Below are positions 1 through 64,000 of a DNA stretch of 64,000 nucleotides, in pieces (position 1 is the stretch's first letter; the number at the start of each line of letters is the position of its first letter). The DNA comes from a bacterium (lineage in GTDB: Bacteria; Vulcanimicrobiota; Vulcanimicrobiia; Vulcanimicrobiales; Vulcanimicrobiaceae): assembly GCA_021805775.1 (NCBI GenBank), contig JAJZED010000004.1, forward strand, positions 126,001 to 190,000. Reading direction: 5' to 3'. Made by a program: the position numbers and the translations under genes. Below the pieces are notes generated by a model. That model had not been told where the DNA came from and made no database searches. It saw only the letters and a program-made list of their open reading frames with translations.

Positions 1-62
1 TGCTCCTCTACGAGGCTCTCCGCCAGCGTCGATCCGAGGGTGCGGCGGTTCGCGAACGCTAG
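1..62 (+). CDS. rlmB: C-terminus of RlmB/TrmH-family 23S rRNA methyltransferase (partial)
   Basis: Reading frame 3 runs from the window edge to a TAG at 60-62 and encodes LLYEALRQRRSEGAAVRER. The LLYE-x-x-RQR ending is typical of the last helix of SpoU/TrmH-class 2'-O-ribose methyltransferases such as RlmB. In Bacillus the rlmB gene lies just upstream of sigH, which is the next gene here, so context agrees. Only 19 residues are visible, so the family call rests on this ending plus synteny. Confidence 0.6.
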   Translation, partial: LLYEALRQRRSEGAAVRER

Positions 63-89
63 AAAATCGGGAAGATACGGCAAAAACGC

Positions 90-118
90 TTGACGCTGGA
101 GGGGAGCCCTCCTATACT
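90..118 (+). promoter_or_regulatory. sigma70-type promoter of sigH
   Basis: TTGACG at 90-95 and TATACT at 113-118 are separated by exactly 17 bp, close to the vegetative consensus. Transcription would start near 125 and leave a leader of about 70 nt before the sigH ATG at 196. It lies after the stop of the upstream methyltransferase gene, so sigH appears to have its own promoter. Confidence 0.75.
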
Positions 119-195
119 CCGACCCGTGCGACGCGCTCGACGGGCTCCGGCCCGCGTCATGCGTCCACGCGTCCCAGACGAGGCAGATACCACCC

Positions 196-843
196 ATGGC
201 AATGACCCAGCCGGCCCCTGCAGGGCTGGACTATCACGAACGCGGCGACGAAGATCTCGTTGCGACAGCGAAGAGCGGCGATAGCCTTGCGATGGAGTTC
301 TTACTCAACAAATACAAGAACTTCGTTCGCATCAAGGCTAAGAGCTACTTCCTCATCGGCGCGGATCGTGAAGATATCATCCAAGAAGGCATGATCGGCT
401 TGTATAAGGCCGTCCGCGATTTCAAAGCCGATAAGCTCTCGAGCTTTCGCGCGTTCGCCGAACTATGTATTACGCGTCAGATCATTACCGCGATTAAGAC
501 CGCGACGCGTCAGAAGCATATTCCGCTGAACCAATATATATCGTTGAACAAACCGATCTACGACGAAGATAGCGAACGGACGTTGCTCGATGTGATGCCG
601 GCGCAAAAGTCAGGCGATCCCGAAGAACTCGTCGTGACGCAGGAAGTCTCCGACGATATCCGGCAGCGCATTCGCCAAAATCTCTCGGATCTCGAATCGC
701 AGGTACTCGAATCGTACCTCGAAGGAAAGAGCTACCAGGAGATGGCGCGCGACCTCGGCCGCCACGTCAAATCGATCGATAATGCGCTGCAGCGCGTCAA
801 ACGGAAGATCGAAAAAAACCTGGCGGAGTTCGAGTTTAAGTAA
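196..843 (+). CDS. sigH: RNA polymerase sigma factor, SigH (Spo0H) type
   Basis: A 215-residue sigma70-superfamily factor. Region 2 is evident in the stretch AMEFLLNKYKNFVRIKAKSY and in EDIIQEGMIGLYKAVRDF (about residues 30-75). The C-terminal helix-turn-helix of region 4 is at about 170-205 (YLEGKSYQEMARDLGRHVKSIDNAL). Length and motifs match the Firmicutes SigH/Spo0H group rather than short ECF factors. A second ATG lies two codons downstream at 202. The family drives stationary-phase or transition-state genes; its targets here are unknown. Position after rlmB and upstream of rpmG-secE-nusG matches Bacillus gene order, though 17 kb now separates it from rpmG. Confidence 0.88.
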   Translation: MAMTQPAPAGLDYHERGDEDLVATAKSGDSLAMEFLLNKYKNFVRIKAKSYFLIGADREDIIQEGMIGLYKAVRDFKADKLSSFRAFAELCITRQIITAIKTATRQKHIPLNQYISLNKPIYDEDSERTLLDVMPAQKSGDPEELVVTQEVSDDIRQRIRQNLSDLESQVLESYLEGKSYQEMARDLGRHVKSIDNALQRVKRKIEKNLAEFEFK

Positions 844-917
844 GAGCCTGTAGGCGGCAGTGTGGGGCGGCTGCGCTGAGAACGATTGAACTCGTTCGGT
901 CGGCCCTGCGCTGCAGG

Positions 918-1262
918 TTATTTTTCGCGCCGCGATCCAAGGGTTGCGACGATCCGTTCGTAGATCGCCTCGCGGTCTTCGAGCGGATCGACGACGAAAG
1001 TTTCGCTGTCGCGGCCGTTGCTTGGAGCGATGCAGACGGTTACGAGGCCCTTCGCGCAGAGGTCCATACACGATGTCGAAATTGCCCGTATCGGCCCCCA
1101 CCGGCCGCGCTCCTTGAGCGCGGCTTTGAGCCAATCGCGCAAGCGCACGTCGCCGTGTCGCCGTGCGATCTCCGGCGTTTCGTCGGGAATGCGCTCCGCG
1201 GAACAGCGGTCGCAGACGAGTGCGAGGCCGCCCGCGCGCCACTTGGGACGTACGCTTTGCAT
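918..1262 (-). CDS. small thioredoxin-fold (2Fe-2S) ferredoxin-like protein
   Basis: A 114-residue protein starting at the ATG at 1262; a GGGAG lies about 8 bases upstream on the minus strand. Five cysteines are visible: C17-x-x-C20 and C65-x3-C69-x7-C77 in STSCMDLCAKGLVTVC. The C-x3-C-x-K-G pattern followed by VVDPLEDREAIYERI resembles thioredoxin-like 2Fe-2S ferredoxins and small predicted metal-binding proteins. A longer in-frame start would read through the tRNA-Thr gene and is rejected. Partner and function are unknown. It is convergent with sigH and read on the same strand as the adjacent tRNA-Thr(TGT). Confidence 0.6.
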   Translation of the reverse strand: MQSVRPKWRAGGLALVCDRCSAERIPDETPEIARRHGDVRLRDWLKAALKERGRWGPIRAISTSCMDLCAKGLVTVCIAPSNGRDSETFVVDPLEDREAIYERIVATLGSRREK

Positions 1263-1285
1263 GGAGGATCTCCCGGGCGAAGCAA

Positions 1286-1361
1286 TGGAGCCGACGGTGG
1301 GACTCGAACCCACGATTGGCAGTTTACAAAACTGCTGCTGTAGCCGCTGAGCCACGTCGGC
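1286..1361 (-). tRNA. tRNA-Thr(TGT)
   Basis: On the minus strand the sequence folds as a cloverleaf: acceptor GCCGACG/CGTCGGC, anticodon loop TTTGTAA giving anticodon TGT (codon ACA), T-arm GGTTCGAGTCC, discriminator T and an encoded CCA at 1286-1288. It faces away from the Tyr-Gly-Thr cluster downstream. Confidence 0.95.
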
Positions 1362-1444
1362 GGAGAGCGCGAGCTTCCACGCCTCTCGCACGCACCCTCC
1401 GCGGCGCTGCGGGAGGGCGGTGGCGAGGATTTTGTCGAGAGTCG

Positions 1445-1473
1445 TTGCGAGGAGTCTTGGGGTTTGGTATCGT
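1445..1473 (+). promoter_or_regulatory. promoter of the tRNA Tyr-Gly-Thr cluster
   Basis: TTGCGA at 1445-1450 and TATCGT at 1468-1473 have a 17-bp spacer, with a predicted start near 1480, about 25 nt before tRNA-Tyr. The same -10 hexamer TATCGT recurs before rpmG, which supports it as a local consensus variant. Confidence 0.5.
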
Positions 1474-1504
1474 ACCGTCCGGAGCCGTCGAGAGATGGCC
1501 GCGT

Positions 1505-1592
1505 GGGTAGGTGGTCGAGTGGTTAAAGGCACCGGACTGTAAATTCGGCGCGCGAAAGCGCTACGCTGGTTCGAATCCAGCCCTGCCCACCA
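1505..1592 (+). tRNA. tRNA-Tyr(GTA)
   Basis: Class II tRNA of 88 nt. The acceptor pairs GGGTAGG with CCTGCCC, the anticodon loop reads CTGTAAA (anticodon GTA), there is a long variable arm (GCGCGCGAAAGCGC), the discriminator is A, and CCA is encoded at 1590-1592. First gene of the three-tRNA cluster. Confidence 0.95.
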
Positions 1593-1593
1593 C

Positions 1594-1667
1594 GCGGGCG
1601 TTGCATAGTGGTAGTGCTTCTGCCTTCCAAGCAGACAGCGCGGGTTCGATTCCCGCCGCCCGCTCCA
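1594..1667 (+). tRNA. tRNA-Gly(TCC)
   Basis: Acceptor GCGGGCG/CGCCCGC, anticodon loop CTTCCAA giving anticodon TCC, T-arm GGTTCGATTCC, discriminator T and encoded CCA at 1665-1667. It begins two bases after tRNA-Tyr ends, so the two are co-transcribed. Confidence 0.95.
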
Positions 1668-1676
1668 AGTGGGAAC

Positions 1677-1751
1677 GCCGTTGTAGCTCAGTGGTAGAGC
1701 ACGTCCTTGGTAAGGACGAGGTCATGGGTTCAATCCCCATCAACGGCTCCA
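1677..1751 (+). tRNA. tRNA-Thr(GGT), attachment site of the integrated element
   Basis: Acceptor GCCGTTG/CAACGGC, anticodon loop TTGGTAA giving GGT, T-arm GGTTCAATCCC, discriminator T and encoded CCA at 1749-1751. Its last 23 bases are repeated exactly at 10577-10599, marking the core site where the 8.87-kb element inserted; the insertion leaves this tRNA intact. The order Tyr-Gly-Thr matches the tRNA group that precedes tuf in many bacteria, but no tuf follows here. Confidence 0.95.
1729..1751 (+). repeat. attL core (23-bp direct repeat)
   Basis: Identical to 10577-10599. It covers the 3' part of tRNA-Thr(GGT) from the T-loop through the CCA. The identity breaks at both ends (G versus A before it, T versus G after it), so 23 bp is the exact length. 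Confidence 0.93.
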
Positions 1752-1797
1752 TCTAAAGCCCATAACCACGGGATTTTTCTTTTCTTAGCCGTTTGAT

Positions 1798-1816
1798 TGG
1801 CCCACATTTGGCCCAC
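1798..1816 (+). repeat. left arm-type integrase site (19-bp repeat)
   Basis: TGGCCCACATTTGGCCCAC occurs here, 46 bp inside attL, and again at 10449-10467 near attR. Each copy holds two TGGCCCAC units 11 bp apart. Paired repeats near both att cores are what arm-type binding sites of lambda-like tyrosine integrases look like. The role is inferred from position. Confidence 0.65.
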
Positions 1817-1828
1817 GGAGCCTGTTTT

Positions 1829-3022
1829 TCATCGCCTCGATAGGGCCTTCTCAAAGGCTGCGTCGAGCCGATCGGCGGCCTCGCTGTTCATCCCTCGGAG
1901 GACGTGGGCGTATACGTCGCCCGTAACCCCGACCGTGCTATGGCCGAGTAGCCCCGAAACGACCGTGAGGGGCGATCCGGCCTTTATCTGTATCGACGCA
2001 TAGCTATGCCGCAGGCCGTGGAAGGTCGTCGCAAGGCTCGCCTTCTTTACGAGCCGGCCGAAGCCGACGGAGAAACTTCTCGGGGCCCACGCTTGGCCTG
2101 TCAACGGACTAGGGAAGACGAGCCCCTCATCGCCATAGGCTCCCCCAAGCGCAAGCCGGATTTCGGAAAGCGCGACTCGTTGACGGCGGAGCACCTCGGT
2201 CGCCAAGCGCGATAATGGCACCTCACGGCGCGATCTCGGCGTCTTCGGCACCTTCGAACGCGTGATAGCCTTGCCGTCCTCGCGGACGGTCTCCAGAGAG
2301 GCTACAACACGTAAAACGCGGCCTTCGAGATCGACGTTCTCCCACCGCAGCGCGAGAAGCTCGCCTTGGCGTAGCCCCGTAAACGCTGCGATCTTTGTCG
2401 GCCGCTCGTACGGCGTCCCATCGAGAGCGGCAAAGAGGCGAAGTAACTCCGATTCATCGAGCGCCGCAACCTCCGCACGGCCCTTCGAAGGCACCATGCG
2501 GCGCGTGAAGGGGAGAGCCGAGATCAACCCGTCTTCTTGCGCGTCGCGCAGCGCGCTGCGCAGCGTTCCGAAGATATGATTCACTGTCTTCGGCGAGATC
2601 CTCTTCCCGGCAGTCGTCTTCCTCGCCCAGGTATCGATCGCCGCACGAACATGATCTCGTCGAAGAGCCGCTAACGGCACCGCGCCGATTGCCGGAACGA
2701 TATGATAGCGAACGTGCGAGGCGTAAGCGACCCAGGCGGCGTAAGCGCAGCTTTCTTTCTTACGCGGCAACCAGCGTTCTTCGAGATACTCATCAAGACG
2801 GAGTTTCCGGTCGCGGACGTACCCTCCGCTTTCGACTTCGGCAACGAAGACTCGCAACGCGTTCTCAGCCTCCCTGCGCGTGCCGAAGAACGCGCGATAG
2901 ACTTGCTTGCGAGAACGCACCCCATCGACGACCTCCGTGCCGTTATCGACGACCATCTGCCAAGACTTCTTGGCACCGATGGGGGTGCGACGCCGGTCGC
3001 GCTCGCGCAAATACCCTCTCAT
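1829..3022 (-). CDS. int: tyrosine recombinase/integrase
   Basis: A 397-residue phage-type integrase. Residues 1-65 form an AP2-like arm-binding domain, about 75-170 the SAM-like core-binding domain, and about 185-385 the catalytic domain. Catalytic residues are visible: R218 (TGLRQGE), H335 and R338 (FHGLRHS), H361 (LLGHSTVG) and the nucleophile Y371. It would catalyse site-specific recombination between the 23-bp core repeats in the tRNA-Thr gene. The 3' end lies 78 bp from the left core, the usual arrangement. It reads the same way as the repressor upstream but is separated from it by about 100 bp of repeats. Confidence 0.96.
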   Translation of the reverse strand: MRGYLRERDRRRTPIGAKKSWQMVVDNGTEVVDGVRSRKQVYRAFFGTRREAENALRVFVAEVESGGYVRDRKLRLDEYLEERWLPRKKESCAYAAWVAYASHVRYHIVPAIGAVPLAALRRDHVRAAIDTWARKTTAGKRISPKTVNHIFGTLRSALRDAQEDGLISALPFTRRMVPSKGRAEVAALDESELLRLFAALDGTPYERPTKIAAFTGLRQGELLALRWENVDLEGRVLRVVASLETVREDGKAITRSKVPKTPRSRREVPLSRLATEVLRRQRVALSEIRLALGGAYGDEGLVFPSPLTGQAWAPRSFSVGFGRLVKKASLATTFHGLRHSYASIQIKAGSPLTVVSGLLGHSTVGVTGDVYAHVLRGMNSEAADRLDAAFEKALSRR

Positions 3023-3040
3023 TTTAGAACCTCTTTTTCA

Positions 3041-3118
3041 TTGTCGGTCGCTCCGCTCTGCTCACGAAACGCTGCTCTGCTCACTGCTTAGTATAAAAGA
3101 GCGTGAGCGAAGCAGTGA
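3041..3118. repeat. 10-bp motif array and hairpin between int and the repressor
   Basis: CTCTGCTCAC occurs at 3056-3065 and 3075-3084, a 19-bp period. A nine-base perfect stem follows: TCACTGCTT 3081-3089 with AAGCAGTGA 3110-3118. The block from 3041, starting TTGTCGGT, is repeated inverted and imperfectly at about 9107-9157 beyond the last right-reading gene. It may be a terminator or attenuator between repressor and int, or a binding array for an element protein. Confidence 0.6.
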
Positions 3119-3126
3119 TTGGAGCA

Positions 3127-3816
3127 CTATCGGGATGCCCGCAGCGTTGAAATCACTACCTGGTAAAAAACCTCCATGATGGATTTTTCAATCTCGTTTC
3201 GTTGCGCGACTGGAGCTCCAGTCTCGCCGAGCCCATTTTGAAGAGCTAATCGAAAGCGATCCTCGGCTTCGAAGGCCCTAATCTCATCATCCTTGCTGCG
3301 AAACGAATTGAGATCGATTCCACAGCGAGCAAGAAGCTCGAGAATCTCGTCGGTGTAGGTCAAATCGATCTTTTCTCCCGTTATATGCCGAGCGAGCCGT
3401 CGGCGCCGAATGCTATTCAAGTCGGCTAACGCAGCGAGTTTTTGCGCGTGGGGAAGCGCCAGGAGCCCGTCCAGCAACGCCGATCGATAGCCGGGCTCGA
3501 ATCGCGTGTTAAGTAGAACGATTACCTCTTCAACGCCTTCCTTCACCTCGTTCTCGGAGGGCGCTACGAGCGCGTTGAGATAGGCGAGTACCTTCGGCTC
3601 GCCGATCTCTTCCGCTACTGCGGCATTGATCGCACGAAGACGCGAAAACGGCTGCGGGCGCTTTCCGTCGAGGATGATCGAGAAATAAGGATACGGTAGC
3701 TTATCAAACTTGTCGGCGATTTTCTTCTGCGTCTTCCCTGCAAGTTTCAGCAAGACTCGCACTTGCTTTCCCCAGCGTTTCATTTGGCTGATTGGGACAC
3801 TCTGTTTCGCCCTCAT
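3127..3816 (-). CDS. CI-like repressor candidate (HTH N-terminus)
   Basis: A 229-residue protein counted from the ATG at 3816; an upstream in-frame ATG at 3852 would add 12 residues but overlaps the -35 box. About residues 15-75 have a helix-turn-helix-like pattern (KTQKKIADKFDKLPYPYFSIIL, then a basic turn). The rest is helical and matches no family I recognise; no LexA-type Ser-Lys autocleavage site is evident. Its position, divergent from the excisionase-like gene and upstream of int, is that of a lysogeny repressor. Function is inferred from context. Confidence 0.55.
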   Translation of the reverse strand: MRAKQSVPISQMKRWGKQVRVLLKLAGKTQKKIADKFDKLPYPYFSIILDGKRPQPFSRLRAINAAVAEEIGEPKVLAYLNALVAPSENEVKEGVEEVIVLLNTRFEPGYRSALLDGLLALPHAQKLAALADLNSIRRRRLARHITGEKIDLTYTDEILELLARCGIDLNSFRSKDDEIRAFEAEDRFRLALQNGLGETGAPVAQRNEIEKSIMEVFYQVVISTLRASR

Positions 3817-3822
3817 GCGTCC

Positions 3823-3852
3823 ATAATAACACATTCTTGACAACATTATCAA
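3823..3852 (-). promoter_or_regulatory. repressor promoter, apparently leaderless
   Basis: On the minus strand TTGATA (3852-3847) and TATTAT (3828-3823) are separated by 18 bp. The predicted start falls at about 3816-3817, on the A of the repressor ATG. This would give an mRNA without a Shine-Dalgarno leader, as for lambda cI from PRM. Confidence 0.6.
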
Positions 3853-3986
3853 GAGCGAAGCAAATCAAACCATATGGTCAAGTTCTATTAGCACTCTAGC
3901 TAGGTAATTTACTACCATTGCTATTACCATACTTGACGTGAGAAACTGGGCGTGATCCTCAACGCCGAGGGTCGCTCGGGGGAATT

Positions 3987-4190
3987 TTGAAAAACTCGAC
4001 AACGACGACCATGCCCGCCAGAGACGTCGTCCTCGACGTGCGAGGCGCCGCCAGATATCTAGGGTGCCACCCTGAGACCGTGCGTCGGCTCGTCCGCGCG
4101 GGCAAGCTCCCGGCCTATCGCGGCGGGACGCGGCTCATCCGCATCTCGCGCCTCGCGCTCGATCGACTGCTCGCCGGTGAAAACCAATGA
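3987..4190 (+). CDS. excisionase-family MerR-like HTH protein
   Basis: A 67-residue protein whose body (DVRGAARYLGCHPETVRRLVRAGKLPAYRGGTRLIRI) is the HTH_17 excisionase/DNA-binding fold: a winged helix with R-x-G-G-T-R wing. The TTG at 3987 is preferred because GGGGGA sits just upstream; an ATG at 4011 lacks such a signal. First gene of the rightward unit, divergent from the repressor. It may be the recombination directionality factor or an early activator. It overlaps the next gene by 4 bases. Confidence 0.75.
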   Translation: MKNSTTTTMPARDVVLDVRGAARYLGCHPETVRRLVRAGKLPAYRGGTRLIRISRLALDRLLAGENQ

Positions 4191-4465
4191 CGCCCGTGAC
4201 CGATCCCGACGCGTTCGCGCAGCGCAGCGTCGAGGCGGCGAATCAGCTCGTCGCCGATGAGTGCGACGCCCTCATGGGCGATCCGACATTTCGCCGATGC
4301 GCGTGGGCTGCCGTCAGCGCGGTCGCAGGCGCGGTCGGTCTAACGCCTACGCTCTTGAGTGGCGCACTGCGCCAGGGTCTCATGCCCGCGACATACGGGC
4401 TCGGGGCGCGCGTGCGGAGGCTCGCGCTCGCGACGTATCGCCGCGCCCATCAGGGGGCAGCATGA
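4187..4465 (+). CDS. hypothetical element protein
   Basis: A 92-residue Ala-rich, mostly helical protein with no motif I recognise. It starts at an ATG inside an ATGA overlap with the excisionase-like gene and ends in another ATGA overlap with the RepA-like ATPase gene. Such coupling suggests a role in replication or regulation with its neighbours, but nothing in the sequence fixes it. Confidence 0.6.
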   Translation: MTPVTDPDAFAQRSVEAANQLVADECDALMGDPTFRRCAWAAVSAVAGAVGLTPTLLSGALRQGLMPATYGLGARVRRLALATYRRAHQGAA

Positions 4466-5742
4466 GTAGCGGCCTCGACGCGGCGGCCTACGGTGAGTTT
4501 CTGCGCTTGGGCGGCGTAACGAGCGCGGCCCAAGAGCCGCGCTATACCCCGCACCCGACCGATATCGGCGGTGACTGCCTGTTAACGCGAGCATCGGATG
4601 TTCGCTTCGAACGGGTCTCGTGGTTTTCGCGCGACCGCATTCCCTATGGCGGCCTAACGCTGCTCGATGGGCCGGGCGGGGTCGGAAAAACGACGCTTAT
4701 GCTTGGGGCAATCGCCGCCGCAACGCGCGGCAAGGGCTATTTCGACAATGAAGGCTTAGAATTGGGAGCGGCCGTCGCGTTGATTATCGCTGAAGAGGAC
4801 GCGCTCGGGCTGCTTAAGGCGAAACTCGACGTCGCCAACGGTGACCTCTCGCGGGTTTATTTTCTGGAGGGGATGAAAGTTGACGGCGAGATTGTGCCGT
4901 TCGAGATGCCGTTTGGCGTTGACGCGCTAGAAGAAGCGATCGTCCAGACCAGCGCGACGGTGGTATTTGTCGATGCACTCTTCTCGCACCTCACGCTCAA
5001 AGGCGACGGCAAGATGTCGCAACAGGTGCGCCGCGCTCTGCGCCCCTTGGTGAAAATGATCGAGCGCACGAACATCGCGTTTTTTGCGATTCGACATTGG
5101 GCGAAAGCTCACGGCGCCGCGTCAAGCCGAGCGCTCGGCTCCGCCGAGCTCGCGAACGTCGCGCGCTCGGTGCTGTCGTTTGGCGCTCACCCGCACGAGG
5201 ACGGCAAGTTTTGCATTTCGCCAAGCAAGATGAATCTAGCGCGCTTTCCGGCGACCCTCGCGTATAGGATCGACGAGGTCGCGACTGTCGATGACGACGG
5301 CAATGCAACGGCCGTTACGCGCGCTGTGCTGGAGGGCGTCGTCGATGACGTCACTGCCGACGATCTTGCAATGCGCTCGCCAGCCGATCCTGATGAGCGC
5401 GGCGTGGCCGAGGACTGGCTACGAGACTATCTCGCCGCCGGCGGGACGCACGCGAGCGCGCAGGTCTACCGCGACGCCCGGAGCGCGGGCGTCGGGTCTC
5501 CAGCGACGCTCCGGCGCGTTGCGAGCGCGATCGGCGTCGTCAAGGAGCGATCGGCGACGCTCGCTGCTCGCGGGGAGAGCGCGAGCACTTGGCGGCTCCC
5601 GCCGTCGGCGACTGCGCCTCCAAGCGCCGCGGTATCGTCGCGGTGCGGCTTTCACGTCGGCAGCGCCGGCGACGACTGCGAGCGCTGCGGCGTTGCGTGG
5701 CGCGACCACCAAATCATCGAGAGGCCGGATGATGCGGATTGA
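4462..5742 (+). CDS. RepA/RecA-like AAA_25 ATPase, putative replicative helicase
   Basis: A 426-residue protein from the ATG at 4462; a longer in-frame start at 4261 would lie in the previous gene and is rejected. Walker A is G70PGGVGKT77 and Walker B is VVFVD at 167-171. RHWAK follows at about 211-215, where RepA-type hexameric helicases carry a conserved basic sensor. The C-terminus has a cysteine/histidine cluster (CGFH and CERCG, about 395-411) that could bind zinc. The architecture resembles the RepA-like ATPases of plasmids and phage satellites. It is the only replication gene in the element. Confidence 0.75.
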   Translation: MSSGLDAAAYGEFLRLGGVTSAAQEPRYTPHPTDIGGDCLLTRASDVRFERVSWFSRDRIPYGGLTLLDGPGGVGKTTLMLGAIAAATRGKGYFDNEGLELGAAVALIIAEEDALGLLKAKLDVANGDLSRVYFLEGMKVDGEIVPFEMPFGVDALEEAIVQTSATVVFVDALFSHLTLKGDGKMSQQVRRALRPLVKMIERTNIAFFAIRHWAKAHGAASSRALGSAELANVARSVLSFGAHPHEDGKFCISPSKMNLARFPATLAYRIDEVATVDDDGNATAVTRAVLEGVVDDVTADDLAMRSPADPDERGVAEDWLRDYLAAGGTHASAQVYRDARSAGVGSPATLRRVASAIGVVKERSATLAARGESASTWRLPPSATAPPSAAVSSRCGFHVGSAGDDCERCGVAWRDHQIIERPDDAD

Positions 5743-5998
5743 TCACGATCTCTTCCTCAAGAGCGCAAAATATCGCACCGCGATTCGCAAGCGCTTGTCG
5801 GAGTTTACCGAGAAGAGGCGCGGGAAGCTCGCCAACTTAGAAGTTGAACATGAGTGTGATCTATCGTGCTGCCGTCGTGAGCCGTGGCTGCTAACGCTTC
5901 AACGATTGCACGACTTGGCCGATAATCGCTGGTCTTCCTCTGGCCGCGTTAGCGCCGTGCAACGCGAGAGATCGGCGCACGCGAAGGGAGCCAAATAG
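5729..5998 (+). CDS. hypothetical basic element protein
   Basis: An 89-residue protein starting at tandem ATGs (5729/5732), 14 bases inside the end of the ATPase gene. It is lysine/arginine rich and carries CDLSCC, which hints at metal or nucleic-acid binding. No family recognised. Its TAG shares a base with the GTG of the next gene (TAGTG). Confidence 0.55.
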   Translation: MMRIDHDLFLKSAKYRTAIRKRLSEFTEKRRGKLANLEVEHECDLSCCRREPWLLTLQRLHDLADNRWSSSGRVSAVQRERSAHAKGAK

Positions 5999-6531
5999 TG
6001 CCAAGAACCTGCCGAATTTGCATTCATCCGCAACGTCGCGATATCGAAGACGAATTGCACCGTTGCACCCCCGAACGCTCGATTGCTGTGCAGTTCGGAA
6101 TCGGCCGGTCGTCGGTTGCAAACCATGCGCGGTTGCATTGCGACGCTCGAGCCGTTCGCGCGCAACGGAAGCGCGCGGCACGCATTGTCGCCGCCGAGCG
6201 CCGGGGTTTCAAAGAGAAGTGCGTGAGGATTGACGCGCCTGCCGACGTCCTCGAATACTCGAAGCGGTTGCTTGGTGAGGTGCTGGGAATTGCGTCGCAC
6301 GCGAAGGAACTCCACGACGACCGCCTCGCCTTGCAGGCTGCGAAACAGGCGACCGACCTCCTCACGCAGATCGGTCGAGCGCACGGATTGTTTCGCGATG
6401 AATCGTTAGTCGTCAATATCGACGCATCGGCGAAGGCGCTAAAAATTATTGGAGAGTTGCCGGAGCCCGAGCTGCGAAGCGCGCTTCTTGCGCTATCGAA
6501 AGAGCCGAAGGAAACGGGTTCCGATGGTTGA
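5998..6531 (+). CDS. zinc/HTH protein, putative small terminase subunit
   Basis: A 177-residue protein starting with GTG. The N-terminus has C-R-I-C and a later H-x-R-L-H-C around a helix-turn-helix (RSIAVQFGIGRSSVANHARLHC, about residues 27-48). The rest is helical. Immediately upstream of, and overlapping by 8 bases, the large terminase gene is the standard position of the DNA-recognition subunit terS, and an HTH is expected there. The call is by position plus the HTH; an element-specific transcription factor is the alternative. Confidence 0.55.
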   Translation: MPRTCRICIHPQRRDIEDELHRCTPERSIAVQFGIGRSSVANHARLHCDARAVRAQRKRAARIVAAERRGFKEKCVRIDAPADVLEYSKRLLGEVLGIASHAKELHDDRLALQAAKQATDLLTQIGRAHGLFRDESLVVNIDASAKALKIIGELPEPELRSALLALSKEPKETGSDG

Positions 6532-7969
6532 CCTGAAAGCGCTTCAGCCGCACCTCCGCCGCGAGCTCGCTCGCAGGCGTTTCCTTGACTTCGCAACGTT
6601 CGTCGATCCGTCGTATAAGAAAGCGCGGCATCTGCGGGCGCTCGCCGACATCCTCGAACGAATCGAACGCGGAGAGCTTAAGCGGGTGATTGTTACGATG
6701 CCACCTCGGCATGGCAAGAGCAGAACATGTTCGCAGCTCTTCCCAGCTTGGTCGCTCGGACGTAACCCGAAGCGTGAGATCGTGCTCGCAGCTTATGGCA
6801 GCGATCTCGCCGAAGCCAATTCCCGACGCGTTCGCGATATCGTTTCGGCCAGCGAGTATCCATTCGACGTGACGCTGCGCGAAGATTCGCGGGCGGTACA
6901 TCGTTGGCAAACGGATCAAGGCGGCTTCGTCGTTGCGGCGGGGTGCGGAAGTGCGCTAACCGGTTTTGGAGCCGATTTGCTCGTCATCGACGATATCGTT
7001 CGCGATCGCGAAAGCGCTGATTCGGCGATTGTTCGCGAATCAACGTGGGCGTGGTATCAGGACGTTGCGCGCACGCGATTGCATCCTAGCGGCGCGCAAA
7101 TCATCGTCGGGACGCGGTGGCACGATGACGACTTCATCGGTCGATTGCTTGCGACGCCGGGATGGGAAGTGCTTTCGCTTCCGGCGATTGCCGACGAGAA
7201 CGATCCTCTTGGTCGCGTACCGGGCGAAGTATTGTGGCCCGAGCGTTTCCCGCTCGACGAATTGCCGAGCGCCGAACGAGGAGAGATCAGTTCGCGTTCG
7301 TTCTCGGCGCTCTATCAGCAACGGCCGGCGCCTGCAAAAGGCTCGCTCTTTAATCTTGATTGGTTCGACCGCCGATACGCCGTCGTGCCGACGCGGACGA
7401 AACCCGTTCGCGTAACCACCGTTGGGAGCGTGCAAGAGATCACTCACGACGTGTTCGTCATTCAAGCGATCGACGCAGCTGCAAAGACGGGCGTCGCAAA
7501 CGATTATTCGGTTATCGTTACGCTCGCGTTCGACGACGCCGATGTGTACCTCGTCGATATCGCCCGCCGTCGGGTGCAATTTGCCGAGCTTGTCGCAATG
7601 GTGAGACAGAACGCGCACCGCTATGCGCCAAGCGTCGTCTATATCGAGGACGCGAGCAACGGAACGCCCGTTATTCAGGCATTGCGGTCGCAATCATCGC
7701 TGCCGATCGTCCCGGTAACACCGAAGGGAAGCAAGACCTCGCGTGCCGAGGCGGTTACCCCTTGGTGCGAATCGCGACGCGTGATCTTACCTGAACGTGC
7801 TTCTTGGCTCGACGCTTTCGTCGATGAGGTCGCGAGCTTCCCGCTTGGTCGGCACGACGACCAAGTCGATGCGTTCGTACTCGCGCTCACGATGCTCGGG
7901 GCGTCGATTCAACGCCGGGATGAAACAAGGCGGCAAGAACGCGCGCTTTTCAGTTGGTTCGATCGGTGA
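6524..7969 (+). CDS. large terminase subunit (TerL)
   Basis: A 481-residue packaging motor. The ATPase domain shows Walker A TMPPRHGKSRT (58-68), Walker B DLLVIDDI (151-158) and motif III GTRWHDDD (196-203). The RNase H-like nuclease domain shows D317 (QAIDAAAK), E375 (VYIEDASNG) and the HDDQVDA motif (444-450). Both halves look intact, so the protein could cut and pump DNA. The ATG at 6524 is taken because it overlaps the previous stop; the longer frame from 6449 is a shadow. No portal gene, the normal docking partner, follows. Confidence 0.93.
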   Translation: MVDLKALQPHLRRELARRRFLDFATFVDPSYKKARHLRALADILERIERGELKRVIVTMPPRHGKSRTCSQLFPAWSLGRNPKREIVLAAYGSDLAEANSRRVRDIVSASEYPFDVTLREDSRAVHRWQTDQGGFVVAAGCGSALTGFGADLLVIDDIVRDRESADSAIVRESTWAWYQDVARTRLHPSGAQIIVGTRWHDDDFIGRLLATPGWEVLSLPAIADENDPLGRVPGEVLWPERFPLDELPSAERGEISSRSFSALYQQRPAPAKGSLFNLDWFDRRYAVVPTRTKPVRVTTVGSVQEITHDVFVIQAIDAAAKTGVANDYSVIVTLAFDDADVYLVDIARRRVQFAELVAMVRQNAHRYAPSVVYIEDASNGTPVIQALRSQSSLPIVPVTPKGSKTSRAEAVTPWCESRRVILPERASWLDAFVDEVASFPLGRHDDQVDAFVLALTMLGASIQRRDETRRQERALFSWFDR

Positions 7970-8063
7970 GTTACCGCCCGCGCCCACGCCGTATGGTGCG
8001 GCCTTCCACGCAAACATCGCTCATTCAGGCGCTTCGGCGTCATAGCAAAGAAAGGAATCTATC

Positions 8064-8360
8064 ATGGCATTTACGCCGCCAACCTACGTCCTTCCCGAAA
8101 CAATCGAAACCCTAAAAGGGGTCGTTGCCGAGCTGCGCGCCGAGGTGTTCGCTGTCCGCGAACGCGTCGGCAATGCGGAGGGTTGGACCTCCTCGCTCAA
8201 AGGCGAGATGAACACCCTGCGAGCAGAATCGAAAGCCTTACGCGAACTCCTCGAACAGCACCAGGATCAGTTCGCGCCTGCCGTCGTCGATGCGATCCTC
8301 AAAGGGTTCGCAATCGCTACTGCCCGTAACATCGGCAACGTCAAGGAGAAGCAGAAGTGA
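8064..8360 (+). CDS. small coiled-coil element protein
   Basis: A 98-residue protein with a good Shine-Dalgarno (AAGAAAGGAA). Residues about 12-70 have heptad spacing of L, V and A that suggests a coiled coil. No family recognised. It opens a run of four small overlapping genes in the place where a prophage would carry portal and head genes. Confidence 0.6.
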   Translation: MAFTPPTYVLPETIETLKGVVAELRAEVFAVRERVGNAEGWTSSLKGEMNTLRAESKALRELLEQHQDQFAPAVVDAILKGFAIATARNIGNVKEKQK

Positions 8361-8614
8361 ACCGCCTTGTGATCGACGGGCCAGCCGCGCAGCAAGGCGT
8401 GATGCGCGAAATAGACCTCCTCATCGCCGAGGTCGGTCACCAGCAACGCCGGATGAGCGAGATCGAGAGCAATCTTCAAAGGCACGCAGGCTCGGGCCTC
8501 GCAGAGCGGCTCCGCATCGAGCTCGCGTCGATCCGGGAAGGCTACGAACAGCTTGAACGCATCAACGCAGGCTCGGACCGCGACGTTTCCGAGCTCATGG
8601 AAGAAGGTGCCTAG
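8357..8614 (+). CDS. small helical element protein
   Basis: An 85-residue protein starting at a GTG that overlaps the previous stop by 4 bases. The central part (REIDLLIAEVGHQQRRMSEIE and following) is predicted to be a long amphipathic helix. It may pair with its coiled-coil neighbour. Function unknown. Confidence 0.55.
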   Translation: MNRLVIDGPAAQQGVMREIDLLIAEVGHQQRRMSEIESNLQRHAGSGLAERLRIELASIREGYEQLERINAGSDRDVSELMEEGA

Positions 8615-8826
8615 TGGGCCGCGATGCTATCGAACAGCTCATCCACGACTACGCTCGCTCTCCTCAAGCGGCCGAGGTTGACGCAGCACTCATCGCACGC
8701 GTTCGGAACATGGACTTCGCGCGAATCAACGAGCGCGAGCGCGAGCTGCTCACGCAAACCTTCTTTCGTCGCCCCAATAGCCGAGAACGGCTCGCGATCG
8801 AGGAAGCCATGAGCAAGCATGGCTAA
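8614..8826 (+). CDS. small hypothetical element protein
   Basis: A 70-residue charged helical protein. Its GTG start shares one base with the previous TAG, and its end overlaps the next ATG by 8 bases. Nothing in it points to a function. Confidence 0.55.
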   Translation: MGRDAIEQLIHDYARSPQAAEVDAALIARVRNMDFARINERERELLTQTFFRRPNSRERLAIEEAMSKHG

Positions 8827-9034
8827 CGAAGAACGGCGGCAAGCAGTCTCGCGTACCGCACGCATCCTCGCAAAAGCCGCAGGCAGAACTATCGTAGCCG
8901 TTGGGATAACCGATTCGTTTTCAAGCGACTCCTACCGCGGCGAAGAGATGCGACTGGGCTTCGACGACGGATCGTGCCTGTATATCGGCATCGGTTCGAC
9001 GCGCGGATTCTTAATTATCGACAGACTTCTTTAA
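8819..9034 (+). CDS. small hypothetical element protein
   Basis: A 71-residue protein; the C-terminal half (GEEMRLGFDDGSCLYIGIGSTRG) looks like a beta-rich domain. It is the last gene of the rightward unit and is followed within 25 bp by hairpins. Function unknown. Confidence 0.5.
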   Translation: MANEERRQAVSRTARILAKAAGRTIVAVGITDSFSSDSYRGEEMRLGFDDGSCLYIGIGSTRGFLIIDRLL

Positions 9035-9058
9035 CAAATAATCGTCGAACGAATCCTC

Positions 9059-9137
9059 AGAGCCCGCCCACAAGCGGGCTCTGCTCACGCTTTGCTTATA
9101 TATTTATCGTGAGCAGAGCGGGCGTTCGTGAGCAGAG
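9059..9137. terminator. overlapping hairpins at the end of the rightward unit
   Basis: Hairpin A pairs AGAGCCCGC (9059-9067) with GCGGGCTCT (9074-9082). Hairpin B pairs the 12-base GCTCTGCTCACG (9078-9089) with CGTGAGCAGAGC (9108-9119) around an AT-rich loop. They share 9078-9082, so both cannot form fully at once. A further GTGAGCAGAG lies at 9128-9137, 19 bp from the copy at 9109. Probably a terminator between convergent genes, though no clean T-run follows. Confidence 0.6.
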
Positions 9138-9271
9138 CGGAGCGCTCGAACCGACAAAGAGCCCTTAATATTTCCCGATTAACGGCAGGCAACGGGGGCT
9201 ACGCGAAGCCTCCGCGCGATCCCCACGCACCGCAGACAGACCCGCGGCCGATCCCCGAAGCCTCAATTTGC

Positions 9272-10198
9272 TCATTGCGACTGTGTCGCAAAAAACTTCA
9301 GCAGTTTCTCGGCCGAACGCTCCGCCGTTGGCAAGTCCTCGATATCGGAGCTGTTTCCGCCGTTGGTCACATACCAGTTGCGAGCACCTTGCGTTGCGGA
9401 ATCAAGTTCTGAGCGCGCGCTCTGAGCTTCGTCAAGGGCGTTCGCGATAGTTTCCGTGTTGCCGTTTCCGAGACCGTCTCGTATGCCCTTGATAGCCTCC
9501 TCATACTTTCCTGCGGCATCGAAGAGCTCGCCCTGAATAGACATCCACGCATTACCATCCGGCACTCCACTACTGTCTGCCGCGTCCTTCGCTTTCTTCA
9601 CGGCGTGTACCGCTTGGGCAAGTATTTGCTCGGCCTCCACGGCGTTACCGATTTCCTCCGCCCTCACTGCTAGCGAAACGGCTGCTCCCGCGAGCGCAAG
9701 TTCGTTCAGAACAGGGTTCCAATATACCTGAGCAGCTTCGCGAGCGGCGTGACGGCCCGTATACGTCGGGCTTGGCGTGCTCGACGCACCGCCGCCCTTT
9801 CCGGCACAAGTTTCGAGCCCCCATCCTATCAGGATCAGAGCGACTACGCCCGCGAGCATTTTCGCGCTGCCAGAAAATTGGCGGGGCGGCGTAACGCGAG
9901 GTGGGTTCATCTCGCGAATCCAATCGAGCAGGTCCTTCGCGCAGGCTGCTTCTGCGAAGTTCAGAGCGAGCATTGCGCTGGGTAGTGCGCCTGGCGACCG
10001 AAAGGTTATTGCGATCGTCGAGTCGCCGATGAGATACGCCGATTTAGTAAGAGCCGCACAATCGAATGTATGAAGCGCCCCGATGCCCTCACACAGTTTT
10101 ATATACAGAACCACTTGACCGGTCTCCCAGCTCACAATGACGTCTTGGACTGGGTTGTTCGTTCCGAGAAAACTCAGGGAAGCTTTGCGTTCTACCAT
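9272..10198 (-). CDS. membrane-anchored hypothetical protein, cargo-gene candidate
   Basis: A 308-residue protein read against the rest of the rightward unit. Residues 1-100 look globular. One hydrophobic segment (about 113-130) follows, then an Ser/Thr/Pro linker and a helical C-terminal domain with TPR-like spacing. No family recognised. A solitary reverse-strand gene between the last replication/packaging genes and the att site is the usual place for cargo such as defence or host-benefit genes. That role is inference. Confidence 0.55.
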   Translation of the reverse strand: MVERKASLSFLGTNNPVQDVIVSWETGQVVLYIKLCEGIGALHTFDCAALTKSAYLIGDSTIAITFRSPGALPSAMLALNFAEAACAKDLLDWIREMNPPRVTPPRQFSGSAKMLAGVVALILIGWGLETCAGKGGGASSTPSPTYTGRHAAREAAQVYWNPVLNELALAGAAVSLAVRAEEIGNAVEAEQILAQAVHAVKKAKDAADSSGVPDGNAWMSIQGELFDAAGKYEEAIKGIRDGLGNGNTETIANALDEAQSARSELDSATQGARNWYVTNGGNSSDIEDLPTAERSAEKLLKFFATQSQ

Positions 10199-10448
10199 CG
10201 ATGCCTCGTCTTCGAAAGATTGGAGCGCTTCAACCTCGGTGTGGTCGACTTTTAACGTACACGACTTTACGCGTTCAACCGGCGAAGGCCCCTCAAGGAT
10301 GGGCCGCGACTCCCTGGATATCCCCGAGGCCGGGGCGTGGCCGCCGAGCCCGCAGCCACTAAGCAGCTACACGCAGGGGCTACGTCCCGACTCAATGCCC
10401 TTGGTTAGAGGCAACGCGTCAACGCATCCGATTTTCGGCAAGAATAGT

Positions 10449-10467
10449 GGCCCACATTTGGCCCACA
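10449..10467 (+). repeat. right arm-type integrase site (19-bp repeat)
   Basis: Exact copy, same orientation, of the 19-bp sequence at 1798-1816. It ends 109 bp before the attR core. See the left copy for interpretation. Confidence 0.65.
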
Positions 10468-10509
10468 TACCGTGTAAAACTAGAGACTACTCTTAACGAC
10501 AAGAACGAG

Positions 10510-10538
10510 CGGAAACCCTTATCATATAATGGTTTCCG
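10510..10538. repeat. inverted repeat near attR
   Basis: CGGAAACC (10510-10517) and GGTTTCCG (10531-10538) are perfect inverted arms around an AT-rich 13-base centre. Lying between the arm repeat and the core, it could be a site for excisionase or a DNA-bending protein. It could also act as a terminator. Confidence 0.45.
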
Positions 10539-10576
10539 TCGTATTGCGTTGTTTAGAGTTTTTCGAATACTTCGAA

Positions 10577-10599
10577 TTCAATCCCCATCAACGGCTCCA
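10577..10599 (+). repeat. attR core (23-bp direct repeat)
   Basis: Exact copy of the 3' end of tRNA-Thr(GGT) at 1729-1751 but without the rest of a tRNA, as expected for the right junction of a tRNA-targeting element. Confidence 0.93.
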
Positions 10600-10665
10600 G
10601 CCTCGCTCGTCGCGCTGCGGATCTCTTGCATCCGACGGGCGCGCTTCGACGTTCTTCCTAAACGT

Positions 10666-11073
10666 ATGAGCGAATCACCGACCCCGGAAATTCATCGTAG
10701 CGAAGCCGAGTGGCGTGCCCTTCTTGGGGAGGAGCGTTATCATGTTTTGCGCGAGGCCGGCACGGAACGCCCGTTTAGCGGTTCGTTGCTCGCCCTGGAT
10801 GCCGAAGGAAGCTATCTCTGCGGGGGATGCGGCGCCGCCCTTTTCGCCGCCGAGGCGAAGTTCGATTCGCACTGCGGGTGGCCGAGCTTTACGCATCCGG
10901 AGGAATTGGAGCGCGTTCGACTGATCGAGGATCGCAGCCACGGTATGCTTCGCACCGAGGTCCGCTGCAAATGCTGCGACTCGCACCTCGGGCATGTTTT
11001 TGACGATGGACCCGGCCCCGAGGGAACGCGTTATTGCATCAACTCGCTTGCTCTGTTCTTTCAGCCGGAGTAA
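10666..11073 (+). CDS. msrB: peptide-methionine (R)-S-oxide reductase
   Basis: A 135-residue MsrB that repairs methionine-R-sulfoxide in proteins using thioredoxin. Zinc-site cysteines C52/C55 (LCGGCG) and C101/C104 (CKCC) are present, as are GWPSF (71-75) and the catalytic C124 in RYCINS. Length is that of a stand-alone MsrB. The ATG at 10666 is chosen; the longer frame runs back into the attR region. It is the first chromosomal gene after the element. A free-Met-sulfoxide reductase lies 5 kb downstream. Confidence 0.93.
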   Translation: MSESPTPEIHRSEAEWRALLGEERYHVLREAGTERPFSGSLLALDAEGSYLCGGCGAALFAAEAKFDSHCGWPSFTHPEELERVRLIEDRSHGMLRTEVRCKCCDSHLGHVFDDGPGPEGTRYCINSLALFFQPE

Positions 11074-11190
11074 TGCTGCGGTCTTTACGAAAAAGAAACA
11101 TTACTTGCCGAACGCACCCCCGTCGTGCCGCAAATCCGAAGAAACCGTGTGACGAGAGGCTGAAAAAACTTAACATCTCCGGAGGGAGGG

Positions 11191-13158
11191 TTGCGCCTGA
11201 AACGGAAGCGCGAGCCTGGGATGGGAGCCGCCAAAAGTCATACGCTGCCCGTCGATCTCGGTGAAGTTCTCGAACGCATCACCGACGGTTTCTTCGTGCT
11301 TGATCGAGAGATGCACATTCGTTTCATGAACGGGGAGGCAAAACGTCTCCTTGGAGCGGTCGGACGCGATGTCGTCGGGATGCGCGTCCGCGATCTCTTC
11401 CCGACCTTCGCCAACTCGGTCTTCGAAGAGCAGTACCAGAAGGCGATCGATACCGGCACTCCGACCGCGTTCATCGAATATTCTCTCACTTCGTATCTCT
11501 GGTTCGATGTGAAGGCTTTTCCCGCGCCCGACGGCGTCTCGGTCTACTTCCGCGACGTCAGCGAGCGAGTCGAAGCCGAGCGCGTCATGGCCGAACGCAA
11601 CAATGAGCAGGCCGCGCTCATCGAATTCGGACGCCTCGCGCTTTCGCAGGCCTCGCTCGCGCGCGTGAGCGAGGATGCGTTGGAACTGCTCGGCACTTAC
11701 CTCGATGCTCCCGCTGCCGAAATGTATCGATACCGCCCGTCGCTCGACCGCTACGAACGTGTCGGCGAACTCGGCGAGGCTGTCGCAGCACCGATATCCG
11801 ATGGCGAGACGCTCGATTTTTCCGGCTCCGCGCAGATTCGGCGGGCCGAGCCTATCGTGGTCGATAAGCTCACCGAAGAGTCGCCGCTCCTCGATGCGCG
11901 GGCGCGAATGGCGAAGGGGGTCCAATCGGTTGCCTGCATTCCCATCGGTACCGAGAGCGAGCCGATCGGTATGATCGTAGTTGGGAGCCAGCGCGCGAAC
12001 TATTTCGACGAATCGCGGCAGCGCTTTATTGAAAGCGTCGCAACGACGATTGCCGAAGTTTTTCACAGTTCTCGTGCCACCGCGCAGACCCGCGAAATTC
12101 TCGACAGCATAACCGACGCTTTCGTCGCAGTCGATAAGTCGTTGCATATTATCTACGTGAACGAACGTCTAGCGCAATTTTATCGGGCGAAAAAGGACTC
12201 GCTCATCGGGCGACCGGTGATGGATTTCGTCGAACCTTCATCGGAAAGTATGGTACGCGCCGCGTTCGAAGAAGCTCTTGCAAGCCGCAAGCCGGTAACG
12301 CTGGAATTGCGCTCGAGCGCCAACGGCCGATGGTACGATATGCGCATTTATCCCTTGGCCGATGGGCTCGCGGGATATATTCGCGATATCACCAATCGCA
12401 TCAGAAGCGAACGAGAGATCCGCGATCTCAATGCGACGCTCGAACAACGAGTTGCTGAAAGAACGGTGCAACTCGAGGCTGCAAATAAAGAACTTGAAGC
12501 GTTTGCGTATTCCGTCTCACACGATCTGCGAGCGCCTTTGCGCGCGATCGACGGTTTCAGCCAAGTCCTCGAAGAAGATTATCAGGAGGTGCTCGACGAT
12601 GCGGCTCGGGGTTACCTCGGGCGCGTGCGCTCGGCTGCCAAGCGCATGGCGGAACTCATTGACGCACTCCTGCGTCTTGCGAAAATAGCGCGAGCGCCGA
12701 TCCATTACGAAAAAATCGACTTAAGCGATATCTTTGCCGGTATCGTCGCAGAGATTCGAGTTGCCGAACCCGAGCGTCATGTCGAAATCGAAATCGAGCC
12801 CGGCCTGACCGCATACGGCGACCCGGCGCTCGTGCGGGCCGCGATCGGCAATCTTGTTGGAAACGCCTGGAAGTTCACGAGAAATACGGAACGTCCGGCG
12901 ATGGGCTTTGGGCGCGACGCCTCGGGAGAGTTTTTTGTAAGCGATAACGGCGCCGGGTTCGACATGGCGTATGCGAATAAACTTTTCGGTGCATTTCAGC
13001 GCCTTCACGCTGCCGATGAGTTCGAGGGAACGGGAATTGGCCTAGCCACCGTCGCACGCATCATCCATCGACACGGGGGGACCCTCCGAGCCGAGGGAGC
13101 GGTCGGTCGTGGAGCATCGTTTTGGTTCACGCTTCCAACGGAGGTTCCGATACAGTGA
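11191..13158 (+). CDS. PAS-GAF-PAS sensor histidine kinase, cytoplasmic
   Basis: A 655-residue protein if the TTG at 11191, preceded by GGAGGGAGG, is used; an ATG at 11221 is the alternative. Domains: PAS (about 20-125), GAF (140-295), PAS (300-405), coiled coil, HisKA with H444 (SVSHDLRAPLRAI) and HATPase with N-box NLVGNAWKFT, DNGAGFD and GTGIGLA. No membrane segment. The HisKA-HATPase half resembles bacteriophytochrome-type kinases, but the GAF lacks an obvious chromophore context. It overlaps the next response-regulator gene by 4 bases, so that regulator is the likely partner. Confidence 0.88.
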   Translation: MRLKRKREPGMGAAKSHTLPVDLGEVLERITDGFFVLDREMHIRFMNGEAKRLLGAVGRDVVGMRVRDLFPTFANSVFEEQYQKAIDTGTPTAFIEYSLTSYLWFDVKAFPAPDGVSVYFRDVSERVEAERVMAERNNEQAALIEFGRLALSQASLARVSEDALELLGTYLDAPAAEMYRYRPSLDRYERVGELGEAVAAPISDGETLDFSGSAQIRRAEPIVVDKLTEESPLLDARARMAKGVQSVACIPIGTESEPIGMIVVGSQRANYFDESRQRFIESVATTIAEVFHSSRATAQTREILDSITDAFVAVDKSLHIIYVNERLAQFYRAKKDSLIGRPVMDFVEPSSESMVRAAFEEALASRKPVTLELRSSANGRWYDMRIYPLADGLAGYIRDITNRIRSEREIRDLNATLEQRVAERTVQLEAANKELEAFAYSVSHDLRAPLRAIDGFSQVLEEDYQEVLDDAARGYLGRVRSAAKRMAELIDALLRLAKIARAPIHYEKIDLSDIFAGIVAEIRVAEPERHVEIEIEPGLTAYGDPALVRAAIGNLVGNAWKFTRNTERPAMGFGRDASGEFFVSDNGAGFDMAYANKLFGAFQRLHAADEFEGTGIGLATVARIIHRHGGTLRAEGAVGRGASFWFTLPTEVPIQ

Positions 13159-13586
13159 GTACCCCATACATTCTCCTCATCGAGGACAGCGACGACGATA
13201 TCGAATTGACGAAACGAGCTTTCGCAAAAAATCATATTCTCAACGAAATCGTTATTTTGCGTGACGGGGAAAAAGCGGTAAACTTTCTATTCGATGAAGC
13301 CTTCGATGGGAAGGGAACCCCACAGTTTATTTTGCTCGATCTCAAGCTTCCAAAGGTATCCGGGCTCGAACTCCTGGAACGGATACGAAGCCACGACTCG
13401 ACCCGCCTTATTCCGACGGTGATCCTGACGTCGAGCAAACAAGATGAAGACCTCTTGGCGGGCTACCGACTGGGCGTCAATAGCTACGTGCGCAAACCGG
13501 TCGACTTCAACGAATTCGTCGAGGCGGTACGCCAGGTCGGCCTCTACTGGCTCGTGCTGAACCAGATCCCGCGTTCGAGCCTATGA
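13155..13586 (+). CDS. single-domain response regulator (Rcp1-like)
   Basis: A 143-residue receiver domain with no output domain. Phosphoacceptor D62 (LLDLKLP), acidic pocket D11/D13, T92 and K114 (RKPVDF) are all present. The sequence after the acidic pocket and the length are those of the Rcp1/phytochrome-partner group. The GTG at 13155 overlaps the kinase stop and follows GGAGGTT; the earlier in-frame ATG at 13122 lies inside the kinase gene. Likely the phosphotransfer partner of the upstream kinase. Confidence 0.9.
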   Translation: MSTPYILLIEDSDDDIELTKRAFAKNHILNEIVILRDGEKAVNFLFDEAFDGKGTPQFILLDLKLPKVSGLELLERIRSHDSTRLIPTVILTSSKQDEDLLAGYRLGVNSYVRKPVDFNEFVEAVRQVGLYWLVLNQIPRSSL

Positions 13587-15673
13587 ACGCCGGACGTCCG
13601 CTTCGCGTTCTCTGTATCGACGACTCGCCCGACGATGCCGATTTGAATGTGCTCGCCCTTGGGCGAGCCGGTTATCGCGTTGAAACGCAGCGCGCGGACA
13701 GAGAAGATGCCGCACGGGAGGCGCTCGACCGTGCGAGTTGGGATGTCGTACTCTGCGATTACTCCATGCCGAATTTTAGCGCGCCGGGGATGCTGGCGCT
13801 GCTCGCCGAGCGCGAACTCGAGATTCCGTGCCTTATCGTCTCGGGAGCGATCGGAGAAGAGGCCGCCGCCGAAGCAATTCGGTTGGGAGCCTACGATTAT
13901 ATTTTCAAAAATAACTTAAAACGTCTCGGACCGGCCGTCGATCGTGCGTTACGCGATGCCGATCTGCGGCGCGCGCGGCGCATTATCGAACAGCAGCTCC
14001 GCGCGAGCGAGACGCGGTTGCGTCTTCTTTTCGAACAATTACCGGCGCTCGTGGTGACCACCGACACCGACCTGACGATCACCTCGATCGAAGGCGCGCG
14101 TTTGGGGGCGCTGGGCATGGAAAGCGAAGCCTTGCTCAACACGCGTATCGCGACCTCGGCATTGATCGCCGATGAGTCGCGTTTTCCCGTACGCCGGGCC
14201 CATCTCAAGGCTTTACAAGGCGTCGCCGGCGAGTACGAGATGATCTGGGGCGGAAAGACGCTGCAAGGGCACGTCGAGCCGCTGCGGACGGAGAGCGGAA
14301 GAATCGTCGGGACGATATCGGTTGCATTTGATATCACCGAACGAAAAGTAGCCGAGCAGCGATTGACGTACTTTTCGCAGTTCGATCTTTTGACCGACCT
14401 TCCCAACCGCACCGTGCTCGAGGATCGGCTGGCGCAAGCCCTGGCGCTTGCGATGCGACACGGCGACGAAATTGCGGTCTTTGCAATCGATCTCGACCGA
14501 TTCAAAGAAGTTAACGAGAGCTATGGGCGAACGAGCGGCGACGAACTTCTCCGCGGCGTGGGGCGTCGGTTGCGCCGTCTCTTCGACGATACCGCAACCG
14601 TCTCTCGATTTGGGGAGGACCTGTTTGTCATCCTTGCAATCGGCCTTAATTCAAAAGAGATCGTCGAGACGCAAGCTCGGCGTATTCGCGACGCTTTTGA
14701 ATCGCCGTTCGAGATTCGTGAATCCGATATTTACGTAACCGCCAGCCTTGGCATTGCAATGGCCGGTGAAGACGGCAACGACGCCCACGGTTTGATCGAG
14801 TCGGCAGAAGCGGCATTGCTCTCGGCGAAGCAGAGCGGGCGGAATACCTGGCGTTTCTTTACGCCGAGCATGTTGCTTTCTTCGGTGGAACGCATCACGC
14901 TAAAACGCGATCTTCGCGTCGCCGCCGTGAACGATCAGCTAGCGCTTCATTATCAACCGATCCTTCGTGCCTCCGACGGCGCGCTTGCGGGGCTTGAGGT
15001 GCTCGTGCGTTGGCAGCACCCAAGCTATGGAATGTTGATGCCCGACAACTTCGTTCCGCTCGCCGAAGAGTCGGGCGCGATCGAAGACGTCGGCGAATGG
15101 GTTCTTGCATCGGCCTGCGAACAGTTCGTACGTTGGCGAAAAAGTGGAATAAAATTAGGGCGCATCGCCGTGAATCTCTCGGCGCGTCAATTCGAGGGAC
15201 GCGATCTGCGGGAGCGGGTCGCGGCGATCATCGAGCGGACCGGCATCGCTCCGGAGCATTTGGAGCTCGAACTCACCGAGAGTGCGATCATGCGCGACGT
15301 TACCGGCGCGATCGCGACGTTGCAGGATCTGAAGAAACTTGGCGTGCGTATCGCCGTCGACGATTTCGGAGCGGGTTACACCAGCCTTTCGTTCCTCCGT
15401 CGATTCCCGGTCGATTGCCTAAAAATCGACCAATCCTTCGTCCACGATCTCCACGAGGGCTCCCACGATGAAGCGATCGTGAAAGCGATCGTGACGCTGG
15501 CTACGAACCTCGGTTTAACCTCGGTTGCCGAGGGCGTCGAAGATGAAGGAGTATTCATGCAATTGCGCGCCCTCGGCGTCAGCGAGGTTCAGGGTTTCCA
15601 TCTCTCGCGCCCGATGACGCTCGAAGCAACCTCATTGTTTCTGAGCGAGCGCGTTGCTATGGCGAGTGAGTAG
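13583..15673 (+). CDS. REC-PAS-GGDEF-EAL c-di-GMP protein
   Basis: A 696-residue protein coupled by ATGA to the response regulator. REC domain 1-120 with D59, PAS about 140-255, GGDEF about 262-425 and EAL about 435-690. The GGDEF signature is degenerate (RFGEDLF, 342-348), so cyclase activity is doubtful. The EAL domain keeps EVL (472-474), the NLSARQF segment, ELTES, DDFGAGYTSL (593-602) and the LKIDQSF lysine, so c-di-GMP phosphodiesterase activity is expected. With the upstream kinase and regulator it forms a likely phosphorelay to c-di-GMP. Confidence 0.9.
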   Translation: MNAGRPLRVLCIDDSPDDADLNVLALGRAGYRVETQRADREDAAREALDRASWDVVLCDYSMPNFSAPGMLALLAERELEIPCLIVSGAIGEEAAAEAIRLGAYDYIFKNNLKRLGPAVDRALRDADLRRARRIIEQQLRASETRLRLLFEQLPALVVTTDTDLTITSIEGARLGALGMESEALLNTRIATSALIADESRFPVRRAHLKALQGVAGEYEMIWGGKTLQGHVEPLRTESGRIVGTISVAFDITERKVAEQRLTYFSQFDLLTDLPNRTVLEDRLAQALALAMRHGDEIAVFAIDLDRFKEVNESYGRTSGDELLRGVGRRLRRLFDDTATVSRFGEDLFVILAIGLNSKEIVETQARRIRDAFESPFEIRESDIYVTASLGIAMAGEDGNDAHGLIESAEAALLSAKQSGRNTWRFFTPSMLLSSVERITLKRDLRVAAVNDQLALHYQPILRASDGALAGLEVLVRWQHPSYGMLMPDNFVPLAEESGAIEDVGEWVLASACEQFVRWRKSGIKLGRIAVNLSARQFEGRDLRERVAAIIERTGIAPEHLELELTESAIMRDVTGAIATLQDLKKLGVRIAVDDFGAGYTSLSFLRRFPVDCLKIDQSFVHDLHEGSHDEAIVKAIVTLATNLGLTSVAEGVEDEGVFMQLRALGVSEVQGFHLSRPMTLEATSLFLSERVAMASE

Positions 15674-16154
15674 AGACTCCCGCCAAACCTGCGAGCGCGC
15701 GAACGTCAACGATCTCGGTGAGCGCGCCTGAGAGCCGTTCGATTCCCTCGCGGTCGCGAGCGGTAAAGCGCGCTCTCCGCGGGCTGTCGCAGTCGATGAC
15801 GCCGAGCGGGCCGATCGCATCGCGAAGCGGCACGACTAACTCCGAAGCCGAGGCGCTATCGCAGACGATATGATCGGCAAAGGCCGAAACGTCGTCTACG
15901 AGTATCGAAGTATCGGCGGCGAAGGCCTGGCCGCAGACTCCGCGCCCGACGGCGATGCGCGTGCACGATGGTTTGCCGATAAAAGGTCCGAGGACGAGGT
16001 CGGTGCCCTTTGCGAGATAGAGCCCGGCGAAGTTGAGTTCCGGGATCTCCGAGAAGAGGAATGCCGCAAAGTTTGCGCAGTTAGCGAGGGCATCGGGCTC
16101 GCCCTCAAGCAGGGCGCGAAGTTGGCGTTCCAATTGTTCGTAATCGACGGGCAT
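15657..16154 (-). CDS. msrC: free methionine-(R)-sulfoxide reductase, GAF fold
   Basis: A 165-residue fRMsr, which reduces free methionine-R-sulfoxide. The three cysteines of the family are present: C64 (GKPSCTRI), C74 (GRGVCG) and C98 (HIVCDS), spaced as in E. coli (84/94/118). Start is the ATG at 16154; longer frames to 16793 are antisense to the HD-GYP gene. It is convergent with the EAL gene and overlaps it by 17 bases at the 3' ends. With msrB nearby it suggests a local methionine-repair theme. Confidence 0.9.
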   Translation of the reverse strand: MPVDYEQLERQLRALLEGEPDALANCANFAAFLFSEIPELNFAGLYLAKGTDLVLGPFIGKPSCTRIAVGRGVCGQAFAADTSILVDDVSAFADHIVCDSASASELVVPLRDAIGPLGVIDCDSPRRARFTARDREGIERLSGALTEIVDVRALAGLAGVSTHSP

Positions 16155-16246
16155 GGCAACTCTCTTCGCTTCGGTGGCGGCGATCCTCCCGCCGGGGCGT
16201 TCGTAAACGGAGGAATGGAGAACTTCGGCGAAGGGCGAGCGCGACG

Positions 16247-17872
16247 ATGGAACTCGATTTGGGGGTAGGCCAGCAGGTCGGCAAGAGTTCTGCATTGGTG
16301 CGGCGTGCTGCGGCATTGCTTGCCTCCGATCATTCCTTCGATGAACTGTTCGCGCGATTGACCGAGATGCTCGCCGAACTCGTCGATGCATCGACGGTCT
16401 TTGTCGCCCTGCCGTCGGGGAGCTCCGGCTATGCCGTCGAGTACCATTTCGATCACGGAAAGGTGTTACACGAGAACGTTCCCTTACCCGAGGGCTCGGT
16501 CGCCTTACGCGCGATCCGCGAGCAGCGGCTGATCTGGGGCAACGCACCGGAGCAGTGGGCGCCCGGAGGGCGCGTCGCCATCGATATGGAGCACCCGGAG
16601 CGCAACGACAGCATTTCGGCGATCTTTGCGCCGATGCGTCATGCCGGTGCGATCGTTGGTTGTCTCTCGGTGCAGAGCCCGAAGCCCGATGCGTACACCG
16701 AGGCCGAGGCGGAACTTGTGGCCGCGATCGCGCACTTTCTCGGCGTTGCGTTAGAGAACCGGCGGCTCTTCGACCAGAGCCAGCGCATCGCACAGATCGA
16801 TCCGCTCACCGGCCTTCCGAACCATTCCAAACTCGTTCGCGATCTCGAAGCGTTCGTAGCTCGAGCGAGTTCGACGCGCCCGGTCGCTGCGGCGATCTTC
16901 AACGTCGTCAATTTTTCGCAGTTCAACGATACCTACGGCTATGCACTTGGCGACGAAATGTTGCATCGAATCGCCGCCACGATCTCGGCGTTTGCCGCCC
17001 CGAATGTGACCGTCGGTCGCTACGGCGGCGATGCGTTTTTGATGATCGTGCATGGAGAATCGAGCGAGCGGGCAATCGCGACGATCGACGAACTCGCGCG
17101 CGCGTTCTCGGAACTCACTTTCGAAAACTCCGAAGGGCGGATTCCGATCTCGCTGGCTTGCGGGTACGCATTGGCTCCGATCGATGCGCTGACCCGCGTC
17201 GATCTCATCGCCTTATGCACGCACCGTCGTCGCCTCAGTCGCAAACGGGGCGGGGCGCCGGTCGGCGACGATGAGATCGATGCGTTGGCGCTCAACGGTA
17301 ACTTCGCCGAGGTGCAGACGCTCGTCGACGCGCTGATGGATCGCGATCCGTTTACGCGCGTCCACTTGGTTCACGTGAACGCGATGGCCAAGCACTGGTC
17401 GGAGGCGAATCTCGATCTTCAGCCTTCAGAGTTCTCGACGTTCATGCAGGCGAGCCTGCTGCACGATCTCGGCAAGCTGCTCGTCTCCGACCGGATCCTC
17501 GTGAAGCCGGGGCGGCTGACCGCAGGGGAATATCGCTCGATGCAAGAGCACACACGCTTCGGGCACAACATCCTCTCGGATTTTCATCGCTTCGACGATG
17601 TTGCGCGGGTCGTCGCCCAGCATCACGAGCGCTGGGACGGGAAGGGCTATCCTAACGGCATTGCCGGCGAGGATATCGACCGGCTCGCCCGAGCGGTGGC
17701 GATCCTCGATGCCTTCTCGGCGATGGTCGACGACCGGCCCTATCATCGAGGAATCACCGAGGCCGAGGCGATCCTGGAGATTCGCCGTTGTGCCGGGACC
17801 CAGTTCGATCCGGAGCTTGTCGAGCGCTTCGTCGCCTGGCGGACGGAAGGCGGCGGGCCGGGCGCGGTATAA
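16247..17872 (+). CDS. GAF-GGDEF-HD-GYP signalling protein
   Basis: A 541-residue protein: GAF about 15-175, GGDEF about 180-335 with a variant signature RYGGDAF (258-264), and HD-GYP about 355-535. The HD-GYP part has the HD pair at 406-407 (LLHDLGK) and the full HHERWDGKGYP motif (459-469), so c-di-GMP hydrolysis is likely. The GGDEF may be a sensor or a weak cyclase. Start ATG at 16247 is divergent from the fRMsr gene with a 92-bp gap. No membrane segment seen. Confidence 0.9.
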   Translation: MELDLGVGQQVGKSSALVRRAAALLASDHSFDELFARLTEMLAELVDASTVFVALPSGSSGYAVEYHFDHGKVLHENVPLPEGSVALRAIREQRLIWGNAPEQWAPGGRVAIDMEHPERNDSISAIFAPMRHAGAIVGCLSVQSPKPDAYTEAEAELVAAIAHFLGVALENRRLFDQSQRIAQIDPLTGLPNHSKLVRDLEAFVARASSTRPVAAAIFNVVNFSQFNDTYGYALGDEMLHRIAATISAFAAPNVTVGRYGGDAFLMIVHGESSERAIATIDELARAFSELTFENSEGRIPISLACGYALAPIDALTRVDLIALCTHRRRLSRKRGGAPVGDDEIDALALNGNFAEVQTLVDALMDRDPFTRVHLVHVNAMAKHWSEANLDLQPSEFSTFMQASLLHDLGKLLVSDRILVKPGRLTAGEYRSMQEHTRFGHNILSDFHRFDDVARVVAQHHERWDGKGYPNGIAGEDIDRLARAVAILDAFSAMVDDRPYHRGITEAEAILEIRRCAGTQFDPELVERFVAWRTEGGGPGAV

Positions 17873-17884
17873 AGGCCCGGGTAT

Positions 17885-17960
17885 GCGCCCGTAGCTCAAT
17901 ATTGGATAGAGCAAGGCACTCCTAAGGCCGAGGTTGTGAGTTCGAGTCTCACCGGGCGCA
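17885..17960 (+). tRNA. tRNA-Arg(CCT) with a mismatched anticodon stem
   Basis: Acceptor GCGCCCG/CGGGCGC, D-arm with TTGGATA (A20 of arginine tRNAs), T-arm GTGAG/CTCAC and loop CTCCTAA giving anticodon CCT. CCA is not encoded, unlike the other five tRNAs here. The anticodon stem has only three G-C pairs flanked by two A-G mismatches (27/43 and 31/39). Confidence 0.85.
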
Positions 17961-17979
17961 AAAGGTTTATCCTCCCCCC

Positions 17980-18008
17980 TTGCATAGCGTTATCGTGCGT
18001 GCTATCGT
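17980..18008 (+). promoter_or_regulatory. promoter of rpmG-trnW-secE-nusG
   Basis: TTGCAT (17980-17985) and TATCGT (18003-18008) are 17 bp apart. The leader contains the hairpin AACGGAG/CTCCGTT (18018-18024 with 18030-18036) followed by TTCTTT, a possible attenuator, then AAGGA before the rpmG ATG. Confidence 0.6.
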
Positions 18009-18060
18009 AAGAAGCCGAACGGAGCGCGCCTCCGTTTCTTTCATGTATTAAGGACGATCG

Positions 18061-18225
18061 ATGGCCAAGAAAGAGAACCGCGTGATGGTTGTGATGGCGT
18101 GCACGGAGTGCAAACGTCGGAATTACAACACGCAGAAGAACAAGCAAAAGACGACCGAGCGTCTCGAATTGAAGAAGTATTGCCGCTTCTGCCGTTCGCA
18201 CCGTTCCCATCGCGAGACGAAGTAA
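18061..18225 (+). CDS. rpmG: 50S ribosomal protein L33
   Basis: A 54-residue basic protein with two CxxC pairs (C14-C17 and C41-C44), the zinc-binding form of L33. The ATG at 18061 follows TAAGGACGATCG. It is followed within 10 bp by tRNA-Trp, then secE and nusG, the conserved bacterial order. Confidence 0.93.
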
Positions 18226-18234
18226 TCCACCCAA

Positions 18235-18310
18235 AGGGCGGTAGCTCAATTGGTAGAGTAGCGGTCTCCAAAATCGCCGGTTGCAGGTTCGAGTCCTGTC
18301 CGCCCTGCCA
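18235..18310 (+). tRNA. tRNA-Trp(CCA)
   Basis: Acceptor AGGGCGG/CCGCCCT, anticodon loop CTCCAAA giving CCA, T-arm GGTTCGAGTCC, discriminator G and encoded CCA at 18308-18310. Set between rpmG and secE as in many bacteria. Confidence 0.96.
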
Positions 18311-18331
18311 TTCCCAATCGAAAGACGAGAC

Positions 18332-18580
18332 GTGGTGAACGAGAAGAAAAACGTAGCGAACCGACAAGCAGCCTCGATGGCTCGCGCGAGCGCGAACCTC
18401 GCTGCAGGCGATTTCGTGCGCAGCGTGTGGTTGGAGATGAAGCGCGTAACCTGGCCGACTCGCGACGAGTGGGTCGGTGCGACGGTGCTGACGATCGGCC
18501 TCGTGGTCTGCTTGGGAATATTCACCTACGTCGCCGATCAGTTCTTCGGCTTCCTCTTTAACTTCGTGCATCCGTTCTAG
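18332..18580 (+). CDS. secE: preprotein translocase subunit SecE
   Basis: An 82-residue SecE of the short, single-membrane-span type. The conserved amphipathic helix is FVRSVWLEMKRVTWPTRDE (about residues 29-47) and the membrane helix follows (about 50-72). It stabilises SecY in the SecYEG channel. Start is ambiguous: GTG at 18332 or 18335 is chosen; an ATG at 18377 would give a shorter N-terminus. Its stop is 8 bases before nusG. Confidence 0.9.
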   Translation: MVNEKKNVANRQAASMARASANLAAGDFVRSVWLEMKRVTWPTRDEWVGATVLTIGLVVCLGIFTYVADQFFGFLFNFVHPF

Positions 18581-18588
18581 GTGTCCAC

Positions 18589-19194
18589 GTGACCGATATG
18601 GATCATCTCGAAGAACTCGTCGAACGCGATACGACACCCGATTCGGGGCCCGTCGGCGATGAAAAGAAAAATTGGTATGTCGTTCATACCTATTCCGGGT
18701 ACGAGAATAAGGTAAAGGCAAACCTCGAACGCCGCATTCACTCGATGAACATGCAGGACAAAATCTTCCGCGTGCTCGTGCCGATGGAAGATGAAGTCGA
18801 GTTCAAAGACGGCAAACGCAAAGTTACCCCGCGGAAAGTATTCCCCGGCTACGTTCTCGTCGAAATGGTGATGGACGATCGCTCGTGGTATGTCGTTCGT
18901 AATACGCAGGGCGTCACCGGCTTCGTGGGCAGCACCGGACCGGGAGAGAAACCCGTACCGTTGCAAGATAAAGAAGTGAAGACCATCCTCAAGCAGATGG
19001 GCATCGAGGCGCCGAAGTTGAAGATCGATTTCAACAAGGGCGACCGCGTCAAAGTCACCTCGGGGCCGTTCTTCGATTTCACCGGCGTCGTCGACGAAAT
19101 CACTCCCGAGAAAGAACGCTTGCGCGCGCTGATCTCCATCTTCGGACGCGAGACTCCGGTCGAGCTGGAGTTCTTCCAGGTGGAAAAGGTCTAA
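18589..19194 (+). CDS. nusG: transcription termination/antitermination protein NusG
   Basis: A 201-residue NusG. The NGN domain begins KNWYVVHTYSGYENKVKANL (about residues 25-44) and binds the RNA polymerase clamp. The KOW domain is at about 145-175 (FNKGDRVKVTSGPFFDFTGVV) and links to Rho or ribosomal S10. GTG start at 18589. Length and order with secE are standard. Confidence 0.95.
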   Translation: MTDMDHLEELVERDTTPDSGPVGDEKKNWYVVHTYSGYENKVKANLERRIHSMNMQDKIFRVLVPMEDEVEFKDGKRKVTPRKVFPGYVLVEMVMDDRSWYVVRNTQGVTGFVGSTGPGEKPVPLQDKEVKTILKQMGIEAPKLKIDFNKGDRVKVTSGPFFDFTGVVDEITPEKERLRALISIFGRETPVELEFFQVEKV

Positions 19195-19309
19195 CGGCCG
19201 CATAAAATTCCCGTCGACGGTCACCCCGACGTCGATATGGGAGAGGCTCGCTCCGAGCCGCTGAAACGGGGGAGATGCGGTACGCCGCTTCGTTAAACAA
19301 GGAGAGAGC

Positions 19310-19735
19310 ATGGCTAAGAAAATGATCGGCAAGATCGGGTTACAGATCCCTGCCGGCAAAGCAAACCCGGCGCCGCCGATCGGCCCGGCATTGGGCCCCT
19401 ACAGCCTCAATATCATGGATTTCTGCAAGCAGTACAACGAACGTACCGCTTCGCAGGCCGGCATGATCATTCCGGTCGAGATCACCGTCTACGACGATCG
19501 CACCTTTACGTTCGTCACCAAGACCCCTCCGGCGTCGTTTCTCATCAAGCAAGCCCTGAAGATCGAATCGGGAAGCAAAGAGCCGAACCGGAACAAGGTC
19601 GGTAAGCTCACGAACGCTCAGCTCGAAGAGATTGCGAAAGTAAAGATGCCCGACATCAACGCCAACGATCTCGATGCGGCGAAGAAGATCGTCGCCGGAA
19701 CCGCGCGTTCGATGGGCGTTGAGGTGGAGGCGTAA
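19310..19735 (+). CDS. rplK: 50S ribosomal protein L11
   Basis: A 141-residue L11. The N-terminal domain has [22 protein letters not shown], the proline-rich motif that contacts release and elongation factors. The C-terminal domain binds 23S rRNA. The ATG at 19310 follows AAGGAGAGAGC. It is followed by rplA with one base between stop and start. Confidence 0.97.
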
Positions 19736-19736
19736 G

Positions 19737-20438
19737 ATGGCTCGCACGTACGGAAAACGTCTTCGCGCACTCGCTGCCGATTACGATAAAAAACAACTCT
19801 TTTCAACCGTCGAAGCGGTCGCGCTCGTCAAAAAGCACGCGAACGCAAAATTCAACGAGACCATCGAGGCGCATATTCGTTTGGGCGTCGACCCGAAGAA
19901 GAGCGATCAGACGGTTCGCGGAACGGTATTGCTTCCTCACGGAACCGGGCGTACGGTGCGCGTGATTGCGTTTGCGAAGGGCGATAGCGCTCGGGCCGCA
20001 ACCGAAGCCGGCGCGGATATCGTCGGGGATACCGATCTGATCGAAAAGCTCAAAGGTGGTTTCACCGAGTTCGACGTCGCGGTAGCAACGCCCGATATGA
20101 TGGCGCAGGTCGGTAAGGAACTGGGGCGCATCCTCGCACAGAAGATGCCGAACCCGAAGGCCGGTACCGTCTCGCCGAATATCGGCGCCGCCATTCGCGA
20201 TATCAAGGCCGGTAAAGTGGAGTTTCGCCTCGACAAAACCGCGATCGTTCACACGATCGTCGGCAAGGCGAGCTTCGATGAAGCGCAACTCGCCGAGAAC
20301 GTCAGCACGTTGCTCGACGCAATCGTGCGCGCGAAGCCGGCATCATCGAAGGGCACCTATCTGCGGAGCATCACGCTCGTGAGTACGATGGGCCCCGGCG
20401 TTAAGGTCGATCCGAATCGGGTGAAGGCGACCGCCTAG
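19737..20438 (+). CDS. rplA: 50S ribosomal protein L1
   Basis: A 233-residue L1 of the ribosomal stalk. The ATG at 19737 lies just after the rplK stop; the earlier in-frame start at 19674 lies inside rplK. It contains the family segments [13 protein letters not shown] and [14 protein letters not shown]. Its stop overlaps by 4 bases the stop of a convergent carbonic anhydrase gene, which separates it from rplJ. Confidence 0.97.
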
Positions 20439-21058
20439 CCCTCGATCGGCGTTACCCATCCCGTTGCAAGGTCGTAGGTTCCACCTACGACCTTGAGTTT
20501 TTGTCGGGCGATCGCGTCGGCGACGATCGATGACGAGTTGCGAATCTCCGCGACGGTCACGCGCACGTTCTCCGCGACCGCCGCCTCGATCCAGCCTTCG
20601 TCGCGGCGCGTCGCGCGCGCGACCGGCGTTAGGCGATCGACGAGGTGCTGTATCGTTCCGGGTGCCGATTCGCCGCTCTCGAGAAAGTCGACGGCCGCGG
20701 TTAAAGCGCCGCAGGAGCTATGCCCGAGAACGAAGACCAACTGCGCGCCGAGAATGGCGATGCCGTATTCGAGTGTCGCGAGGCCGTAGGTGTCGATAAA
20801 ATTCCCGGCGACGCGAATGACGAAGAGATCGCCGGCCGGGCGATCGAAGAGCGTCTCGACCGGAACGCGCGAATCCGAGCAGCCCAAGACGACCGCGAAC
20901 GGATGCTGCGCGGAGGCGAGTTCGACGCGATGTGCGCTCTGAAGGCCGAAGCTCGGGTGCCCCTCGGTGAAGCGCCGGTTCCCCGCTACGAGCTCGGCAA
21001 CGGCCGCCTCCGGACTCATCGCTCGTCGCCGTTCCTCGCGATCCATTCGTTCGTCCAC
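20435..21058 (-). CDS. beta-class carbonic anhydrase
   Basis: A 207-residue zinc enzyme interconverting CO2 and bicarbonate. Zinc ligands C60, H113 and C116 and the D62-R64 dyad are visible in CSDSRV and GHSSCGAL. No signal peptide, so cytoplasmic. It reads against the ribosomal genes and sits in the gap between rplA and rplJ, where no gene is normally found. Confidence 0.93.
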   Translation of the reverse strand: MDERMDREERRRAMSPEAAVAELVAGNRRFTEGHPSFGLQSAHRVELASAQHPFAVVLGCSDSRVPVETLFDRPAGDLFVIRVAGNFIDTYGLATLEYGIAILGAQLVFVLGHSSCGALTAAVDFLESGESAPGTIQHLVDRLTPVARATRRDEGWIEAAVAENVRVTVAEIRNSSSIVADAIARQKLKVVGGTYDLATGWVTPIEG

Positions 21059-21064
21059 TCTTCC

Positions 21065-21094
21065 TTGCGTACGGCACCGGGGCTATGGTAGGAT
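21065..21094 (+). promoter_or_regulatory. promoter of rplJ-rplL
   Basis: TTGCGT (21065-21070) and TAGGAT (21089-21094) have an 18-bp spacer and predict a start near 21101, right at the beginning of the L10-type leader. It lies just beyond the start of the reverse-strand carbonic anhydrase gene, so rplJL has its own promoter. Confidence 0.6.
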
Positions 21095-21100
21095 ACGTGC

Positions 21101-21246
21101 GGCTCCAAAGACCGTAGGTCCCCCGCGCGGGGGGTAATGCCGTAGAGGCGCCTACAGTAGGACGTGAACTCCGATGATGTCCCGCGAGAATCCTCTCGCG
21201 CCAGATTCGCGTGCAAGCGCCCTCCGGACGGATGGAGCGCTTTTTT
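21101..21246 (+). promoter_or_regulatory. L10 leader with attenuator hairpin
   Basis: The region from 21101 (CCAAAGACCGTAGGTCCCC, TAATGCCGTAGAGGCGCCTACAG) has the AGACCGTAGGT/CCTACAG pattern of the autoregulatory L10-(L12)4-binding leader. A stem CGCGAGA/TCTCGCG lies at 21183-21200. At 21215-21246 AAGCGC pairs with GCGCTT, followed by six T, a terminator-like hairpin. L10-L12 binding would thus control read-through into rplJ. The family match is by eye. Confidence 0.75.
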
Positions 21247-21274
21247 ACTGTATCTCATCAGGAAGCAGAGCGTT

Positions 21275-21805
21275 ATGCCAACCGCACGCAAAGAAGCCTC
21301 GGTACGAGAGCTGCGCGACCGGCTTGCCGGTGCGCAGAGCGTGTTTCTAACGAATTACCAGGGTCTCACCGTCGATGAAATTACGAAGCTCCGCACGGCG
21401 CTTCGTCCCGACGGAAGCACCTACGCAGTCGTCAAGAACACCCTCTTCAAAATCGCCGCCGACGGCGAACTCGCGTCGATGTTCGAATCGTACCTTCACG
21501 GTCCGACCGGCATCGTCTTCGCGGGCGTCGACCCCGTCGCTCCGGCGAAAGCACTCCAAGCATTCTCCGACAACGTGAAAACGTTGGAGGTGAAGGCTGC
21601 CTACGTTGACGGTAAATTCGTCGACGCAAAGCAGGTCGCAGTGCTTGCAAAACTCCCGCCCAAGGCCGAACTCATCGCGAAAATGGTCGGCTCGCTGGCA
21701 AGCCCGTTACGCGGTCTCGTGACCGTTCTTTCGGGAAACCAAAGCGGCCTCGTTCGCACCCTTCAAGCAATTCGCGAGCAGAAACTCGCGCAATCCGGTT
21801 CATAA
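21275..21805 (+). CDS. rplJ: 50S ribosomal protein L10
   Basis: A 176-residue L10, the stalk base that carries L7/L12. The N-terminal part (VRELRDRLAGAQSVFLTNYQGLTVDE) is typical, and the C-terminal helix binds L12 dimers. The ATG at 21275 follows AGGAAG; an earlier in-frame start lies within the leader hairpins. Followed by rplL 15 bases later. Confidence 0.96.
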   Translation: MPTARKEASVRELRDRLAGAQSVFLTNYQGLTVDEITKLRTALRPDGSTYAVVKNTLFKIAADGELASMFESYLHGPTGIVFAGVDPVAPAKALQAFSDNVKTLEVKAAYVDGKFVDAKQVAVLAKLPPKAELIAKMVGSLASPLRGLVTVLSGNQSGLVRTLQAIREQKLAQSGS

Positions 21806-21820
21806 GAGAGGATATCAATC

Positions 21821-22186
21821 ATGGCAGTTGCCGAAATTATCGAACATATCGACAAACTCACCGTTCTCGAACTCGCCGACTTGGTCAAGCAGCTCGAGGA
21901 AAAATACGGCGTTAGCGCCGCCGCACCGGTTGCGATGATGGCCGCTCCGGCAGCCGCAGCCCCGGCCGCCGAGAAGACCGAATTCGACGTCGTGCTCGCC
22001 GACGCGGGCCCCGAGAAGATCAAGGTCATCAAAGCCGTTCGCGAGATCACGAGCCTCGGATTGACCGAAGCGAAGTCGTTCGTCGAAAGCGCTCCGAAGG
22101 CGATCAAAGAAGGCGTCGCCAAAGACGAAGCCGAGAGCATCAAGAAGAAGCTCGAAGAAGCCGGCGCAAAGGTCGAAATCAAGTAA
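21821..22186 (+). CDS. rplL: 50S ribosomal protein L7/L12
   Basis: A 121-residue L7/L12 with N-terminal dimerisation domain, Ala/Pro hinge (about 40-52) and C-terminal factor-binding domain ([21 protein letters not shown]). It ends at a strong terminator, which closes the ribosomal operon before the 25-kb block that precedes rpoB. Confidence 0.97.
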
Positions 22187-22206
22187 TTTCAACCTCGTAA
22201 CGAGAA

Positions 22207-22247
22207 GAGGGACGCGACGCAAACATACGTCGCGTCCCTCTTTTTTT
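22207..22247 (+). terminator. rho-independent terminator of rplJL
   Basis: A perfect 13-bp stem, GAGGGACGCGACG (22207-22219) with CGTCGCGTCCCTC (22228-22240), followed by seven T. Confidence 0.95.
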
Positions 22248-22289
22248 ATCGTCCTTCGCTCGCCTCTTCGAAAAAAGGAAATCTCGCCG

Positions 22290-22781
22290 ATGCAGCAGCC
22301 CTCCGCCCCGCCCGCACTCACGGTCGTCATCTATATCGCGGCCTTCGCGCTCGTGCTCTTCCGCATGTCGCGACCGCAGTGCATCAGCACCGCACGCCTC
22401 TGGGTCGCGCCGACGCTGCTGACTTTCGTTGGGATATGGGCGATCTATACCGAACAGTCGCTTGCCCCATCGCCGCTCTGGGAGATCGCGCTCGCGTCGG
22501 TGCTCGGCATAGCGCTGGGAGCTCCGCTCGGCTTCATCCGCGGCGCTCACACGCCTGTCGAGGCGACGAAAGATCCGGGCGTGATGGTGTTGGGGTCGGC
22601 GCTGGTTCCGGCGTTGATCTATGTTACGGCATTTGGAGCGCGCCTACTGCTGCATCTCGTCTTCCCGCTTGGTAGCGCGATCGGTGCCGTCGTCGGCGAT
22701 GGAATCCTCGTCTTTGCAGTCGCGTTCCTCGCCGTGAGTTATTTCGCGATCTATCGAAAATATATCGCGTTGGAAAAATAA
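22290..22781 (+). CDS. small multi-pass membrane protein
   Basis: A 163-residue protein with four or five hydrophobic segments (about 8-25, 38-55, 62-82, 97-118 and 128-152). The motif RGAHTPVEATKDPGVMVLGS in a loop is polar and may be functional. It resembles small CcdC/DUF1453-type membrane proteins in layout, but I cannot assign it. It follows the rplL terminator and is convergent with hppA. Confidence 0.65.
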   Translation: MQQPSAPPALTVVIYIAAFALVLFRMSRPQCISTARLWVAPTLLTFVGIWAIYTEQSLAPSPLWEIALASVLGIALGAPLGFIRGAHTPVEATKDPGVMVLGSALVPALIYVTAFGARLLLHLVFPLGSAIGAVVGDGILVFAVAFLAVSYFAIYRKYIALEK

Positions 22782-22811
22782 GAACGGCGTCGCAAATTTG
22801 CGACGCCGTTC
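22782..22811. terminator. bidirectional terminator palindrome
   Basis: A perfect 30-bp palindrome: arms GAACGGCGTCGCAAA (22782-22796) and TTTGCGACGCCGTTC (22797-22811). It sits between convergent genes and starts on the base after a TAA, so it probably ends transcripts from both sides. Confidence 0.75.
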
Positions 22812-22833
22812 GAGGAGCGCGTTCGATCGCTCT

Positions 22834-24939
22834 TTAGTGAACGAGGAACCCGACGAGTAAGAGTGCGACGATATTGAGCACCTTGATCATCGGATTGATC
22901 GCCGGGCCGGCCGTATCTTTGTAGGGGTCGCCGACGGTGTCGCCGGTGACCGCCGCCTGATGCGCGATCGATCCTTTTCCGCCGAAGTTGCCTTCTTCGA
23001 TATATTTCTTGGCGTTATCCCACGCACCGCCGCCCGTCGTCATCGAGATGGCGACGAAGAAACCGGTCACGATGGAACCGACGAGAATACCGCCCATTAC
23101 CTGCGCTCCGGTATCGCCTTGCAGCACGTTATAGACCGATAGCAAGACGACGATGACCGGGACGCCGACGGGAATGAGCGCGGGGAGAATCATCTCTTTG
23201 AGCGCGGCCGCGGTAACGATGCTCACCGTCGTGCCGTAGTCGGGTTTCTGCGTGCCGGCCATGATGCCCGGCATTTCGCGGAATTGACGACGCACTTCCT
23301 CGACGACGGCGCCGCCCGCTCGTCCGACCGCTTCCATCGAAAGCGAAGCGAAGAGATAGGGAAGAAGACCGCCGAGGAAGAGCCCGACGAGAACGTATGG
23401 GTTGCCGATTGCGAAGAGGTCGGCAACGCCGGCGGCACACGATGCGCCGCCGAGCGCGCCGCACTTGTGTTTCGTGAGCTCCTGAAGGAACGCCGCAAAG
23501 AGCACCACCGCTGCGAGGGCGGCCGAACCGATTGCATAACCTTTCGTGACCGCCTTCGTCGTATTTCCAACGGCGTCGAGCGGGTCGGTGATATCGCGCA
23601 CTTCTTTCGGCATCTCCGCCATCTCGGCGATGCCGCCGGCGTTATCGGTGATCGGTCCGAACGAATCGATAGCGACGACGATGCCGGCCATCGAGAGCAT
23701 CGACATGACCGCGATCGCCACGCCGTAGAGATTGGCGACGCCGTACGAAACGAGAATGCCGGCGACGATAACGATTGCCGGTAATGCGGTTCCCTGCATC
23801 GAGACGGCGAGACCGGCGATCATGTTGGTCGCATGGCCGGTAACCGAGGCTTTCGCGATGCGTTGCACCGGCGAAAATTGCGAGCCGGTATAGTATTCGG
23901 TAATAAATGTAATGAGGCCGGTGACCGCAAGGCCGACGAAGGCGCTGATGACGATCGCCGTTGGGCTCACGCTGCTTCCGGCGAAGACGTTCTGCGCCAG
24001 GAAGTAGATGCCGATCAACGATAGGACGCTCGCAACGACCATGCCGCGATAGAGCGCGCCCATGACCTTGCCTTTCACGACGGTTCCGAGCGTGACGGCG
24101 AAGACGCCGACGATCGAGGCGACGATCGAAACTGCGCCGATGAGCAGTGGGAACGTCGGTGCTCCCGGAAGCGAACTGCCGAAAACGAGATTGCCGAGCA
24201 GCATCGCCGCAACGGTCGTTACGCAGTACGTCTCGAAAAGATCGGCAGCCATACCGGCGCAGTCGCCGACGTTGTCTCCGACGTTATCGGCGATCACCGC
24301 CGGATTGCGCGGATCGTCTTCGGGAATCCCCGCCTCGACCTTGCCGACGAGGTCGGCGCCGACGTCGGCTGCTTTCGTGTAGATGCCGCCGCCGAGACGC
24401 GCGAAGACCGAGATCAGCGAACAACCGAAGGCGAGCCCGACCATCGCGTCGAGCGAGGTCGTGACGTCGCCGTTATTGATCTGGAGCAGAATGCCGTAGT
24501 AACCCGCGACGGCGAGAAGGCCGAGCCCGACGACCAGCATGCCGGTCACCGCGCCGCCACGGAATGCCACGGCAAGCGCTGGGGCCATGCCGCCACGCGC
24601 CGCTTCGGCGGTGCGAACGTTTGCGCGCACGGAGACGAGCATGCCGATAAAACCGGCGGCGCCGGAGAGAATTGCGCCGATCAAAAAGCCGATCGCCGCT
24701 TCTTTTCCGAGGGTCGGTGCGAGGGCGATGACGATCGCGAGCACGACGGCGACGACTGCGACGGTCGTGTATTGGCGCTTGAGGAAGGCCATCGCGCCTT
24801 CTTGAATCGCTGCGGCGATCTCCTTCATGCGGTCGTTGCCCTGAGGGCGCGAAAGAACCCAGAAGATGAGGGCGATGCCGTAGAGGACTGCGAGGACGCC
24901 GCCGAGCAGGGCAATCAGGATCGCTAGCTGTGTGGTCAC
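22834..24939 (-). CDS. hppA: membrane-bound proton-pumping pyrophosphatase, K+-independent type
   Basis: A 701-residue integral membrane enzyme that couples PPi hydrolysis to H+ pumping. The substrate-binding motifs are clear: [40 protein letters not shown] and [14 protein letters not shown]. The diagnostic site reads [10 protein letters not shown], with lysine where K+-dependent enzymes have alanine, so a K+-independent enzyme is predicted. The GTG at 24939 after AAGGAAG is preferred over the far ATG at 24999. The soluble ppa gene is next upstream on the same strand. Confidence 0.95.
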
Positions 24940-25059
24940 ATTGCTTCCTTTGAGTGTAGAGATGAGAGCGCGGGAAATGGGGCCCCGGACCGACGGCACG
25001 GGGCGCTTTTCAGAGTGGTCGCTCGGCCGCTACGGCGGTACGAGCCGGGAGTCCTCCCT

Positions 25060-25620
25060 TCAGGGCTTCGGGCTCTCCTCGGCGCGCTCGAGAAAGCGCT
25101 GATGGGATTCGGCGATCACGCGACGGGCGTTCGCGGCGTCGTGCCAGCCGACGACGCGCGTCTGCTTCCCCTCGAGGAGTTTGTAGCTCTCGAAAAAGTG
25201 CGAGACTTTTTTGAGGAGATGCGGAAAGATCTGCGTGAAATTGTGGATTTCATCGAAAGCCGGCTCGCCGACCGGGACCGCGAGTACCTTATCGTCTTCC
25301 TTGCCTTGATCGAACATCTCGAGCAGGCCGATCGGCCGCGCCGCGACGAGACAACCGGGAAAGGTCGGTTCGATAGTCAAGACGAGCACGTCGAGCGGAT
25401 CGTCGTCGAGTGCGAGCGTCTGCGGGGCAAAGCCATAGTCTCCGGGATAGTGAATCGCCGAATGAAGGACGCGGTCGAGCCGAAAGATGTCAAGTTCCTT
25501 ATCGTACTCGTATTTGTTTCGCGATTTTTCGGGAATCTCGACGACCACGTTAATCTCTTCGGGGGCGCGCAGCCCCAGGGGAAGGTCGAGATAATTTCTT
25601 GGCTTGCGATCCTTCATCAT
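25060..25620 (-). CDS. ppa: soluble inorganic pyrophosphatase, family I
   Basis: A 186-residue PPase hydrolysing cytosolic PPi. Family I residues are visible: EIPEKSRNKYEYDKE, IHYPGDYGFAPQTLALDDDPLDVLVL and the EDDKVLAVP segment. The ATG at 25620 (or 25617) is chosen; an ATG at 25647 adds an unlikely basic N-terminus. It sits 120 bp upstream of hppA on the same strand, so the cell has both wasteful and energy-saving routes for PPi under one roof. It is divergent from the reductase gene. Confidence 0.94.
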   Translation of the reverse strand: MMKDRKPRNYLDLPLGLRAPEEINVVVEIPEKSRNKYEYDKELDIFRLDRVLHSAIHYPGDYGFAPQTLALDDDPLDVLVLTIEPTFPGCLVAARPIGLLEMFDQGKEDDKVLAVPVGEPAFDEIHNFTQIFPHLLKKVSHFFESYKLLEGKQTRVVGWHDAANARRVIAESHQRFLERAEESPKP

Positions 25621-25684
25621 ATATCCGGAGGTTCTGGTCGGTCGCAAGCGCTACCTGGAACGGAGTGATGCGGGTGCGACGCGA

Positions 25685-26893
25685 ATGGCATCGACGATGA
25701 TCGAGTCGACCGACCTGCTTATCGTTGGCTGCGGTCCAGCCGGCGGCGTTGCCGCCCGCGAGGCCGCGTCGCGCGGCATGCGCGTCGTCGTGCTGGAGAA
25801 GGATGCCGTCGTCGGGAGCAAGCGCGTCTGTGCCGCAGGGCTCCGGCCGGGATTTTGCGACGAGTTCGATCTTCCCGAGTCGTTGATTCACTGCAACACG
25901 CCCCGGCTCGCGCTCTTCGATCCCTTCGGCGAAGAGCACGCCGTGCGTTTTGGTCCCGGGCATACCTCGACGCGCGAGGAACTCGACGGAGCTATTGCCG
26001 CGCTCGCGGTCGAGGCGGGTGCCGAGATACGCACCGGCGCGCTCTTCCGCGATCTCGCCGTTGACGGGGATCGCAAAATCGTCGATTACGTCGAAACCAC
26101 GCTCGGGGTGCGGCGGCGCATTCGCGCGCGCCATGTCTTTCTCGCCGCCGGGTCGACGGCGAAATTGGAGCGCCTTCCGCAGTTCGCTTTTTCGGGTTGG
26201 TCTTCGGGGTTGATGACGACCTTGCAGCAACGCTGGTATCTCGCCCGCCCTGCGATGCCGCTTGCCTACGAAACGCTCGAGTTACATTATTATCCGGCGC
26301 GCGACGGTCGTTTGGTCGTCGCCTGGATGTTTCCCAAGCGCGATCACCTCGCCATCGGCCTGGGAATCACCGGGAAGGTGCCGGGAGCCGAACTTCGAGC
26401 AGAGCTCGACACCTTCGCGGATCGGACGATTCGCCGTCTCGCACCCGGTGTCGAGGCGCGCGTAAAGCTGGAGGGGCATCTTCTCTACGGCGGAATGCCG
26501 CGCCCGAACGTCGGGGCCGAAGGGGTCAGCGTCGGCGGTACCGCCGCAGGGCTCGTCGACGCCACGAACGGCGAGGGGATTTACGAAGCAGCGACGAGCG
26601 GACGGATGCTCGCCGATCTTGCATGGCGCTATCGCGGCGATGCAGCCCGTGCCTCGGCGGCATACGCGCGCGCGCTTCACGATCGCTTTTACGCTCGGCT
26701 CGCTCGGCGCGTGAAATTGATCGATTTCTTGGGCCGGCGCCCGGAGCGTTTTCGCCTGCTCTTCCGGCAGTTCGCGGCGGTTCCGCGCTTTGCGGAGCTC
26801 GTTGCAAACGAACGCTTCGATCGCACCTGGGCCGATCGTCTCTTTCTCTACACCCAGGCCGCCCGCTTCGGGGCGAGATCGCTCCTTGCGTAG
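25685..26893 (+). CDS. FAD-dependent oxidoreductase, geranylgeranyl reductase family
   Basis: A 402-residue flavoprotein. The N-terminal dinucleotide motif is LIVGCGPAGGVAAREAA (about residues 9-25), and an FAD-contact motif VSVGGTAAGLVDATNGEG lies at about 280-297. The family hydrogenates isoprenoid chains of lipids, quinones or carotenoids; the exact substrate cannot be read here. ATG at 25685, divergent from ppa with a 64-bp gap. It ends 6 bases before cheR, so it may share a transcript with the chemotaxis genes. Confidence 0.82.
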   Translation: MASTMIESTDLLIVGCGPAGGVAAREAASRGMRVVVLEKDAVVGSKRVCAAGLRPGFCDEFDLPESLIHCNTPRLALFDPFGEEHAVRFGPGHTSTREELDGAIAALAVEAGAEIRTGALFRDLAVDGDRKIVDYVETTLGVRRRIRARHVFLAAGSTAKLERLPQFAFSGWSSGLMTTLQQRWYLARPAMPLAYETLELHYYPARDGRLVVAWMFPKRDHLAIGLGITGKVPGAELRAELDTFADRTIRRLAPGVEARVKLEGHLLYGGMPRPNVGAEGVSVGGTAAGLVDATNGEGIYEAATSGRMLADLAWRYRGDAARASAAYARALHDRFYARLARRVKLIDFLGRRPERFRLLFRQFAAVPRFAELVANERFDRTWADRLFLYTQAARFGARSLLA

Positions 26894-26899
26894 GTCGCG

Positions 26900-27739
26900 A
26901 TGTCGGTAATGCCGATCACGGCCGAACAGTACGTCCGCCTACGCGATGCCATTCGCGAGCGTTTCGGTATTTACTACGACGACTCGAAGCAATTTTTGCT
27001 GCAGAGCCGGCTCCAGACGCGTTTGATTAAGTGCCGAGTCGCGGACTTCGACGAGTATTACCGCTTTCTCACCATCTCCGTCGATCGAGAGGCGGAGTGG
27101 GACGAGCTCGCATCGGTGCTCTCCAACAACGAAACATATTTTTTTCGCGAACGGGCGCAACTCGACGTACTGGCGAGCGAGGTCGTGGACGAGGCGCTCA
27201 AAAACCGTCGTCGCTTGCGCATTTGGTCGGCTGCCTGCTCGACCGGCGAAGAGCCCTATACCATCGCCATGTTGTTGCTCGCCGGAGGCCGGATCGCCCC
27301 GTCGGAGATCGATATTAAAGCCGGCGATATCTCGCCGCGCGCGTTGGAAAAAGCGAAGACCGGCTTCTATCGCGAACTATCGTTCCGCGCGACGCCTCCG
27401 GAGGTCATGGCGAAGAACTTCCGCCCTTTCGAAAGCGGATATTTTATCTCCGACGAAATAAAACGCATGGTCGATTTCTCGCGCGTCAATCTGCTCGACC
27501 AACGTGCCGTCGCCGCGTACGGACCGGTCGATGCGATTTTCTGTCGGAATGTCTTGATCTATTTCGATAAGCCGACTCAGAAGCGCGTGGTGGAAAATTT
27601 CGCGAAGGCATTGCGCCCGAACGGCTACCTTTTCCTCGGACATGCGGAATCGATCATTCGTCTTACCGACCTGTACGAACCGATGGTAACGCCGAAGGCG
27701 ATCTACTATCGGCTGCGAGGGAACGATGACGCGCATTAA
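26900..27739 (+). CDS. cheR: chemotaxis protein methyltransferase CheR
   Basis: A 279-residue SAM-dependent methyltransferase that methylates glutamates on chemoreceptors. The N-terminal helical domain is about 1-75. The catalytic domain has SAM motif IWSAACSTGEEPYTIAM and late motifs VDAIFCRNVLIYFD and GYLFLGHAESI. It overlaps cheB by 14 bases, giving the adaptation pair. Confidence 0.95.
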   Translation: MSVMPITAEQYVRLRDAIRERFGIYYDDSKQFLLQSRLQTRLIKCRVADFDEYYRFLTISVDREAEWDELASVLSNNETYFFRERAQLDVLASEVVDEALKNRRRLRIWSAACSTGEEPYTIAMLLLAGGRIAPSEIDIKAGDISPRALEKAKTGFYRELSFRATPPEVMAKNFRPFESGYFISDEIKRMVDFSRVNLLDQRAVAAYGPVDAIFCRNVLIYFDKPTQKRVVENFAKALRPNGYLFLGHAESIIRLTDLYEPMVTPKAIYYRLRGNDDAH

Positions 27740-28808
27740 AGTTCTCGTCGTCGACGATTCGGCATTTATGCGCCAAGCGATCGTTAAAATGCTTGAGAGC
27801 GGCGAAGATATCGAGGTCGTCGGTACGGCGCGCAGCGGCGAAGAAGGCGTGGCGCGTGCCGAGGAGCTCCTCCCCGATGTCATCACGATGGATGTGGAGA
27901 TGCCGGGCATCGGCGGACTCGAAGCGGTTCGCTTGATTCACGAACGTTCGCGTACTCCGATCATCATGGTCAGCGCGCTCACGCGCGAAGGAGCGGAGAC
28001 GACCTTCCGTGCGCTGGAACTCGGCGCCGTCGATTTTATCGCAAAGCCCGACAGCGTCTATGCCAACATCAAAGACGTGCAACGCGATCTTTTGACGAAG
28101 ATCGCTATCTTCGGGCGCCGCGGCGCCCGACCCGCTCGCGAGCGCCGCCCTGCGGCACCGACGTCGGCGCCGCCGGCGCCGACCCCCGCGCCGCCGCCGC
28201 GCGCCTCGCATGAATTCTTTGAATGCACGGCAATCGGCACCTCGACCGGTGGGCCGGTTGCGCTCTCGAAAGTTATTCCCGCGCTCCCTGCCGGTTATCC
28301 GACGCCGATTCTCCTGGTCCAACACATGCCGCTCGGTTTCACACGCCCGCTCGCCGACCGCCTCAACGCACAGAGCGCGCTGCATGTTGTCGAGGCGGCC
28401 GAGGGAATGATCGTCGAACGGGGGAGCGTCCTGGTCGTGCCCTCGGGAAAACAGCTTGAGTTGCGTCGTTCGTTCGGCGAGATCGTCGTCGCTCTTCGCT
28501 GTGACGACGGGAGCTCGTTGCACGTCCCCTCGGTCGACGTGCTCGCCGAGCAGACGGCGATCGCTTTCGGCTCGGCCGCGCTCGGCGTTATTCTTACCGG
28601 TATGGGGCAGGACGGCGTCAAAGGATTGCGCGTTCTGAAGGAACGCGGCGGTTATGTCGTCGGTCAGAACGAAGCGACCTGCGTGGTCTACGGCATGCCG
28701 CGCGCGGCGGCTGTCGCCGGGCTCGTCGACCGCGTCGAGCCGCTCGAACGCATCGCATCGACGCTCGTCGAACTCACCCATCGCTCGTTCGGTGAGAGTT
28801 CGCGATGA
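27726..28808 (+). CDS. cheB: chemotaxis response regulator methylesterase CheB
   Basis: A 360-residue protein with an N-terminal REC domain (phospho-D56 in ITMDVEMP), a Pro/Ala linker (about 135-160) and a C-terminal methylesterase domain. The catalytic triad is visible as S173 (GTSTGGP), H200 (QHMP) and D296 (GMGQDG). It removes methyl groups from receptors when phosphorylated by CheA; no cheA lies in this window. ATGA overlap with the sigma factor gene. Confidence 0.96.
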   Translation: MTRIKVLVVDDSAFMRQAIVKMLESGEDIEVVGTARSGEEGVARAEELLPDVITMDVEMPGIGGLEAVRLIHERSRTPIIMVSALTREGAETTFRALELGAVDFIAKPDSVYANIKDVQRDLLTKIAIFGRRGARPARERRPAAPTSAPPAPTPAPPPRASHEFFECTAIGTSTGGPVALSKVIPALPAGYPTPILLVQHMPLGFTRPLADRLNAQSALHVVEAAEGMIVERGSVLVVPSGKQLELRRSFGEIVVALRCDDGSSLHVPSVDVLAEQTAIAFGSAALGVILTGMGQDGVKGLRVLKERGGYVVGQNEATCVVYGMPRAAAVAGLVDRVEPLERIASTLVELTHRSFGESSR

Positions 28809-29626
28809 CCGATCGCTCCGCTGGGCGCTACTGCATCGCCGGCGAGACGTACACGCGCGAAGAGCTGATCCACAAGTATCTCCACCTCGTGAAGTACGTG
28901 GCCGGGCGCGTCTCGTCAAATTTGCCTCCGAACGTCGAAATCAACGATCTCATCAACGATGGGATCGTGGGGCTCATCGACGCAATCGAAAAGTACGACG
29001 ATGCGCGCGGCGTGAAGTTCGAAACCTACGCGATCACGCGGATCAATGGAGCGATTCTCGACGCGCTGCGATCGTTGGATTGGGTTCCTCGCGCCGTGCG
29101 ACAACGCGCGCGAGAAGTGGAGCGGGCGATCGGCGAACTCGAGGCGTCGCTCGGGCGGGTTCCGACCGATGACGAACTTGCCGCTCATCTCGGCGTTTCG
29201 CGGCGCGAACTCGACGGAATTCTCCAGCGCGTCCGCGGAACGGCGTTGCTCTCACTCGAGGAGTATCTTCCCAACGAGCGCGGCTACGATATTCCTCTGG
29301 TCGATACGTTGCGCGACGATCTCGCCGATGTCGGCGACGGCGTGGAACGCAAGGAGATCGTGCAAGAGCTCGTTCGAGCGGTCGAGGCGCTGCCGCCGCA
29401 AGAACGGACCGTGATTACCCTCTACTATTTCGAGGGGCAGACGCTCAAGGATATTAAAGGAGCTCTCGGCGTCTCGGAGTCTCGGGTCTCGCAGATCCAT
29501 GCGGCGGCGGTCATTCACCTGCGCGCGGCATTGCGGCGTCTTCGCGCCGACCTCGGTTTCCGCGATGACGACCCAACGATCAAGCGGAAATACCTCAGAA
29601 AGCCCGATGCGGAGGCCGAAACCTAG
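28805..29626 (+). CDS. fliA: flagellar sigma factor, FliA/WhiG type (sigma28)
   Basis: A 273-residue sigma factor with region 2 (LPPNVEINDLINDGIVGLIDAIEKYD), region 3 and region 4 (EGQTLKDIKGALGVSESRVSQIHAAAV). The FliA group shows this length and the KFETYAITRINGAILDALRSLDWVPR segment. It would transcribe late flagellar and chemotaxis genes. It is coupled to cheB and followed by the fliK region, which supports the flagellar role. Confidence 0.92.
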   Translation: MTDRSAGRYCIAGETYTREELIHKYLHLVKYVAGRVSSNLPPNVEINDLINDGIVGLIDAIEKYDDARGVKFETYAITRINGAILDALRSLDWVPRAVRQRAREVERAIGELEASLGRVPTDDELAAHLGVSRRELDGILQRVRGTALLSLEEYLPNERGYDIPLVDTLRDDLADVGDGVERKEIVQELVRAVEALPPQERTVITLYYFEGQTLKDIKGALGVSESRVSQIHAAAVIHLRAALRRLRADLGFRDDDPTIKRKYLRKPDAEAET

Positions 29627-29660
29627 AGTAGTCGGAGAGGAGGAAGGGGAAGAAGGGATT

Positions 29661-29972
29661 ATGGCAATTCGGCCGGTCGATCTCCAACTCGCCTACTTAG
29701 CTGCCCCGCAGAGTGCGGCGCTGGCGGCCAATGTCGTGGCCGCGCCGCAGGCGGCGCAGCAGGCTGCCGCGATGGCGTTCGCCCAACAGGTCACCGAGCG
29801 CGAAGAGTCGGTCGCCGAGGCCGCAAGCTCCGAACACGATAGCGCGGTGCGCGAGCGCACCCAGGGAGAGAGCCAGGGCTTTTACCAAACACCGGAACGG
29901 CGGCAGGGCGACGGAGCCGAGGAGAATTCCTCGGATGGCGGAGAGCAGCACTTCATCGATACGATGGCATAA
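29661..29972 (+). CDS. hypothetical protein of the flagellar locus
   Basis: A 103-residue protein starting at the ATG at 29661 after AGAAGGG. The first half is Ala/Gln rich, the second half acidic and Gln/Glu/Ser rich and probably disordered. No family recognised. It lies between fliA and fliK with short gaps, so a flagellar role is likely but unproved. Confidence 0.6.
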   Translation: MAIRPVDLQLAYLAAPQSAALAANVVAAPQAAQQAAAMAFAQQVTEREESVAEAASSEHDSAVRERTQGESQGFYQTPERRQGDGAEENSSDGGEQHFIDTMA

Positions 29973-29978
29973 GGAATC

Positions 29979-31952
29979 GTGGCGGGCATCGACCCGAGCG
30001 CGCTTGCGATGCAAGCGGTTCTCGCAGCGCAAACGGTGATCTCCGAGGCGACGCTCGATCTCGGCGCGATCGCGCAGAGCGTCATCGCGCAACTCAAGAC
30101 CGGCGATCTCCTCTCCGCGCTCGTTCTTCCGCCCTCCGCGGGCGTCGATCATATCTCGCTCTTCGGGCAGTCGCTTCCGGCGCAGCTCCCGCCGGGTATC
30201 GCACCCGGAGATACGCTGGCGCTGCAAGTGACGGGCTTCTCACCGACGCAGATTTTCGTTCGTAATTTGGGCGCGATCGATCCGCAAAATCCGCCCGAGA
30301 TCGCAAATGTCGAGATCCCCTCCGGCAGCGCTCCGCTCCCCGGCGAGGCTTCCTCGGTTGCGCGCGGGCCGGCTGCGGGAGCGCCCGCTCCGCAGGTTCA
30401 AGCGGAGACGTCGCCGCTTGCGAACGCCGCATCGCCGAATCCGCGCTCTTCGATCGCGCCGCCGGTCGAAGTCTTTGTTGCGGCTTCCGTGCAGCCCTCA
30501 CGCCGCGATATGCCTGCCGCGCCGACGCAAGCGCCCGACGCTCGCGCGGGTGCCGCTGCCGCCGAGAGCTCGACGGCGGAGGGTTCGTCGCAGGGCGCAG
30601 CGAGCGCCGGCGCGTCGGCGCAAAGCGCGCAGCACGCAGGGGCACCCGCGGCAAACGCACCGCCGTCGCCCGAGTCGGCAGCGATGCCGATGCTCGCATC
30701 GGAGCTCGAAGCGCGCCTTGCAACCGCGCGCGGCGCGCGCATTCTTCCGCGCCCGCCCGGGGCACAGCAAACGGCGGCGCAGAATCCCGCTCGAACGAGC
30801 GCGCCGCTCGCCGCGCGCGCCGCTCCGCTCGAGTCGCCCCCACCATCGATCTCGATGCGTTTGCCGACGCCGGCGACCGAAACGCCGCTCGCCGCTCCCT
30901 CGCCGCAACCGCTCGGCGAAGAGGAGCAGCTGCTCGCTCGTCTCGACGTTCCGGCGACGCCCGCGACGATCGCCGCAGCGCGCGCTTCTGCAAACGCACC
31001 GCAGATATTGGCGACGGTTTTCGCGCGCGCGCAGGGCGTCCTCGCACGCTTGGCCGCGCAACCGGCGGTTACCACGGTGCGCAGCGCGATGGCGTTCGTT
31101 ACGACGCTCGACCCCGCAAATGCCGTTGCGTTACCGCAGCAACTCGCGGCGTACGTGCGCACGATATTGGGCTCGACCGAAGAGTCGCTCGCAACGCTTG
31201 CCAAGAATCTCGCCGCGCTCGAACCCGCCGTTCCGGCGAGCGCCGTCGCGCAGGGCGCCGCGGCGGGCGCGACGCCGTTGCCTTCGCTCCCCGATGCCGC
31301 GCGCGTCGCGGCAGCGATGCCGCACCAAATCGAGAGCGCCGCTACTCCCGCGCCGACGGTCGCCTCGCCCGCGCGCGAAGCCGCCGTGGTGAGCGCGCAA
31401 AATGCGTTAAACCAAGATATTAAAAGTACGCTGATCGCGCTCGCGCAGGATCCGCAGAGCGCATCGATACCGGGCGCTGCGAACGCGCTCGGCGATGCGG
31501 TGACGGCGATCTCCGCAGCACAGATCCACCTATTAGCGGCGAACGCGAACGCCGATCCGCGGACGCTGGTCGTACCGTTGCCGGTATTCTTTCGCGAAGG
31601 CGGTGCGCCGACGCAACTGCGCGTCGGTCGCGACGCACCGGGTACGAAGAGAGCGATGGACGGCGATAATTTCACGCTGGGCTTCTTGCTCGATACCAAG
31701 ACGTTGGGAACCGTTGCGATCGAGGTCGAGACGAGCGGGCGTGCCGTCAGCGTCAAGGTGAAGACCGAACGGGACGGCGCGGCAAAGCGTTTTCGCGATT
31801 CCTTCGGCTTGCTGCGCGATCGATTTGAGTCGTTACGCTATCGCATTGCCGGAATGAACGCTGCCGTCGCAGCGCGCAGCATGCCCGGTGAGGCGGTAAA
31901 AAAAACACCGGAGCGATCTGCACCGAAAACGCAGCTCGACGCGCAGGCGTGA
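29979..31952 (+). CDS. fliK: flagellar hook-length control protein FliK-like
   Basis: A 657-residue protein. Residues about 100-480 are Ala/Pro/Ser rich and low in complexity, as expected of the FliK molecular ruler. The C-terminal 130 residues (VVPLPVFFREGGAPTQLRV, then DTKTLGTVAIEVETSGRAVSVKV) resemble the hook-length control domain that switches export specificity. GTG start. It overlaps the downstream FlhB-tail gene by GTGA, which fits since FliK acts on FlhB. Confidence 0.78.
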   Translation: MAGIDPSALAMQAVLAAQTVISEATLDLGAIAQSVIAQLKTGDLLSALVLPPSAGVDHISLFGQSLPAQLPPGIAPGDTLALQVTGFSPTQIFVRNLGAIDPQNPPEIANVEIPSGSAPLPGEASSVARGPAAGAPAPQVQAETSPLANAASPNPRSSIAPPVEVFVAASVQPSRRDMPAAPTQAPDARAGAAAAESSTAEGSSQGAASAGASAQSAQHAGAPAANAPPSPESAAMPMLASELEARLATARGARILPRPPGAQQTAAQNPARTSAPLAARAAPLESPPPSISMRLPTPATETPLAAPSPQPLGEEEQLLARLDVPATPATIAAARASANAPQILATVFARAQGVLARLAAQPAVTTVRSAMAFVTTLDPANAVALPQQLAAYVRTILGSTEESLATLAKNLAALEPAVPASAVAQGAAAGATPLPSLPDAARVAAAMPHQIESAATPAPTVASPAREAAVVSAQNALNQDIKSTLIALAQDPQSASIPGAANALGDAVTAISAAQIHLLAANANADPRTLVVPLPVFFREGGAPTQLRVGRDAPGTKRAMDGDNFTLGFLLDTKTLGTVAIEVETSGRAVSVKVKTERDGAAKRFRDSFGLLRDRFESLRYRIAGMNAAVAARSMPGEAVKKTPERSAPKTQLDAQA

Positions 31953-32242
31953 GCCGATTCTTCGATTTCCGCAAGCGCCGCTTCACGCGCCCGGCGGCGG
32001 CGGCCCTTCAGTACGATCCGCTCAAGCCCGCCCCGCCCGTCGTACTCGCTTCGGGAAAGGGGCGCGTCGCCGAGGAGATCGTCCGCATCGCCCAGGAACG
32101 CGGCATTCCGCTGGTCGAGGACGCCGCGCTTGCCAATGCGCTCTCGCGGCTCGAACTCAACGAAAGCATCCCCCCCGAACTCTACGCAGTGGTCGCCGAG
32201 GTCTTGGTCTTCGTCTATCGGCTCGACATGCAGGTGGGATAA
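31949..32242 (+). CDS. FlhB C-terminal domain homologue (FlhX/YlqH type)
   Basis: A 97-residue soluble protein like the cytoplasmic tail of FlhB: ALQYDPLKPAPPVVLASGKG, then AEEIVRIAQERGIPLVED and the ELYAVVAEVLVFVYRLD end. The membrane part and the NPTH autocleavage site are absent. Similar short proteins next to fliK occur in other flagellate bacteria. It may bind FliK or the export gate. Confidence 0.85.
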   Translation: MSRFFDFRKRRFTRPAAAALQYDPLKPAPPVVLASGKGRVAEEIVRIAQERGIPLVEDAALANALSRLELNESIPPELYAVVAEVLVFVYRLDMQVG

Positions 32243-32284
32243 AATCGAACAGGAGTTCGATAAACTGCCTCGAAAACATCGCTC

Positions 32285-33196
32285 ATGAGTTGGATTGGTC
32301 GCCTCGGCGATCGGCTAAAAAAAGCGGGGCGAAGTTTCGCGGGAGTCCTCGCTCTCGGGGGCTCGGAGCGCCCGCTCGATGCAGAGTTTTGGGAGGAGTT
32401 CGAGGAGGCGCTTCTCGCCGCCGACCTGGGAGTCGGAACGAGCGAGCGGATCCTCGAGGGTTTGAAGACGGTCGCCCGGCAGGAGGGCTGGCGGAGCGCC
32501 GGTCAGGCGGTCGAGCGATTTCGGCGCGACGTGGAGCGCTTTCTCGATCTTCCCGGCGCACCGATTCTTCTCGACAGGAAGCCGACGGTCGTCCTCGTTG
32601 TCGGGGTCAACGGTACCGGTAAAACGACGAGCATCGGCAAACTCGCTGCGCGCTATACCGCGCAGGGGAAAAGCGTGCTCCTCGTCGCCGGCGATACCTT
32701 TCGCGCCGCTGCCGCCGATCAGTTGGCGATCTGGGCGGAGCGCAGCGGATCGCAGATCGTGCGCGGCCCGGAGAACGGCGACCCGGCGGCGGTCGTCTTC
32801 GACGGGATCACGGCGGGTATCGCCCGTGGCGTCGATCTCATTTTCGTCGATACCGCCGGACGCTTGCAGACCAAGAACAACCTCATGGAAGAGCTGAAAA
32901 AGATCCGGCGCGTCACCGAGCGTGCTCTGGGGCGTGCTCCCGACCGAACCTTGCTCGTCGTCGATGCAACGACCGGTCAGAACGCGATCTCGCAAGCGAT
33001 GCTCTTCAACGAAGTCACGCCGCTCGACGGGCTCATCGTCACGAAACTCGACTCGACGGCGAAGGGCGGGGTCGTTCTCGGCATCGTCGAGCGTATCGAA
33101 CGCCCGATCTCCTACGTCGGCCTCGGCGAGGCAATCGATCAACTCGAGCCTTTCGATGCCCGCGAATTCGTCGCGACCCTCTTCGATCCGCAATAA
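32285..33196 (+). CDS. ftsY: signal recognition particle receptor FtsY
   Basis: A 303-residue SRP GTPase. The N domain is about 1-95 and the G domain has GVNGTGKTTSIGKLA (107-121), DTAGRLQTKNNLMEEL, TKLDSTAKGG and GLGEAIDQLEPF. The acidic A domain of E. coli FtsY is missing, as in many bacteria. It docks SRP-bound ribosomes at the membrane. The ATG at 32285 opens the frame. Confidence 0.95.
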   Translation: MSWIGRLGDRLKKAGRSFAGVLALGGSERPLDAEFWEEFEEALLAADLGVGTSERILEGLKTVARQEGWRSAGQAVERFRRDVERFLDLPGAPILLDRKPTVVLVVGVNGTGKTTSIGKLAARYTAQGKSVLLVAGDTFRAAAADQLAIWAERSGSQIVRGPENGDPAAVVFDGITAGIARGVDLIFVDTAGRLQTKNNLMEELKKIRRVTERALGRAPDRTLLVVDATTGQNAISQAMLFNEVTPLDGLIVTKLDSTAKGGVVLGIVERIERPISYVGLGEAIDQLEPFDAREFVATLFDPQ

Positions 33197-33200
33197 AGAG

Positions 33201-33216
33201 TGCCACCCCCTTGGCA
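33201..33216. promoter_or_regulatory. palindrome upstream of recA, possible SOS operator
   Basis: TGCCA-CCCCCT-TGGCA is a 5-bp inverted repeat with a 6-bp spacer, 74 bp before the recA ATG and 5 bp after ftsY ends. The same TGCCA-N6-TGGCA pattern occurs at 57440-57455 and, with one mismatch, at 58944-58959. It is not a classical LexA box; operator function is a hypothesis. Confidence 0.45.
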
Positions 33217-33289
33217 GAGTGCCTATCTAGAGTGAATGAGTGAACGGACCGAGATTACCAGCACCGTGAGAAAGAAAGAGAGAACCGAG

Positions 33290-34336
33290 ATGGCTTCCCA
33301 AGACGATCGACAGATAGCCCTCGCCAACGCGCTCGCTCAAATCGAGCGTCAATTCGGTAAGGGCTCGATCATGAAAATGGGCGAGATTCACGAACGGATG
33401 GCGTATGACGTCGTACCGAGCGGGAGTATCGCACTCGACCTCGCGCTTGGCGTCGGCGGTTTTCCGCGCGGTCGCGTCGTCGAGATCTACGGGCCCGAGT
33501 CGAGCGGTAAGACGACACTCGCCCTCCACGCAATCGCCGAAGCACAGAAGACCGGTGGAACCGCTGCCTTCGTCGATGTCGAACACGCGCTCGACCCGAA
33601 CTACGCCGCAGCGCTCGGCGTCGATCTCGATAACTTGTTAGTCTCGCAACCCGATACGGGCGAGCAGGCGCTCGAGATCGCCGAGATGCTCGTTCGGAGC
33701 AACGCCGTCGACGTCGTCGTGGTCGATTCGGTCGCGGCGTTGGTCACCAAAGCCGAGCTCGAAGGCGATATGGGCGACGCTCACGTCGGGCTTCAGGCGC
33801 GCTTGATGTCGCAGGCACTACGGAAACTGACCTCGGCAATCTCGCGAAGCAAGTGCATCATGATTTTCATCAATCAGTTGCGCGAAAAGGTCGGCGTTAT
33901 GTTCGGAAACCCCGAGACGACCTCCGGCGGCAGAGCGCTGAAGTTCTATGCCTCGATTCGTCTCGACGTTCGAAAGCTCGAACAGATCAAGATCGGGCAA
34001 GAGGTCGTCGGATCGCGCACGCGCGTAAAGGTCGTTAAGAACAAAGTGGCGCCACCCTTCCGCCAAGCAGAGTTCGATATTACCTACGGTCATGGTATAT
34101 CGAAGATGGGGTCGATTCTCGATATTGCACTCGAACGCAATATCGTCGGCAAAAGCGGATCGTGGTACACCTACGGCGAGCAGCGTGTCGGACAGGGACG
34201 TGAGAACGCAAAGAGCTTTCTCGAAGAGCACCCCGAGATCGCCGGCGAGATCGAGGGAAGAATTCGCGAGGAACTCGCAGCGCTCACCTCGCGGAACGGC
34301 ACTGCCACCGAAGCGATAGAAGCACCGATCGAGTAG
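33290..34336 (+). CDS. recA: recombinase RecA
   Basis: A 348-residue RecA. Walker A is GPESSGKT (68-75), Walker B is [10 protein letters not shown], and DNA-binding loop L2 lies near [21 protein letters not shown]. It forms filaments on single-stranded DNA for repair and SOS induction. The ATG at 33290, after AGAGAGAACCGAG, is preferred; a GTG/ATG at 33236 would add 18 residues absent from the family. It is followed 3 bases later by recX. Confidence 0.97.
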
Positions 34337-34339
34337 TCG

Positions 34340-34801
34340 GTGCACGCCTATGCGGCGGCGCTCGGGCTTCTCGCACGGCGTCGCCTCACGGAGTCGCAGT
34401 TGCGCGCGAAGCTCGAACGCCGCGGCTACGACGACGATGCGATCGCCGTCGTGCTCGCGCGCTGCAAAACCGAACGTTATCTCGACGATGCGCTCTTTGC
34501 GGCGCTCTACGTCGAACGCGCGCGCGATGCAAAGGGAGATCGACGTCTCGTCGGAGAGTTGGTGCGCCGCGGGCTCGACGCGGAATGCGCGCGGCATGCG
34601 GTCGCCGATGCGCCGCTCTCCGAGCACGGCCGATGCCTCGAAGCGCTCGCGAAACTTCGTCGAGCGCAACCGCAGGCGAGCTATCCAAGCCTCGCGCGAT
34701 CGCTCGAACGTCGCGGTTTTCCGGCCTCGCTGATCTATGCGATTCTCCGTGAAGCGGCTCTGCGTGACGGCGCGCTGGAGGGAATCGAGGCTCTACAGTA
34801 G
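34340..34801 (+). CDS. recX: regulatory protein RecX
   Basis: A 153-residue helical RecX with tandem three-helix repeats (LLARRRLTESQLRAKLERRGY and SYPSLARSLERRGFP). It limits RecA filament growth. GTG start 3 bases after the recA stop; a recA-recX pair is usual. Confidence 0.9.
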   Translation: MHAYAAALGLLARRRLTESQLRAKLERRGYDDDAIAVVLARCKTERYLDDALFAALYVERARDAKGDRRLVGELVRRGLDAECARHAVADAPLSEHGRCLEALAKLRRAQPQASYPSLARSLERRGFPASLIYAILREAALRDGALEGIEALQ

Positions 34802-34861
34802 TCGGTTTTCTCGGTCGCCGATCGTGTCGCGGCGATCGTACCTCGGGGAATCGGATGCGAT

Positions 34862-35554
34862 GTGATGAAGCGAACGGTGCTCGTTGCCGAAGATGATGAG
34901 GCGATTCGCGAGCTGATTCTCCACCATCTGGCATGCGAAGGTTTCGAGGGTCACGGTGCCCCCGACGGCTTGAGTGCGATTCGGAAAGTTCGCGAAGGCT
35001 GCGATTTGCTCGTTCTCGACCTGGGGCTTCCTGGGCTCGACGGTTTTGAAGTTGCCCGCCGCGCCCGCGCCTTACGCGCCGCTTTACCGATCCTGGTGCT
35101 GAGTGCGCGCAGTGGCGAGATCGACCGTCTGCTGGGATTCGAACTCGGGATCGACGATTTCGTTGCCAAACCGTTCTCGCCGCGCGAGTTGGTGGCGCGC
35201 ATTCGCGCGATCCTGCGACGACACGGCTTGGATGCCGAGGTTGCGGTCGATCGCGTTCTGCGGTTTGGGGACTTGGAGATCGATGTCGCGGCGCGCGAGG
35301 TACGCATGCAAGGCGAGGATCTCGCCTGCAAGCCGCGCGAATTCTCGCTCTTGCTGGAACTCGCGCGCCACCCCGGGGTCGCCATCGCGCGCGAGCGCTT
35401 GATCGATCGCGTGTGGGGCGCCGCATTCGTCGGCGACGAGCGGACCGTCGACGTTCACGTTAGCCGTCTTCGGGCTCGCTTGGAGGGGCATGCGCGGTTA
35501 CGCGCGATCTTGCGCAGCGTCCATGGTTTCGGCTACAAGTTCGTTCCGCCGTAA
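34862..35554 (+). CDS. OmpR-family response regulator
   Basis: A 230-residue regulator with a REC domain (phospho-Asp in VLDLGLPG, residue 53 from the GTG at 34862) and a winged-helix DNA-binding domain (about 130-230, ending RAILRSVHGFGYKFVPP). An ATG one codon later is an equal start. It is followed immediately by a histidine kinase gene. Confidence 0.92.
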   Translation: MMKRTVLVAEDDEAIRELILHHLACEGFEGHGAPDGLSAIRKVREGCDLLVLDLGLPGLDGFEVARRARALRAALPILVLSARSGEIDRLLGFELGIDDFVAKPFSPRELVARIRAILRRHGLDAEVAVDRVLRFGDLEIDVAAREVRMQGEDLACKPREFSLLLELARHPGVAIARERLIDRVWGAAFVGDERTVDVHVSRLRARLEGHARLRAILRSVHGFGYKFVPP

Positions 35555-35555
35555 C

Positions 35556-36692
35556 GTGCTGCACTGCGAACGCAACCCGGCGGCGCTAGCGGGCACCGCG
35601 CCGGGCCGAGGGCGCGTACGTCCGTTGCTGCTTTGGCGCGTCCCGGAGATCGCTGCGATGGCGCTCCGCGAGGGGCGACGCCGCTCGCGCGCTCTCGAAC
35701 GCCGCGCGGAGGCGCTCTTTCTCGAAGCGGCGCGAACGCTTTTGCGGGCGAGCGACCGGCTCGCACACCCGGCAGATAGCGAGGAATTTATCGCCTATCT
35801 CGACGCGCGCGGGCGCTCGGGCGAATCGCGTCGCGTCGCGCTACCGGTCGATCTTCGCGGCGCACTCGAGCGAATCGCGGCACGCATGCACGCGCGTCTC
35901 GATCTACCGGTCGAAGTAGGCTGGACGTACGTCGCTCCCGCGGCGCTTGCACGCGATCCCGTTGCGGCTATGCACGAAGCGATGGAGCGCGGCGAGCGCG
36001 AACGAGAGCGCGTCGCATTCCTTTCAGCGGTCGGGCACGAATTACGCACGCCGTTGAGTTCGATTCGCGGTTATCTCGAAACTTTGCTCGACGCGCGGCA
36101 CGACGCGCCGACCACGCGTCGCTTTCTCGAAATAGCGCAGGCCGAGGCGCTACGCATGGCGCGCTTGGTCGACGGAGTCCTTGAGTTCTCGCTATTGGAT
36201 TGCAGCGCGATCCATCTCGCCGAAGCGAGTTGCGATCTCGACGCGGTTCTCGGCACTGCGATTCGATCGATGGAAGCCGCGCTATGCCGCGCAGGCGCGC
36301 GGATCGAACATCGCGCCCTGCCCGGCCTCGCTATCGCCCTCGACGCAGATGCGGCGATGCACGTCGTGCTCAACCTCTTGCAGAACTCCATCGTTCACGG
36401 GCGTCGCGGTGGAAAAATCCGCGTTGCGCTCGCGCGCCGCCCGCCCTTCGCGCGCCTGCGTGTCGACGACGACGGGCCAGGTATACCAATCGATCAGCGG
36501 GAGCGAATTTTCCAGCACGGCGCGCGCCTGGCAAGCGGGGATGGCCGCGGTTTCGGGCTCGGGCTTGCCATCGTCGAAAGCATCGTCGCGCGCGTCGGAG
36601 GCGCGGCGTGCGTCGGCGATGCTCCCCGGGGCGGCGCTCGCTTTGAAATCCTGCTGCCGCTGCAAGCGGAGAAAGGCGGAGCGGAGTCGTAG
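35556..36692 (+). CDS. soluble sensor histidine kinase
   Basis: A 378-residue kinase counted from the GTG just after the regulator stop. HisKA has H161 in AVGHELRTPLSSIRGY; the HATPase domain has NLLQNSIVHG, DDDGPGIP and GFGLGLAIVE. Residues 1-145 are Arg/Ala rich with no clear membrane helix, so it appears cytoplasmic; the signal it senses is unknown. Start uncertain, since no Shine-Dalgarno is obvious and a frame from 35490 overlaps the regulator. Confidence 0.85.
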   Translation: MLHCERNPAALAGTAPGRGRVRPLLLWRVPEIAAMALREGRRRSRALERRAEALFLEAARTLLRASDRLAHPADSEEFIAYLDARGRSGESRRVALPVDLRGALERIAARMHARLDLPVEVGWTYVAPAALARDPVAAMHEAMERGERERERVAFLSAVGHELRTPLSSIRGYLETLLDARHDAPTTRRFLEIAQAEALRMARLVDGVLEFSLLDCSAIHLAEASCDLDAVLGTAIRSMEAALCRAGARIEHRALPGLAIALDADAAMHVVLNLLQNSIVHGRRGGKIRVALARRPPFARLRVDDDGPGIPIDQRERIFQHGARLASGDGRGFGLGLAIVESIVARVGGAACVGDAPRGGARFEILLPLQAEKGGAES

Positions 36693-36702
36693 CAGGCGGC
36701 TC

Positions 36703-37119
36703 ATGATGAGCGTACCACCCGACCTTCGGCGCAGCGAGCGAACGCTCGCACTCGCGCGGAGCGTCGACCGAGGCTACGACGCGAACGCCCCGATTGCCGT
36801 CGCCGAAATCGGCCCCTCGCTCTTCTTTCTCGCCGACTTCGTGCGCTGCGTCAAAACGCCGTGCGAGATCGATTTTCTCTCCATCGGCGGCGACGCTACC
36901 GCCCGTCGCTTTCTCACCGATCTTTCCCGTCCCGTCGACGGGCGCGATCTTCTCGTCGTCTGCGATCGGATCGACGACCTCGATCGGATGCGATTTCTAC
37001 TCGGGGCGATGCGCGAGCGCGGGCCACGCTCTCTGTCATTGGTGTCGCACGAACCGGTTTCGGGTGACGATGCCGCGGCCTTGGGTGACGTGACGATTCT
37101 CGGCGAGCTTGCATCGTGA
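36703..37119 (+). CDS. degenerate HPRT-like phosphoribosyltransferase
   Basis: A 138-residue protein with the order of segments of hypoxanthine phosphoribosyltransferase: IAVAEIGPSLFFLADFVRCV, CEIDFLSIGGD, then LLVVCDRIDDLDRMRFLLGAM and RSLSLVSHE. The PRPP-binding motif, normally V-x-D-I-x-D-T-G, is replaced by VVCDRIDDLDR, and the protein is shorter than an active HPRT (about 180). It may bind nucleotides without catalysis or regulate neighbours. Tandem ATGs at 36703/36706; it overlaps the mannosidase gene by 4 bases. Confidence 0.6.
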   Translation: MMSVPPDLRRSERTLALARSVDRGYDANAPIAVAEIGPSLFFLADFVRCVKTPCEIDFLSIGGDATARRFLTDLSRPVDGRDLLVVCDRIDDLDRMRFLLGAMRERGPRSLSLVSHEPVSGDDAAALGDVTILGELAS

Positions 37120-38429
37120 TGCGGCGCGTTCTCGCTGCGTTTTTTGCGATGCTGACGGTTGCCGCGCTACTTTCGACAAGTGGAAGCGCCCTACAACTGC
37201 CGTCGATCGAAGCCGCAGCGACGGACTTTCGCAGTCCCAACGCGCACTTACAAGAGATGTTTCGTGCCGCGTTACTCGATACGACGACGCTCGCCCAATA
37301 CGCCCCCGACGGAACGGCCTATGTGAAGACCGGCGATATTCCCGCCGAGTGGTTGCGCGACGCGAGCGCGCAATTGCGCCCGTATTTGTTTTTTGCGAAA
37401 CAAGATCCGAGCGTTCGTAAGTTGCTCCGAGCGATATTGGCGCGAATGGCGAAATACATTCAGATCGATCCGTATGCAAATGCGTTTACCCTCGACTATC
37501 GCGTGTGGGAGCAAAAGTTCGAACTCGACTCGCTCGCCTATCCGGTGACGCTGGCATGGAGCTATTGGAAGACGACGGGCGATACAAAAATATTTACTCC
37601 GGATATGGAAAAAGCGCTCGAAGATATTCTCGATACGATGGAGCGCGAACAGGACCATCCGCGCGATTCGCATTACACCGAGCCCGAACTCGCCGACGGC
37701 GGGAAGGGGCGCCCGGTTGCCTATACCGGAATGATTTGGACGGGCTTCCGCCCTTCCGACGATGCGTGTTATTACAACTACCTTATCCCGTCGGAGATGT
37801 TCGCCGTGGTCGCGCTCGGGGATATCGCCGACATCGAGCGTAACGTCTATCGGAACGTGATCCTCGCGCGCACGGCCGATGCCTTGCGCGATGAGGTGCA
37901 ACGCGGCATTCAGACCTACGGACTCGTCTTCGTTCCGAAATACGGATACATTTACGCCTACGAAGTGGACGGCCTCGGGCATGCGATTCTCACTGACGAT
38001 GCAAACATTCCAAGCCTTCTTTCCGCTCCATATATCGGCTACACGTCAAAATCGAACGTGTATTACCAAAATACTCGCCGGTTTTTGCTCTCGGACGATA
38101 ACCCGTCATTTTATTCGGGCCGGTACGCCTCCGGTATCGGAAGTTTCCATACACCCGATCACTGGATATGGCCCTTGGCGCTCATCATGCAGGGGCTGAC
38201 GGCGCGTTCGCAGACCGAGAAACAAGATGTATTAAACGAACTGCTCGCCAGCGATCCGGGCGATCACCTGCTGCACGAGTCGTTCGATCCAAACGATCCC
38301 AAGCATTTCACGCGACCGAACTTCGGTTGGCCGAATGCGCTCTTTTCGGAGTTCGTTATGACCTCGTTCGAAGGAAAACCGGAGATACCGATGGGTAGCG
38401 GTTCGGATCTGGAGTTTCGCAGCCAATGA
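37116..38429 (+). CDS. glycoside hydrolase family 125 (exo-alpha-1,6-mannosidase-like), secreted
   Basis: A 437-residue protein with an N-terminal signal peptide (hydrophobic about 6-24, then SGSALQ). GH125 motifs: DIPAEWLRDASAQLRPY, GMIWTGFRPSDDACYYNYLIPSEMF, DDANIPSLLSAPYIGY, and HESF followed by TRPNFGWPNALFSEF. The family releases mannose from alpha-1,6-linked mannosides by inversion without metal. It would act outside the cytoplasm, perhaps on fungal or cell-envelope mannans. GTG at 37116 or ATG at 37119; coupled by ATGA to purA. Confidence 0.88.
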   Translation: MMRRVLAAFFAMLTVAALLSTSGSALQLPSIEAAATDFRSPNAHLQEMFRAALLDTTTLAQYAPDGTAYVKTGDIPAEWLRDASAQLRPYLFFAKQDPSVRKLLRAILARMAKYIQIDPYANAFTLDYRVWEQKFELDSLAYPVTLAWSYWKTTGDTKIFTPDMEKALEDILDTMEREQDHPRDSHYTEPELADGGKGRPVAYTGMIWTGFRPSDDACYYNYLIPSEMFAVVALGDIADIERNVYRNVILARTADALRDEVQRGIQTYGLVFVPKYGYIYAYEVDGLGHAILTDDANIPSLLSAPYIGYTSKSNVYYQNTRRFLLSDDNPSFYSGRYASGIGSFHTPDHWIWPLALIMQGLTARSQTEKQDVLNELLASDPGDHLLHESFDPNDPKHFTRPNFGWPNALFSEFVMTSFEGKPEIPMGSGSDLEFRSQ

Positions 38430-39688
38430 GCGGACGCATCGATGCCGTTCTCGGTATGCAGTGGGGAGATGAAGGGAAAGGCCGCATCGTCGACTGGTAT
38501 GCGCGCGATTACGATGTGGTCGCGCGCTTCGGCGGTGGCGATAATGCCGGCCATCGCATCGAGGTCGGCGAGAAAAAACTCGCCCTGCGCCTGGTCCCAT
38601 CGGCCGCGTTGCACCCGACGGTCGAACTCTTCGTCGGTTCGGGATGCGTGGTAAATCTGGAAGGAGCGCTCGACGAGCTCGCGCGTCTCGCCGAGGTCGG
38701 CGTCGATATCTCGCGGGTGAAATTTTCCGACCGCGCCCATATCGTGCTTCCCGATCACGGCGCGATCGACCAAGCCTCGGAGCGCGCTCGCGGTGCCGAG
38801 AAAATCGGTACGACCGGGCGCGGCATCGGCCCGGCGTACGCCGATCGCGTTTCGCGTCTCGGTATCACGTTGGGTGAGACGATCGACGAACGCCATTTTC
38901 GCAATCGTCTCCGAGCCGTTCGCAGCGCGCACGAACGCGCGTTTCCGAATGCCGAGATTCTCCCCGATTTCGCCGAGATGGAGGAACGAATGCTCGCAGC
39001 GGCAGCGCGCCTGCGCGCCGCGATCGTCGACGGGGTGGGATACATGCACGCGCGGCTCGCCGCTGGGAAGCGCATTCTCGCCGAGGGCGCGCAGGGCACG
39101 CTGCTCGACATCTCGTTCGGAAGTTACCCGTATGTGACGTCCTCACAATGTACGGCGGGTGGAATCTGTACCGGGCTCGGCGTCGGGCCGAGCGCGATCG
39201 GCCGCGTGATCGGTATTCTCAAAGCCTACACGACGCGCGTCGGGTCGGGTCCGTTCCCCTCCGAATTGCTCGATGCGGAGGGCGACCGCCTCCGCGAAGC
39301 GGGGCGCGAATTCGGCACCGTAACCGGAAGGGCGCGGCGCTGCGGCTGGTTCGATGCCGTCGCCGCGCGCTACGCCGCGGCGCTCAACGGAGCGCATGCC
39401 GTTGCGTTGACGAAGCTCGACGTGCTCTCCGGATTCGACCGTATCGGCATCGTGACCGGCTACCGCCTCGGCGATCGCGAAGCGACGCTCTCCGAAGCGG
39501 CGCATCCCGATTTCGGCGTCGAGGTGGAGTATCTCGACGGTTGGACCGAGGATATCCGTGAAGCGCGCCGATCGAGCGAACTACCGGTGACCGCTCGTCG
39601 CTACATTGCCCGGCTCGAGTCGCTCGTCGGATTGCCGATCGAGCTGTTCTCGGTCGGCCCCGAGCGAGAAGCGTTAATCAGAGCTTGA
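38426..39688 (+). CDS. purA: adenylosuccinate synthase with substitutions in the active-site loop
   Basis: A 420-residue PurA, which makes adenylosuccinate from IMP, Asp and GTP. GMQWGDEGKGR (residues 10-20) keeps the catalytic Asp, TTGRGIGPAYADR and TRVGSGPFPSEL are standard, and GRARRCGWFD is close. But the usual G-G-N-N-A-G-H-T loop reads GGDNAGHRI (37-45): the catalytic His is kept, the neighbouring Asn and Thr are changed to Asp39 and Arg44. The lysine after GDEGKG is also Arg. Probably still a synthase; the changes look lineage specific. Confidence 0.92.
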   Translation: MSGRIDAVLGMQWGDEGKGRIVDWYARDYDVVARFGGGDNAGHRIEVGEKKLALRLVPSAALHPTVELFVGSGCVVNLEGALDELARLAEVGVDISRVKFSDRAHIVLPDHGAIDQASERARGAEKIGTTGRGIGPAYADRVSRLGITLGETIDERHFRNRLRAVRSAHERAFPNAEILPDFAEMEERMLAAAARLRAAIVDGVGYMHARLAAGKRILAEGAQGTLLDISFGSYPYVTSSQCTAGGICTGLGVGPSAIGRVIGILKAYTTRVGSGPFPSELLDAEGDRLREAGREFGTVTGRARRCGWFDAVAARYAAALNGAHAVALTKLDVLSGFDRIGIVTGYRLGDREATLSEAAHPDFGVEVEYLDGWTEDIREARRSSELPVTARRYIARLESLVGLPIELFSVGPEREALIRA

Positions 39689-39881
39689 CCGATCCTTGAT
39701 GGAGCTCGATTTCTCTTAAAATTCACGCGAAACGACGAAGGGCCTGTGGAGAGTGCGGATAATAGAGATATCCAATGACCTATACGCGGACCTCGGACTG
39801 CGTATGGGGACGCTCCAACAGGGATGTGGAGCGAGCACAGCCAGGGTCGGCTGCCTGACCGTAGAGTAAAGAGGACACGTC

Positions 39882-41549
39882 GTGGAGCAACTGCGGGCGA
39901 TACTCGCGACCCTGCAAGCGCGAATCCTGAATTTTTGGGCAGGACAGAGCAGACAAGGGCGCACGCTCGTCACCGGCGGAGCGCTTGCGATTGTTCTCGC
40001 GCTCGTCGCTATCGGAGCGCTCGTTTTCGGGCGCGGCCCCTCCTATTCGACGCTCTTTTCAAATCTTTCGACGAGCGATGCGAATGCGGTGCTCGGCCAT
40101 CTCAAAGCCGATAAAGTTCCCTATCATATTTCGCTCGACGGGAAGACGATATCGGTTCCATCGGCGGATGTCAGTGCAGAGCGAATCGCGATCGCCGGCT
40201 CCGGTTTAATCAAGGGCGCCGGCGTCGGTTACGAAATTTTCGACCGCACGAACTTCGGCATGACGCAGTTTCAAGAGCGAATCGATAAAACGCGCGCGAT
40301 CGAAGGCGAACTCGAGCGGACGATCGACGGGCTCACACCGGTCGAGGCTTCGCGCGTCAGCATCGTGACCCCCGATCACACGCTCTACAGCGACTCGCAG
40401 GAACCGACCACGGCTTCGGTTGCAATCAAGTTGCGCCCCGGGCAAGGACTCGACGGATCGCAGGTGCAGGGGATTACGATGCTCGTTGCACGCTCCGTCG
40501 AAGGGCTCAAACCCGTCAACGTCACCATCGTCAACCAAGACGGACAGATCTTGCTTCCCACGCCGGTCGCCGCCGGCGGCGCATCGGCGCAAGATAACGC
40601 GCTGCAACTCACGCAGGAGCAACTCGTTGCGAAGGAACGCTACGAGTCCAGCTTACAGCAAAGTATTCAGTCGATGCTCGATAGCACGCTGGGCAAAGGG
40701 CGTGCCGTCGCGCGCGTCTCAACGAAGATGTCCTTCGACGTCAATAGCTCGGATGGGAAAGTCTACGCCCCTGCGGGCACCGTGCTCTCACAACAGAGTT
40801 CGCGCGAATCGTATACCGGCACCCAGCCGGCTCAGCGCGCCGCAGTCGGCGTTCCGGGAACGACGAGTAACATCGGTACGTATCAGGCGCTGCAGAACGC
40901 GACCACAAACGGCCGCTATAATAAGTCGAAGAACACGACGAATTACGACGTCTCGGTGCAGAATGTCAAACATATCGATGCGCCGGGGAAAGTGTTGCAG
41001 ACCAGCGTCGCGGTTCTCGTTAACTCAACGCCGCAGCAATCGACGGGCGCAGGTGGGCTCGCCGTTGCGGCTGCGCCCTACGTCCTCACGCCGGCGAACG
41101 TCACGCAAATTCGTAACGTCGTCATCGCTGCGGCAGGGCTCGATCTCGCTGCCGGCGATCAAGTGAGCGTCGAGGCCATTCCGTTCAATCCGGCGCTGGT
41201 TCAGCGGAGCGTTCCCAGCGGCGTGACCACCGTTTTGGGTATTCCGCTCTGGGTATTGCTTGCTATCGGCGGGCTCGGGCTCCTCGGCTTGATCGGTTTC
41301 ATGGCGACCCGGGCGCGCGAATCGAAGTTCGTCCCAAGCTCCGATCTCCCGTCCTTCGATTCCAGCCTTACCGACGAGTTGCCGCCCTTTGAAGAGCACC
41401 CGCTCCTCGAGGGCGCTCCCGGCCTCAGCGCGCCGATGCGATCCACTGCCGATATGACGAGAGAACAGATGATCGAGTACGTAACGACCGTGGCGCAAGA
41501 GAGCCCCGACAGCATCGGCAAACTCGTAAAACTTTGGCTTGCCGAGTAG
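39882..41549 (+). CDS. fliF: flagellar M-ring protein FliF
   Basis: A 555-residue membrane protein forming the MS ring. N-terminal membrane helix about 28-48, periplasmic ring-building motifs (SYSTLFSNLSTSDANAVL, then DRTNFGMTQFQERIDKTRAIEGELERTI), C-terminal membrane helix about 445-467, and a cytoplasmic acidic tail that binds FliG. GTG start at 39882. It begins the fliFGHIJ string; the 193-bp gap after purA shows no promoter I trust. Confidence 0.95.
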   Translation: MEQLRAILATLQARILNFWAGQSRQGRTLVTGGALAIVLALVAIGALVFGRGPSYSTLFSNLSTSDANAVLGHLKADKVPYHISLDGKTISVPSADVSAERIAIAGSGLIKGAGVGYEIFDRTNFGMTQFQERIDKTRAIEGELERTIDGLTPVEASRVSIVTPDHTLYSDSQEPTTASVAIKLRPGQGLDGSQVQGITMLVARSVEGLKPVNVTIVNQDGQILLPTPVAAGGASAQDNALQLTQEQLVAKERYESSLQQSIQSMLDSTLGKGRAVARVSTKMSFDVNSSDGKVYAPAGTVLSQQSSRESYTGTQPAQRAAVGVPGTTSNIGTYQALQNATTNGRYNKSKNTTNYDVSVQNVKHIDAPGKVLQTSVAVLVNSTPQQSTGAGGLAVAAAPYVLTPANVTQIRNVVIAAAGLDLAAGDQVSVEAIPFNPALVQRSVPSGVTTVLGIPLWVLLAIGGLGLLGLIGFMATRARESKFVPSSDLPSFDSSLTDELPPFEEHPLLEGAPGLSAPMRSTADMTREQMIEYVTTVAQESPDSIGKLVKLWLAE

Positions 41550-41558
41550 CGCGAGAGT

Positions 41559-42638
41559 ATGGAAATGGATTCACCGATCGTCAATCTCTCCAACGCGGGG
41601 CTCCCGGAGACGCCGATGCCGTTCGGCGACAGCGAGTCGCTGGAGATCTCCGGCCCGGAGAAAGCCGCAATTCTTTTGATCACGCTGGGGCTCGAGCTCT
41701 CGGCGACGATCTTTAAGTTTCTACGCCAAGACGAAGTAGAACGAATCGTCCTGGAGATCGCGAAAATTCCAACCGTCTCACTGGATAAACGCGACGCCGT
41801 CATCCAGGAGGCCTACCAGCGCGCGATTGCCCTTAAATACATCAACGAGGGCGGCATCGAATACGCGAAGGAGATTCTCGAGCGTTCCTTCGGGGCGGGG
41901 CAAGCCGACGATATGACGAGCCGCCTGTTCGCGGCGCTCAAACACGGCAATCCGCTCGAACTCATCAAGAACACCGAGCCGGCGCAACTGCTGCAGTTCA
42001 TTCAAGACGAACATCCGCAGACGATCGCGCTGATTCTCGTCTATATGCAACCCGAACAGGCGGGGGCGGTGATCTCGGCGCTGACGCCGGAGTTACAGGC
42101 CGATGTCGCGATGCGAATCGCTATTTTGCAGAAGACCGCTCCCGAAGTGCTCGAGCAGCTCGACGAATTGCTCGGTCGCCGTCTCCTCATCAGCGGCGCC
42201 GACTTCTCGAAGGCGGGCGGCGTAGCGTCCCTGGCTTCGGTGATGAATTTCGTCGACCGCGAGACCGAGAAAAATATCCTCGACGGGCTTACGAAACGCG
42301 ATCCGGAACTGGCGCAGGAAGTCAAGAATCTACTCTTCGTTTTCGAGGATATTATCAATCTCGACGATCGGTCGATTCAGCGCATCCTCAAGGAAGTCGA
42401 CGGGAAAGAGCTCGCGCTCGCCCTCAAAGTCGCCAACGACGATCTCTTGGCACGCGTCTACAAAAATATGTCGACGCGGGCCGGGCAGATGCTCAAGGAA
42501 GAGATCGAAGTGCTGGGGCCAACGCGCATGCGCGAAGTTGGGAAAGCGCAGCAACAGATCGTCGATGTCATTCGCACGCTCGAGGAGAATGGCCAAATTG
42601 TCATCGCTCGCGGTGCGAAAGACGAACGACTGGTTTAA
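41559..42638 (+). CDS. fliG: flagellar motor switch protein FliG
   Basis: A 359-residue switch protein. N-terminal GPEKAAILLITLGLELSATIF binds FliF; the middle domain has the EHPQTIALILVYMQPEQAGAVIS motif; the C-terminal torque domain has the charged helix VFEDIINLDDRSIQRILKEVD. ATG at 41559 or at 41565. Confidence 0.96.
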   Translation: MEMDSPIVNLSNAGLPETPMPFGDSESLEISGPEKAAILLITLGLELSATIFKFLRQDEVERIVLEIAKIPTVSLDKRDAVIQEAYQRAIALKYINEGGIEYAKEILERSFGAGQADDMTSRLFAALKHGNPLELIKNTEPAQLLQFIQDEHPQTIALILVYMQPEQAGAVISALTPELQADVAMRIAILQKTAPEVLEQLDELLGRRLLISGADFSKAGGVASLASVMNFVDRETEKNILDGLTKRDPELAQEVKNLLFVFEDIINLDDRSIQRILKEVDGKELALALKVANDDLLARVYKNMSTRAGQMLKEEIEVLGPTRMREVGKAQQQIVDVIRTLEENGQIVIARGAKDERLV

Positions 42639-42659
42639 CGGAGCCGGCGAAGTCTTTCG

Positions 42660-43493
42660 ATGGGGAAAATCGTACGCGGGGCTCGGATGGTCGAGAAGGC
42701 CTATGCAGTCGGCATGCCCGAGGAACGGATCGTTCCGGAAGCACCCGAACTGCACGGCGAGCTCGGGAGCGAAGGCCTCGAAGATGGGGAGGAAGATCGC
42801 TTTCCTAGCGAGCCGCTCGAGGCTCGCATCGAGGTCATCGATTGGGAGGCTCTGCGCGCTGAGGCGAGCGTTGCTTTAGAGCGCGCGAAGGGGAGCGCTC
42901 GAGAGATTTTGGAGGGGGCGTTCCGGACGGCGAGCTCGTTGCTCGAACAGGCTCGCGGAGAGCGCGAAGCGATCGTAGAGGCGGCGCGAAGCGAAGGCCA
43001 TGAGGCGGGGCGGCAGGAGGGGATCGCTCGCGTCGATTCCGAGATCAACGAACTGCTGACCCTGTTGCATAGCCTCATCGAAGCCGTGCGCGAAGATCGG
43101 GACCGATTCTTGCGCAGCGCCGAACCCGAACTGGTGCGCCTTGCATTAGGAGCGTCGGAACGAATCGTTCACCACGAGATCGCGCAGAACGATCAATTCG
43201 TCGTCGAGACCGTTCGCGCTGCGCTTACGCGCGCGTTGGGGCGCAATGACATTACGATTCGCGTCAACCCCGAGGATATGGAGGTCATGCGGGCGTACCG
43301 CGAGCGCCTACTCGCGGCCGGTGATTTCGAACACCTACGACTTATCGAAGATCAGCGCGTCGATCGCGGCGGAGCGATGTTGGAGAGCGATTCGGGGACG
43401 ATCGATGCAAAAATCACCACACAGCTACGCGAAGTTCGCGGGGCGCTCGTTCCTGCCGGCGATTTACCTGAAATAACGGCGACGGCGAGTTAG
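42660..43493 (+). CDS. fliH: flagellar assembly protein FliH
   Basis: A 277-residue FliH, the negative regulator and stator of the FliI ATPase. Residues about 75-125 form a Glu/Ala-rich coiled coil (RAKGSAREILEGAFRTASSLLEQARGE), and the C-terminal domain (VRLALGASERIVHHEIAQND to RGGAMLESDSGTIDA) is the part that binds FliI. Position between fliG and fliI confirms the call. Confidence 0.9.
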   Translation: MGKIVRGARMVEKAYAVGMPEERIVPEAPELHGELGSEGLEDGEEDRFPSEPLEARIEVIDWEALRAEASVALERAKGSAREILEGAFRTASSLLEQARGEREAIVEAARSEGHEAGRQEGIARVDSEINELLTLLHSLIEAVREDRDRFLRSAEPELVRLALGASERIVHHEIAQNDQFVVETVRAALTRALGRNDITIRVNPEDMEVMRAYRERLLAAGDFEHLRLIEDQRVDRGGAMLESDSGTIDAKITTQLREVRGALVPAGDLPEITATAS

Positions 43494-43497
43494 CGTT

Positions 43498-44814
43498 ATG
43501 GAAGCGCTCGCTTTCCGAGCCGACCGATATCTCGACGCCATTCACGACGTCGACTGCATGCGCCAAAGCGGGCGCGTTTCTCAGGTAATCGGCGTGGTCA
43601 TCGAAAGCAACGGCCCGGCGATGGCCGTCGGGGAGACTTGTTGGATTCGGTACCGTCGCAATGCCGAGCCGGTGCTCGCCGAAGTCGTCGGTTTTCGCGA
43701 TAACCGCGTGTTGATTATGCCGTTGGGCGATCTCGCCGGGATCGGTGCGGGCAGCGATGTCGCCGCGTGCGGGAAGCCGTTGCAGATTCGTGTGGGGGAC
43801 GATCTCCTCGGACGGGTACTCGATGGTTTGGGAAATCCGATCGACGGCAAAGGACCGATCGATTCGCTAAAACTTGCGCCGGTGACGGCAAATCCGCCGG
43901 CGGCGATGCAACGGCGCCGCATATCGGAGGCGTTGCCGCTGGGAATTCGGGCGATCGATGGGTTGCTGACCTGCGGAAAAGGGCAACGTGTCGGCGTATT
44001 TGCAGGCTCCGGAGTTGGAAAGTCCACGATCCTCGGAATGATCGCGCGCAATACCGCGGCCGACGTCAACGTCATCGCGCTGGTTGGCGAACGCGGGAAA
44101 GAGGTGCGCGATTTCCTCGAGCGCGATCTCGGCGATGAAGGCTTGCGACGCAGCGTCGTCATCGTTTCGACGAGCGATCAACCCGCGCTCGTGCGCATAA
44201 AAGCCGCCTTCGTCGCGATGACGGTCGCCGAATATTTTCGCGATCTCGGGCTCGATGTGATGTTTATGATGGATTCGGTTACCCGCTTCGCGATGGCCCA
44301 GCGGGAAGTTGGGCTTGCCATCGGTGAGCCGACGACGACGCGGGGCTATACCCCGTCGGTCTTTGCGACCTTACCGAAATTGTTGGAGCGGGCGGGGACT
44401 TCGAGTCGCGGCAGTATCACCGGCCTCTTCTCCGTACTCGTCGACGGCGATGACATGAACGAACCCATCAGCGATGCCGTCCGTTCGATCCTCGACGGCC
44501 ATATCGTCCTCTCGCGGAAGCTCGCCTCGGCGAACCATTACCCGGCGGTGGACGTGCTCGAGAGCATCAGTCGGGTGATGCCCGATGTCGCCGACGAAAA
44601 TCATCTCGCGGCATGCTCGGCGATACGCGAGTTAATGGCTACCTATCGCGAGGCAGAAGATCTCATTAATATCGGGGCATACGTTGCCGGAAGCAATCCG
44701 CGCATCGATCTCGCGCTCGCCAAGGTGGAGTCGATTCGGCATTTCCTTCGCCAAGGCATGTACGAACACTCCGAATACGGCGCAACGCTTGCGTCGTTGA
44801 TGAGCGTGGTATAG
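43498..44814 (+). CDS. fliI: flagellum-specific export ATPase FliI
   Basis: A 438-residue ATPase related to the F1 beta subunit. Walker A is AGSGVGKST (169-177), Walker B is DVMFMMDSVTRFAMAQREVGLAIGE, and the family signature PTTTRGYTPSVFATLPKLLER follows. It unfolds and feeds substrates to the export gate. The ATG at 43498 is 4 bases after fliH ends. Confidence 0.97.
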   Translation: MEALAFRADRYLDAIHDVDCMRQSGRVSQVIGVVIESNGPAMAVGETCWIRYRRNAEPVLAEVVGFRDNRVLIMPLGDLAGIGAGSDVAACGKPLQIRVGDDLLGRVLDGLGNPIDGKGPIDSLKLAPVTANPPAAMQRRRISEALPLGIRAIDGLLTCGKGQRVGVFAGSGVGKSTILGMIARNTAADVNVIALVGERGKEVRDFLERDLGDEGLRRSVVIVSTSDQPALVRIKAAFVAMTVAEYFRDLGLDVMFMMDSVTRFAMAQREVGLAIGEPTTTRGYTPSVFATLPKLLERAGTSSRGSITGLFSVLVDGDDMNEPISDAVRSILDGHIVLSRKLASANHYPAVDVLESISRVMPDVADENHLAACSAIRELMATYREAEDLINIGAYVAGSNPRIDLALAKVESIRHFLRQGMYEHSEYGATLASLMSVV

Positions 44815-44817
44815 AGG

Positions 44818-45288
44818 GTGGCCGCCTTCCGGTTCCGTCTCGACCCCGTCCTCGTCCAACGCAAACGCGCCGTCGAGCGCGAGCAGGGGCTGGTCGCGCT
44901 CGCACAACGAGCGCACGATGTCGCGCGCGCGGAGTTCCGACGGCTCGATGCGGAGTTTGCCGAACACTCGCGGATCCTCCGAGAGGAGCACGCGCGCCTC
45001 GCAACCGACGAGCTCGTATTGCTCTACGGTCACATCAGCTATCTCGATCGCGCGATGGATGCCGCGAAACGCGACCTCGACCGTCGCAAGAGCGAACTCG
45101 ATGCCGCCATGGACTCCCTCCACGAAGCGATGAAGCGAAGGAAAGTCGTGGAAACCCTCAAAGAGCATGCGCTGGATGCATTTCGCATCGGCGAGATGCG
45201 TCGCGAGCAGAACGAGCTCGATGACGGCAACGCACGTCGCGACGATCGTCGTACGGCGTTCGATGCAGAGATTGGAGGCCTACGGTGA
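44818..45288 (+). CDS. fliJ: flagellar export chaperone FliJ
   Basis: A 156-residue protein that is nearly all coiled coil, with FRFRLDPVLVQRKRAVEREQ at the N-terminus, a typical FliJ opening. FliJ fits like the F1 gamma stalk into the FliI ring. GTG start just after fliI; overlaps the next gene by GTGA. Confidence 0.85.
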   Translation: MAAFRFRLDPVLVQRKRAVEREQGLVALAQRAHDVARAEFRRLDAEFAEHSRILREEHARLATDELVLLYGHISYLDRAMDAAKRDLDRRKSELDAAMDSLHEAMKRRKVVETLKEHALDAFRIGEMRREQNELDDGNARRDDRRTAFDAEIGGLR

Positions 45289-45935
45289 TCGTCACACGCC
45301 AGCGTCGTAAACCCTTCCCCGTCGGACGGCTCCTCTTGCCGCTGGTCGCGATTCTCGCTATCATCGGAGCCCTCATCTGGCCGCCCTCGCGCGCGGCGAT
45401 TACCTCCGGGCCGCTCTCCCCGCTCTGGCAATCGCTCGGGCCGCGCTTCGCCGTCGTCGCCGCTCCCTTTCACTTTGCGGCACAGAACCAACTCATAGCG
45501 CGTCGCAATCACGAAATCGTAACGCTCCAAGCGCAACTCGCCAACGCGCAGCGTTCGTTAGCAACGGCACAGAAAAACACGTCAGCCTTGAAGGCGCGCG
45601 TCACGCAGCTCGACGCACAGGTCGCGCAAAAGAGCGCGAAGGTTTCGACTCCGAGCGTCCGACCGGTAGCCTCGCCCGGTGCGTTCGGAACCTCAAACAC
45701 CGCTTCGGGCTCCAACCTCGCCGCTTCGGCGACCCCCGACGACCGTCGCGTCGCCGCCGACTGGGCCGCGATGGATCCGAGTAAGGCAGCGAAGGTGGTG
45801 CAGCGCTTGCCGGTTCCCTACGATGCGAAGATCTTCTCGCTGATGTCGGCGAGCGATGTCGGGGCGATCCTCGATGCGCTTCCGCCCGCGTTCGCTGCGC
45901 GCATCACCCAAGAAAACCCGACGCTGAAACCATAA
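45285..45935 (+). CDS. MotE-like flagellar/MgtE-N-domain protein
   Basis: A 216-residue protein: one membrane helix (about 14-34), a periplasmic coiled coil (about 75-115), a Ser/Ala linker, and a C-terminal MgtE-N/MotE domain (AADWAAMDPSKAAKVVQRLP, then DVGAILDALPPAFAARI). MotE proteins chaperone MotC and help switch assembly in other bacteria. Downstream of fliJ is the usual position for this gene. Confidence 0.78.
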   Translation: MIVTRQRRKPFPVGRLLLPLVAILAIIGALIWPPSRAAITSGPLSPLWQSLGPRFAVVAAPFHFAAQNQLIARRNHEIVTLQAQLANAQRSLATAQKNTSALKARVTQLDAQVAQKSAKVSTPSVRPVASPGAFGTSNTASGSNLAASATPDDRRVAADWAAMDPSKAAKVVQRLPVPYDAKIFSLMSASDVGAILDALPPAFAARITQENPTLKP

Positions 45936-45938
45936 CGC

Positions 45939-47300
45939 GTGCGACCGAGCCAGCCCCCGAGCGTCCGGGCGCGCACGATCGCGTCCGATACCCTCACGCC
46001 GATTCTCGCCTACCGTGCGCTCGCGCAACCGGGTGCGAGTTGCCTTTTGGAGAGCGTCGATGCCGGTGGAACGCTCTCGCGTTTTTCATTCGTCGGATTG
46101 GATTACCGTGCGGTGAAGTCGTTCGCGAGCACGCCGACGATGTACGAAGAGATTCGTTCGTTCGTCGACGCGCATCGGCCACCCGACGAAGCGGCGCCCG
46201 GCGGCGGAGCGCTCCTTGCATTTTCATACGATGCCGCGCGCGCGAAGGCGCGCTTGCGCGCCCGTTCTTCCGATCCTCCGGAGATGCCGGCGGCGATCGC
46301 TGCGATCCCCGGCACCTGGTTGATCTTCGATCACTACACGCACGGTTTAACGCTCTGGTGCTGCGGCGATAATGCCGGCGAACTCGATGCTCGTATCGAT
46401 GGATATATAGCACGCTTACTCGCCGCCCGCGCCTCGCTTCCCGGCTCATTTCGAGCGCGCGGAGCGATGCACGCGAGTATCGATCGTTCCGGCTATTTAG
46501 CGTTGGTCGACCGCGCGCAGAGATCGATTACCGATGGAGATGTCTACCAAATTCAACTCGGCATTCGCTTTCACGCCGAGCTTGACGGCGAGCCGCTCGA
46601 TTGCTACCGCGCGTTGCGTCGGCGGAATCCATCGCCGTACATGTTCTTCGTCGATACGGAATTCGGGGCACTCTTCGGAGCCTCGCCGGAGTTTCTCGTC
46701 CGTCTCGACGGGCGGCGGGCGCGCATTCGGCCGCTTGCGGGTACGCGAGCGCGCGGAGCGAGCCCGGAGAGCGATGCACGCATCGCCGCAGAATTGCTTG
46801 CCGATGAGAAAGAGCGCGCCGAGCACGTGATGCTCGTCGATCTCGGGCGCAACGATCTCGGATCGGTCTGCAAACTCGGTAGCGTTCGCGTCGAAGAGCT
46901 GCTCCAGATCGAACGATACAGCCACGTCATGCACATCGTCTCCGATTGCGTCGGCGAGCTCCGCGATGGGTGCGACGCGCTCGACTTATTTGCGGCCGGC
47001 TTCCCCGCCGGGACGGTGACCGGGACGCCGAAGATCCGGGCGATGGAACTCATCGATGCATGGGAGCCGGTGACGCGCGGTTTCTACGCCGGAAGCGTCG
47101 GGCGCTGGAGTTTCGAGGGCGATTTCGATTCCTGTATCACCTTGCGAAGTCTCCACGCCGCCGACGGAAACATTTGGTGGCAGGCATCGGCGGGAATCGT
47201 CGCCGATAGCGTTCCCGCCTCTGAGTATGCCGAGATCTTCCAGAAGACGCGGATCGCGCGGGAAGTATTGAGCATAGGCGAGGAATCGTTCGCGCGATGA
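45939..47300 (+). CDS. trpE: anthranilate synthase component I (TrpE-like chorismate-utilising enzyme)
   Basis: A 453-residue chorismate-binding enzyme. The N-terminal SCLLESVDAGG matches the tryptophan feedback motif LLES. Catalytic segments include IRPLAGTRARG, VMLVDLGRNDLGSVC, YSHVMHIVSDCVGEL and PAGTVTGTPKIRAMELID. The PLAGT motif has Ala where PabB has the active-site Lys, so TrpE is preferred over PabB. GTG start; ATGA overlap with the glutaminase subunit gene. Confidence 0.8.
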   Translation: MRPSQPPSVRARTIASDTLTPILAYRALAQPGASCLLESVDAGGTLSRFSFVGLDYRAVKSFASTPTMYEEIRSFVDAHRPPDEAAPGGGALLAFSYDAARAKARLRARSSDPPEMPAAIAAIPGTWLIFDHYTHGLTLWCCGDNAGELDARIDGYIARLLAARASLPGSFRARGAMHASIDRSGYLALVDRAQRSITDGDVYQIQLGIRFHAELDGEPLDCYRALRRRNPSPYMFFVDTEFGALFGASPEFLVRLDGRRARIRPLAGTRARGASPESDARIAAELLADEKERAEHVMLVDLGRNDLGSVCKLGSVRVEELLQIERYSHVMHIVSDCVGELRDGCDALDLFAAGFPAGTVTGTPKIRAMELIDAWEPVTRGFYAGSVGRWSFEGDFDSCITLRSLHAADGNIWWQASAGIVADSVPASEYAEIFQKTRIAREVLSIGEESFAR

Positions 47301-47875
47301 ATCTGCTCTTCGTCGACAATTACGATTCGTTTTCGTATAACGTCGTCCACTTGCTGGCATCGCAGGGGGCGAGCGTGCGCTTCATGCATGCCGACGACCC
47401 GCACCTCGGCCTCGAAACGCTCGCCGAGATCGACGGCATGGCGATCGGCCCGGGGCCGGGGCGCCCGAGCGATACGCCGCTACTGGCGCGGCTGATCGCG
47501 GCCGCGATCGAGCGCGACCTTCCGACGCTGGGCATCTGCTTGGGGCAACAGGCGATCGGCGAGACGCTGGGGGCGCGGGTGATTCACGCCCCACGGCCGA
47601 TGCACGGAAAGACCGATGCGATCCGCCACGAGGGGCGCGGGCTCTTCGCCGCACTGCCGAGCCCCTTCCAGGCGACGCGCTACCATTCTCTTGCGCTCGA
47701 GGAGGGCTCGCTGCCGGCCGGGGTCGAGATTCACGCACGCAGCTCCGACGGTGTCGTTCAGGGGATCGCCGTCACCGGCAAGCGTTGCTTCGGGCTCCAG
47801 TTCCACCCCGAATCCGTGCTCAGCGAGTGCGGGGAGGCCCTGGTTGCGAACTTTCTCGCCCTCGCCTCGACCTAG
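47297..47875 (+). CDS. trpG: anthranilate/aminodeoxychorismate synthase glutaminase subunit
   Basis: A 192-residue class I glutamine amidotransferase that gives ammonia to TrpE. Nucleophile C81 lies in GICLGQQ; His and Glu of the triad lie in QFHPESVL near the C-terminus; GPGPGRPSD forms the oxyanion loop. Such subunits often serve both TrpE and PabB. It is the last gene before the rpoB promoter. Confidence 0.88.
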   Translation: MNLLFVDNYDSFSYNVVHLLASQGASVRFMHADDPHLGLETLAEIDGMAIGPGPGRPSDTPLLARLIAAAIERDLPTLGICLGQQAIGETLGARVIHAPRPMHGKTDAIRHEGRGLFAALPSPFQATRYHSLALEEGSLPAGVEIHARSSDGVVQGIAVTGKRCFGLQFHPESVLSECGEALVANFLALAST

Positions 47876-47894
47876 GGCGTCGCGCTGGGGGGCC

Positions 47895-47923
47895 TTGACT
47901 CCTTTGGCGACCTTTGATACGTT
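47895..47923 (+). promoter_or_regulatory. candidate rpoB promoter (extended -10)
   Basis: TTGACT (47895-47900) and TACGTT (47918-47923) have a 17-bp spacer, and TGA immediately before the -10 gives an extended -10 (TG-n). The -10 itself is weak. The leader would be about 140 nt to the rpoB ATG. Confidence 0.45.
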
Positions 47924-48069
47924 ATTTGCCTATGCCCTTCGGCGCGTAAGCCACAAAGAGAGCGCGAGCCCATCCGACCGGCCGGATCAGCTCGTGCTTT
48001 GATGTTGCGCGAGATTCGCGAAGGACACGTGCCCACCCCTGTCTGGACAAGGTAACAAAGAGAGAACGA

Positions 48070-51000
48070 ATGGCGACGACGAAGGCAGCGAAATCCGCAA
48101 CGACGACGAGCAGCGGGGGGACGAAGGCAAAGGGAAAACGCTCCGGAGGCGAGGGGAAGAGTACCCCCATGGCCTCGCATTTTCCGATGCCGACCGGTGC
48201 CTTCACCGTCGAAGTCCCGGTCGATCCGGGCCCGAAACGTTCGCGGCACTCCTTCTCGAAGATTCCCCACGTCCTCGAGCTGCCAAACCTTATCGAATTG
48301 CAGAAGGCAAGCTTCGAGTGGTTTAAGACCGAGGGGCTCGCCGAGGCGTTCGCCGCGATCTCGCCGATTAAAGATTTTACCGGCAACTTGATCTTGATGT
48401 TCGGCGAGCATTCGCTCGGCGAACCGAAGTTCTCGATCGAAGAATGCCGCGAGCGCGATATGACCTACAGCGCGCCGCTGCGCGTTCGCGTACGTCTCAT
48501 CACCGCTGAATCCGGCGAGATTAAGGGCATCCCCGACCAAGAGATTTTCATGGGCGATTTCCCGCTCATGACCGATAAGGGCACTTTCATGATCAACGGC
48601 GCCGAGCGCGTGATCGTGAGCCAGCTCGTGCGCTCGCCGGGTTTCCTCGTCGAGAAGGCCAAGCCCGCCGAGGGCAAGGGCTACACCGCGAAGATCATTC
48701 CCAAACGCGGTGCGTGGGTGAAGTTCTTCGCCGGCGCCAGCGACGAAGGCGACCGGTTCGGCGCGATCAATGTCTCATTCGACAAGAGCCGTGCGGTCTC
48801 GATGATCGCCTTCCTTCGCGCGGTTTCATCGCCGGAGCATTTCCCGCTCGATGAAGCGCCCGCGTCGGCCTACGATGACGACGGCCTCACCCGCCCGTTT
48901 ATTGAAAAAGTGCTGCGTGCGTGCGCCGATATGTTCCCTTGGAAAGGGATCGGGCGCCAGGCGACCGCTGCAAGCGAGGCGATCGAAGTTCCGCGGCCGC
49001 AGTCGCAGCACGAGCGACAGGTGCGCGATGTCTTTGCAACGATTTTCCCCAACCGTATCGCGCGCGGCGAAGCGTTCGATCTCGTGGTGGAACTCGGCGA
49101 TAAGAGCAAGCGTGCGGCCGCGGCGGCAAAACTCAGCGCGCTCTATCACCGCAACTGCGTCTGGAACTCCGACGAAGCAATCCTCAAGCTCTTTTCCGGA
49201 ACCTACCCGCGACGTCGCGTCGACGACGGGACCTCGCGCCCGATCGGACGCGCGCCGCGCGGCCTAAAGAAGAAGCAGCAGACGAGCGATCGCGCCGCCG
49301 AACTGCGCGAACTGTTTGATCGGCTCTTCCCCGACGCGAGCCCCGATAACCTCATTCTCAATACGCTGATCGAAGACGGCGATACGGTCAATCGCGAAAC
49401 CGCACTCGAGGCGGTCTACGGAGCGCTGCGTTACGGCGAACCGTTCACCTCGCACGAAGACGCCGAAAAACTGATCCGTACCCTGCTGTTCGATGAAAAC
49501 AAGTGCGAACTCGGGAAAGTCGGGCGTTTCAAGGTCACCTCGAAACTGCATTATCGTATTCTCAACCCGGAGAAAGATTCGCGCATACGTGCCAAGAGCG
49601 AGAAGAAGGGGCTCAACCTTTCGCTTCTCACCGTCGAAGGCGATCGCAGCGAATTTGAAGTCGATGAGTTCGAACCGTTCAGTTATCGGCCCGAGGGCGC
49701 GCCGGGGCTGACGCGGGCCGACTTTATTGCCATCGTGCGCCGGCTCTGCCGCGTCGCGGTGCGCGATATCTCACCCGATGACGTCGATCACTTAGGAAAC
49801 CGCCGCGTCAACACCGTCGGCGAGCTGCTGCAGAATCAATTCCGCGTCGGCTTGCAGCGCCTCGAACGCGTCGTGCGCGAGCGCATGACGACGCAAGAGA
49901 TCGAATCGGTGACGCCGCAGGCGCTCATCAACATTCGGCCCGTCGTTGCCGCGATCAAAGAGTTCTTTGGTTCGAGCCAGCTCTCGCAGTTCATGGACCA
50001 GACCAACTCGCTCGCGGAACTCACGCACAAGCGTCGCCTCTCCGCGCTCGGTCCGGGTGGACTTTCGCGCGAACGCGCCGGCTTTGAAGCGCGCGATGTC
50101 CACACCTCGCATTACGGCCGTATCTGCCCGATCGAAACGCCGGAAGGCCCGAACATCGGTCTGATCGGTTCGCTTGCGACCTACGGACGCGTCAATAGCC
50201 TCGGTTTCATCGAAACGCCGTACCGCATCGTTCGCGACGGTCGCGTTACCGATGAGATTCGCTATTTCACCGCCGACGTCGAAGAAGAGTTCATCATCGG
50301 CCAGGCCAACACGCCGTTGGCTGCAGACGGAACGATTCTCGCCAAGACGGTCGTCTGCCGCCATCGCGGCGACGACATCGAAGAGCCGGCGGGGCGCGTC
50401 GAACTCATGGATATCTCGCCCAAGCAGATCGTCTCGGTCGCGACGGCGTTGATTCCGTTCCTCGAGCACGACGATGCAAACCGCGCGTTGATGGGTGCGA
50501 ACATGCAGCGACAGGCCGTGCCGTTGCTGCGCCCGCAAGCGCCGATCGTCGGCACGGGTATGGAGTATCGCGCCGCTAAAGACTCGGGCAGCCTCGTCGT
50601 CGCCGAAGAAGCGGGAACCGTCGTTGAAGTAGATGCAACGCGCATCGTTCTCGATACCGCCGACGGCGATAAGACCTACGAGTTACTGAAGTTCGTGCGT
50701 AGCAACGCCGGAACGTGCATCAACCAGCGCCCGATCGTCGCGATGGGGGAGAAGGTCGTTGCCGGGCAAGTGCTCGCCGACGGCCCGACTTCAGATGAAG
50801 GCGAGCTCGCACTCGGCCAAAACGTGCTCGTCGCGTTTATGCCGTGGGAAGGCTACAACTACGAAGACGCCATTCTCATCAGCGAGCGGATGGTCAAAGA
50901 AGATCGCTTTACCTCGATTCATATCGAAGAGTATGAATGCGAGGCGCGCGATACCAAGCTCGGGCCGGAAGAGATCACGCGCGATATTCCCAACGTCGGA

Positions 51001-52455
51001 GAAGATGCGCTCAAAGATCTCGACGAGCGCGGCATCATTCGTATCGGCGCCGAAGTGCGCCCCGAAGATATTCTCGTCGGTAAGGTGACGCCGAAAGGCG
51101 AGACCGAACTCACCGCCGAGGAACGCTTGCTCCGTGCAATTTTCGGCGAGAAATCGCGCGAAGTTCGCGATACGAGCCTGAAAGTTCCTCACGGCGAAAA
51201 AGGGAAAATTATCGACGTCAAGGTGTTCTCGCGCGAAAACGGCGACGAACTCTCGCCGGGCGTCAACCACCTCGTTCGCGTCTACGTCGCGCAGAAGCGA
51301 AAGATTCTGCAAGGCGATAAAATGGCCGGACGTCACGGCAACAAGGGCGTGATCGCGAAGGTGCTGCCCGAGGAGGATATGCCCTACCTCGAGGACGGCA
51401 AGCCGGTCGATATCGTGCTCAACCCGCTGGGCGTGCCCTCGCGCATGAACATCGGACAGATTCTCGAGACGCATCTCGGGTGGGCCGCGCGCATGCTCGG
51501 CTTCCAAATCGCGACGCCGGTCTTCGACGGCGCGACAGCGGAAGATATCGAGGATTGGCTGCAGGACGCGGGCTTGCCCGCGGACGGCAAGGCGTGGTTG
51601 CGCGACGGACGGAGCGGCGATCGTTTCGATCGTCCGATCACCGTCGGCATGATCTACATGCTCAAACTCGCGCATCTTGTCGACGATAAGATTCACGCGC
51701 GTTCGACGGGTCCGTACTCGATGATCACGCAGCAACCGCTCGGCGGTAAGGCGCAATTCGGCGGACAGCGCTTCGGCGAGATGGAGGTCTGGGCGCTCGA
51801 AGCGTACGGTGCCGCCTACACGCTGCAAGAGTTGTTGACCGTGAAATCCGACGATGTCGTCGGCCGCGTCAAGACCTACGAAGCGATCGTCAAGGGCGAG
51901 AACGTCATGGAACCCGGCGTTCCCGAATCGTTCAAAGTCCTCATCAAGGAACTGCAGTCGCTCGCGCTCGACGTCAAAGTGCTGACGGAGTCGCGCGAGG
52001 AGATCGACACCCGCGAGTTGCGCCTCGGGAACGACGATATCGGCCTCAACGAAGAGGTTGCGTACGGCGTTCTGATGGGTGCCGAAGATCCGCTGCTCTC
52101 GCAGACGCAGGTTGCCGCGGCGGAAGCCGTTGCAGCTGCGGCGGAGGGAATGCTTCCCGAGATTGAAGCCGAGGAGGAAGCCGAAGAGGAAGAAGAGGAA
52201 CTCGACGACAGCAAACCGTTTGTCGCGGGCCCGATTCCGGCCGCTCCGGCAGCCGCCCGCGCTCCCGAGATCGAAGGCGACGATATTTTCACCCCCGATG
52301 AAGAGATCGCCGTCGACGACGACCTTGAAGGGCCGCAAGGCTACGAACTCGAGGAAGAAGAGGATGAGATCGTCGATGACGATGCTCCCGCCTTCGCCGT
52401 CGACGACGACGATGTCGTCTATCCCGACGCGGGCACCGTCGAGGAAGAGTTCTAA
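48070..52455 (+). CDS. rpoB: RNA polymerase beta subunit with acidic C-terminal tail
   Basis: A 1461-residue beta subunit, longer than the usual 1100-1350. The N-terminal 60 residues are Lys/Ser/Thr rich. Core motifs are standard, e.g. [23 protein letters not shown] in the rifampicin region and [15 protein letters not shown] near the active centre. After the normal end (about residue 1345) it runs on for about 115 residues rich in Glu and Asp ([18 protein letters not shown]). The ATG at 48070 follows AAAGAGAGAACGA. Unlike most bacteria, rpoC does not follow directly. Confidence 0.97.
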
Positions 52456-52527
52456 GAACTCTTCCTCGCGGAGCCGGACGCCTCGGCGTACATCGCGTTA
52501 AAAGACGCGATAGGCGCTGAGGCGTCC
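52441..52527 (+). terminator. double hairpin ending rpoB
   Basis: GAGGAAGAGTTCT (52441-52453) pairs perfectly with AGAACTCTTCCTC (52455-52467), and the rpoB stop codon sits in its centre. A second stem pairs GGACGCCTC (52476-52484) with GAGGCGTCC (52519-52527), followed by TTTATT. The second stem also covers the end of the convergent gene at 52498. Confidence 0.75.
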
Positions 52528-52872
52528 TTTATTATCCAACCGAACGACGACGCGTGCGTCTCCCTTCGTGAAGTTTGCCTGAAAGGCGAACTCATTTTTC
52601 GCTGCGTCGTACGCCAAGAGTTTGAGCCCTTGGTACTGACCGAGCGCGTTGAATTTGTCGGAGAGCAATCCGACTTCGGCGCGCGAAATCTTTCCGACGC
52701 CGATGAGATCCTGGGCGACCGTCGCGGGGTTATCGCTGACGATCGCGCGCGTCATGCTCGCGGCGAGCCGCTGCGCCTGCCCCTGCGGAGCAGCCGCGCA
52801 ACCCGCGAGGGCGGCGACTGCAGCGAGGGCGAGAGCGAGAGCGGCGCTGCGGGGGCTCAGAGCGTCCCCCAT
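52498..52872 (-). CDS. small lipoprotein
   Basis: A 124-residue protein with a signal peptide and lipobox ALAGC (about residues 21-25), so lipid-anchored at the membrane surface. The mature part has a C-terminal beta-rich domain (EFAFQANFTKGDARVVVRLDNKGRLSAYRVF). Family not recognised. It overlaps the upstream secreted-protein gene by 16 bases and sits between rpoB and rpoC on the opposite strand. Confidence 0.7.
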   Translation of the reverse strand: MGDALSPRSAALALALAAVAALAGCAAAPQGQAQRLAASMTRAIVSDNPATVAQDLIGVGKISRAEVGLLSDKFNALGQYQGLKLLAYDAAKNEFAFQANFTKGDARVVVRLDNKGRLSAYRVF

Positions 52873-53309
52873 CCGAGGCCGTCGCTCGCGACGACCTGCG
52901 GGTTTCCGCGCGCTCCCGAGGTTGCGACCACGTGGGTGAAGTTGGCGCCGACGTGAAGCGCGGCGAGTTGGCGCTGCTGCTGCGCGACGACGCTCTTCTC
53001 GAAGGCGAGTTCTTTGTGGAGCTCGGCGTTCGCCAACGCCTCTTGGTGCGCGCTTCGTTCGGCGGCCCGATAGGCCGCCCAGGCGTCGTTGCGCTGCTGG
53101 GCGACCGCCGCTTGCTGCGCAGCCGCTGCCGCTTCACGCTGGTGCACGACGCGGTTGTGCTGGACGATGAGATAGGTGGCGGCCCCAATTCCAAGGAGGA
53201 TGTTCCGCGTACTCGCCGCGCCGTTGGCCAGCGCGGGTCGAGGGAGAAGCCCGGCTCCTAGGCCGAGAACTGCCAGGAGGGCGAGGGCTACGGTGAGGTG
53301 TTTTTTCAT
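52857..53309 (-). CDS. secreted coiled-coil protein
   Basis: A 150-residue protein with a Sec signal peptide (MKKHLTVALALLAVLGLGAG, cleavage about ALA-NG). After a short hydrophobic stretch there is an Ala/Gln/Arg-rich helix (about 55-115) that looks like a coiled coil. Family not recognised. It is the first gene of a two-gene unit with the lipoprotein, divergent from rpoC; the two products may work together at the envelope. Confidence 0.65.
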   Translation of the reverse strand: MKKHLTVALALLAVLGLGAGLLPRPALANGAASTRNILLGIGAATYLIVQHNRVVHQREAAAAAQQAAVAQQRNDAWAAYRAAERSAHQEALANAELHKELAFEKSVVAQQQRQLAALHVGANFTHVVATSGARGNPQVVASDGLGWGTL

Positions 53310-53361
53310 GCCGGGGTTCTACCCCATAGCATCGTGCGCGAAACCGGGAGCGAGCGGCCGT

Positions 53362-53390
53362 TGCGCCGCGGCGCAGGGCGGAGTATAATG
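53362..53390 (+). promoter_or_regulatory. rpoC-specific promoter
   Basis: TTGCGC (53362-53367) and a consensus TATAAT (53385-53390) have a 17-bp spacer. Start would be near 53397, leaving a leader of about 134 nt. It lets rpoC be transcribed although two reverse-strand genes and a terminator separate it from rpoB. Confidence 0.75.
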
Positions 53391-53396
53391 GCGGTT

Positions 53397-53530
53397 CGTG
53401 CCCCCGAATGAGGTCGCTCCTCCTCGGGAGTAGTCCGGAAGCACCGGTGGACCCCCTCGCGCGACCGCGCGAGATCGTGAGTGTCCTGCGGAAGCGAGCG
53501 GTACCGGCACGGTGACTAGCGGGAGCCCTC
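53397..53530 (+). promoter_or_regulatory. structured rpoC 5' leader
   Basis: GC-rich leader with a stem CCCGA (53403-53407)/TCGGG (53424-53428) enclosing GAGG/CCTC, and a 7-bp stem CTCGCGC (53456-53462)/GCGCGAG (53467-53473) with loop GACC. No known riboswitch or SRP RNA matches by eye. It may regulate rpoC expression to balance it with rpoB; this is a guess. Confidence 0.45.
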
Positions 53531-56500
53531 GTGAACAACAACCTCATCGACGTAAATAACTTCGACGCGATGCGCATCGGTTTGGCATCGCCCGAGCATA
53601 TCCGTGCTTGGTCCTTCGGCGAAGTGAAGAAGCCCGAGACGATTAACTATCGCACGCTCAAGCCCGAGCGCGACGGCCTCTTCTGCGAAAAAATCTTCGG
53701 CCCGACCAAAGATTGGGAATGCCACTGCGGTAAGTACAAACGCATCCGCTTCAAGGGGATGATCTGCGACCGTTGCGGCGTTGAAATCACGCGCGCCAAG
53801 GTCCGCCGCGAGCGCATGGGGCACATCGAACTTGCGACCCCCGTCTGTCACATTTGGTATCTCAAGGGCGTGCCCAGCCGCATCGGCATTTTGCTCGATA
53901 TGTCGCCGCGTCAACTCGAGAAAGTCATCTACTTTGCCGCATGGGTCGTCATCGATCCCGGCAATACGCCGCTGCAAAAGCGCGAGGTGCTCTCCGAGCA
54001 GAAGTATCGCGAACTCTCCGACAAGCATAAAGACGATCGCGGTCGCGTTCAGTTCAAAGCCGGCATGGGCGCCGAGGCGATCCGCGAACTGCTCAAGGAT
54101 CTCAATCTGCAAAAAGTGCGCGACGAACTCCGTTCGGAGCTCGACGGCGGCCCCAACGGCTCGCGTCGCACGCGCGCCGGCAAGGATACCGTTAGCCAGA
54201 AGCATCTCAAGACGATCAAGCGCCTGGAGATCGTCGAAGCGCTGATCACCTCGGGCAATAAGCCGGAGTGGATGGTGCTCGAAGCGGTGCCGGTGATCGC
54301 GCCCGAATTGCGCCCGATGGTGCAGCTCGACGGCGGTCGCTTTGCCACCTCGGATCTCAACGATCTCTATCGCCGCGTGATCAATCGCAACAACCGTCTC
54401 AAACGGTTGCTCGATCTCAACGCGCCCGAGATCATCATAAAAAATGAAAAACGCATGCTGCAAGAAGCAGTCGATGCGCTCATCGACAACGGACGCCGCG
54501 GTCGCCCCGTGACCGGCCCCAATAACCGTCCGCTGAAATCGCTCTCCGATATTCTAAAAGGCAAACAGGGGCGCTTCCGTCAGAACCTCCTCGGCAAACG
54601 TGTCGATTACTCCGGCCGTTCGGTTATCGTCGTCGGCCCAACCCTGAAATTGCATCAGTGCGGCCTTCCCAAAGAGATGGCACTCGAGCTCTTCAAGCCG
54701 TTCGTGATGAAGAAACTGGTCGACCGTCAATTAGCGCATAATATCAAGAGCGCGAAACGCATGGTCGAGCGCGTGAAGCCCGAAGTTTGGGATGTCCTTG
54801 AAGAGATCATCAAGGAGCACCCGGTGCTGCTCAACCGCGCACCAACGCTCCATCGCCTCGGTATTCAAGCCTTCGAGCCGGTCTTGGTCGAAGGTAAGGC
54901 GATTCATCTTCACCCGCTGGTCTGTACGCCGTACAACGCCGATTTCGACGGCGACCAGATGGCCGTCCATTTGCCGCTCTCCGCCGGCGCGCAGGCCGAG
55001 GCGCGAATTCTCATGCTCTCGTCGAATAACACCTTGCTGCCGGCATACGGGAACGCCGTTTCGATTCCGACGCAAGATATGGTGTTGGGGCTCTATTACA
55101 TCACGTTCCAACGCGACGAATACAAGGGCCCGGCGCGCGGCGAGATTACCGAGAATTTCGATATCTCCGACCGCCCGGCGAAAAAGCATGCCCCCTCTGC
55201 CGACGCACCGGGCTCGTTGCCGACCTTCTCGAGCTTCAACGAAGTGATGCTGGCCTATGAAAGCCACGCCGTGAAGCTCCAAGAGTGGATCTACGTGCGC
55301 TTCAACGGCGAGTTAGTCAAAACCACCGCCGGCCGCGTGATCTTCAATAGCTCGTTCCCCAAACATTGGGACCACGCGTTCGTCAATCAAATTATTGACA
55401 AGGGCGCGCTCAAGAAACTCATTACGCTCTGCTACCGTAACTATGGCAACGCCGAAACGGCGATGTTCCTCGATGCGGTCAAGGAGTTGGGCTTCCGTTA
55501 TGCCACGCGCTCGGGTACCTCGGTATCGGTCAGCGATATCGTCGTTCCGCAAGCCAAGCATGCAATCATCGAGAAGGCGCAAGCTGAAGTCGACGAACTG
55601 CATCGTTTCTACGAGCAGGGCTTCATCCGTCAGTCCGAACAGTACAATAAAACGATCGAGATCTGGTCGAAGGCCTCTGAAGATGTGACCCAGGCGATGC
55701 AGAAGGCGCAAGAACCGCTCAACCCGGTCTTCATGATGGCGACTTCGGGCGCTCGCGGCTCGATCGCGCAGGTGAAACAGCTCGGCGGTATGCGCGGCTT
55801 GATGTCCGATCCCAGCGGTGAAATTCTCGAAATCCCGGTCAAGGCATCGCTGAAAGAAGGCTTGACGATGTTCGAGTACTTCATCTCGACGCACGGTGCT
55901 CGTAAGGGGCTCGCCGACACCGCGCTGCGTACCGCCGACTCCGGGTATCTTACCCGGCGTTTGGTCGACGTCGCGCAAGACGTTATCGTTCGCGAAGACG
56001 ATTGCGGCACGGCCGACGGCATCCTCGTGTACGACATTCGCGTCGGCCGCGAGATCATCGAGCCGATCACCGACCGCATCATCGGGCGTCGCTGTGCCGA
56101 AGATGTCGTTCACGGTAAAGAGACGCTGGTCAAACGCGGTGAAGAGATCGACGAAGATAAGGCAAAAGAGATCGTCGATGCCGGTATCCCAACGGTAAAA
56201 ATCCGTTCGGTGCTCACCTGTAAGTCGAAATACGGCGTCTGCTCCGCCTGTTACGGCCGCGATCTTGCAACCGGCAAACACGTCGATATCGGCACTGCGG
56301 TCGGCATCATCGCCGCGCAGTCGATCGGCGAACCGGGCACGCAGTTAACGCTGCGTACCTTCCACACCGGTGGTGTCGCAACCGAGGATATCATTACCGG
56401 TCTTCCGCGCGTGGAAGAAATCTTCGAAGCGCGTAAGCCCAAGGGCGAAGCGGTCGTCGCTGAGATCGGCGGGCGCGTCTCCTTTGGTGAAGATAAAATC

Positions 56501-57388
56501 CATCGTACCGTTATCGTCACCGACGAAGCGGCGCTCTACGACGAGAAGAATCAGCCCCCGGTCTACGAGATTCCGCAGGGAACGCATCTCGCGGTCACCG
56601 ATGGGCAACTCGTCGAGCCGGGCGACCGACTCACCGAGGGCTCGCTCAATCCGCATACGATTCTGAAATACAAAGGCGAGACCGCGCTTCAGGATTACCT
56701 CGTGCAAGAAGTGCAGAAGGTCTACCGATCGCAGGGCGTCGATATCAACGACAAACACATCGAAGTGATCGTGCGTTCGATGCTTCGCAAGGTGAAGATC
56801 ACCGATGGCGGTGCGACGCATCTGCTCCCCGGACAGACGGTCGAATCGTCGGTATTCAACGATGCGAACGAAAAGGCGCGGAACGAGAAAAAAGAGGTTG
56901 CCGAAGCACTACCGGTCTTGCTCGGCGTTACCAAGGCCTCGCTGGCGACCGATTCGTTCCTCTCGGCGGCATCGTTCCAAGAAACGACCCGCGTCCTCAC
57001 CGACGCGGCGATCCGCGGAAAATACGACCCGCTACTGGGGCTCAAGGAGAACGTGATTATCGGCAAACTTATTCCCGCGGGAACGGGTATGTCGCGTTAT
57101 CGCAATCTCACCATCCAACCGCAGGGCGAGGATGTGGATGCCGATGGGCGTCCGCTGCACCCGCAGTTCGATACGAGCTATGCTATGACCGCCGACGAGG
57201 CGGCCCTCATCGAAGCGATGGCGGTCGGCGGCGGCGAGACGAGCCGACTCGCATCGGCGTACGAGCGCAACAACGCGCCGCCGACCGTGCACTACGAAGG
57301 TGAATACGCGGAGCACGAATCGGTTCACGTCGCGAAACCGCGTACCCAGTACGATCAGCGCAACGGGATCAGCATCGAAGAGCTCTAA
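53531..57388 (+). CDS. rpoC: RNA polymerase beta' subunit
   Basis: A 1285-residue beta' subunit. Zinc finger 1 is C64-x-C66-x12-C79-x2-C82. The catalytic Mg site is NADFDGDQ with D471, D473 and D475. The second zinc site ([13 protein letters not shown]) and the trigger-loop region [13 protein letters not shown] are present. GTG start at 53531 with GGGAG upstream. It ends the conserved gene string; rpsL-rpsG-fusA, which often follows, does not. Confidence 0.97.
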
Positions 57389-57403
57389 GCCCTTCGAAGA
57401 TGA

Positions 57404-57435
57404 GAGACGGGAAGCACGCGCTTCCCGTCTCTTTT
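57404..57435 (+). terminator. rho-independent terminator of rpoC
   Basis: A 12-bp perfect stem, GAGACGGGAAGC (57404-57415) with GCTTCCCGTCTC (57420-57431), loop ACGC, followed by TTTTATT. Confidence 0.95.
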
Positions 57436-57439
57436 ATTG

Positions 57440-57455
57440 TGCCAGACACCTGGCA
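57440..57455. promoter_or_regulatory. palindrome shared with the recA upstream region
   Basis: TGCCA-GACACC-TGGCA lies 24 bp before the ATG of the next gene, within a longer inverted repeat TGTGCCAG-ACAC-CTGGCACA (57438-57457). It matches the TGCCA-N6-TGGCA pattern before recA. Possible operator; a REP-type repeat is the alternative. Confidence 0.4.
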
Positions 57456-57479
57456 CAGCTAGATGAGAGACTCGGTTCG

Positions 57480-58019
57480 ATGAACCAGCTCGAACTCGCC
57501 GCTCGCCTCCCCCGTTACCGCGCTCGTGCCGCCCGCGACGCGATCGTCGGCGCGCTCGGCTATCCGCAGCGCTGGAGCGAGCGTTCGCTCCCCGCCGCTG
57601 CGGCCGCCCGCTTCGAGGCGCTCGTCGCCGAGGAGATCCGCGAGGGGATTCGCCCCGGCCTCCTCTTCGACGCCCGCGATGCGCTCGTCGTCGGCATGCG
57701 CGGATTTATGCGCGGTGCGCTCGCCCGGCGGCTCCATCGCTTGCGCCCGGTCCAAATTCTTGCACGCGGCTCCAAAGCACGCCCGTTCGATGCGCTCGTT
57801 CGCGCCCCCGATGGGCGTAGCGTTGCCATCGTGGTCCGTCCGATGCCGACCGGTGAAGCGCGGCTCGATATCTATCGCGCGCTGCGGCTCGCAATCGAAC
57901 GCGCGGGCGGAAGCTCGGTACTCGCCGCGCTCCTATTGATCGATCCGCTTACCGGAGCCTCGCAGAGCATGCGCCTCGACGAGATCGCTCGTCTCCAACG
58001 GGGGAGCACAGCGGCGTAG
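57480..58019 (+). CDS. hypothetical protein under the recA-like palindrome
   Basis: A 179-residue Arg/Ala-rich protein starting at the ATG at 57480. The C-terminal half (FDALVRAPDGRSVAIVVRPM, then RLDIYRALRLAIERAGG) alternates strands and helices and could be a nuclease-like alpha/beta domain, but no catalytic pattern is certain. Alone after rpoC. The shared palindrome upstream hints at co-regulation with recA. Confidence 0.6.
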   Translation: MNQLELAARLPRYRARAARDAIVGALGYPQRWSERSLPAAAAARFEALVAEEIREGIRPGLLFDARDALVVGMRGFMRGALARRLHRLRPVQILARGSKARPFDALVRAPDGRSVAIVVRPMPTGEARLDIYRALRLAIERAGGSSVLAALLLIDPLTGASQSMRLDEIARLQRGSTAA

Positions 58020-58037
58020 TGTCGGAAGAATGCCTTC

Positions 58038-58370
58038 GTGGTCGAGGTATTCTATCGGTATCGCGTTCATCCTCAACAAGCCGCGGCATTCGAACATGCC
58101 TTCGGGCCGAATGGCCCATTCGCAAGCCTTTTTAAGACGCATCCGGGATATCGGCGCACGCGCCTCTTTCGGCACCGCGGCGAGGAGGATATCTATCTCT
58201 CCATCGACGTGTGGGAGAGCAAGAGCGACTGGGATGCCTTTCGCGCCGCTCACGCCGATCGCTACGCGCAACTCGATCGCGAATTACATCTGCTCTATCT
58301 CGAAGAGCATCTGCTTGGATTTTTCGAAGGTGACGAAGAGTACCACGCGCCCTTCGAGGCCTCCATATAA
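58038..58370 (+). CDS. ABM-type (antibiotic biosynthesis monooxygenase fold) small protein
   Basis: A 110-residue protein with the ferredoxin-like ABM dimer pattern: VVEVFYRYRVHPQQAAAFEHAF, then HPGYRRTRLFRHRGEEDIYLSIDVWESKSDWDAFRAAH. The family includes small oxygenases and haem-handling proteins; no catalytic residues can be assigned. GTG start at 58038, next to the peroxiredoxin gene. Confidence 0.7.
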   Translation: MVEVFYRYRVHPQQAAAFEHAFGPNGPFASLFKTHPGYRRTRLFRHRGEEDIYLSIDVWESKSDWDAFRAAHADRYAQLDRELHLLYLEEHLLGFFEGDEEYHAPFEASI

Positions 58371-58417
58371 GTCGCAGTCGAGAGGGGCGCCGTGCACCGG
58401 CAGGCAATTGTGCGGCC

Positions 58418-58918
58418 ATGAGTACAACCTTCGGCCGAACATCGACGGCCTCGCAGAGTTCGACGTTGAAAGTCGGCGATGCAGCGCCCGATTTCAAGCT
58501 TGAAAGCCATTTAGGTGAGAAATTTTCGCTCGCCGCTCGCAAAGGGGTCGGCCCGACCGTATTGGCGTTCATTCCGTTCGCCTTCACCCCGACTTGAACC
58601 AATGAAATGCCCGGCTTCGAACGCGCGCTGCCGCGTTTTGCCGAGCATGATGCCCAGGTCGTGGGCATCTCCATCGATTCAGTTCACTCGCTGCGCGCAT
58701 GGGCGCTGAGCATGGGCGGCATCACCTATCCCCTGCTCGCCGATTTCTGGCCGCACGGCGAGGTCGCGAAGCAGTACGGCGTTCTCCGCGAAGGCGGTTT
58801 CGCCGAACGGGCAGTCTTCATTATCGATCGCAACGGTATCGTCCGTTACGTCGATATCCATGCTATCGGCGAAGCGCCCGACCCCGAACAGGTCCTCGAG
58901 AAACTCGCCGAGCTGTAG
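58418..58918 (+). CDS. selenocysteine-containing peroxiredoxin (AhpE/BCP-like), TGA read-through
   Basis: One frame of 166 codons runs from the ATG at 58418 to TAG at 58916-58918 with a single in-frame TGA at 58595-58597. The TGA is codon 60 and falls exactly where peroxiredoxins have the peroxidatic Cys: FIPFAFTPT-U-TNEMPGFE, with the conserved T-x-x-C context and residues kept after it. The rest is an intact thioredoxin-fold domain (VVGISIDSVHSLRAWA, YPLLADFWPHGEVAKQYGV, ERAVFIIDRNGIVRYVDIH). Selenocysteine is therefore the best reading; the enzyme would reduce peroxides. A start at 58607 would lack the catalytic residue. Confidence 0.85.
58595..58633 (+). promoter_or_regulatory. UGA codon and candidate bacterial SECIS
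   Basis: After the TGA, CGGC (58612-58615) can pair with GCCG (58630-58633), with two further inner pairs around an apical loop about 23-28 nt downstream of the TGA, inside the range known for bacterial SECIS. The stem is weak, so a folding programme should decide. Confidence 0.4.
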
Positions 58919-58943
58919 TTCCAAGCGATACCGGCGCGCACTC

Positions 58944-58959
58944 GGCCATACTGCTGGCA
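58944..58959. promoter_or_regulatory. third copy (one mismatch) of the recA-type palindrome
   Basis: GGCCA-TACTGC-TGGCA lies 23 bp before the ATG at 58983. It differs from TGCCA-N6-TGGCA at one base and, like the recA copy, continues GAGTGC after TGGCA, an 11-base identity (TGGCAGAGTGC). Confidence 0.38.
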
Positions 58960-58982
58960 GAGTGCGCGCGCAGAATCGAGGC

Positions 58983-59423
58983 ATGAACGCGTTCTCCGCT
59001 CTCGGGCTGCTCGTCGACTCCCAGCCGGATCGCCCGCCGCAAGCGATCGCGCTCTACGCCTGGGGCGGGAGCGCGCTCAACGCCGCGGTCGATGCCGCAA
59101 TCGTCGAGCTCCTTCCCGGCTCGCGCTACCATCGCGGCTCCTTTGCGTTGCTCTTGCGCGCCCCCGGGGGAGGCGCGCTTGGGGCGATCCCGGTGCAGCG
59201 AGCCGCCGGCGATATCGCCGCCTTCGCTCGGTATCTCGCGCGCTGCGCTGCGACTCGCTCCGTTCACCTCTTCGCGCGGAGTCTTCCCGACGCATCGGCG
59301 ATGCGGCGGGCGCGGCGTGCCGGGGTGGAGATCGTCGTGAGCCCGATCGAGGCGCTCGGCGCGATGACCGTCGTTCATCGGGAGGCGCCGCCGCCTTCAG
59401 CGCGAGCCCAGGATGCGGCGTGA
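58983..59423 (+). CDS. hypothetical protein, possibly damage-regulated
   Basis: A 146-residue protein. The middle (SFALLLRAPGGGALGAIPVQRAAGDIAAFARYLARC) suggests an alpha/beta fold; no motif recognised. The upstream palindrome shared with recA makes an SOS role worth testing. It ends inside the longest frame of the response regulator, but that gene's likely start is at 59440. Confidence 0.55.
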   Translation: MNAFSALGLLVDSQPDRPPQAIALYAWGGSALNAAVDAAIVELLPGSRYHRGSFALLLRAPGGGALGAIPVQRAAGDIAAFARYLARCAATRSVHLFARSLPDASAMRRARRAGVEIVVSPIEALGAMTVVHREAPPPSARAQDAA

Positions 59424-59439
59424 TACTTGCGCAAGACCT

Positions 59440-60132
59440 ATGATTACCATGCAACAACACGCCAAAATTGCCGTCGTCGACGACGACCGCATGCTGCGCG
59501 AAATGATCGAGATGGGGCTGACGCAAGAAGGCTACGAGGTGAAGAGCGCTTCGGATGGGCAGGCTGCGCTCGATCTGGTTCGCTCGTTTAATCCCGACGC
59601 GATTCTCCTCGACATTATGATGCCGAAGATCGACGGCGTCACGTTGGTGCCGATGCTACGCACGATCACGCAGGCGCCGATCCTCATGCTCACCGCCAAG
59701 GGCGATCTCGACGACAAACTCAAGACGCTCGGCTCGGGGGCGGACGATTACGTCGTGAAGCCGTTCCTCTTCGAAGAACTCATCGCGCGCCTCCAGGCGC
59801 ATCTGCGTCGTCCGCAGATCCACGAAGACGAACAGATTCGCTGGAACGATCTCGCGCTCGATCTCGGTTCGCGCGAGTTGCGTCGCGGCAACGAGCGAAT
59901 CGAACTCACGCAGCGAGAGTTCGATCTGTTGGCGGTTTTTATGCGCGATCCGCGGCGTATTTTTAGTAAAGAGCATCTGCTCGAACTCGTTTGGGGGCAC
60001 GATTTCGAAGGCGGCCCGAATATCGTTGAAACCTATATTTCGTACCTGCGGGCAAAGGTCGACAAAACGGGCTCGGCGACATCATTTCTCCGGACGGTAC
60101 GCGGCGTCGGGTACGGTTTAAGCAACCTATGA
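59440..60132 (+). CDS. OmpR-family response regulator
   Basis: A 230-residue regulator with a REC domain (phospho-D58 in LLDIMMPKIDG; K in VKPFLFEEL) and a C-terminal winged helix (ELTQREFDLLAVFMRDPRRIF to TSFLRTVRGVGYGLSNL). ATG at 59440 or 59449; the frame extends to 59413 but that start overlaps the previous gene. ATGA overlap with its cognate kinase. Confidence 0.93.
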   Translation: MITMQQHAKIAVVDDDRMLREMIEMGLTQEGYEVKSASDGQAALDLVRSFNPDAILLDIMMPKIDGVTLVPMLRTITQAPILMLTAKGDLDDKLKTLGSGADDYVVKPFLFEELIARLQAHLRRPQIHEDEQIRWNDLALDLGSRELRRGNERIELTQREFDLLAVFMRDPRRIFSKEHLLELVWGHDFEGGPNIVETYISYLRAKVDKTGSATSFLRTVRGVGYGLSNL

Positions 60133-61514
60133 CCGGGCGCGGCTCGCTCGCGGTTCGCCTCGCTTCCCTCTACGCGACGATGCTTGCCGTCGTCGTGCTT
60201 TTGGTGATCGTTGCTTCGTCGATCGCGTTAGTCTTCGAACTCTCGCAGTTCACGCACGATATTATCGTCGCCAAACACGACGAGGCACGCTTTCTCGCCG
60301 AGACGGCTCAGCGCGATGGTCAGTCGCTCAAGAGCGCCGCGCCGCACATGATTCGCGAACTCTCGGGTATCGGTCTCGACGTTGCGGTCTATAACGAGCA
60401 AGGTACGCTGCTCGCCGGCGACCCTTCGCTCCATCCTCCCCTGTTGGCGCATCTGATCGCGGAACGTCGTCGCGAGCGGGCGCATCCGGCTCCTCCCGGA
60501 GCCTTTCCCGACCGGCGCGAGCCCTTCGGGCTCGCCGTCGTCCAAGGGGGGTACGTCGCGTTCATGCCGTCGATGCCGCTGGTCTTCGTCGCGCTCTTCC
60601 CCTACTGGCGGACGGTGCTCACGATCGGGGTGATCGCGATTCTCGTCGCCTTCGTTGTCGGCCGCTTTTTTGCGCGCGAAGCGCTGCGCCCGATCGACGA
60701 CGTCGCCTCGGCGTTGCGATCGCTCGCGCAGGGCGATTACACGCCGCGCACGTTTATCATGGGCGGCGGGGACGAGATCGGCAATCTCACCGGCGCCTTT
60801 AACGACGCCGCCGCAAACGTTCATCAGGCGATGGAAGAGCGCCGTGCGACCGAAGATCGCATGCGGCGTTTCGTCGCCGATGCCGGGCACGAACTGCGTA
60901 CGCCGTTGACGGTGATCAGCGGCTATATCGACGTGTTGCGGCGCGGTGCGCTCAACGACGAAAAAATTGCCCGACAGATTTTGGGCACGATGACGCTTGA
61001 AAAAGAGCACATGCGCAACCTCATCGATCGACTGGTGCGCTTGTCGCGTCTCGATTCCGAGGCCGCACCGCTCTCCGAACGGCTCGATGTCGCGCAATTA
61101 CTTCGCGACCAAGTCGATGCGGCGCGCCGTTTTGACGAACATCGGAACATCGATTATCGGGTAGACGGGGAACTGGCCGTCGTGGCCGACCCGCGCGAGA
61201 TCGGCGAAGCACTCTGGAACGTGGTCGAGAACGCGCTGAAATACGCCCCCGACGCGGCGATCCACCTCCGTGGTTCGCGCGAAGATGGGCGCGTCCGCAT
61301 CGTCGTGCGCGACGAGGGTCCTGGGATGAGCGAACTCGAGCGCTTGCACGCATTCGAACGCTTCTATCGCGGCGATCAGCGCGGCGAGATCACCGGGAGC
61401 GGGCTCGGGCTTTCGATCGCCAAACGGGCGGTCGAACGCGCCGGCGGGAGGATCGAGATCGAGAGCGGGCCGGGGCGCGGCACGACGGTAACCATCGAGC
61501 TCCTCGCAGCGTAG
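60129..61514 (+). CDS. membrane sensor histidine kinase with HAMP
   Basis: A 461-residue kinase: membrane helix about 14-36, a periplasmic sensor domain, a second helix about 155-180, HAMP (about 180-235), HisKA with H254 (DAGHELRTPLTVISGY) and HATPase (NVVENALKYAPD, DEGPGMS, GSGLGLSIAK). It partners the OmpR regulator upstream. The signal is unknown. Confidence 0.93.
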   Translation: MTGRGSLAVRLASLYATMLAVVVLLVIVASSIALVFELSQFTHDIIVAKHDEARFLAETAQRDGQSLKSAAPHMIRELSGIGLDVAVYNEQGTLLAGDPSLHPPLLAHLIAERRRERAHPAPPGAFPDRREPFGLAVVQGGYVAFMPSMPLVFVALFPYWRTVLTIGVIAILVAFVVGRFFAREALRPIDDVASALRSLAQGDYTPRTFIMGGGDEIGNLTGAFNDAAANVHQAMEERRATEDRMRRFVADAGHELRTPLTVISGYIDVLRRGALNDEKIARQILGTMTLEKEHMRNLIDRLVRLSRLDSEAAPLSERLDVAQLLRDQVDAARRFDEHRNIDYRVDGELAVVADPREIGEALWNVVENALKYAPDAAIHLRGSREDGRVRIVVRDEGPGMSELERLHAFERFYRGDQRGEITGSGLGLSIAKRAVERAGGRIEIESGPGRGTTVTIELLAA

Positions 61515-61571
61515 CGCCCTTTCGCGAGAGCTCCTCAGCAAAAATAAAGTTGGAGCGACCATGATGGTGCG

Positions 61572-64000
61572 ATGATCCGTCGCCTCGTTTCGATCGCCGC
61601 ACTCGCATCGCTCGCGCTGCTCGCTCCCGCGATTTCCGCCGCGCAGAGCTCCGGCGGGACGATCGCGCTTGCGATTACCGATGCGAAAACGAAGAGTCCC
61701 ATACCGCTCGCGCGCGTGATTCTCGATGGACCGGTCCTTGCCAGCGAGATTGCGACGAGTTCGGGCGGCGTTCTCTTCACCGATGCTCCGGCTGGGATCT
61801 ATCGCGTGCGCGTCTTCGCACGCGGCTATCGCGCCGTCACCTCGGCGCCCTTCGAGGTGCTCGACGGCGAACGCGTCAATCTTGCAGTCGCCCTCGCTCC
61901 CAGTAGCGATCTCCGCGTTATCGCCGTCGTTCATTCGGTCTCGAGCGTTCGCATTTCGACCGATTCCATCGGGGCCGATTCCGCCCAGCGCAAACTCTCC
62001 GGCGATCTCGCCGATGCGCTCGCGAAACTCTCCGGCGTCAGCATTACCTCGAGCAGCGATGACACCGACGCCGCCGAGACGATCTCGCTCGACGGGCACG
62101 ACGCGAGCCAAACGGCGATGACGCTCGACGGTATTCCGCTCAACGCACCGGGGAGTGCGGGCGATCTGCGGATGTTTGCAACCGACCTCTTTACCGGCGC
62201 CTCGGTCCACCACGGCCCGCAGATCGGCGGGCTCGGCGGCGGCGTCGATTTCCGCACCCTCGAACCGACGCTCTCCTGGCAGAGCGAAGGAACGATTTCG
62301 ACGGGAAGTAACGGGCGCAATAACGAGTCGCTCGGGCTCACCGGATCGCTGGGGAATCTCGGGATCGCCGCCATGAGTACGACGCGAACGAGCCCGAGCC
62401 TCGCCGACGGCATGCGCTATCTCGATGCCAGCGGACTCGATTACGTCCACGACGGCGGCATCTGGGTCGCCGGAGATCTGCTCAAAGCGAACCTGCAGTT
62501 GCCGGGCGACCAGACGTTGGCCGCGAGTTTTATCAATTCAACGCGCAGCATCGGGTTGCTCTGCTTGCGGGTGACCGCGACGCTGCCCTGCGGCTACGGG
62601 CCGGGCAATAACGTCTCGGGGAGTTTCTCGCTCTACTCACTCGGCGACCAACTCCTCACCGGTGCGACGGCGATCTCCGCAACGCTCTACGGAACCGTTG
62701 GAAGCAATCTCTTCGATCTGCGGAATCGTTTTATCGACGGCGTCGCCGCACCGGCGGGGAGCAGCATGCACGTGCGCTCGACCGGGTTTACGGTGTCGGC
62801 CGAACTGCCGGCGATGCGGCAACACACGTTCTCTATCCTCGCCTACGATACGAACTCCTCGCAGGTATCGACGCCGTTGGTGGCGAGCAACGCAGCATAC
62901 TATAGCGCGCAACAGCAGGGGAGTTACGGCGCCCTCCAACTCAGCGATCGCATTCGCGCGAACGACAAACTATCGTGGAACGCATCGTTGGGAGTGACGC
63001 ATGCAAGCTACAGCGGCGGGAGCGCCCTGGGAAGCGTTGGCGCGAGTTGGCGTGCCGATGCAAACGATAGCTACGCGCTGCGTTACGCGCTCTCGGGAAA
63101 CGCACCGAATTTCGGCCGCAATCGAGCGTTGAGCGACCCGGCCTCGTTGCAGTTTGACTGCGGAGGAAGCCGGAGCGTCGGATACGGCGTCGCCCCCGGC
63201 GACGAGCCCGGTGCGAGCTCGTCCTCCTCGCTCGATGCGAGCGTTACCCATCGCTTCGCACGCAGCGCGCTCTCGCTTGCACTCTATCGACAGGTGCAGC
63301 GGGGCGTCGTGCTGCCGACGCAGGTCAACGGTAGCGTGCTGCTCGCCGACGGTACGATATCTCCCGCCTATCTCGCACAAGTGCAAGGCGTTTACGCGTC
63401 GCAGGCCGGCTGCGGCGCCGCCGCTCCGCCGCTCGCTCCGTCGCAACTCTATTTTGCGACGCCGGTCGGCGGCGTGACGCGCGTCTACTCCGGTGCCGAT
63501 CTCACCGGTTTCGTGCAACTCGGCAATCTGGTCGCCGAGCCGTTCTTCGATATCACCTCGACGACGCTGCATTCGAACGATCCGCGCATCGATAATCCCT
63601 ATGCAATTGCGGTTTCCGGCGCCCCGGCACCGAACGTTCCACTCCACCGAGCCGGGCTGACGCTCGATTATCGGGCACCGCACTCGGCGATCGAATGGCT
63701 CGCCGACGCGCAATATACCGGTGCAAATAATCCGAATAATCTCCCGGCATTCACCACCTACGATGCCGCGGCAAACGTGCGCTTCGCGCGCGGGACGCTG
63801 ACGGTCGCCGCGAGTAATATTACTAACGCCTACGCCGGAATTTTTGCAAGCGCGCAATATTCGGTACCGTACACGACGCTGGGTGGGGCGGAGGTTCCGA
63901 CGATCGCGCGCCCGCTCGCACCGCGCGCCTACAGCGTTACCTACTCGTTCGCGGTCGGGCGGCAGGCCGTTGTTACGGCTCCGCACCTCGGCCCTGCGCC
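61572..64000 (+). CDS. TonB-dependent outer-membrane receptor with N-terminal carboxypeptidase-regulatory-like domain (3' end beyond window)
   Basis: An open frame of at least 809 codons from the ATG at 61572 to the window edge without a stop. Signal peptide 1-23 (ending ISAAQ), a CarboxypepD_reg-like domain (about 28-110: TIALAITDAKTKSPIPLARVIL), then a plug domain (about 130-220: LADALAKLSGVSITSSS, MTLDGIPLNAPGSAG, GGLGGGVDFRTL) and a beta barrel. The last visible strand (RAYSVTYSFAVG) looks like a barrel end, so little may be missing. It marks the cell as diderm. A four-codon frame (ATG ATG GTG CGA TGA, 61561-61575) with GGAG upstream overlaps the start and may couple translation. Confidence 0.88.
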   Translation, partial: MIRRLVSIAALASLALLAPAISAAQSSGGTIALAITDAKTKSPIPLARVILDGPVLASEIATSSGGVLFTDAPAGIYRVRVFARGYRAVTSAPFEVLDGERVNLAVALAPSSDLRVIAVVHSVSSVRISTDSIGADSAQRKLSGDLADALAKLSGVSITSSSDDTDAAETISLDGHDASQTAMTLDGIPLNAPGSAGDLRMFATDLFTGASVHHGPQIGGLGGGVDFRTLEPTLSWQSEGTISTGSNGRNNESLGLTGSLGNLGIAAMSTTRTSPSLADGMRYLDASGLDYVHDGGIWVAGDLLKANLQLPGDQTLAASFINSTRSIGLLCLRVTATLPCGYGPGNNVSGSFSLYSLGDQLLTGATAISATLYGTVGSNLFDLRNRFIDGVAAPAGSSMHVRSTGFTVSAELPAMRQHTFSILAYDTNSSQVSTPLVASNAAYYSAQQQGSYGALQLSDRIRANDKLSWNASLGVTHASYSGGSALGSVGASWRADANDSYALRYALSGNAPNFGRNRALSDPASLQFDCGGSRSVGYGVAPGDEPGASSSSSLDASVTHRFARSALSLALYRQVQRGVVLPTQVNGSVLLADGTISPAYLAQVQGVYASQAGCGAAAPPLAPSQLYFATPVGGVTRVYSGADLTGFVQLGNLVAEPFFDITSTTLHSNDPRIDNPYAIAVSGAPAPNVPLHRAGLTLDYRAPHSAIEWLADAQYTGANNPNNLPAFTTYDAAANVRFARGTLTVAASNITNAYAGIFASAQYSVPYTTLGGAEVPTIARPLAPRAYSVTYSFAVGRQAVVTAPHLGPA

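Follow-up and report, generated by a model that had tools for sequence, protein, structure and literature searches.

A predicted selenocysteine-containing, AhpE-like peroxiredoxin and the selenocysteine trait in Candidatus Eremiobacterota (Vulcanimicrobiota)

Given that a TGA triplet interrupts an apparent peroxiredoxin gene within the 64,000-nucleotide stretch of DNA analyzed here (the window), we wondered whether this codon inserts selenocysteine (Sec) in place of the catalytic cysteine, or whether it marks a damaged gene, a reassigned codon or the end of a shorter product. The gene (positions 58418 to 58918, plus strand) runs from an ATG start over 166 codons to a TAG stop and contains exactly one internal stop, the TGA of codon 60 (58595 to 58597, plus strand), in the context FTPT-U-TNEM. 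The protein obtained by reading through this codon matches the Pfam AhpC-TSA family (E value 5.8e-37, 126.8 bits), and the catalytic Cys of Mycobacterium tuberculosis AhpE aligns with codon 60, which bears out the original prediction of an otherwise intact peroxiredoxin with a single TGA at the peroxidatic position. Considering the frame, the TGA, the Sec machinery of the genome, conservation, purifying selection, a SECIS-like structure and the protein fold, all of which are sequence-based results, we regard it as very probable, close to certain, that the gene encodes an AhpE-like peroxiredoxin (here Prx) with Sec as its peroxidatic residue.

The assignment to the AhpE type is consistent across sequence and predicted structure. 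M. tuberculosis AhpE was the best sequence match among solved structures (E value 1.7e-29), and an AlphaFold model of Prx, with Cys modelled for Sec, reached a pLDDT of 92.7 and a pTM of 0.89; when this model was compared with the folds in the PDB, the best 12 matches were all AhpE (TM scores of 0.86 to 0.94). The hallmarks of a peroxiredoxin, namely the AhpC/TSA domain, the PxxxT/SxxC(U) motif and a conserved Arg, were all found. The active-site motif PxxxTxxU extends from P53 to U60 (PFAFTPTU; 58574 to 58597, plus strand), and R131 is encoded at 58808 to 58810 (plus strand). Among the TGA-containing homologues described below, P53 and U60 are present in 51/51 and T57 in 49/51, while R131 is invariant in TGA and Cys homologues alike. 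T57, U60 and R131 correspond to Thr42, Cys45 and Arg116 of AhpE, the residues around the thiolate in that enzyme (PMC4965862). Prx has no cysteine at all, U60 being the only residue of this kind, and the other copies from the same genus likewise lack Cys; since there is none, a one-Sec cycle that depends on an external reductant would be expected. Thus, Prx appears to be of the AhpE-like one-Cys type without a resolving Cys, a mechanism deduced from its sequence. One AhpE structure, PDB 5id2, carries a title stating that the protein was crystallized after exposure to mycothiol.

If the TGA were an accident of sequencing or of recent decay, it should be confined to this locus. Instead, TGA occupies the homologous codon in 51 loci, 45 of which are nonduplicate and come from separate assemblies (six are probable repeats of genomes already counted), spanning Eremiobacterota, Chloroflexota and Bacillota. 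The other 59 homologues carry a Cys codon at this site, with TGC or TGT in Deltaproteobacteria, Streptomyces and others; neither TAA nor TAG was ever the stop at this codon, and the surrounding frame contains no further stop in any of the 51. Within the genus, all nine genomes with a Prx gene (the source genome and eight others) have the TGA, while no orthologue was seen in the draft genome of one other member (G004). Most orthologues from the family and order share the TGA, and a scan of genome contigs, which also yielded a same-genus-like protein from Candidatus Eremiobacterota that is 93% identical (L055), added TGA loci from Anaerolineae, other Chloroflexota, Sulfobacillus harzensis, a Bacillaceae metagenome-assembled genome (MAG) and one MAG labelled Actinobacteria. 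Moreover, same-genus pairs give a dN/dS of 0.048 for the codons preceding the TGA and 0.046 for those following it. Purifying selection, as estimated from these sequences, is thus equally strong on both sides, and what lies downstream is kept as protein-coding sequence in frame with the upstream part. It is true that the source genome is a draft and that TGA lies one base away from a Cys codon, and both would favor a sequencing or assembly error for TGC or TGT, or a recent pseudogene that has left the gene dead. However, a misread codon is excluded because the TGA recurs in many independent genomes, and the identical TGA in 45 nonduplicate loci, the frame free of other stops and the low downstream dN/dS (~0.05) make the entire error or pseudogene explanation extremely improbable.

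Two observations on more distant or unusually placed copies stand apart from this argument. In a tree built with residue 60 masked, the branch leading to the same-genus sequences (L021 to L029) is long, and their weakly supported (91/82) neighbors are the Cys forms of actinobacteria, not the remaining Sec forms of Eremiobacterota; this placement may reflect either a transfer or a fast branch. In addition, three class-level relatives (G078, G082 and G088) have more distant Prx homologues, 36 to 40% identical and with one TGA each; in G088, no selA was seen, yet its SelD gene has one TGA.

The same conservation bears on a further alternative, in which translation would stop at the TGA to give a short N-terminal peptide, and a separate C-terminal protein would start from an internal ATG at 58607. 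There is indeed such an ATG three codons past the TGA, and the reading frame that it opens has 103 residues. The two halves, however, form one conserved fold, the catalytic motif spans the TGA, residues near it are conserved on either side, and the internal ATG is replaced by an Ile codon in L031, L040, L042, L044 and most Anaerolineae, so that we give this possibility hardly any weight.

Whether the organism could decode UGA as Sec depends on its machinery, which the original prediction had expected to exist and which was found in full, each component above its cutoff. In the source genome (a 96% complete draft comprising 28 contigs and 2.59 Mb), tRNA-Sec (selC) is located on contig C5 at 5683 to 5772 (65.8 bits against a cutoff of 47; anticodon TCA according to ARAGORN), SelA on C3 at 17585 to 18892 (471 bits), SelB directly after it at 18925 to 20754 (305 bits) and SelD (L018) on C7 at 250066 to 250989, minus strand (366 bits), the three proteins scoring above curated cutoffs. 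Together with the TGA in the 45 nonduplicate loci, this agrees with the predicted Sec reading of codon 60. The SelD gene itself contains a TGA at codon 18 (SSCAGUASKL), a site that we take to be equivalent to Cys17 of Escherichia coli SelD and that aligns with the Cys in the AGC of the selenide, water dikinase structure 3u0o. A formate dehydrogenase alpha subunit (FdhA; contig C18, L133:16-3753; TIGR01553, 865 bits, over the cutoff) likewise carries a TGA, at codon 192 (NQARIUHSS), and the hairpin downstream of it has the loop GGUCU, presumably the same loop as in the E. coli fdhF SECIS; directly upstream lies an MFS transporter with the look of an oxalate/formate antiporter. Our check of the source genome covered the SelD, Fdh-alpha and AhpC/TSA families, and the TGA codons at known Sec sites in Prx, SelD and FdhA give at least three candidate selenoproteins.

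These additional in-frame TGA codons could also be taken to mean that the whole genome uses TGA as a sense codon, for instance for Trp or Gly, rather than as a signal for Sec. Against this, the TGA codons of SelD and FdhA are located exactly at Sec sites, long genes, rpoB and rpoC among them, are free of in-frame TGA, the response regulator gene at 59413 to 60132 terminates in TGA, the tRNA-Trp in the window has the anticodon CCA, and the TCA tRNA that was found is tRNA-Sec. With TGA serving as an ordinary stop and a tRNA-Trp of anticodon CCA, the code is therefore the standard one, and a genome-wide reassignment has next to no chance of being correct.

As for the position of the gene, the original prediction had placed it beside rpoBC, which holds for its proximity: rpoB lies at 48070 to 52455 and rpoC at 53531 to 57388. 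Membership in an rpoBC unit is not visible: at 57402 to 57433, past the end of rpoC, lies a strong hairpin resembling a terminator. An ABM-domain gene (58038 to 58370) precedes Prx, and a reading frame without assignment and then a two-component pair come after it. The rpoBC neighborhood is thus incidental, and nothing links Prx to transcription. Elsewhere in the window, a tyrosine-type integrase (1829 to 3022) next to a cluster of tRNA genes, along with a large reading frame resembling a terminase (6449 to 7969), suggests that positions 1286 to 8000 may represent a prophage or other integrated element.

Reading UGA as Sec in bacteria involves a SECIS hairpin, for which a published model asks for a loop of 3 to 9 nt with G in one of its first two positions, an upper stem of 4 to 16 bp, a distance of 16 to 37 nt from the UGA and a minimum free energy (MFE) of at most -7.5 (PMC13188914). 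The stem-loop at 58607 to 58648 (plus strand), with a 7-bp upper stem and the apical loop CGCUGC (58626 to 58631) 28 nt past the TGA, agrees with this model on every point, including the required loop G, while the preferred GG/GU is absent from the loop. A SECIS-like stem had been predicted here but described as weak; the stem is present, and its weakness is not upheld, as the range 58595 to 58645 (z = -1.43) cuts the lower stem and 58590 to 58650 folds at -20.9 kcal/mol with z = -2.36. The stem-loop is also stronger than in synonymous shuffles. To compare homologues, we used z-scores against shuffles that preserve the protein and the codon use of the gene, because the strict MFE cutoff alone is passed by 47/51 Sec and 34/45 Cys homologues and so fails to distinguish them. 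Downstream of the codon, nonredundant TGA homologues fold more stably than their shuffles (mean z = -2.25, n = 34), whereas Cys homologues show no excess (z = -0.25, n = 36); the P value of this difference (Mann-Whitney, P = 6e-10) is optimistic because related sequences are not independent.

The shape of the element differs between lineages, as judged from the alignments: RNAalifold found no common structure when all TGA homologues were folded together. In the 14 Chloroflexota/Bacillota homologues to which the covariation test was limited, the helix covaries, with 13 cells changed on both sides compared with 4.8 in shuffles; none of 500 shuffles scored as high, and sliding the partner destroyed the signal. 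Codon differences that retain the amino acid are also scarce after the TGA (15.5% in codons 61 to 77 and 21.6% in codons 78 to 98, compared with 32 to 45% in other blocks), and every one of the 17-codon windows lowest in synonymous change has its first codon in the range 62 to 75, which points to a constraint at the nucleotide level there.

From this evidence, we infer Sec insertion and, further along, the peroxidase activity, substrate and reductant of Prx. In the proposed scheme, SelD would make selenophosphate, SelA would convert Ser-tRNA-Sec to Sec-tRNA-Sec, and SelB would bind the SECIS hairpin immediately past the UGA and deliver the latter, with codon 60 then specifying Sec and not a stop. 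The selenolate of Sec60, held by Thr57 and Arg131, would then attack a peroxide (H2O2, an organic peroxide or peroxynitrite) to give a selenenic acid, which an external thiol or redoxin would have to reduce in a cycle of the one-Cys type. That activity, substrate and reductant are deduced, and that the source genome has further AhpC/TSA-domain proteins, would both be compatible with a peroxiredoxin-fold Sec protein that serves chiefly in a task other than peroxide removal, such as redox sensing or thiol oxidoreduction. We consider such a task unlikely, though less remote than the preceding alternatives, given that the complete peroxidatic motif and the Arg are kept, that Prx has no CxxC or UxxC motif and that the closest fold, AhpE, is a known peroxidase.

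The wider distribution of the trait suggests both retention and loss. SelA scores over the cutoff in 98 of 118 relatives and most SelD genes of the phylum have one TGA, so the Sec trait, as read from genomes, is widespread in the phylum. In one genus of the same family (g19: G027, G053, G062, G068 and G072), selA, SelD over the cutoff and Sec Prx are all absent from the five genomes, an apparent loss of the whole trait. Two Cys orthologues from the family, L035 (genome G025) and L041 (G023), are nested within the Sec clade of the masked tree and have the Cys codons TGT and TGC, respectively, in place of TGA; their downstream regions show no excess of structure (z = 0.05 for G025 and 0.87 for G023), and both genomes retain selA. 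This pattern suggests a replacement of Sec by Cys. Among 77 genomes of the family and order, 29 of the 67 with selA have the TGA form, as does 1 of the 10 that lack selA (Fisher, P = 0.08); the association is only suggestive.

In the literature searched, which covered few subscription papers, we found no report of Sec in Eremiobacterota, WPS-2 or Vulcanimicrobiota. To the extent of that literature, both the occurrence of the Sec trait in the phylum and the clade of AhpE-type Sec proteins are new, although the subtype may sit in earlier COG1225 lists. The sequences thus indicate that Candidatus Eremiobacterota (now Vulcanimicrobiota), most of which is uncultured, has the Sec trait, with at least three candidates for selenoproteins; of these, routine annotation will miss Prx or truncate it at the TGA. 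A compact peroxiredoxin with one Sec and no Cys, together with natural Cys counterparts in the family, would provide material to test what selenium contributes to peroxide reduction. It is tempting to speculate, with somewhat less than even confidence, that the AhpE-type Sec proteins form an undescribed subfamily in Eremiobacterota, Chloroflexota and Bacillota, with a single selenium and, in the source genus, no Cys; that their SECIS loops have GA or GC rather than GG/GU and are served by a SelB whose specificity differs somewhat; and that one Eremiobacterota branch went back to Cys and lost its SECIS.

Sec-peroxiredoxins with a TxxU motif are, as the original prediction noted, an established bacterial selenoprotein family (PF00578/COG1225; PMC9312934, PMC1088965, PMC1794560, PMC13188914), the first having been described in Eubacterium acidaminophilum in 2001, as cited in PMC9312934. 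Prx resembles these proteins in the peroxidatic UGA within PxxxTxxU, the SECIS inside the coding region and the bacterial Sec machinery (PMC9312934, PMC13188914), but differs in being AhpE-like, in having no Cys and in coming from another phylum; it scores 52.8 bits with the NCBIfam PrxU equivalog NF040737, below the cutoff of 270. With M. tuberculosis AhpE (Rv2238c), a one-Cys peroxiredoxin, Prx shares the conserved Thr, catalytic residue and Arg as well as a DFWPHG motif at 37 to 38% identity, whereas Cys45 of AhpE is Sec in Prx. The homologues from Anaerolineae, other Chloroflexota, S. harzensis and the Bacillaceae MAG (L057 to L070, L074, L080 and L081) are 45 to 56% identical to Prx and share its TGA codon, its motifs and the position of the SECIS-like hairpin; unlike Prx, several Anaerolineae proteins have one Cys at position 91, and the SECIS loops of the Chloroflexota and Bacillota forms are mostly of the NGAN type.
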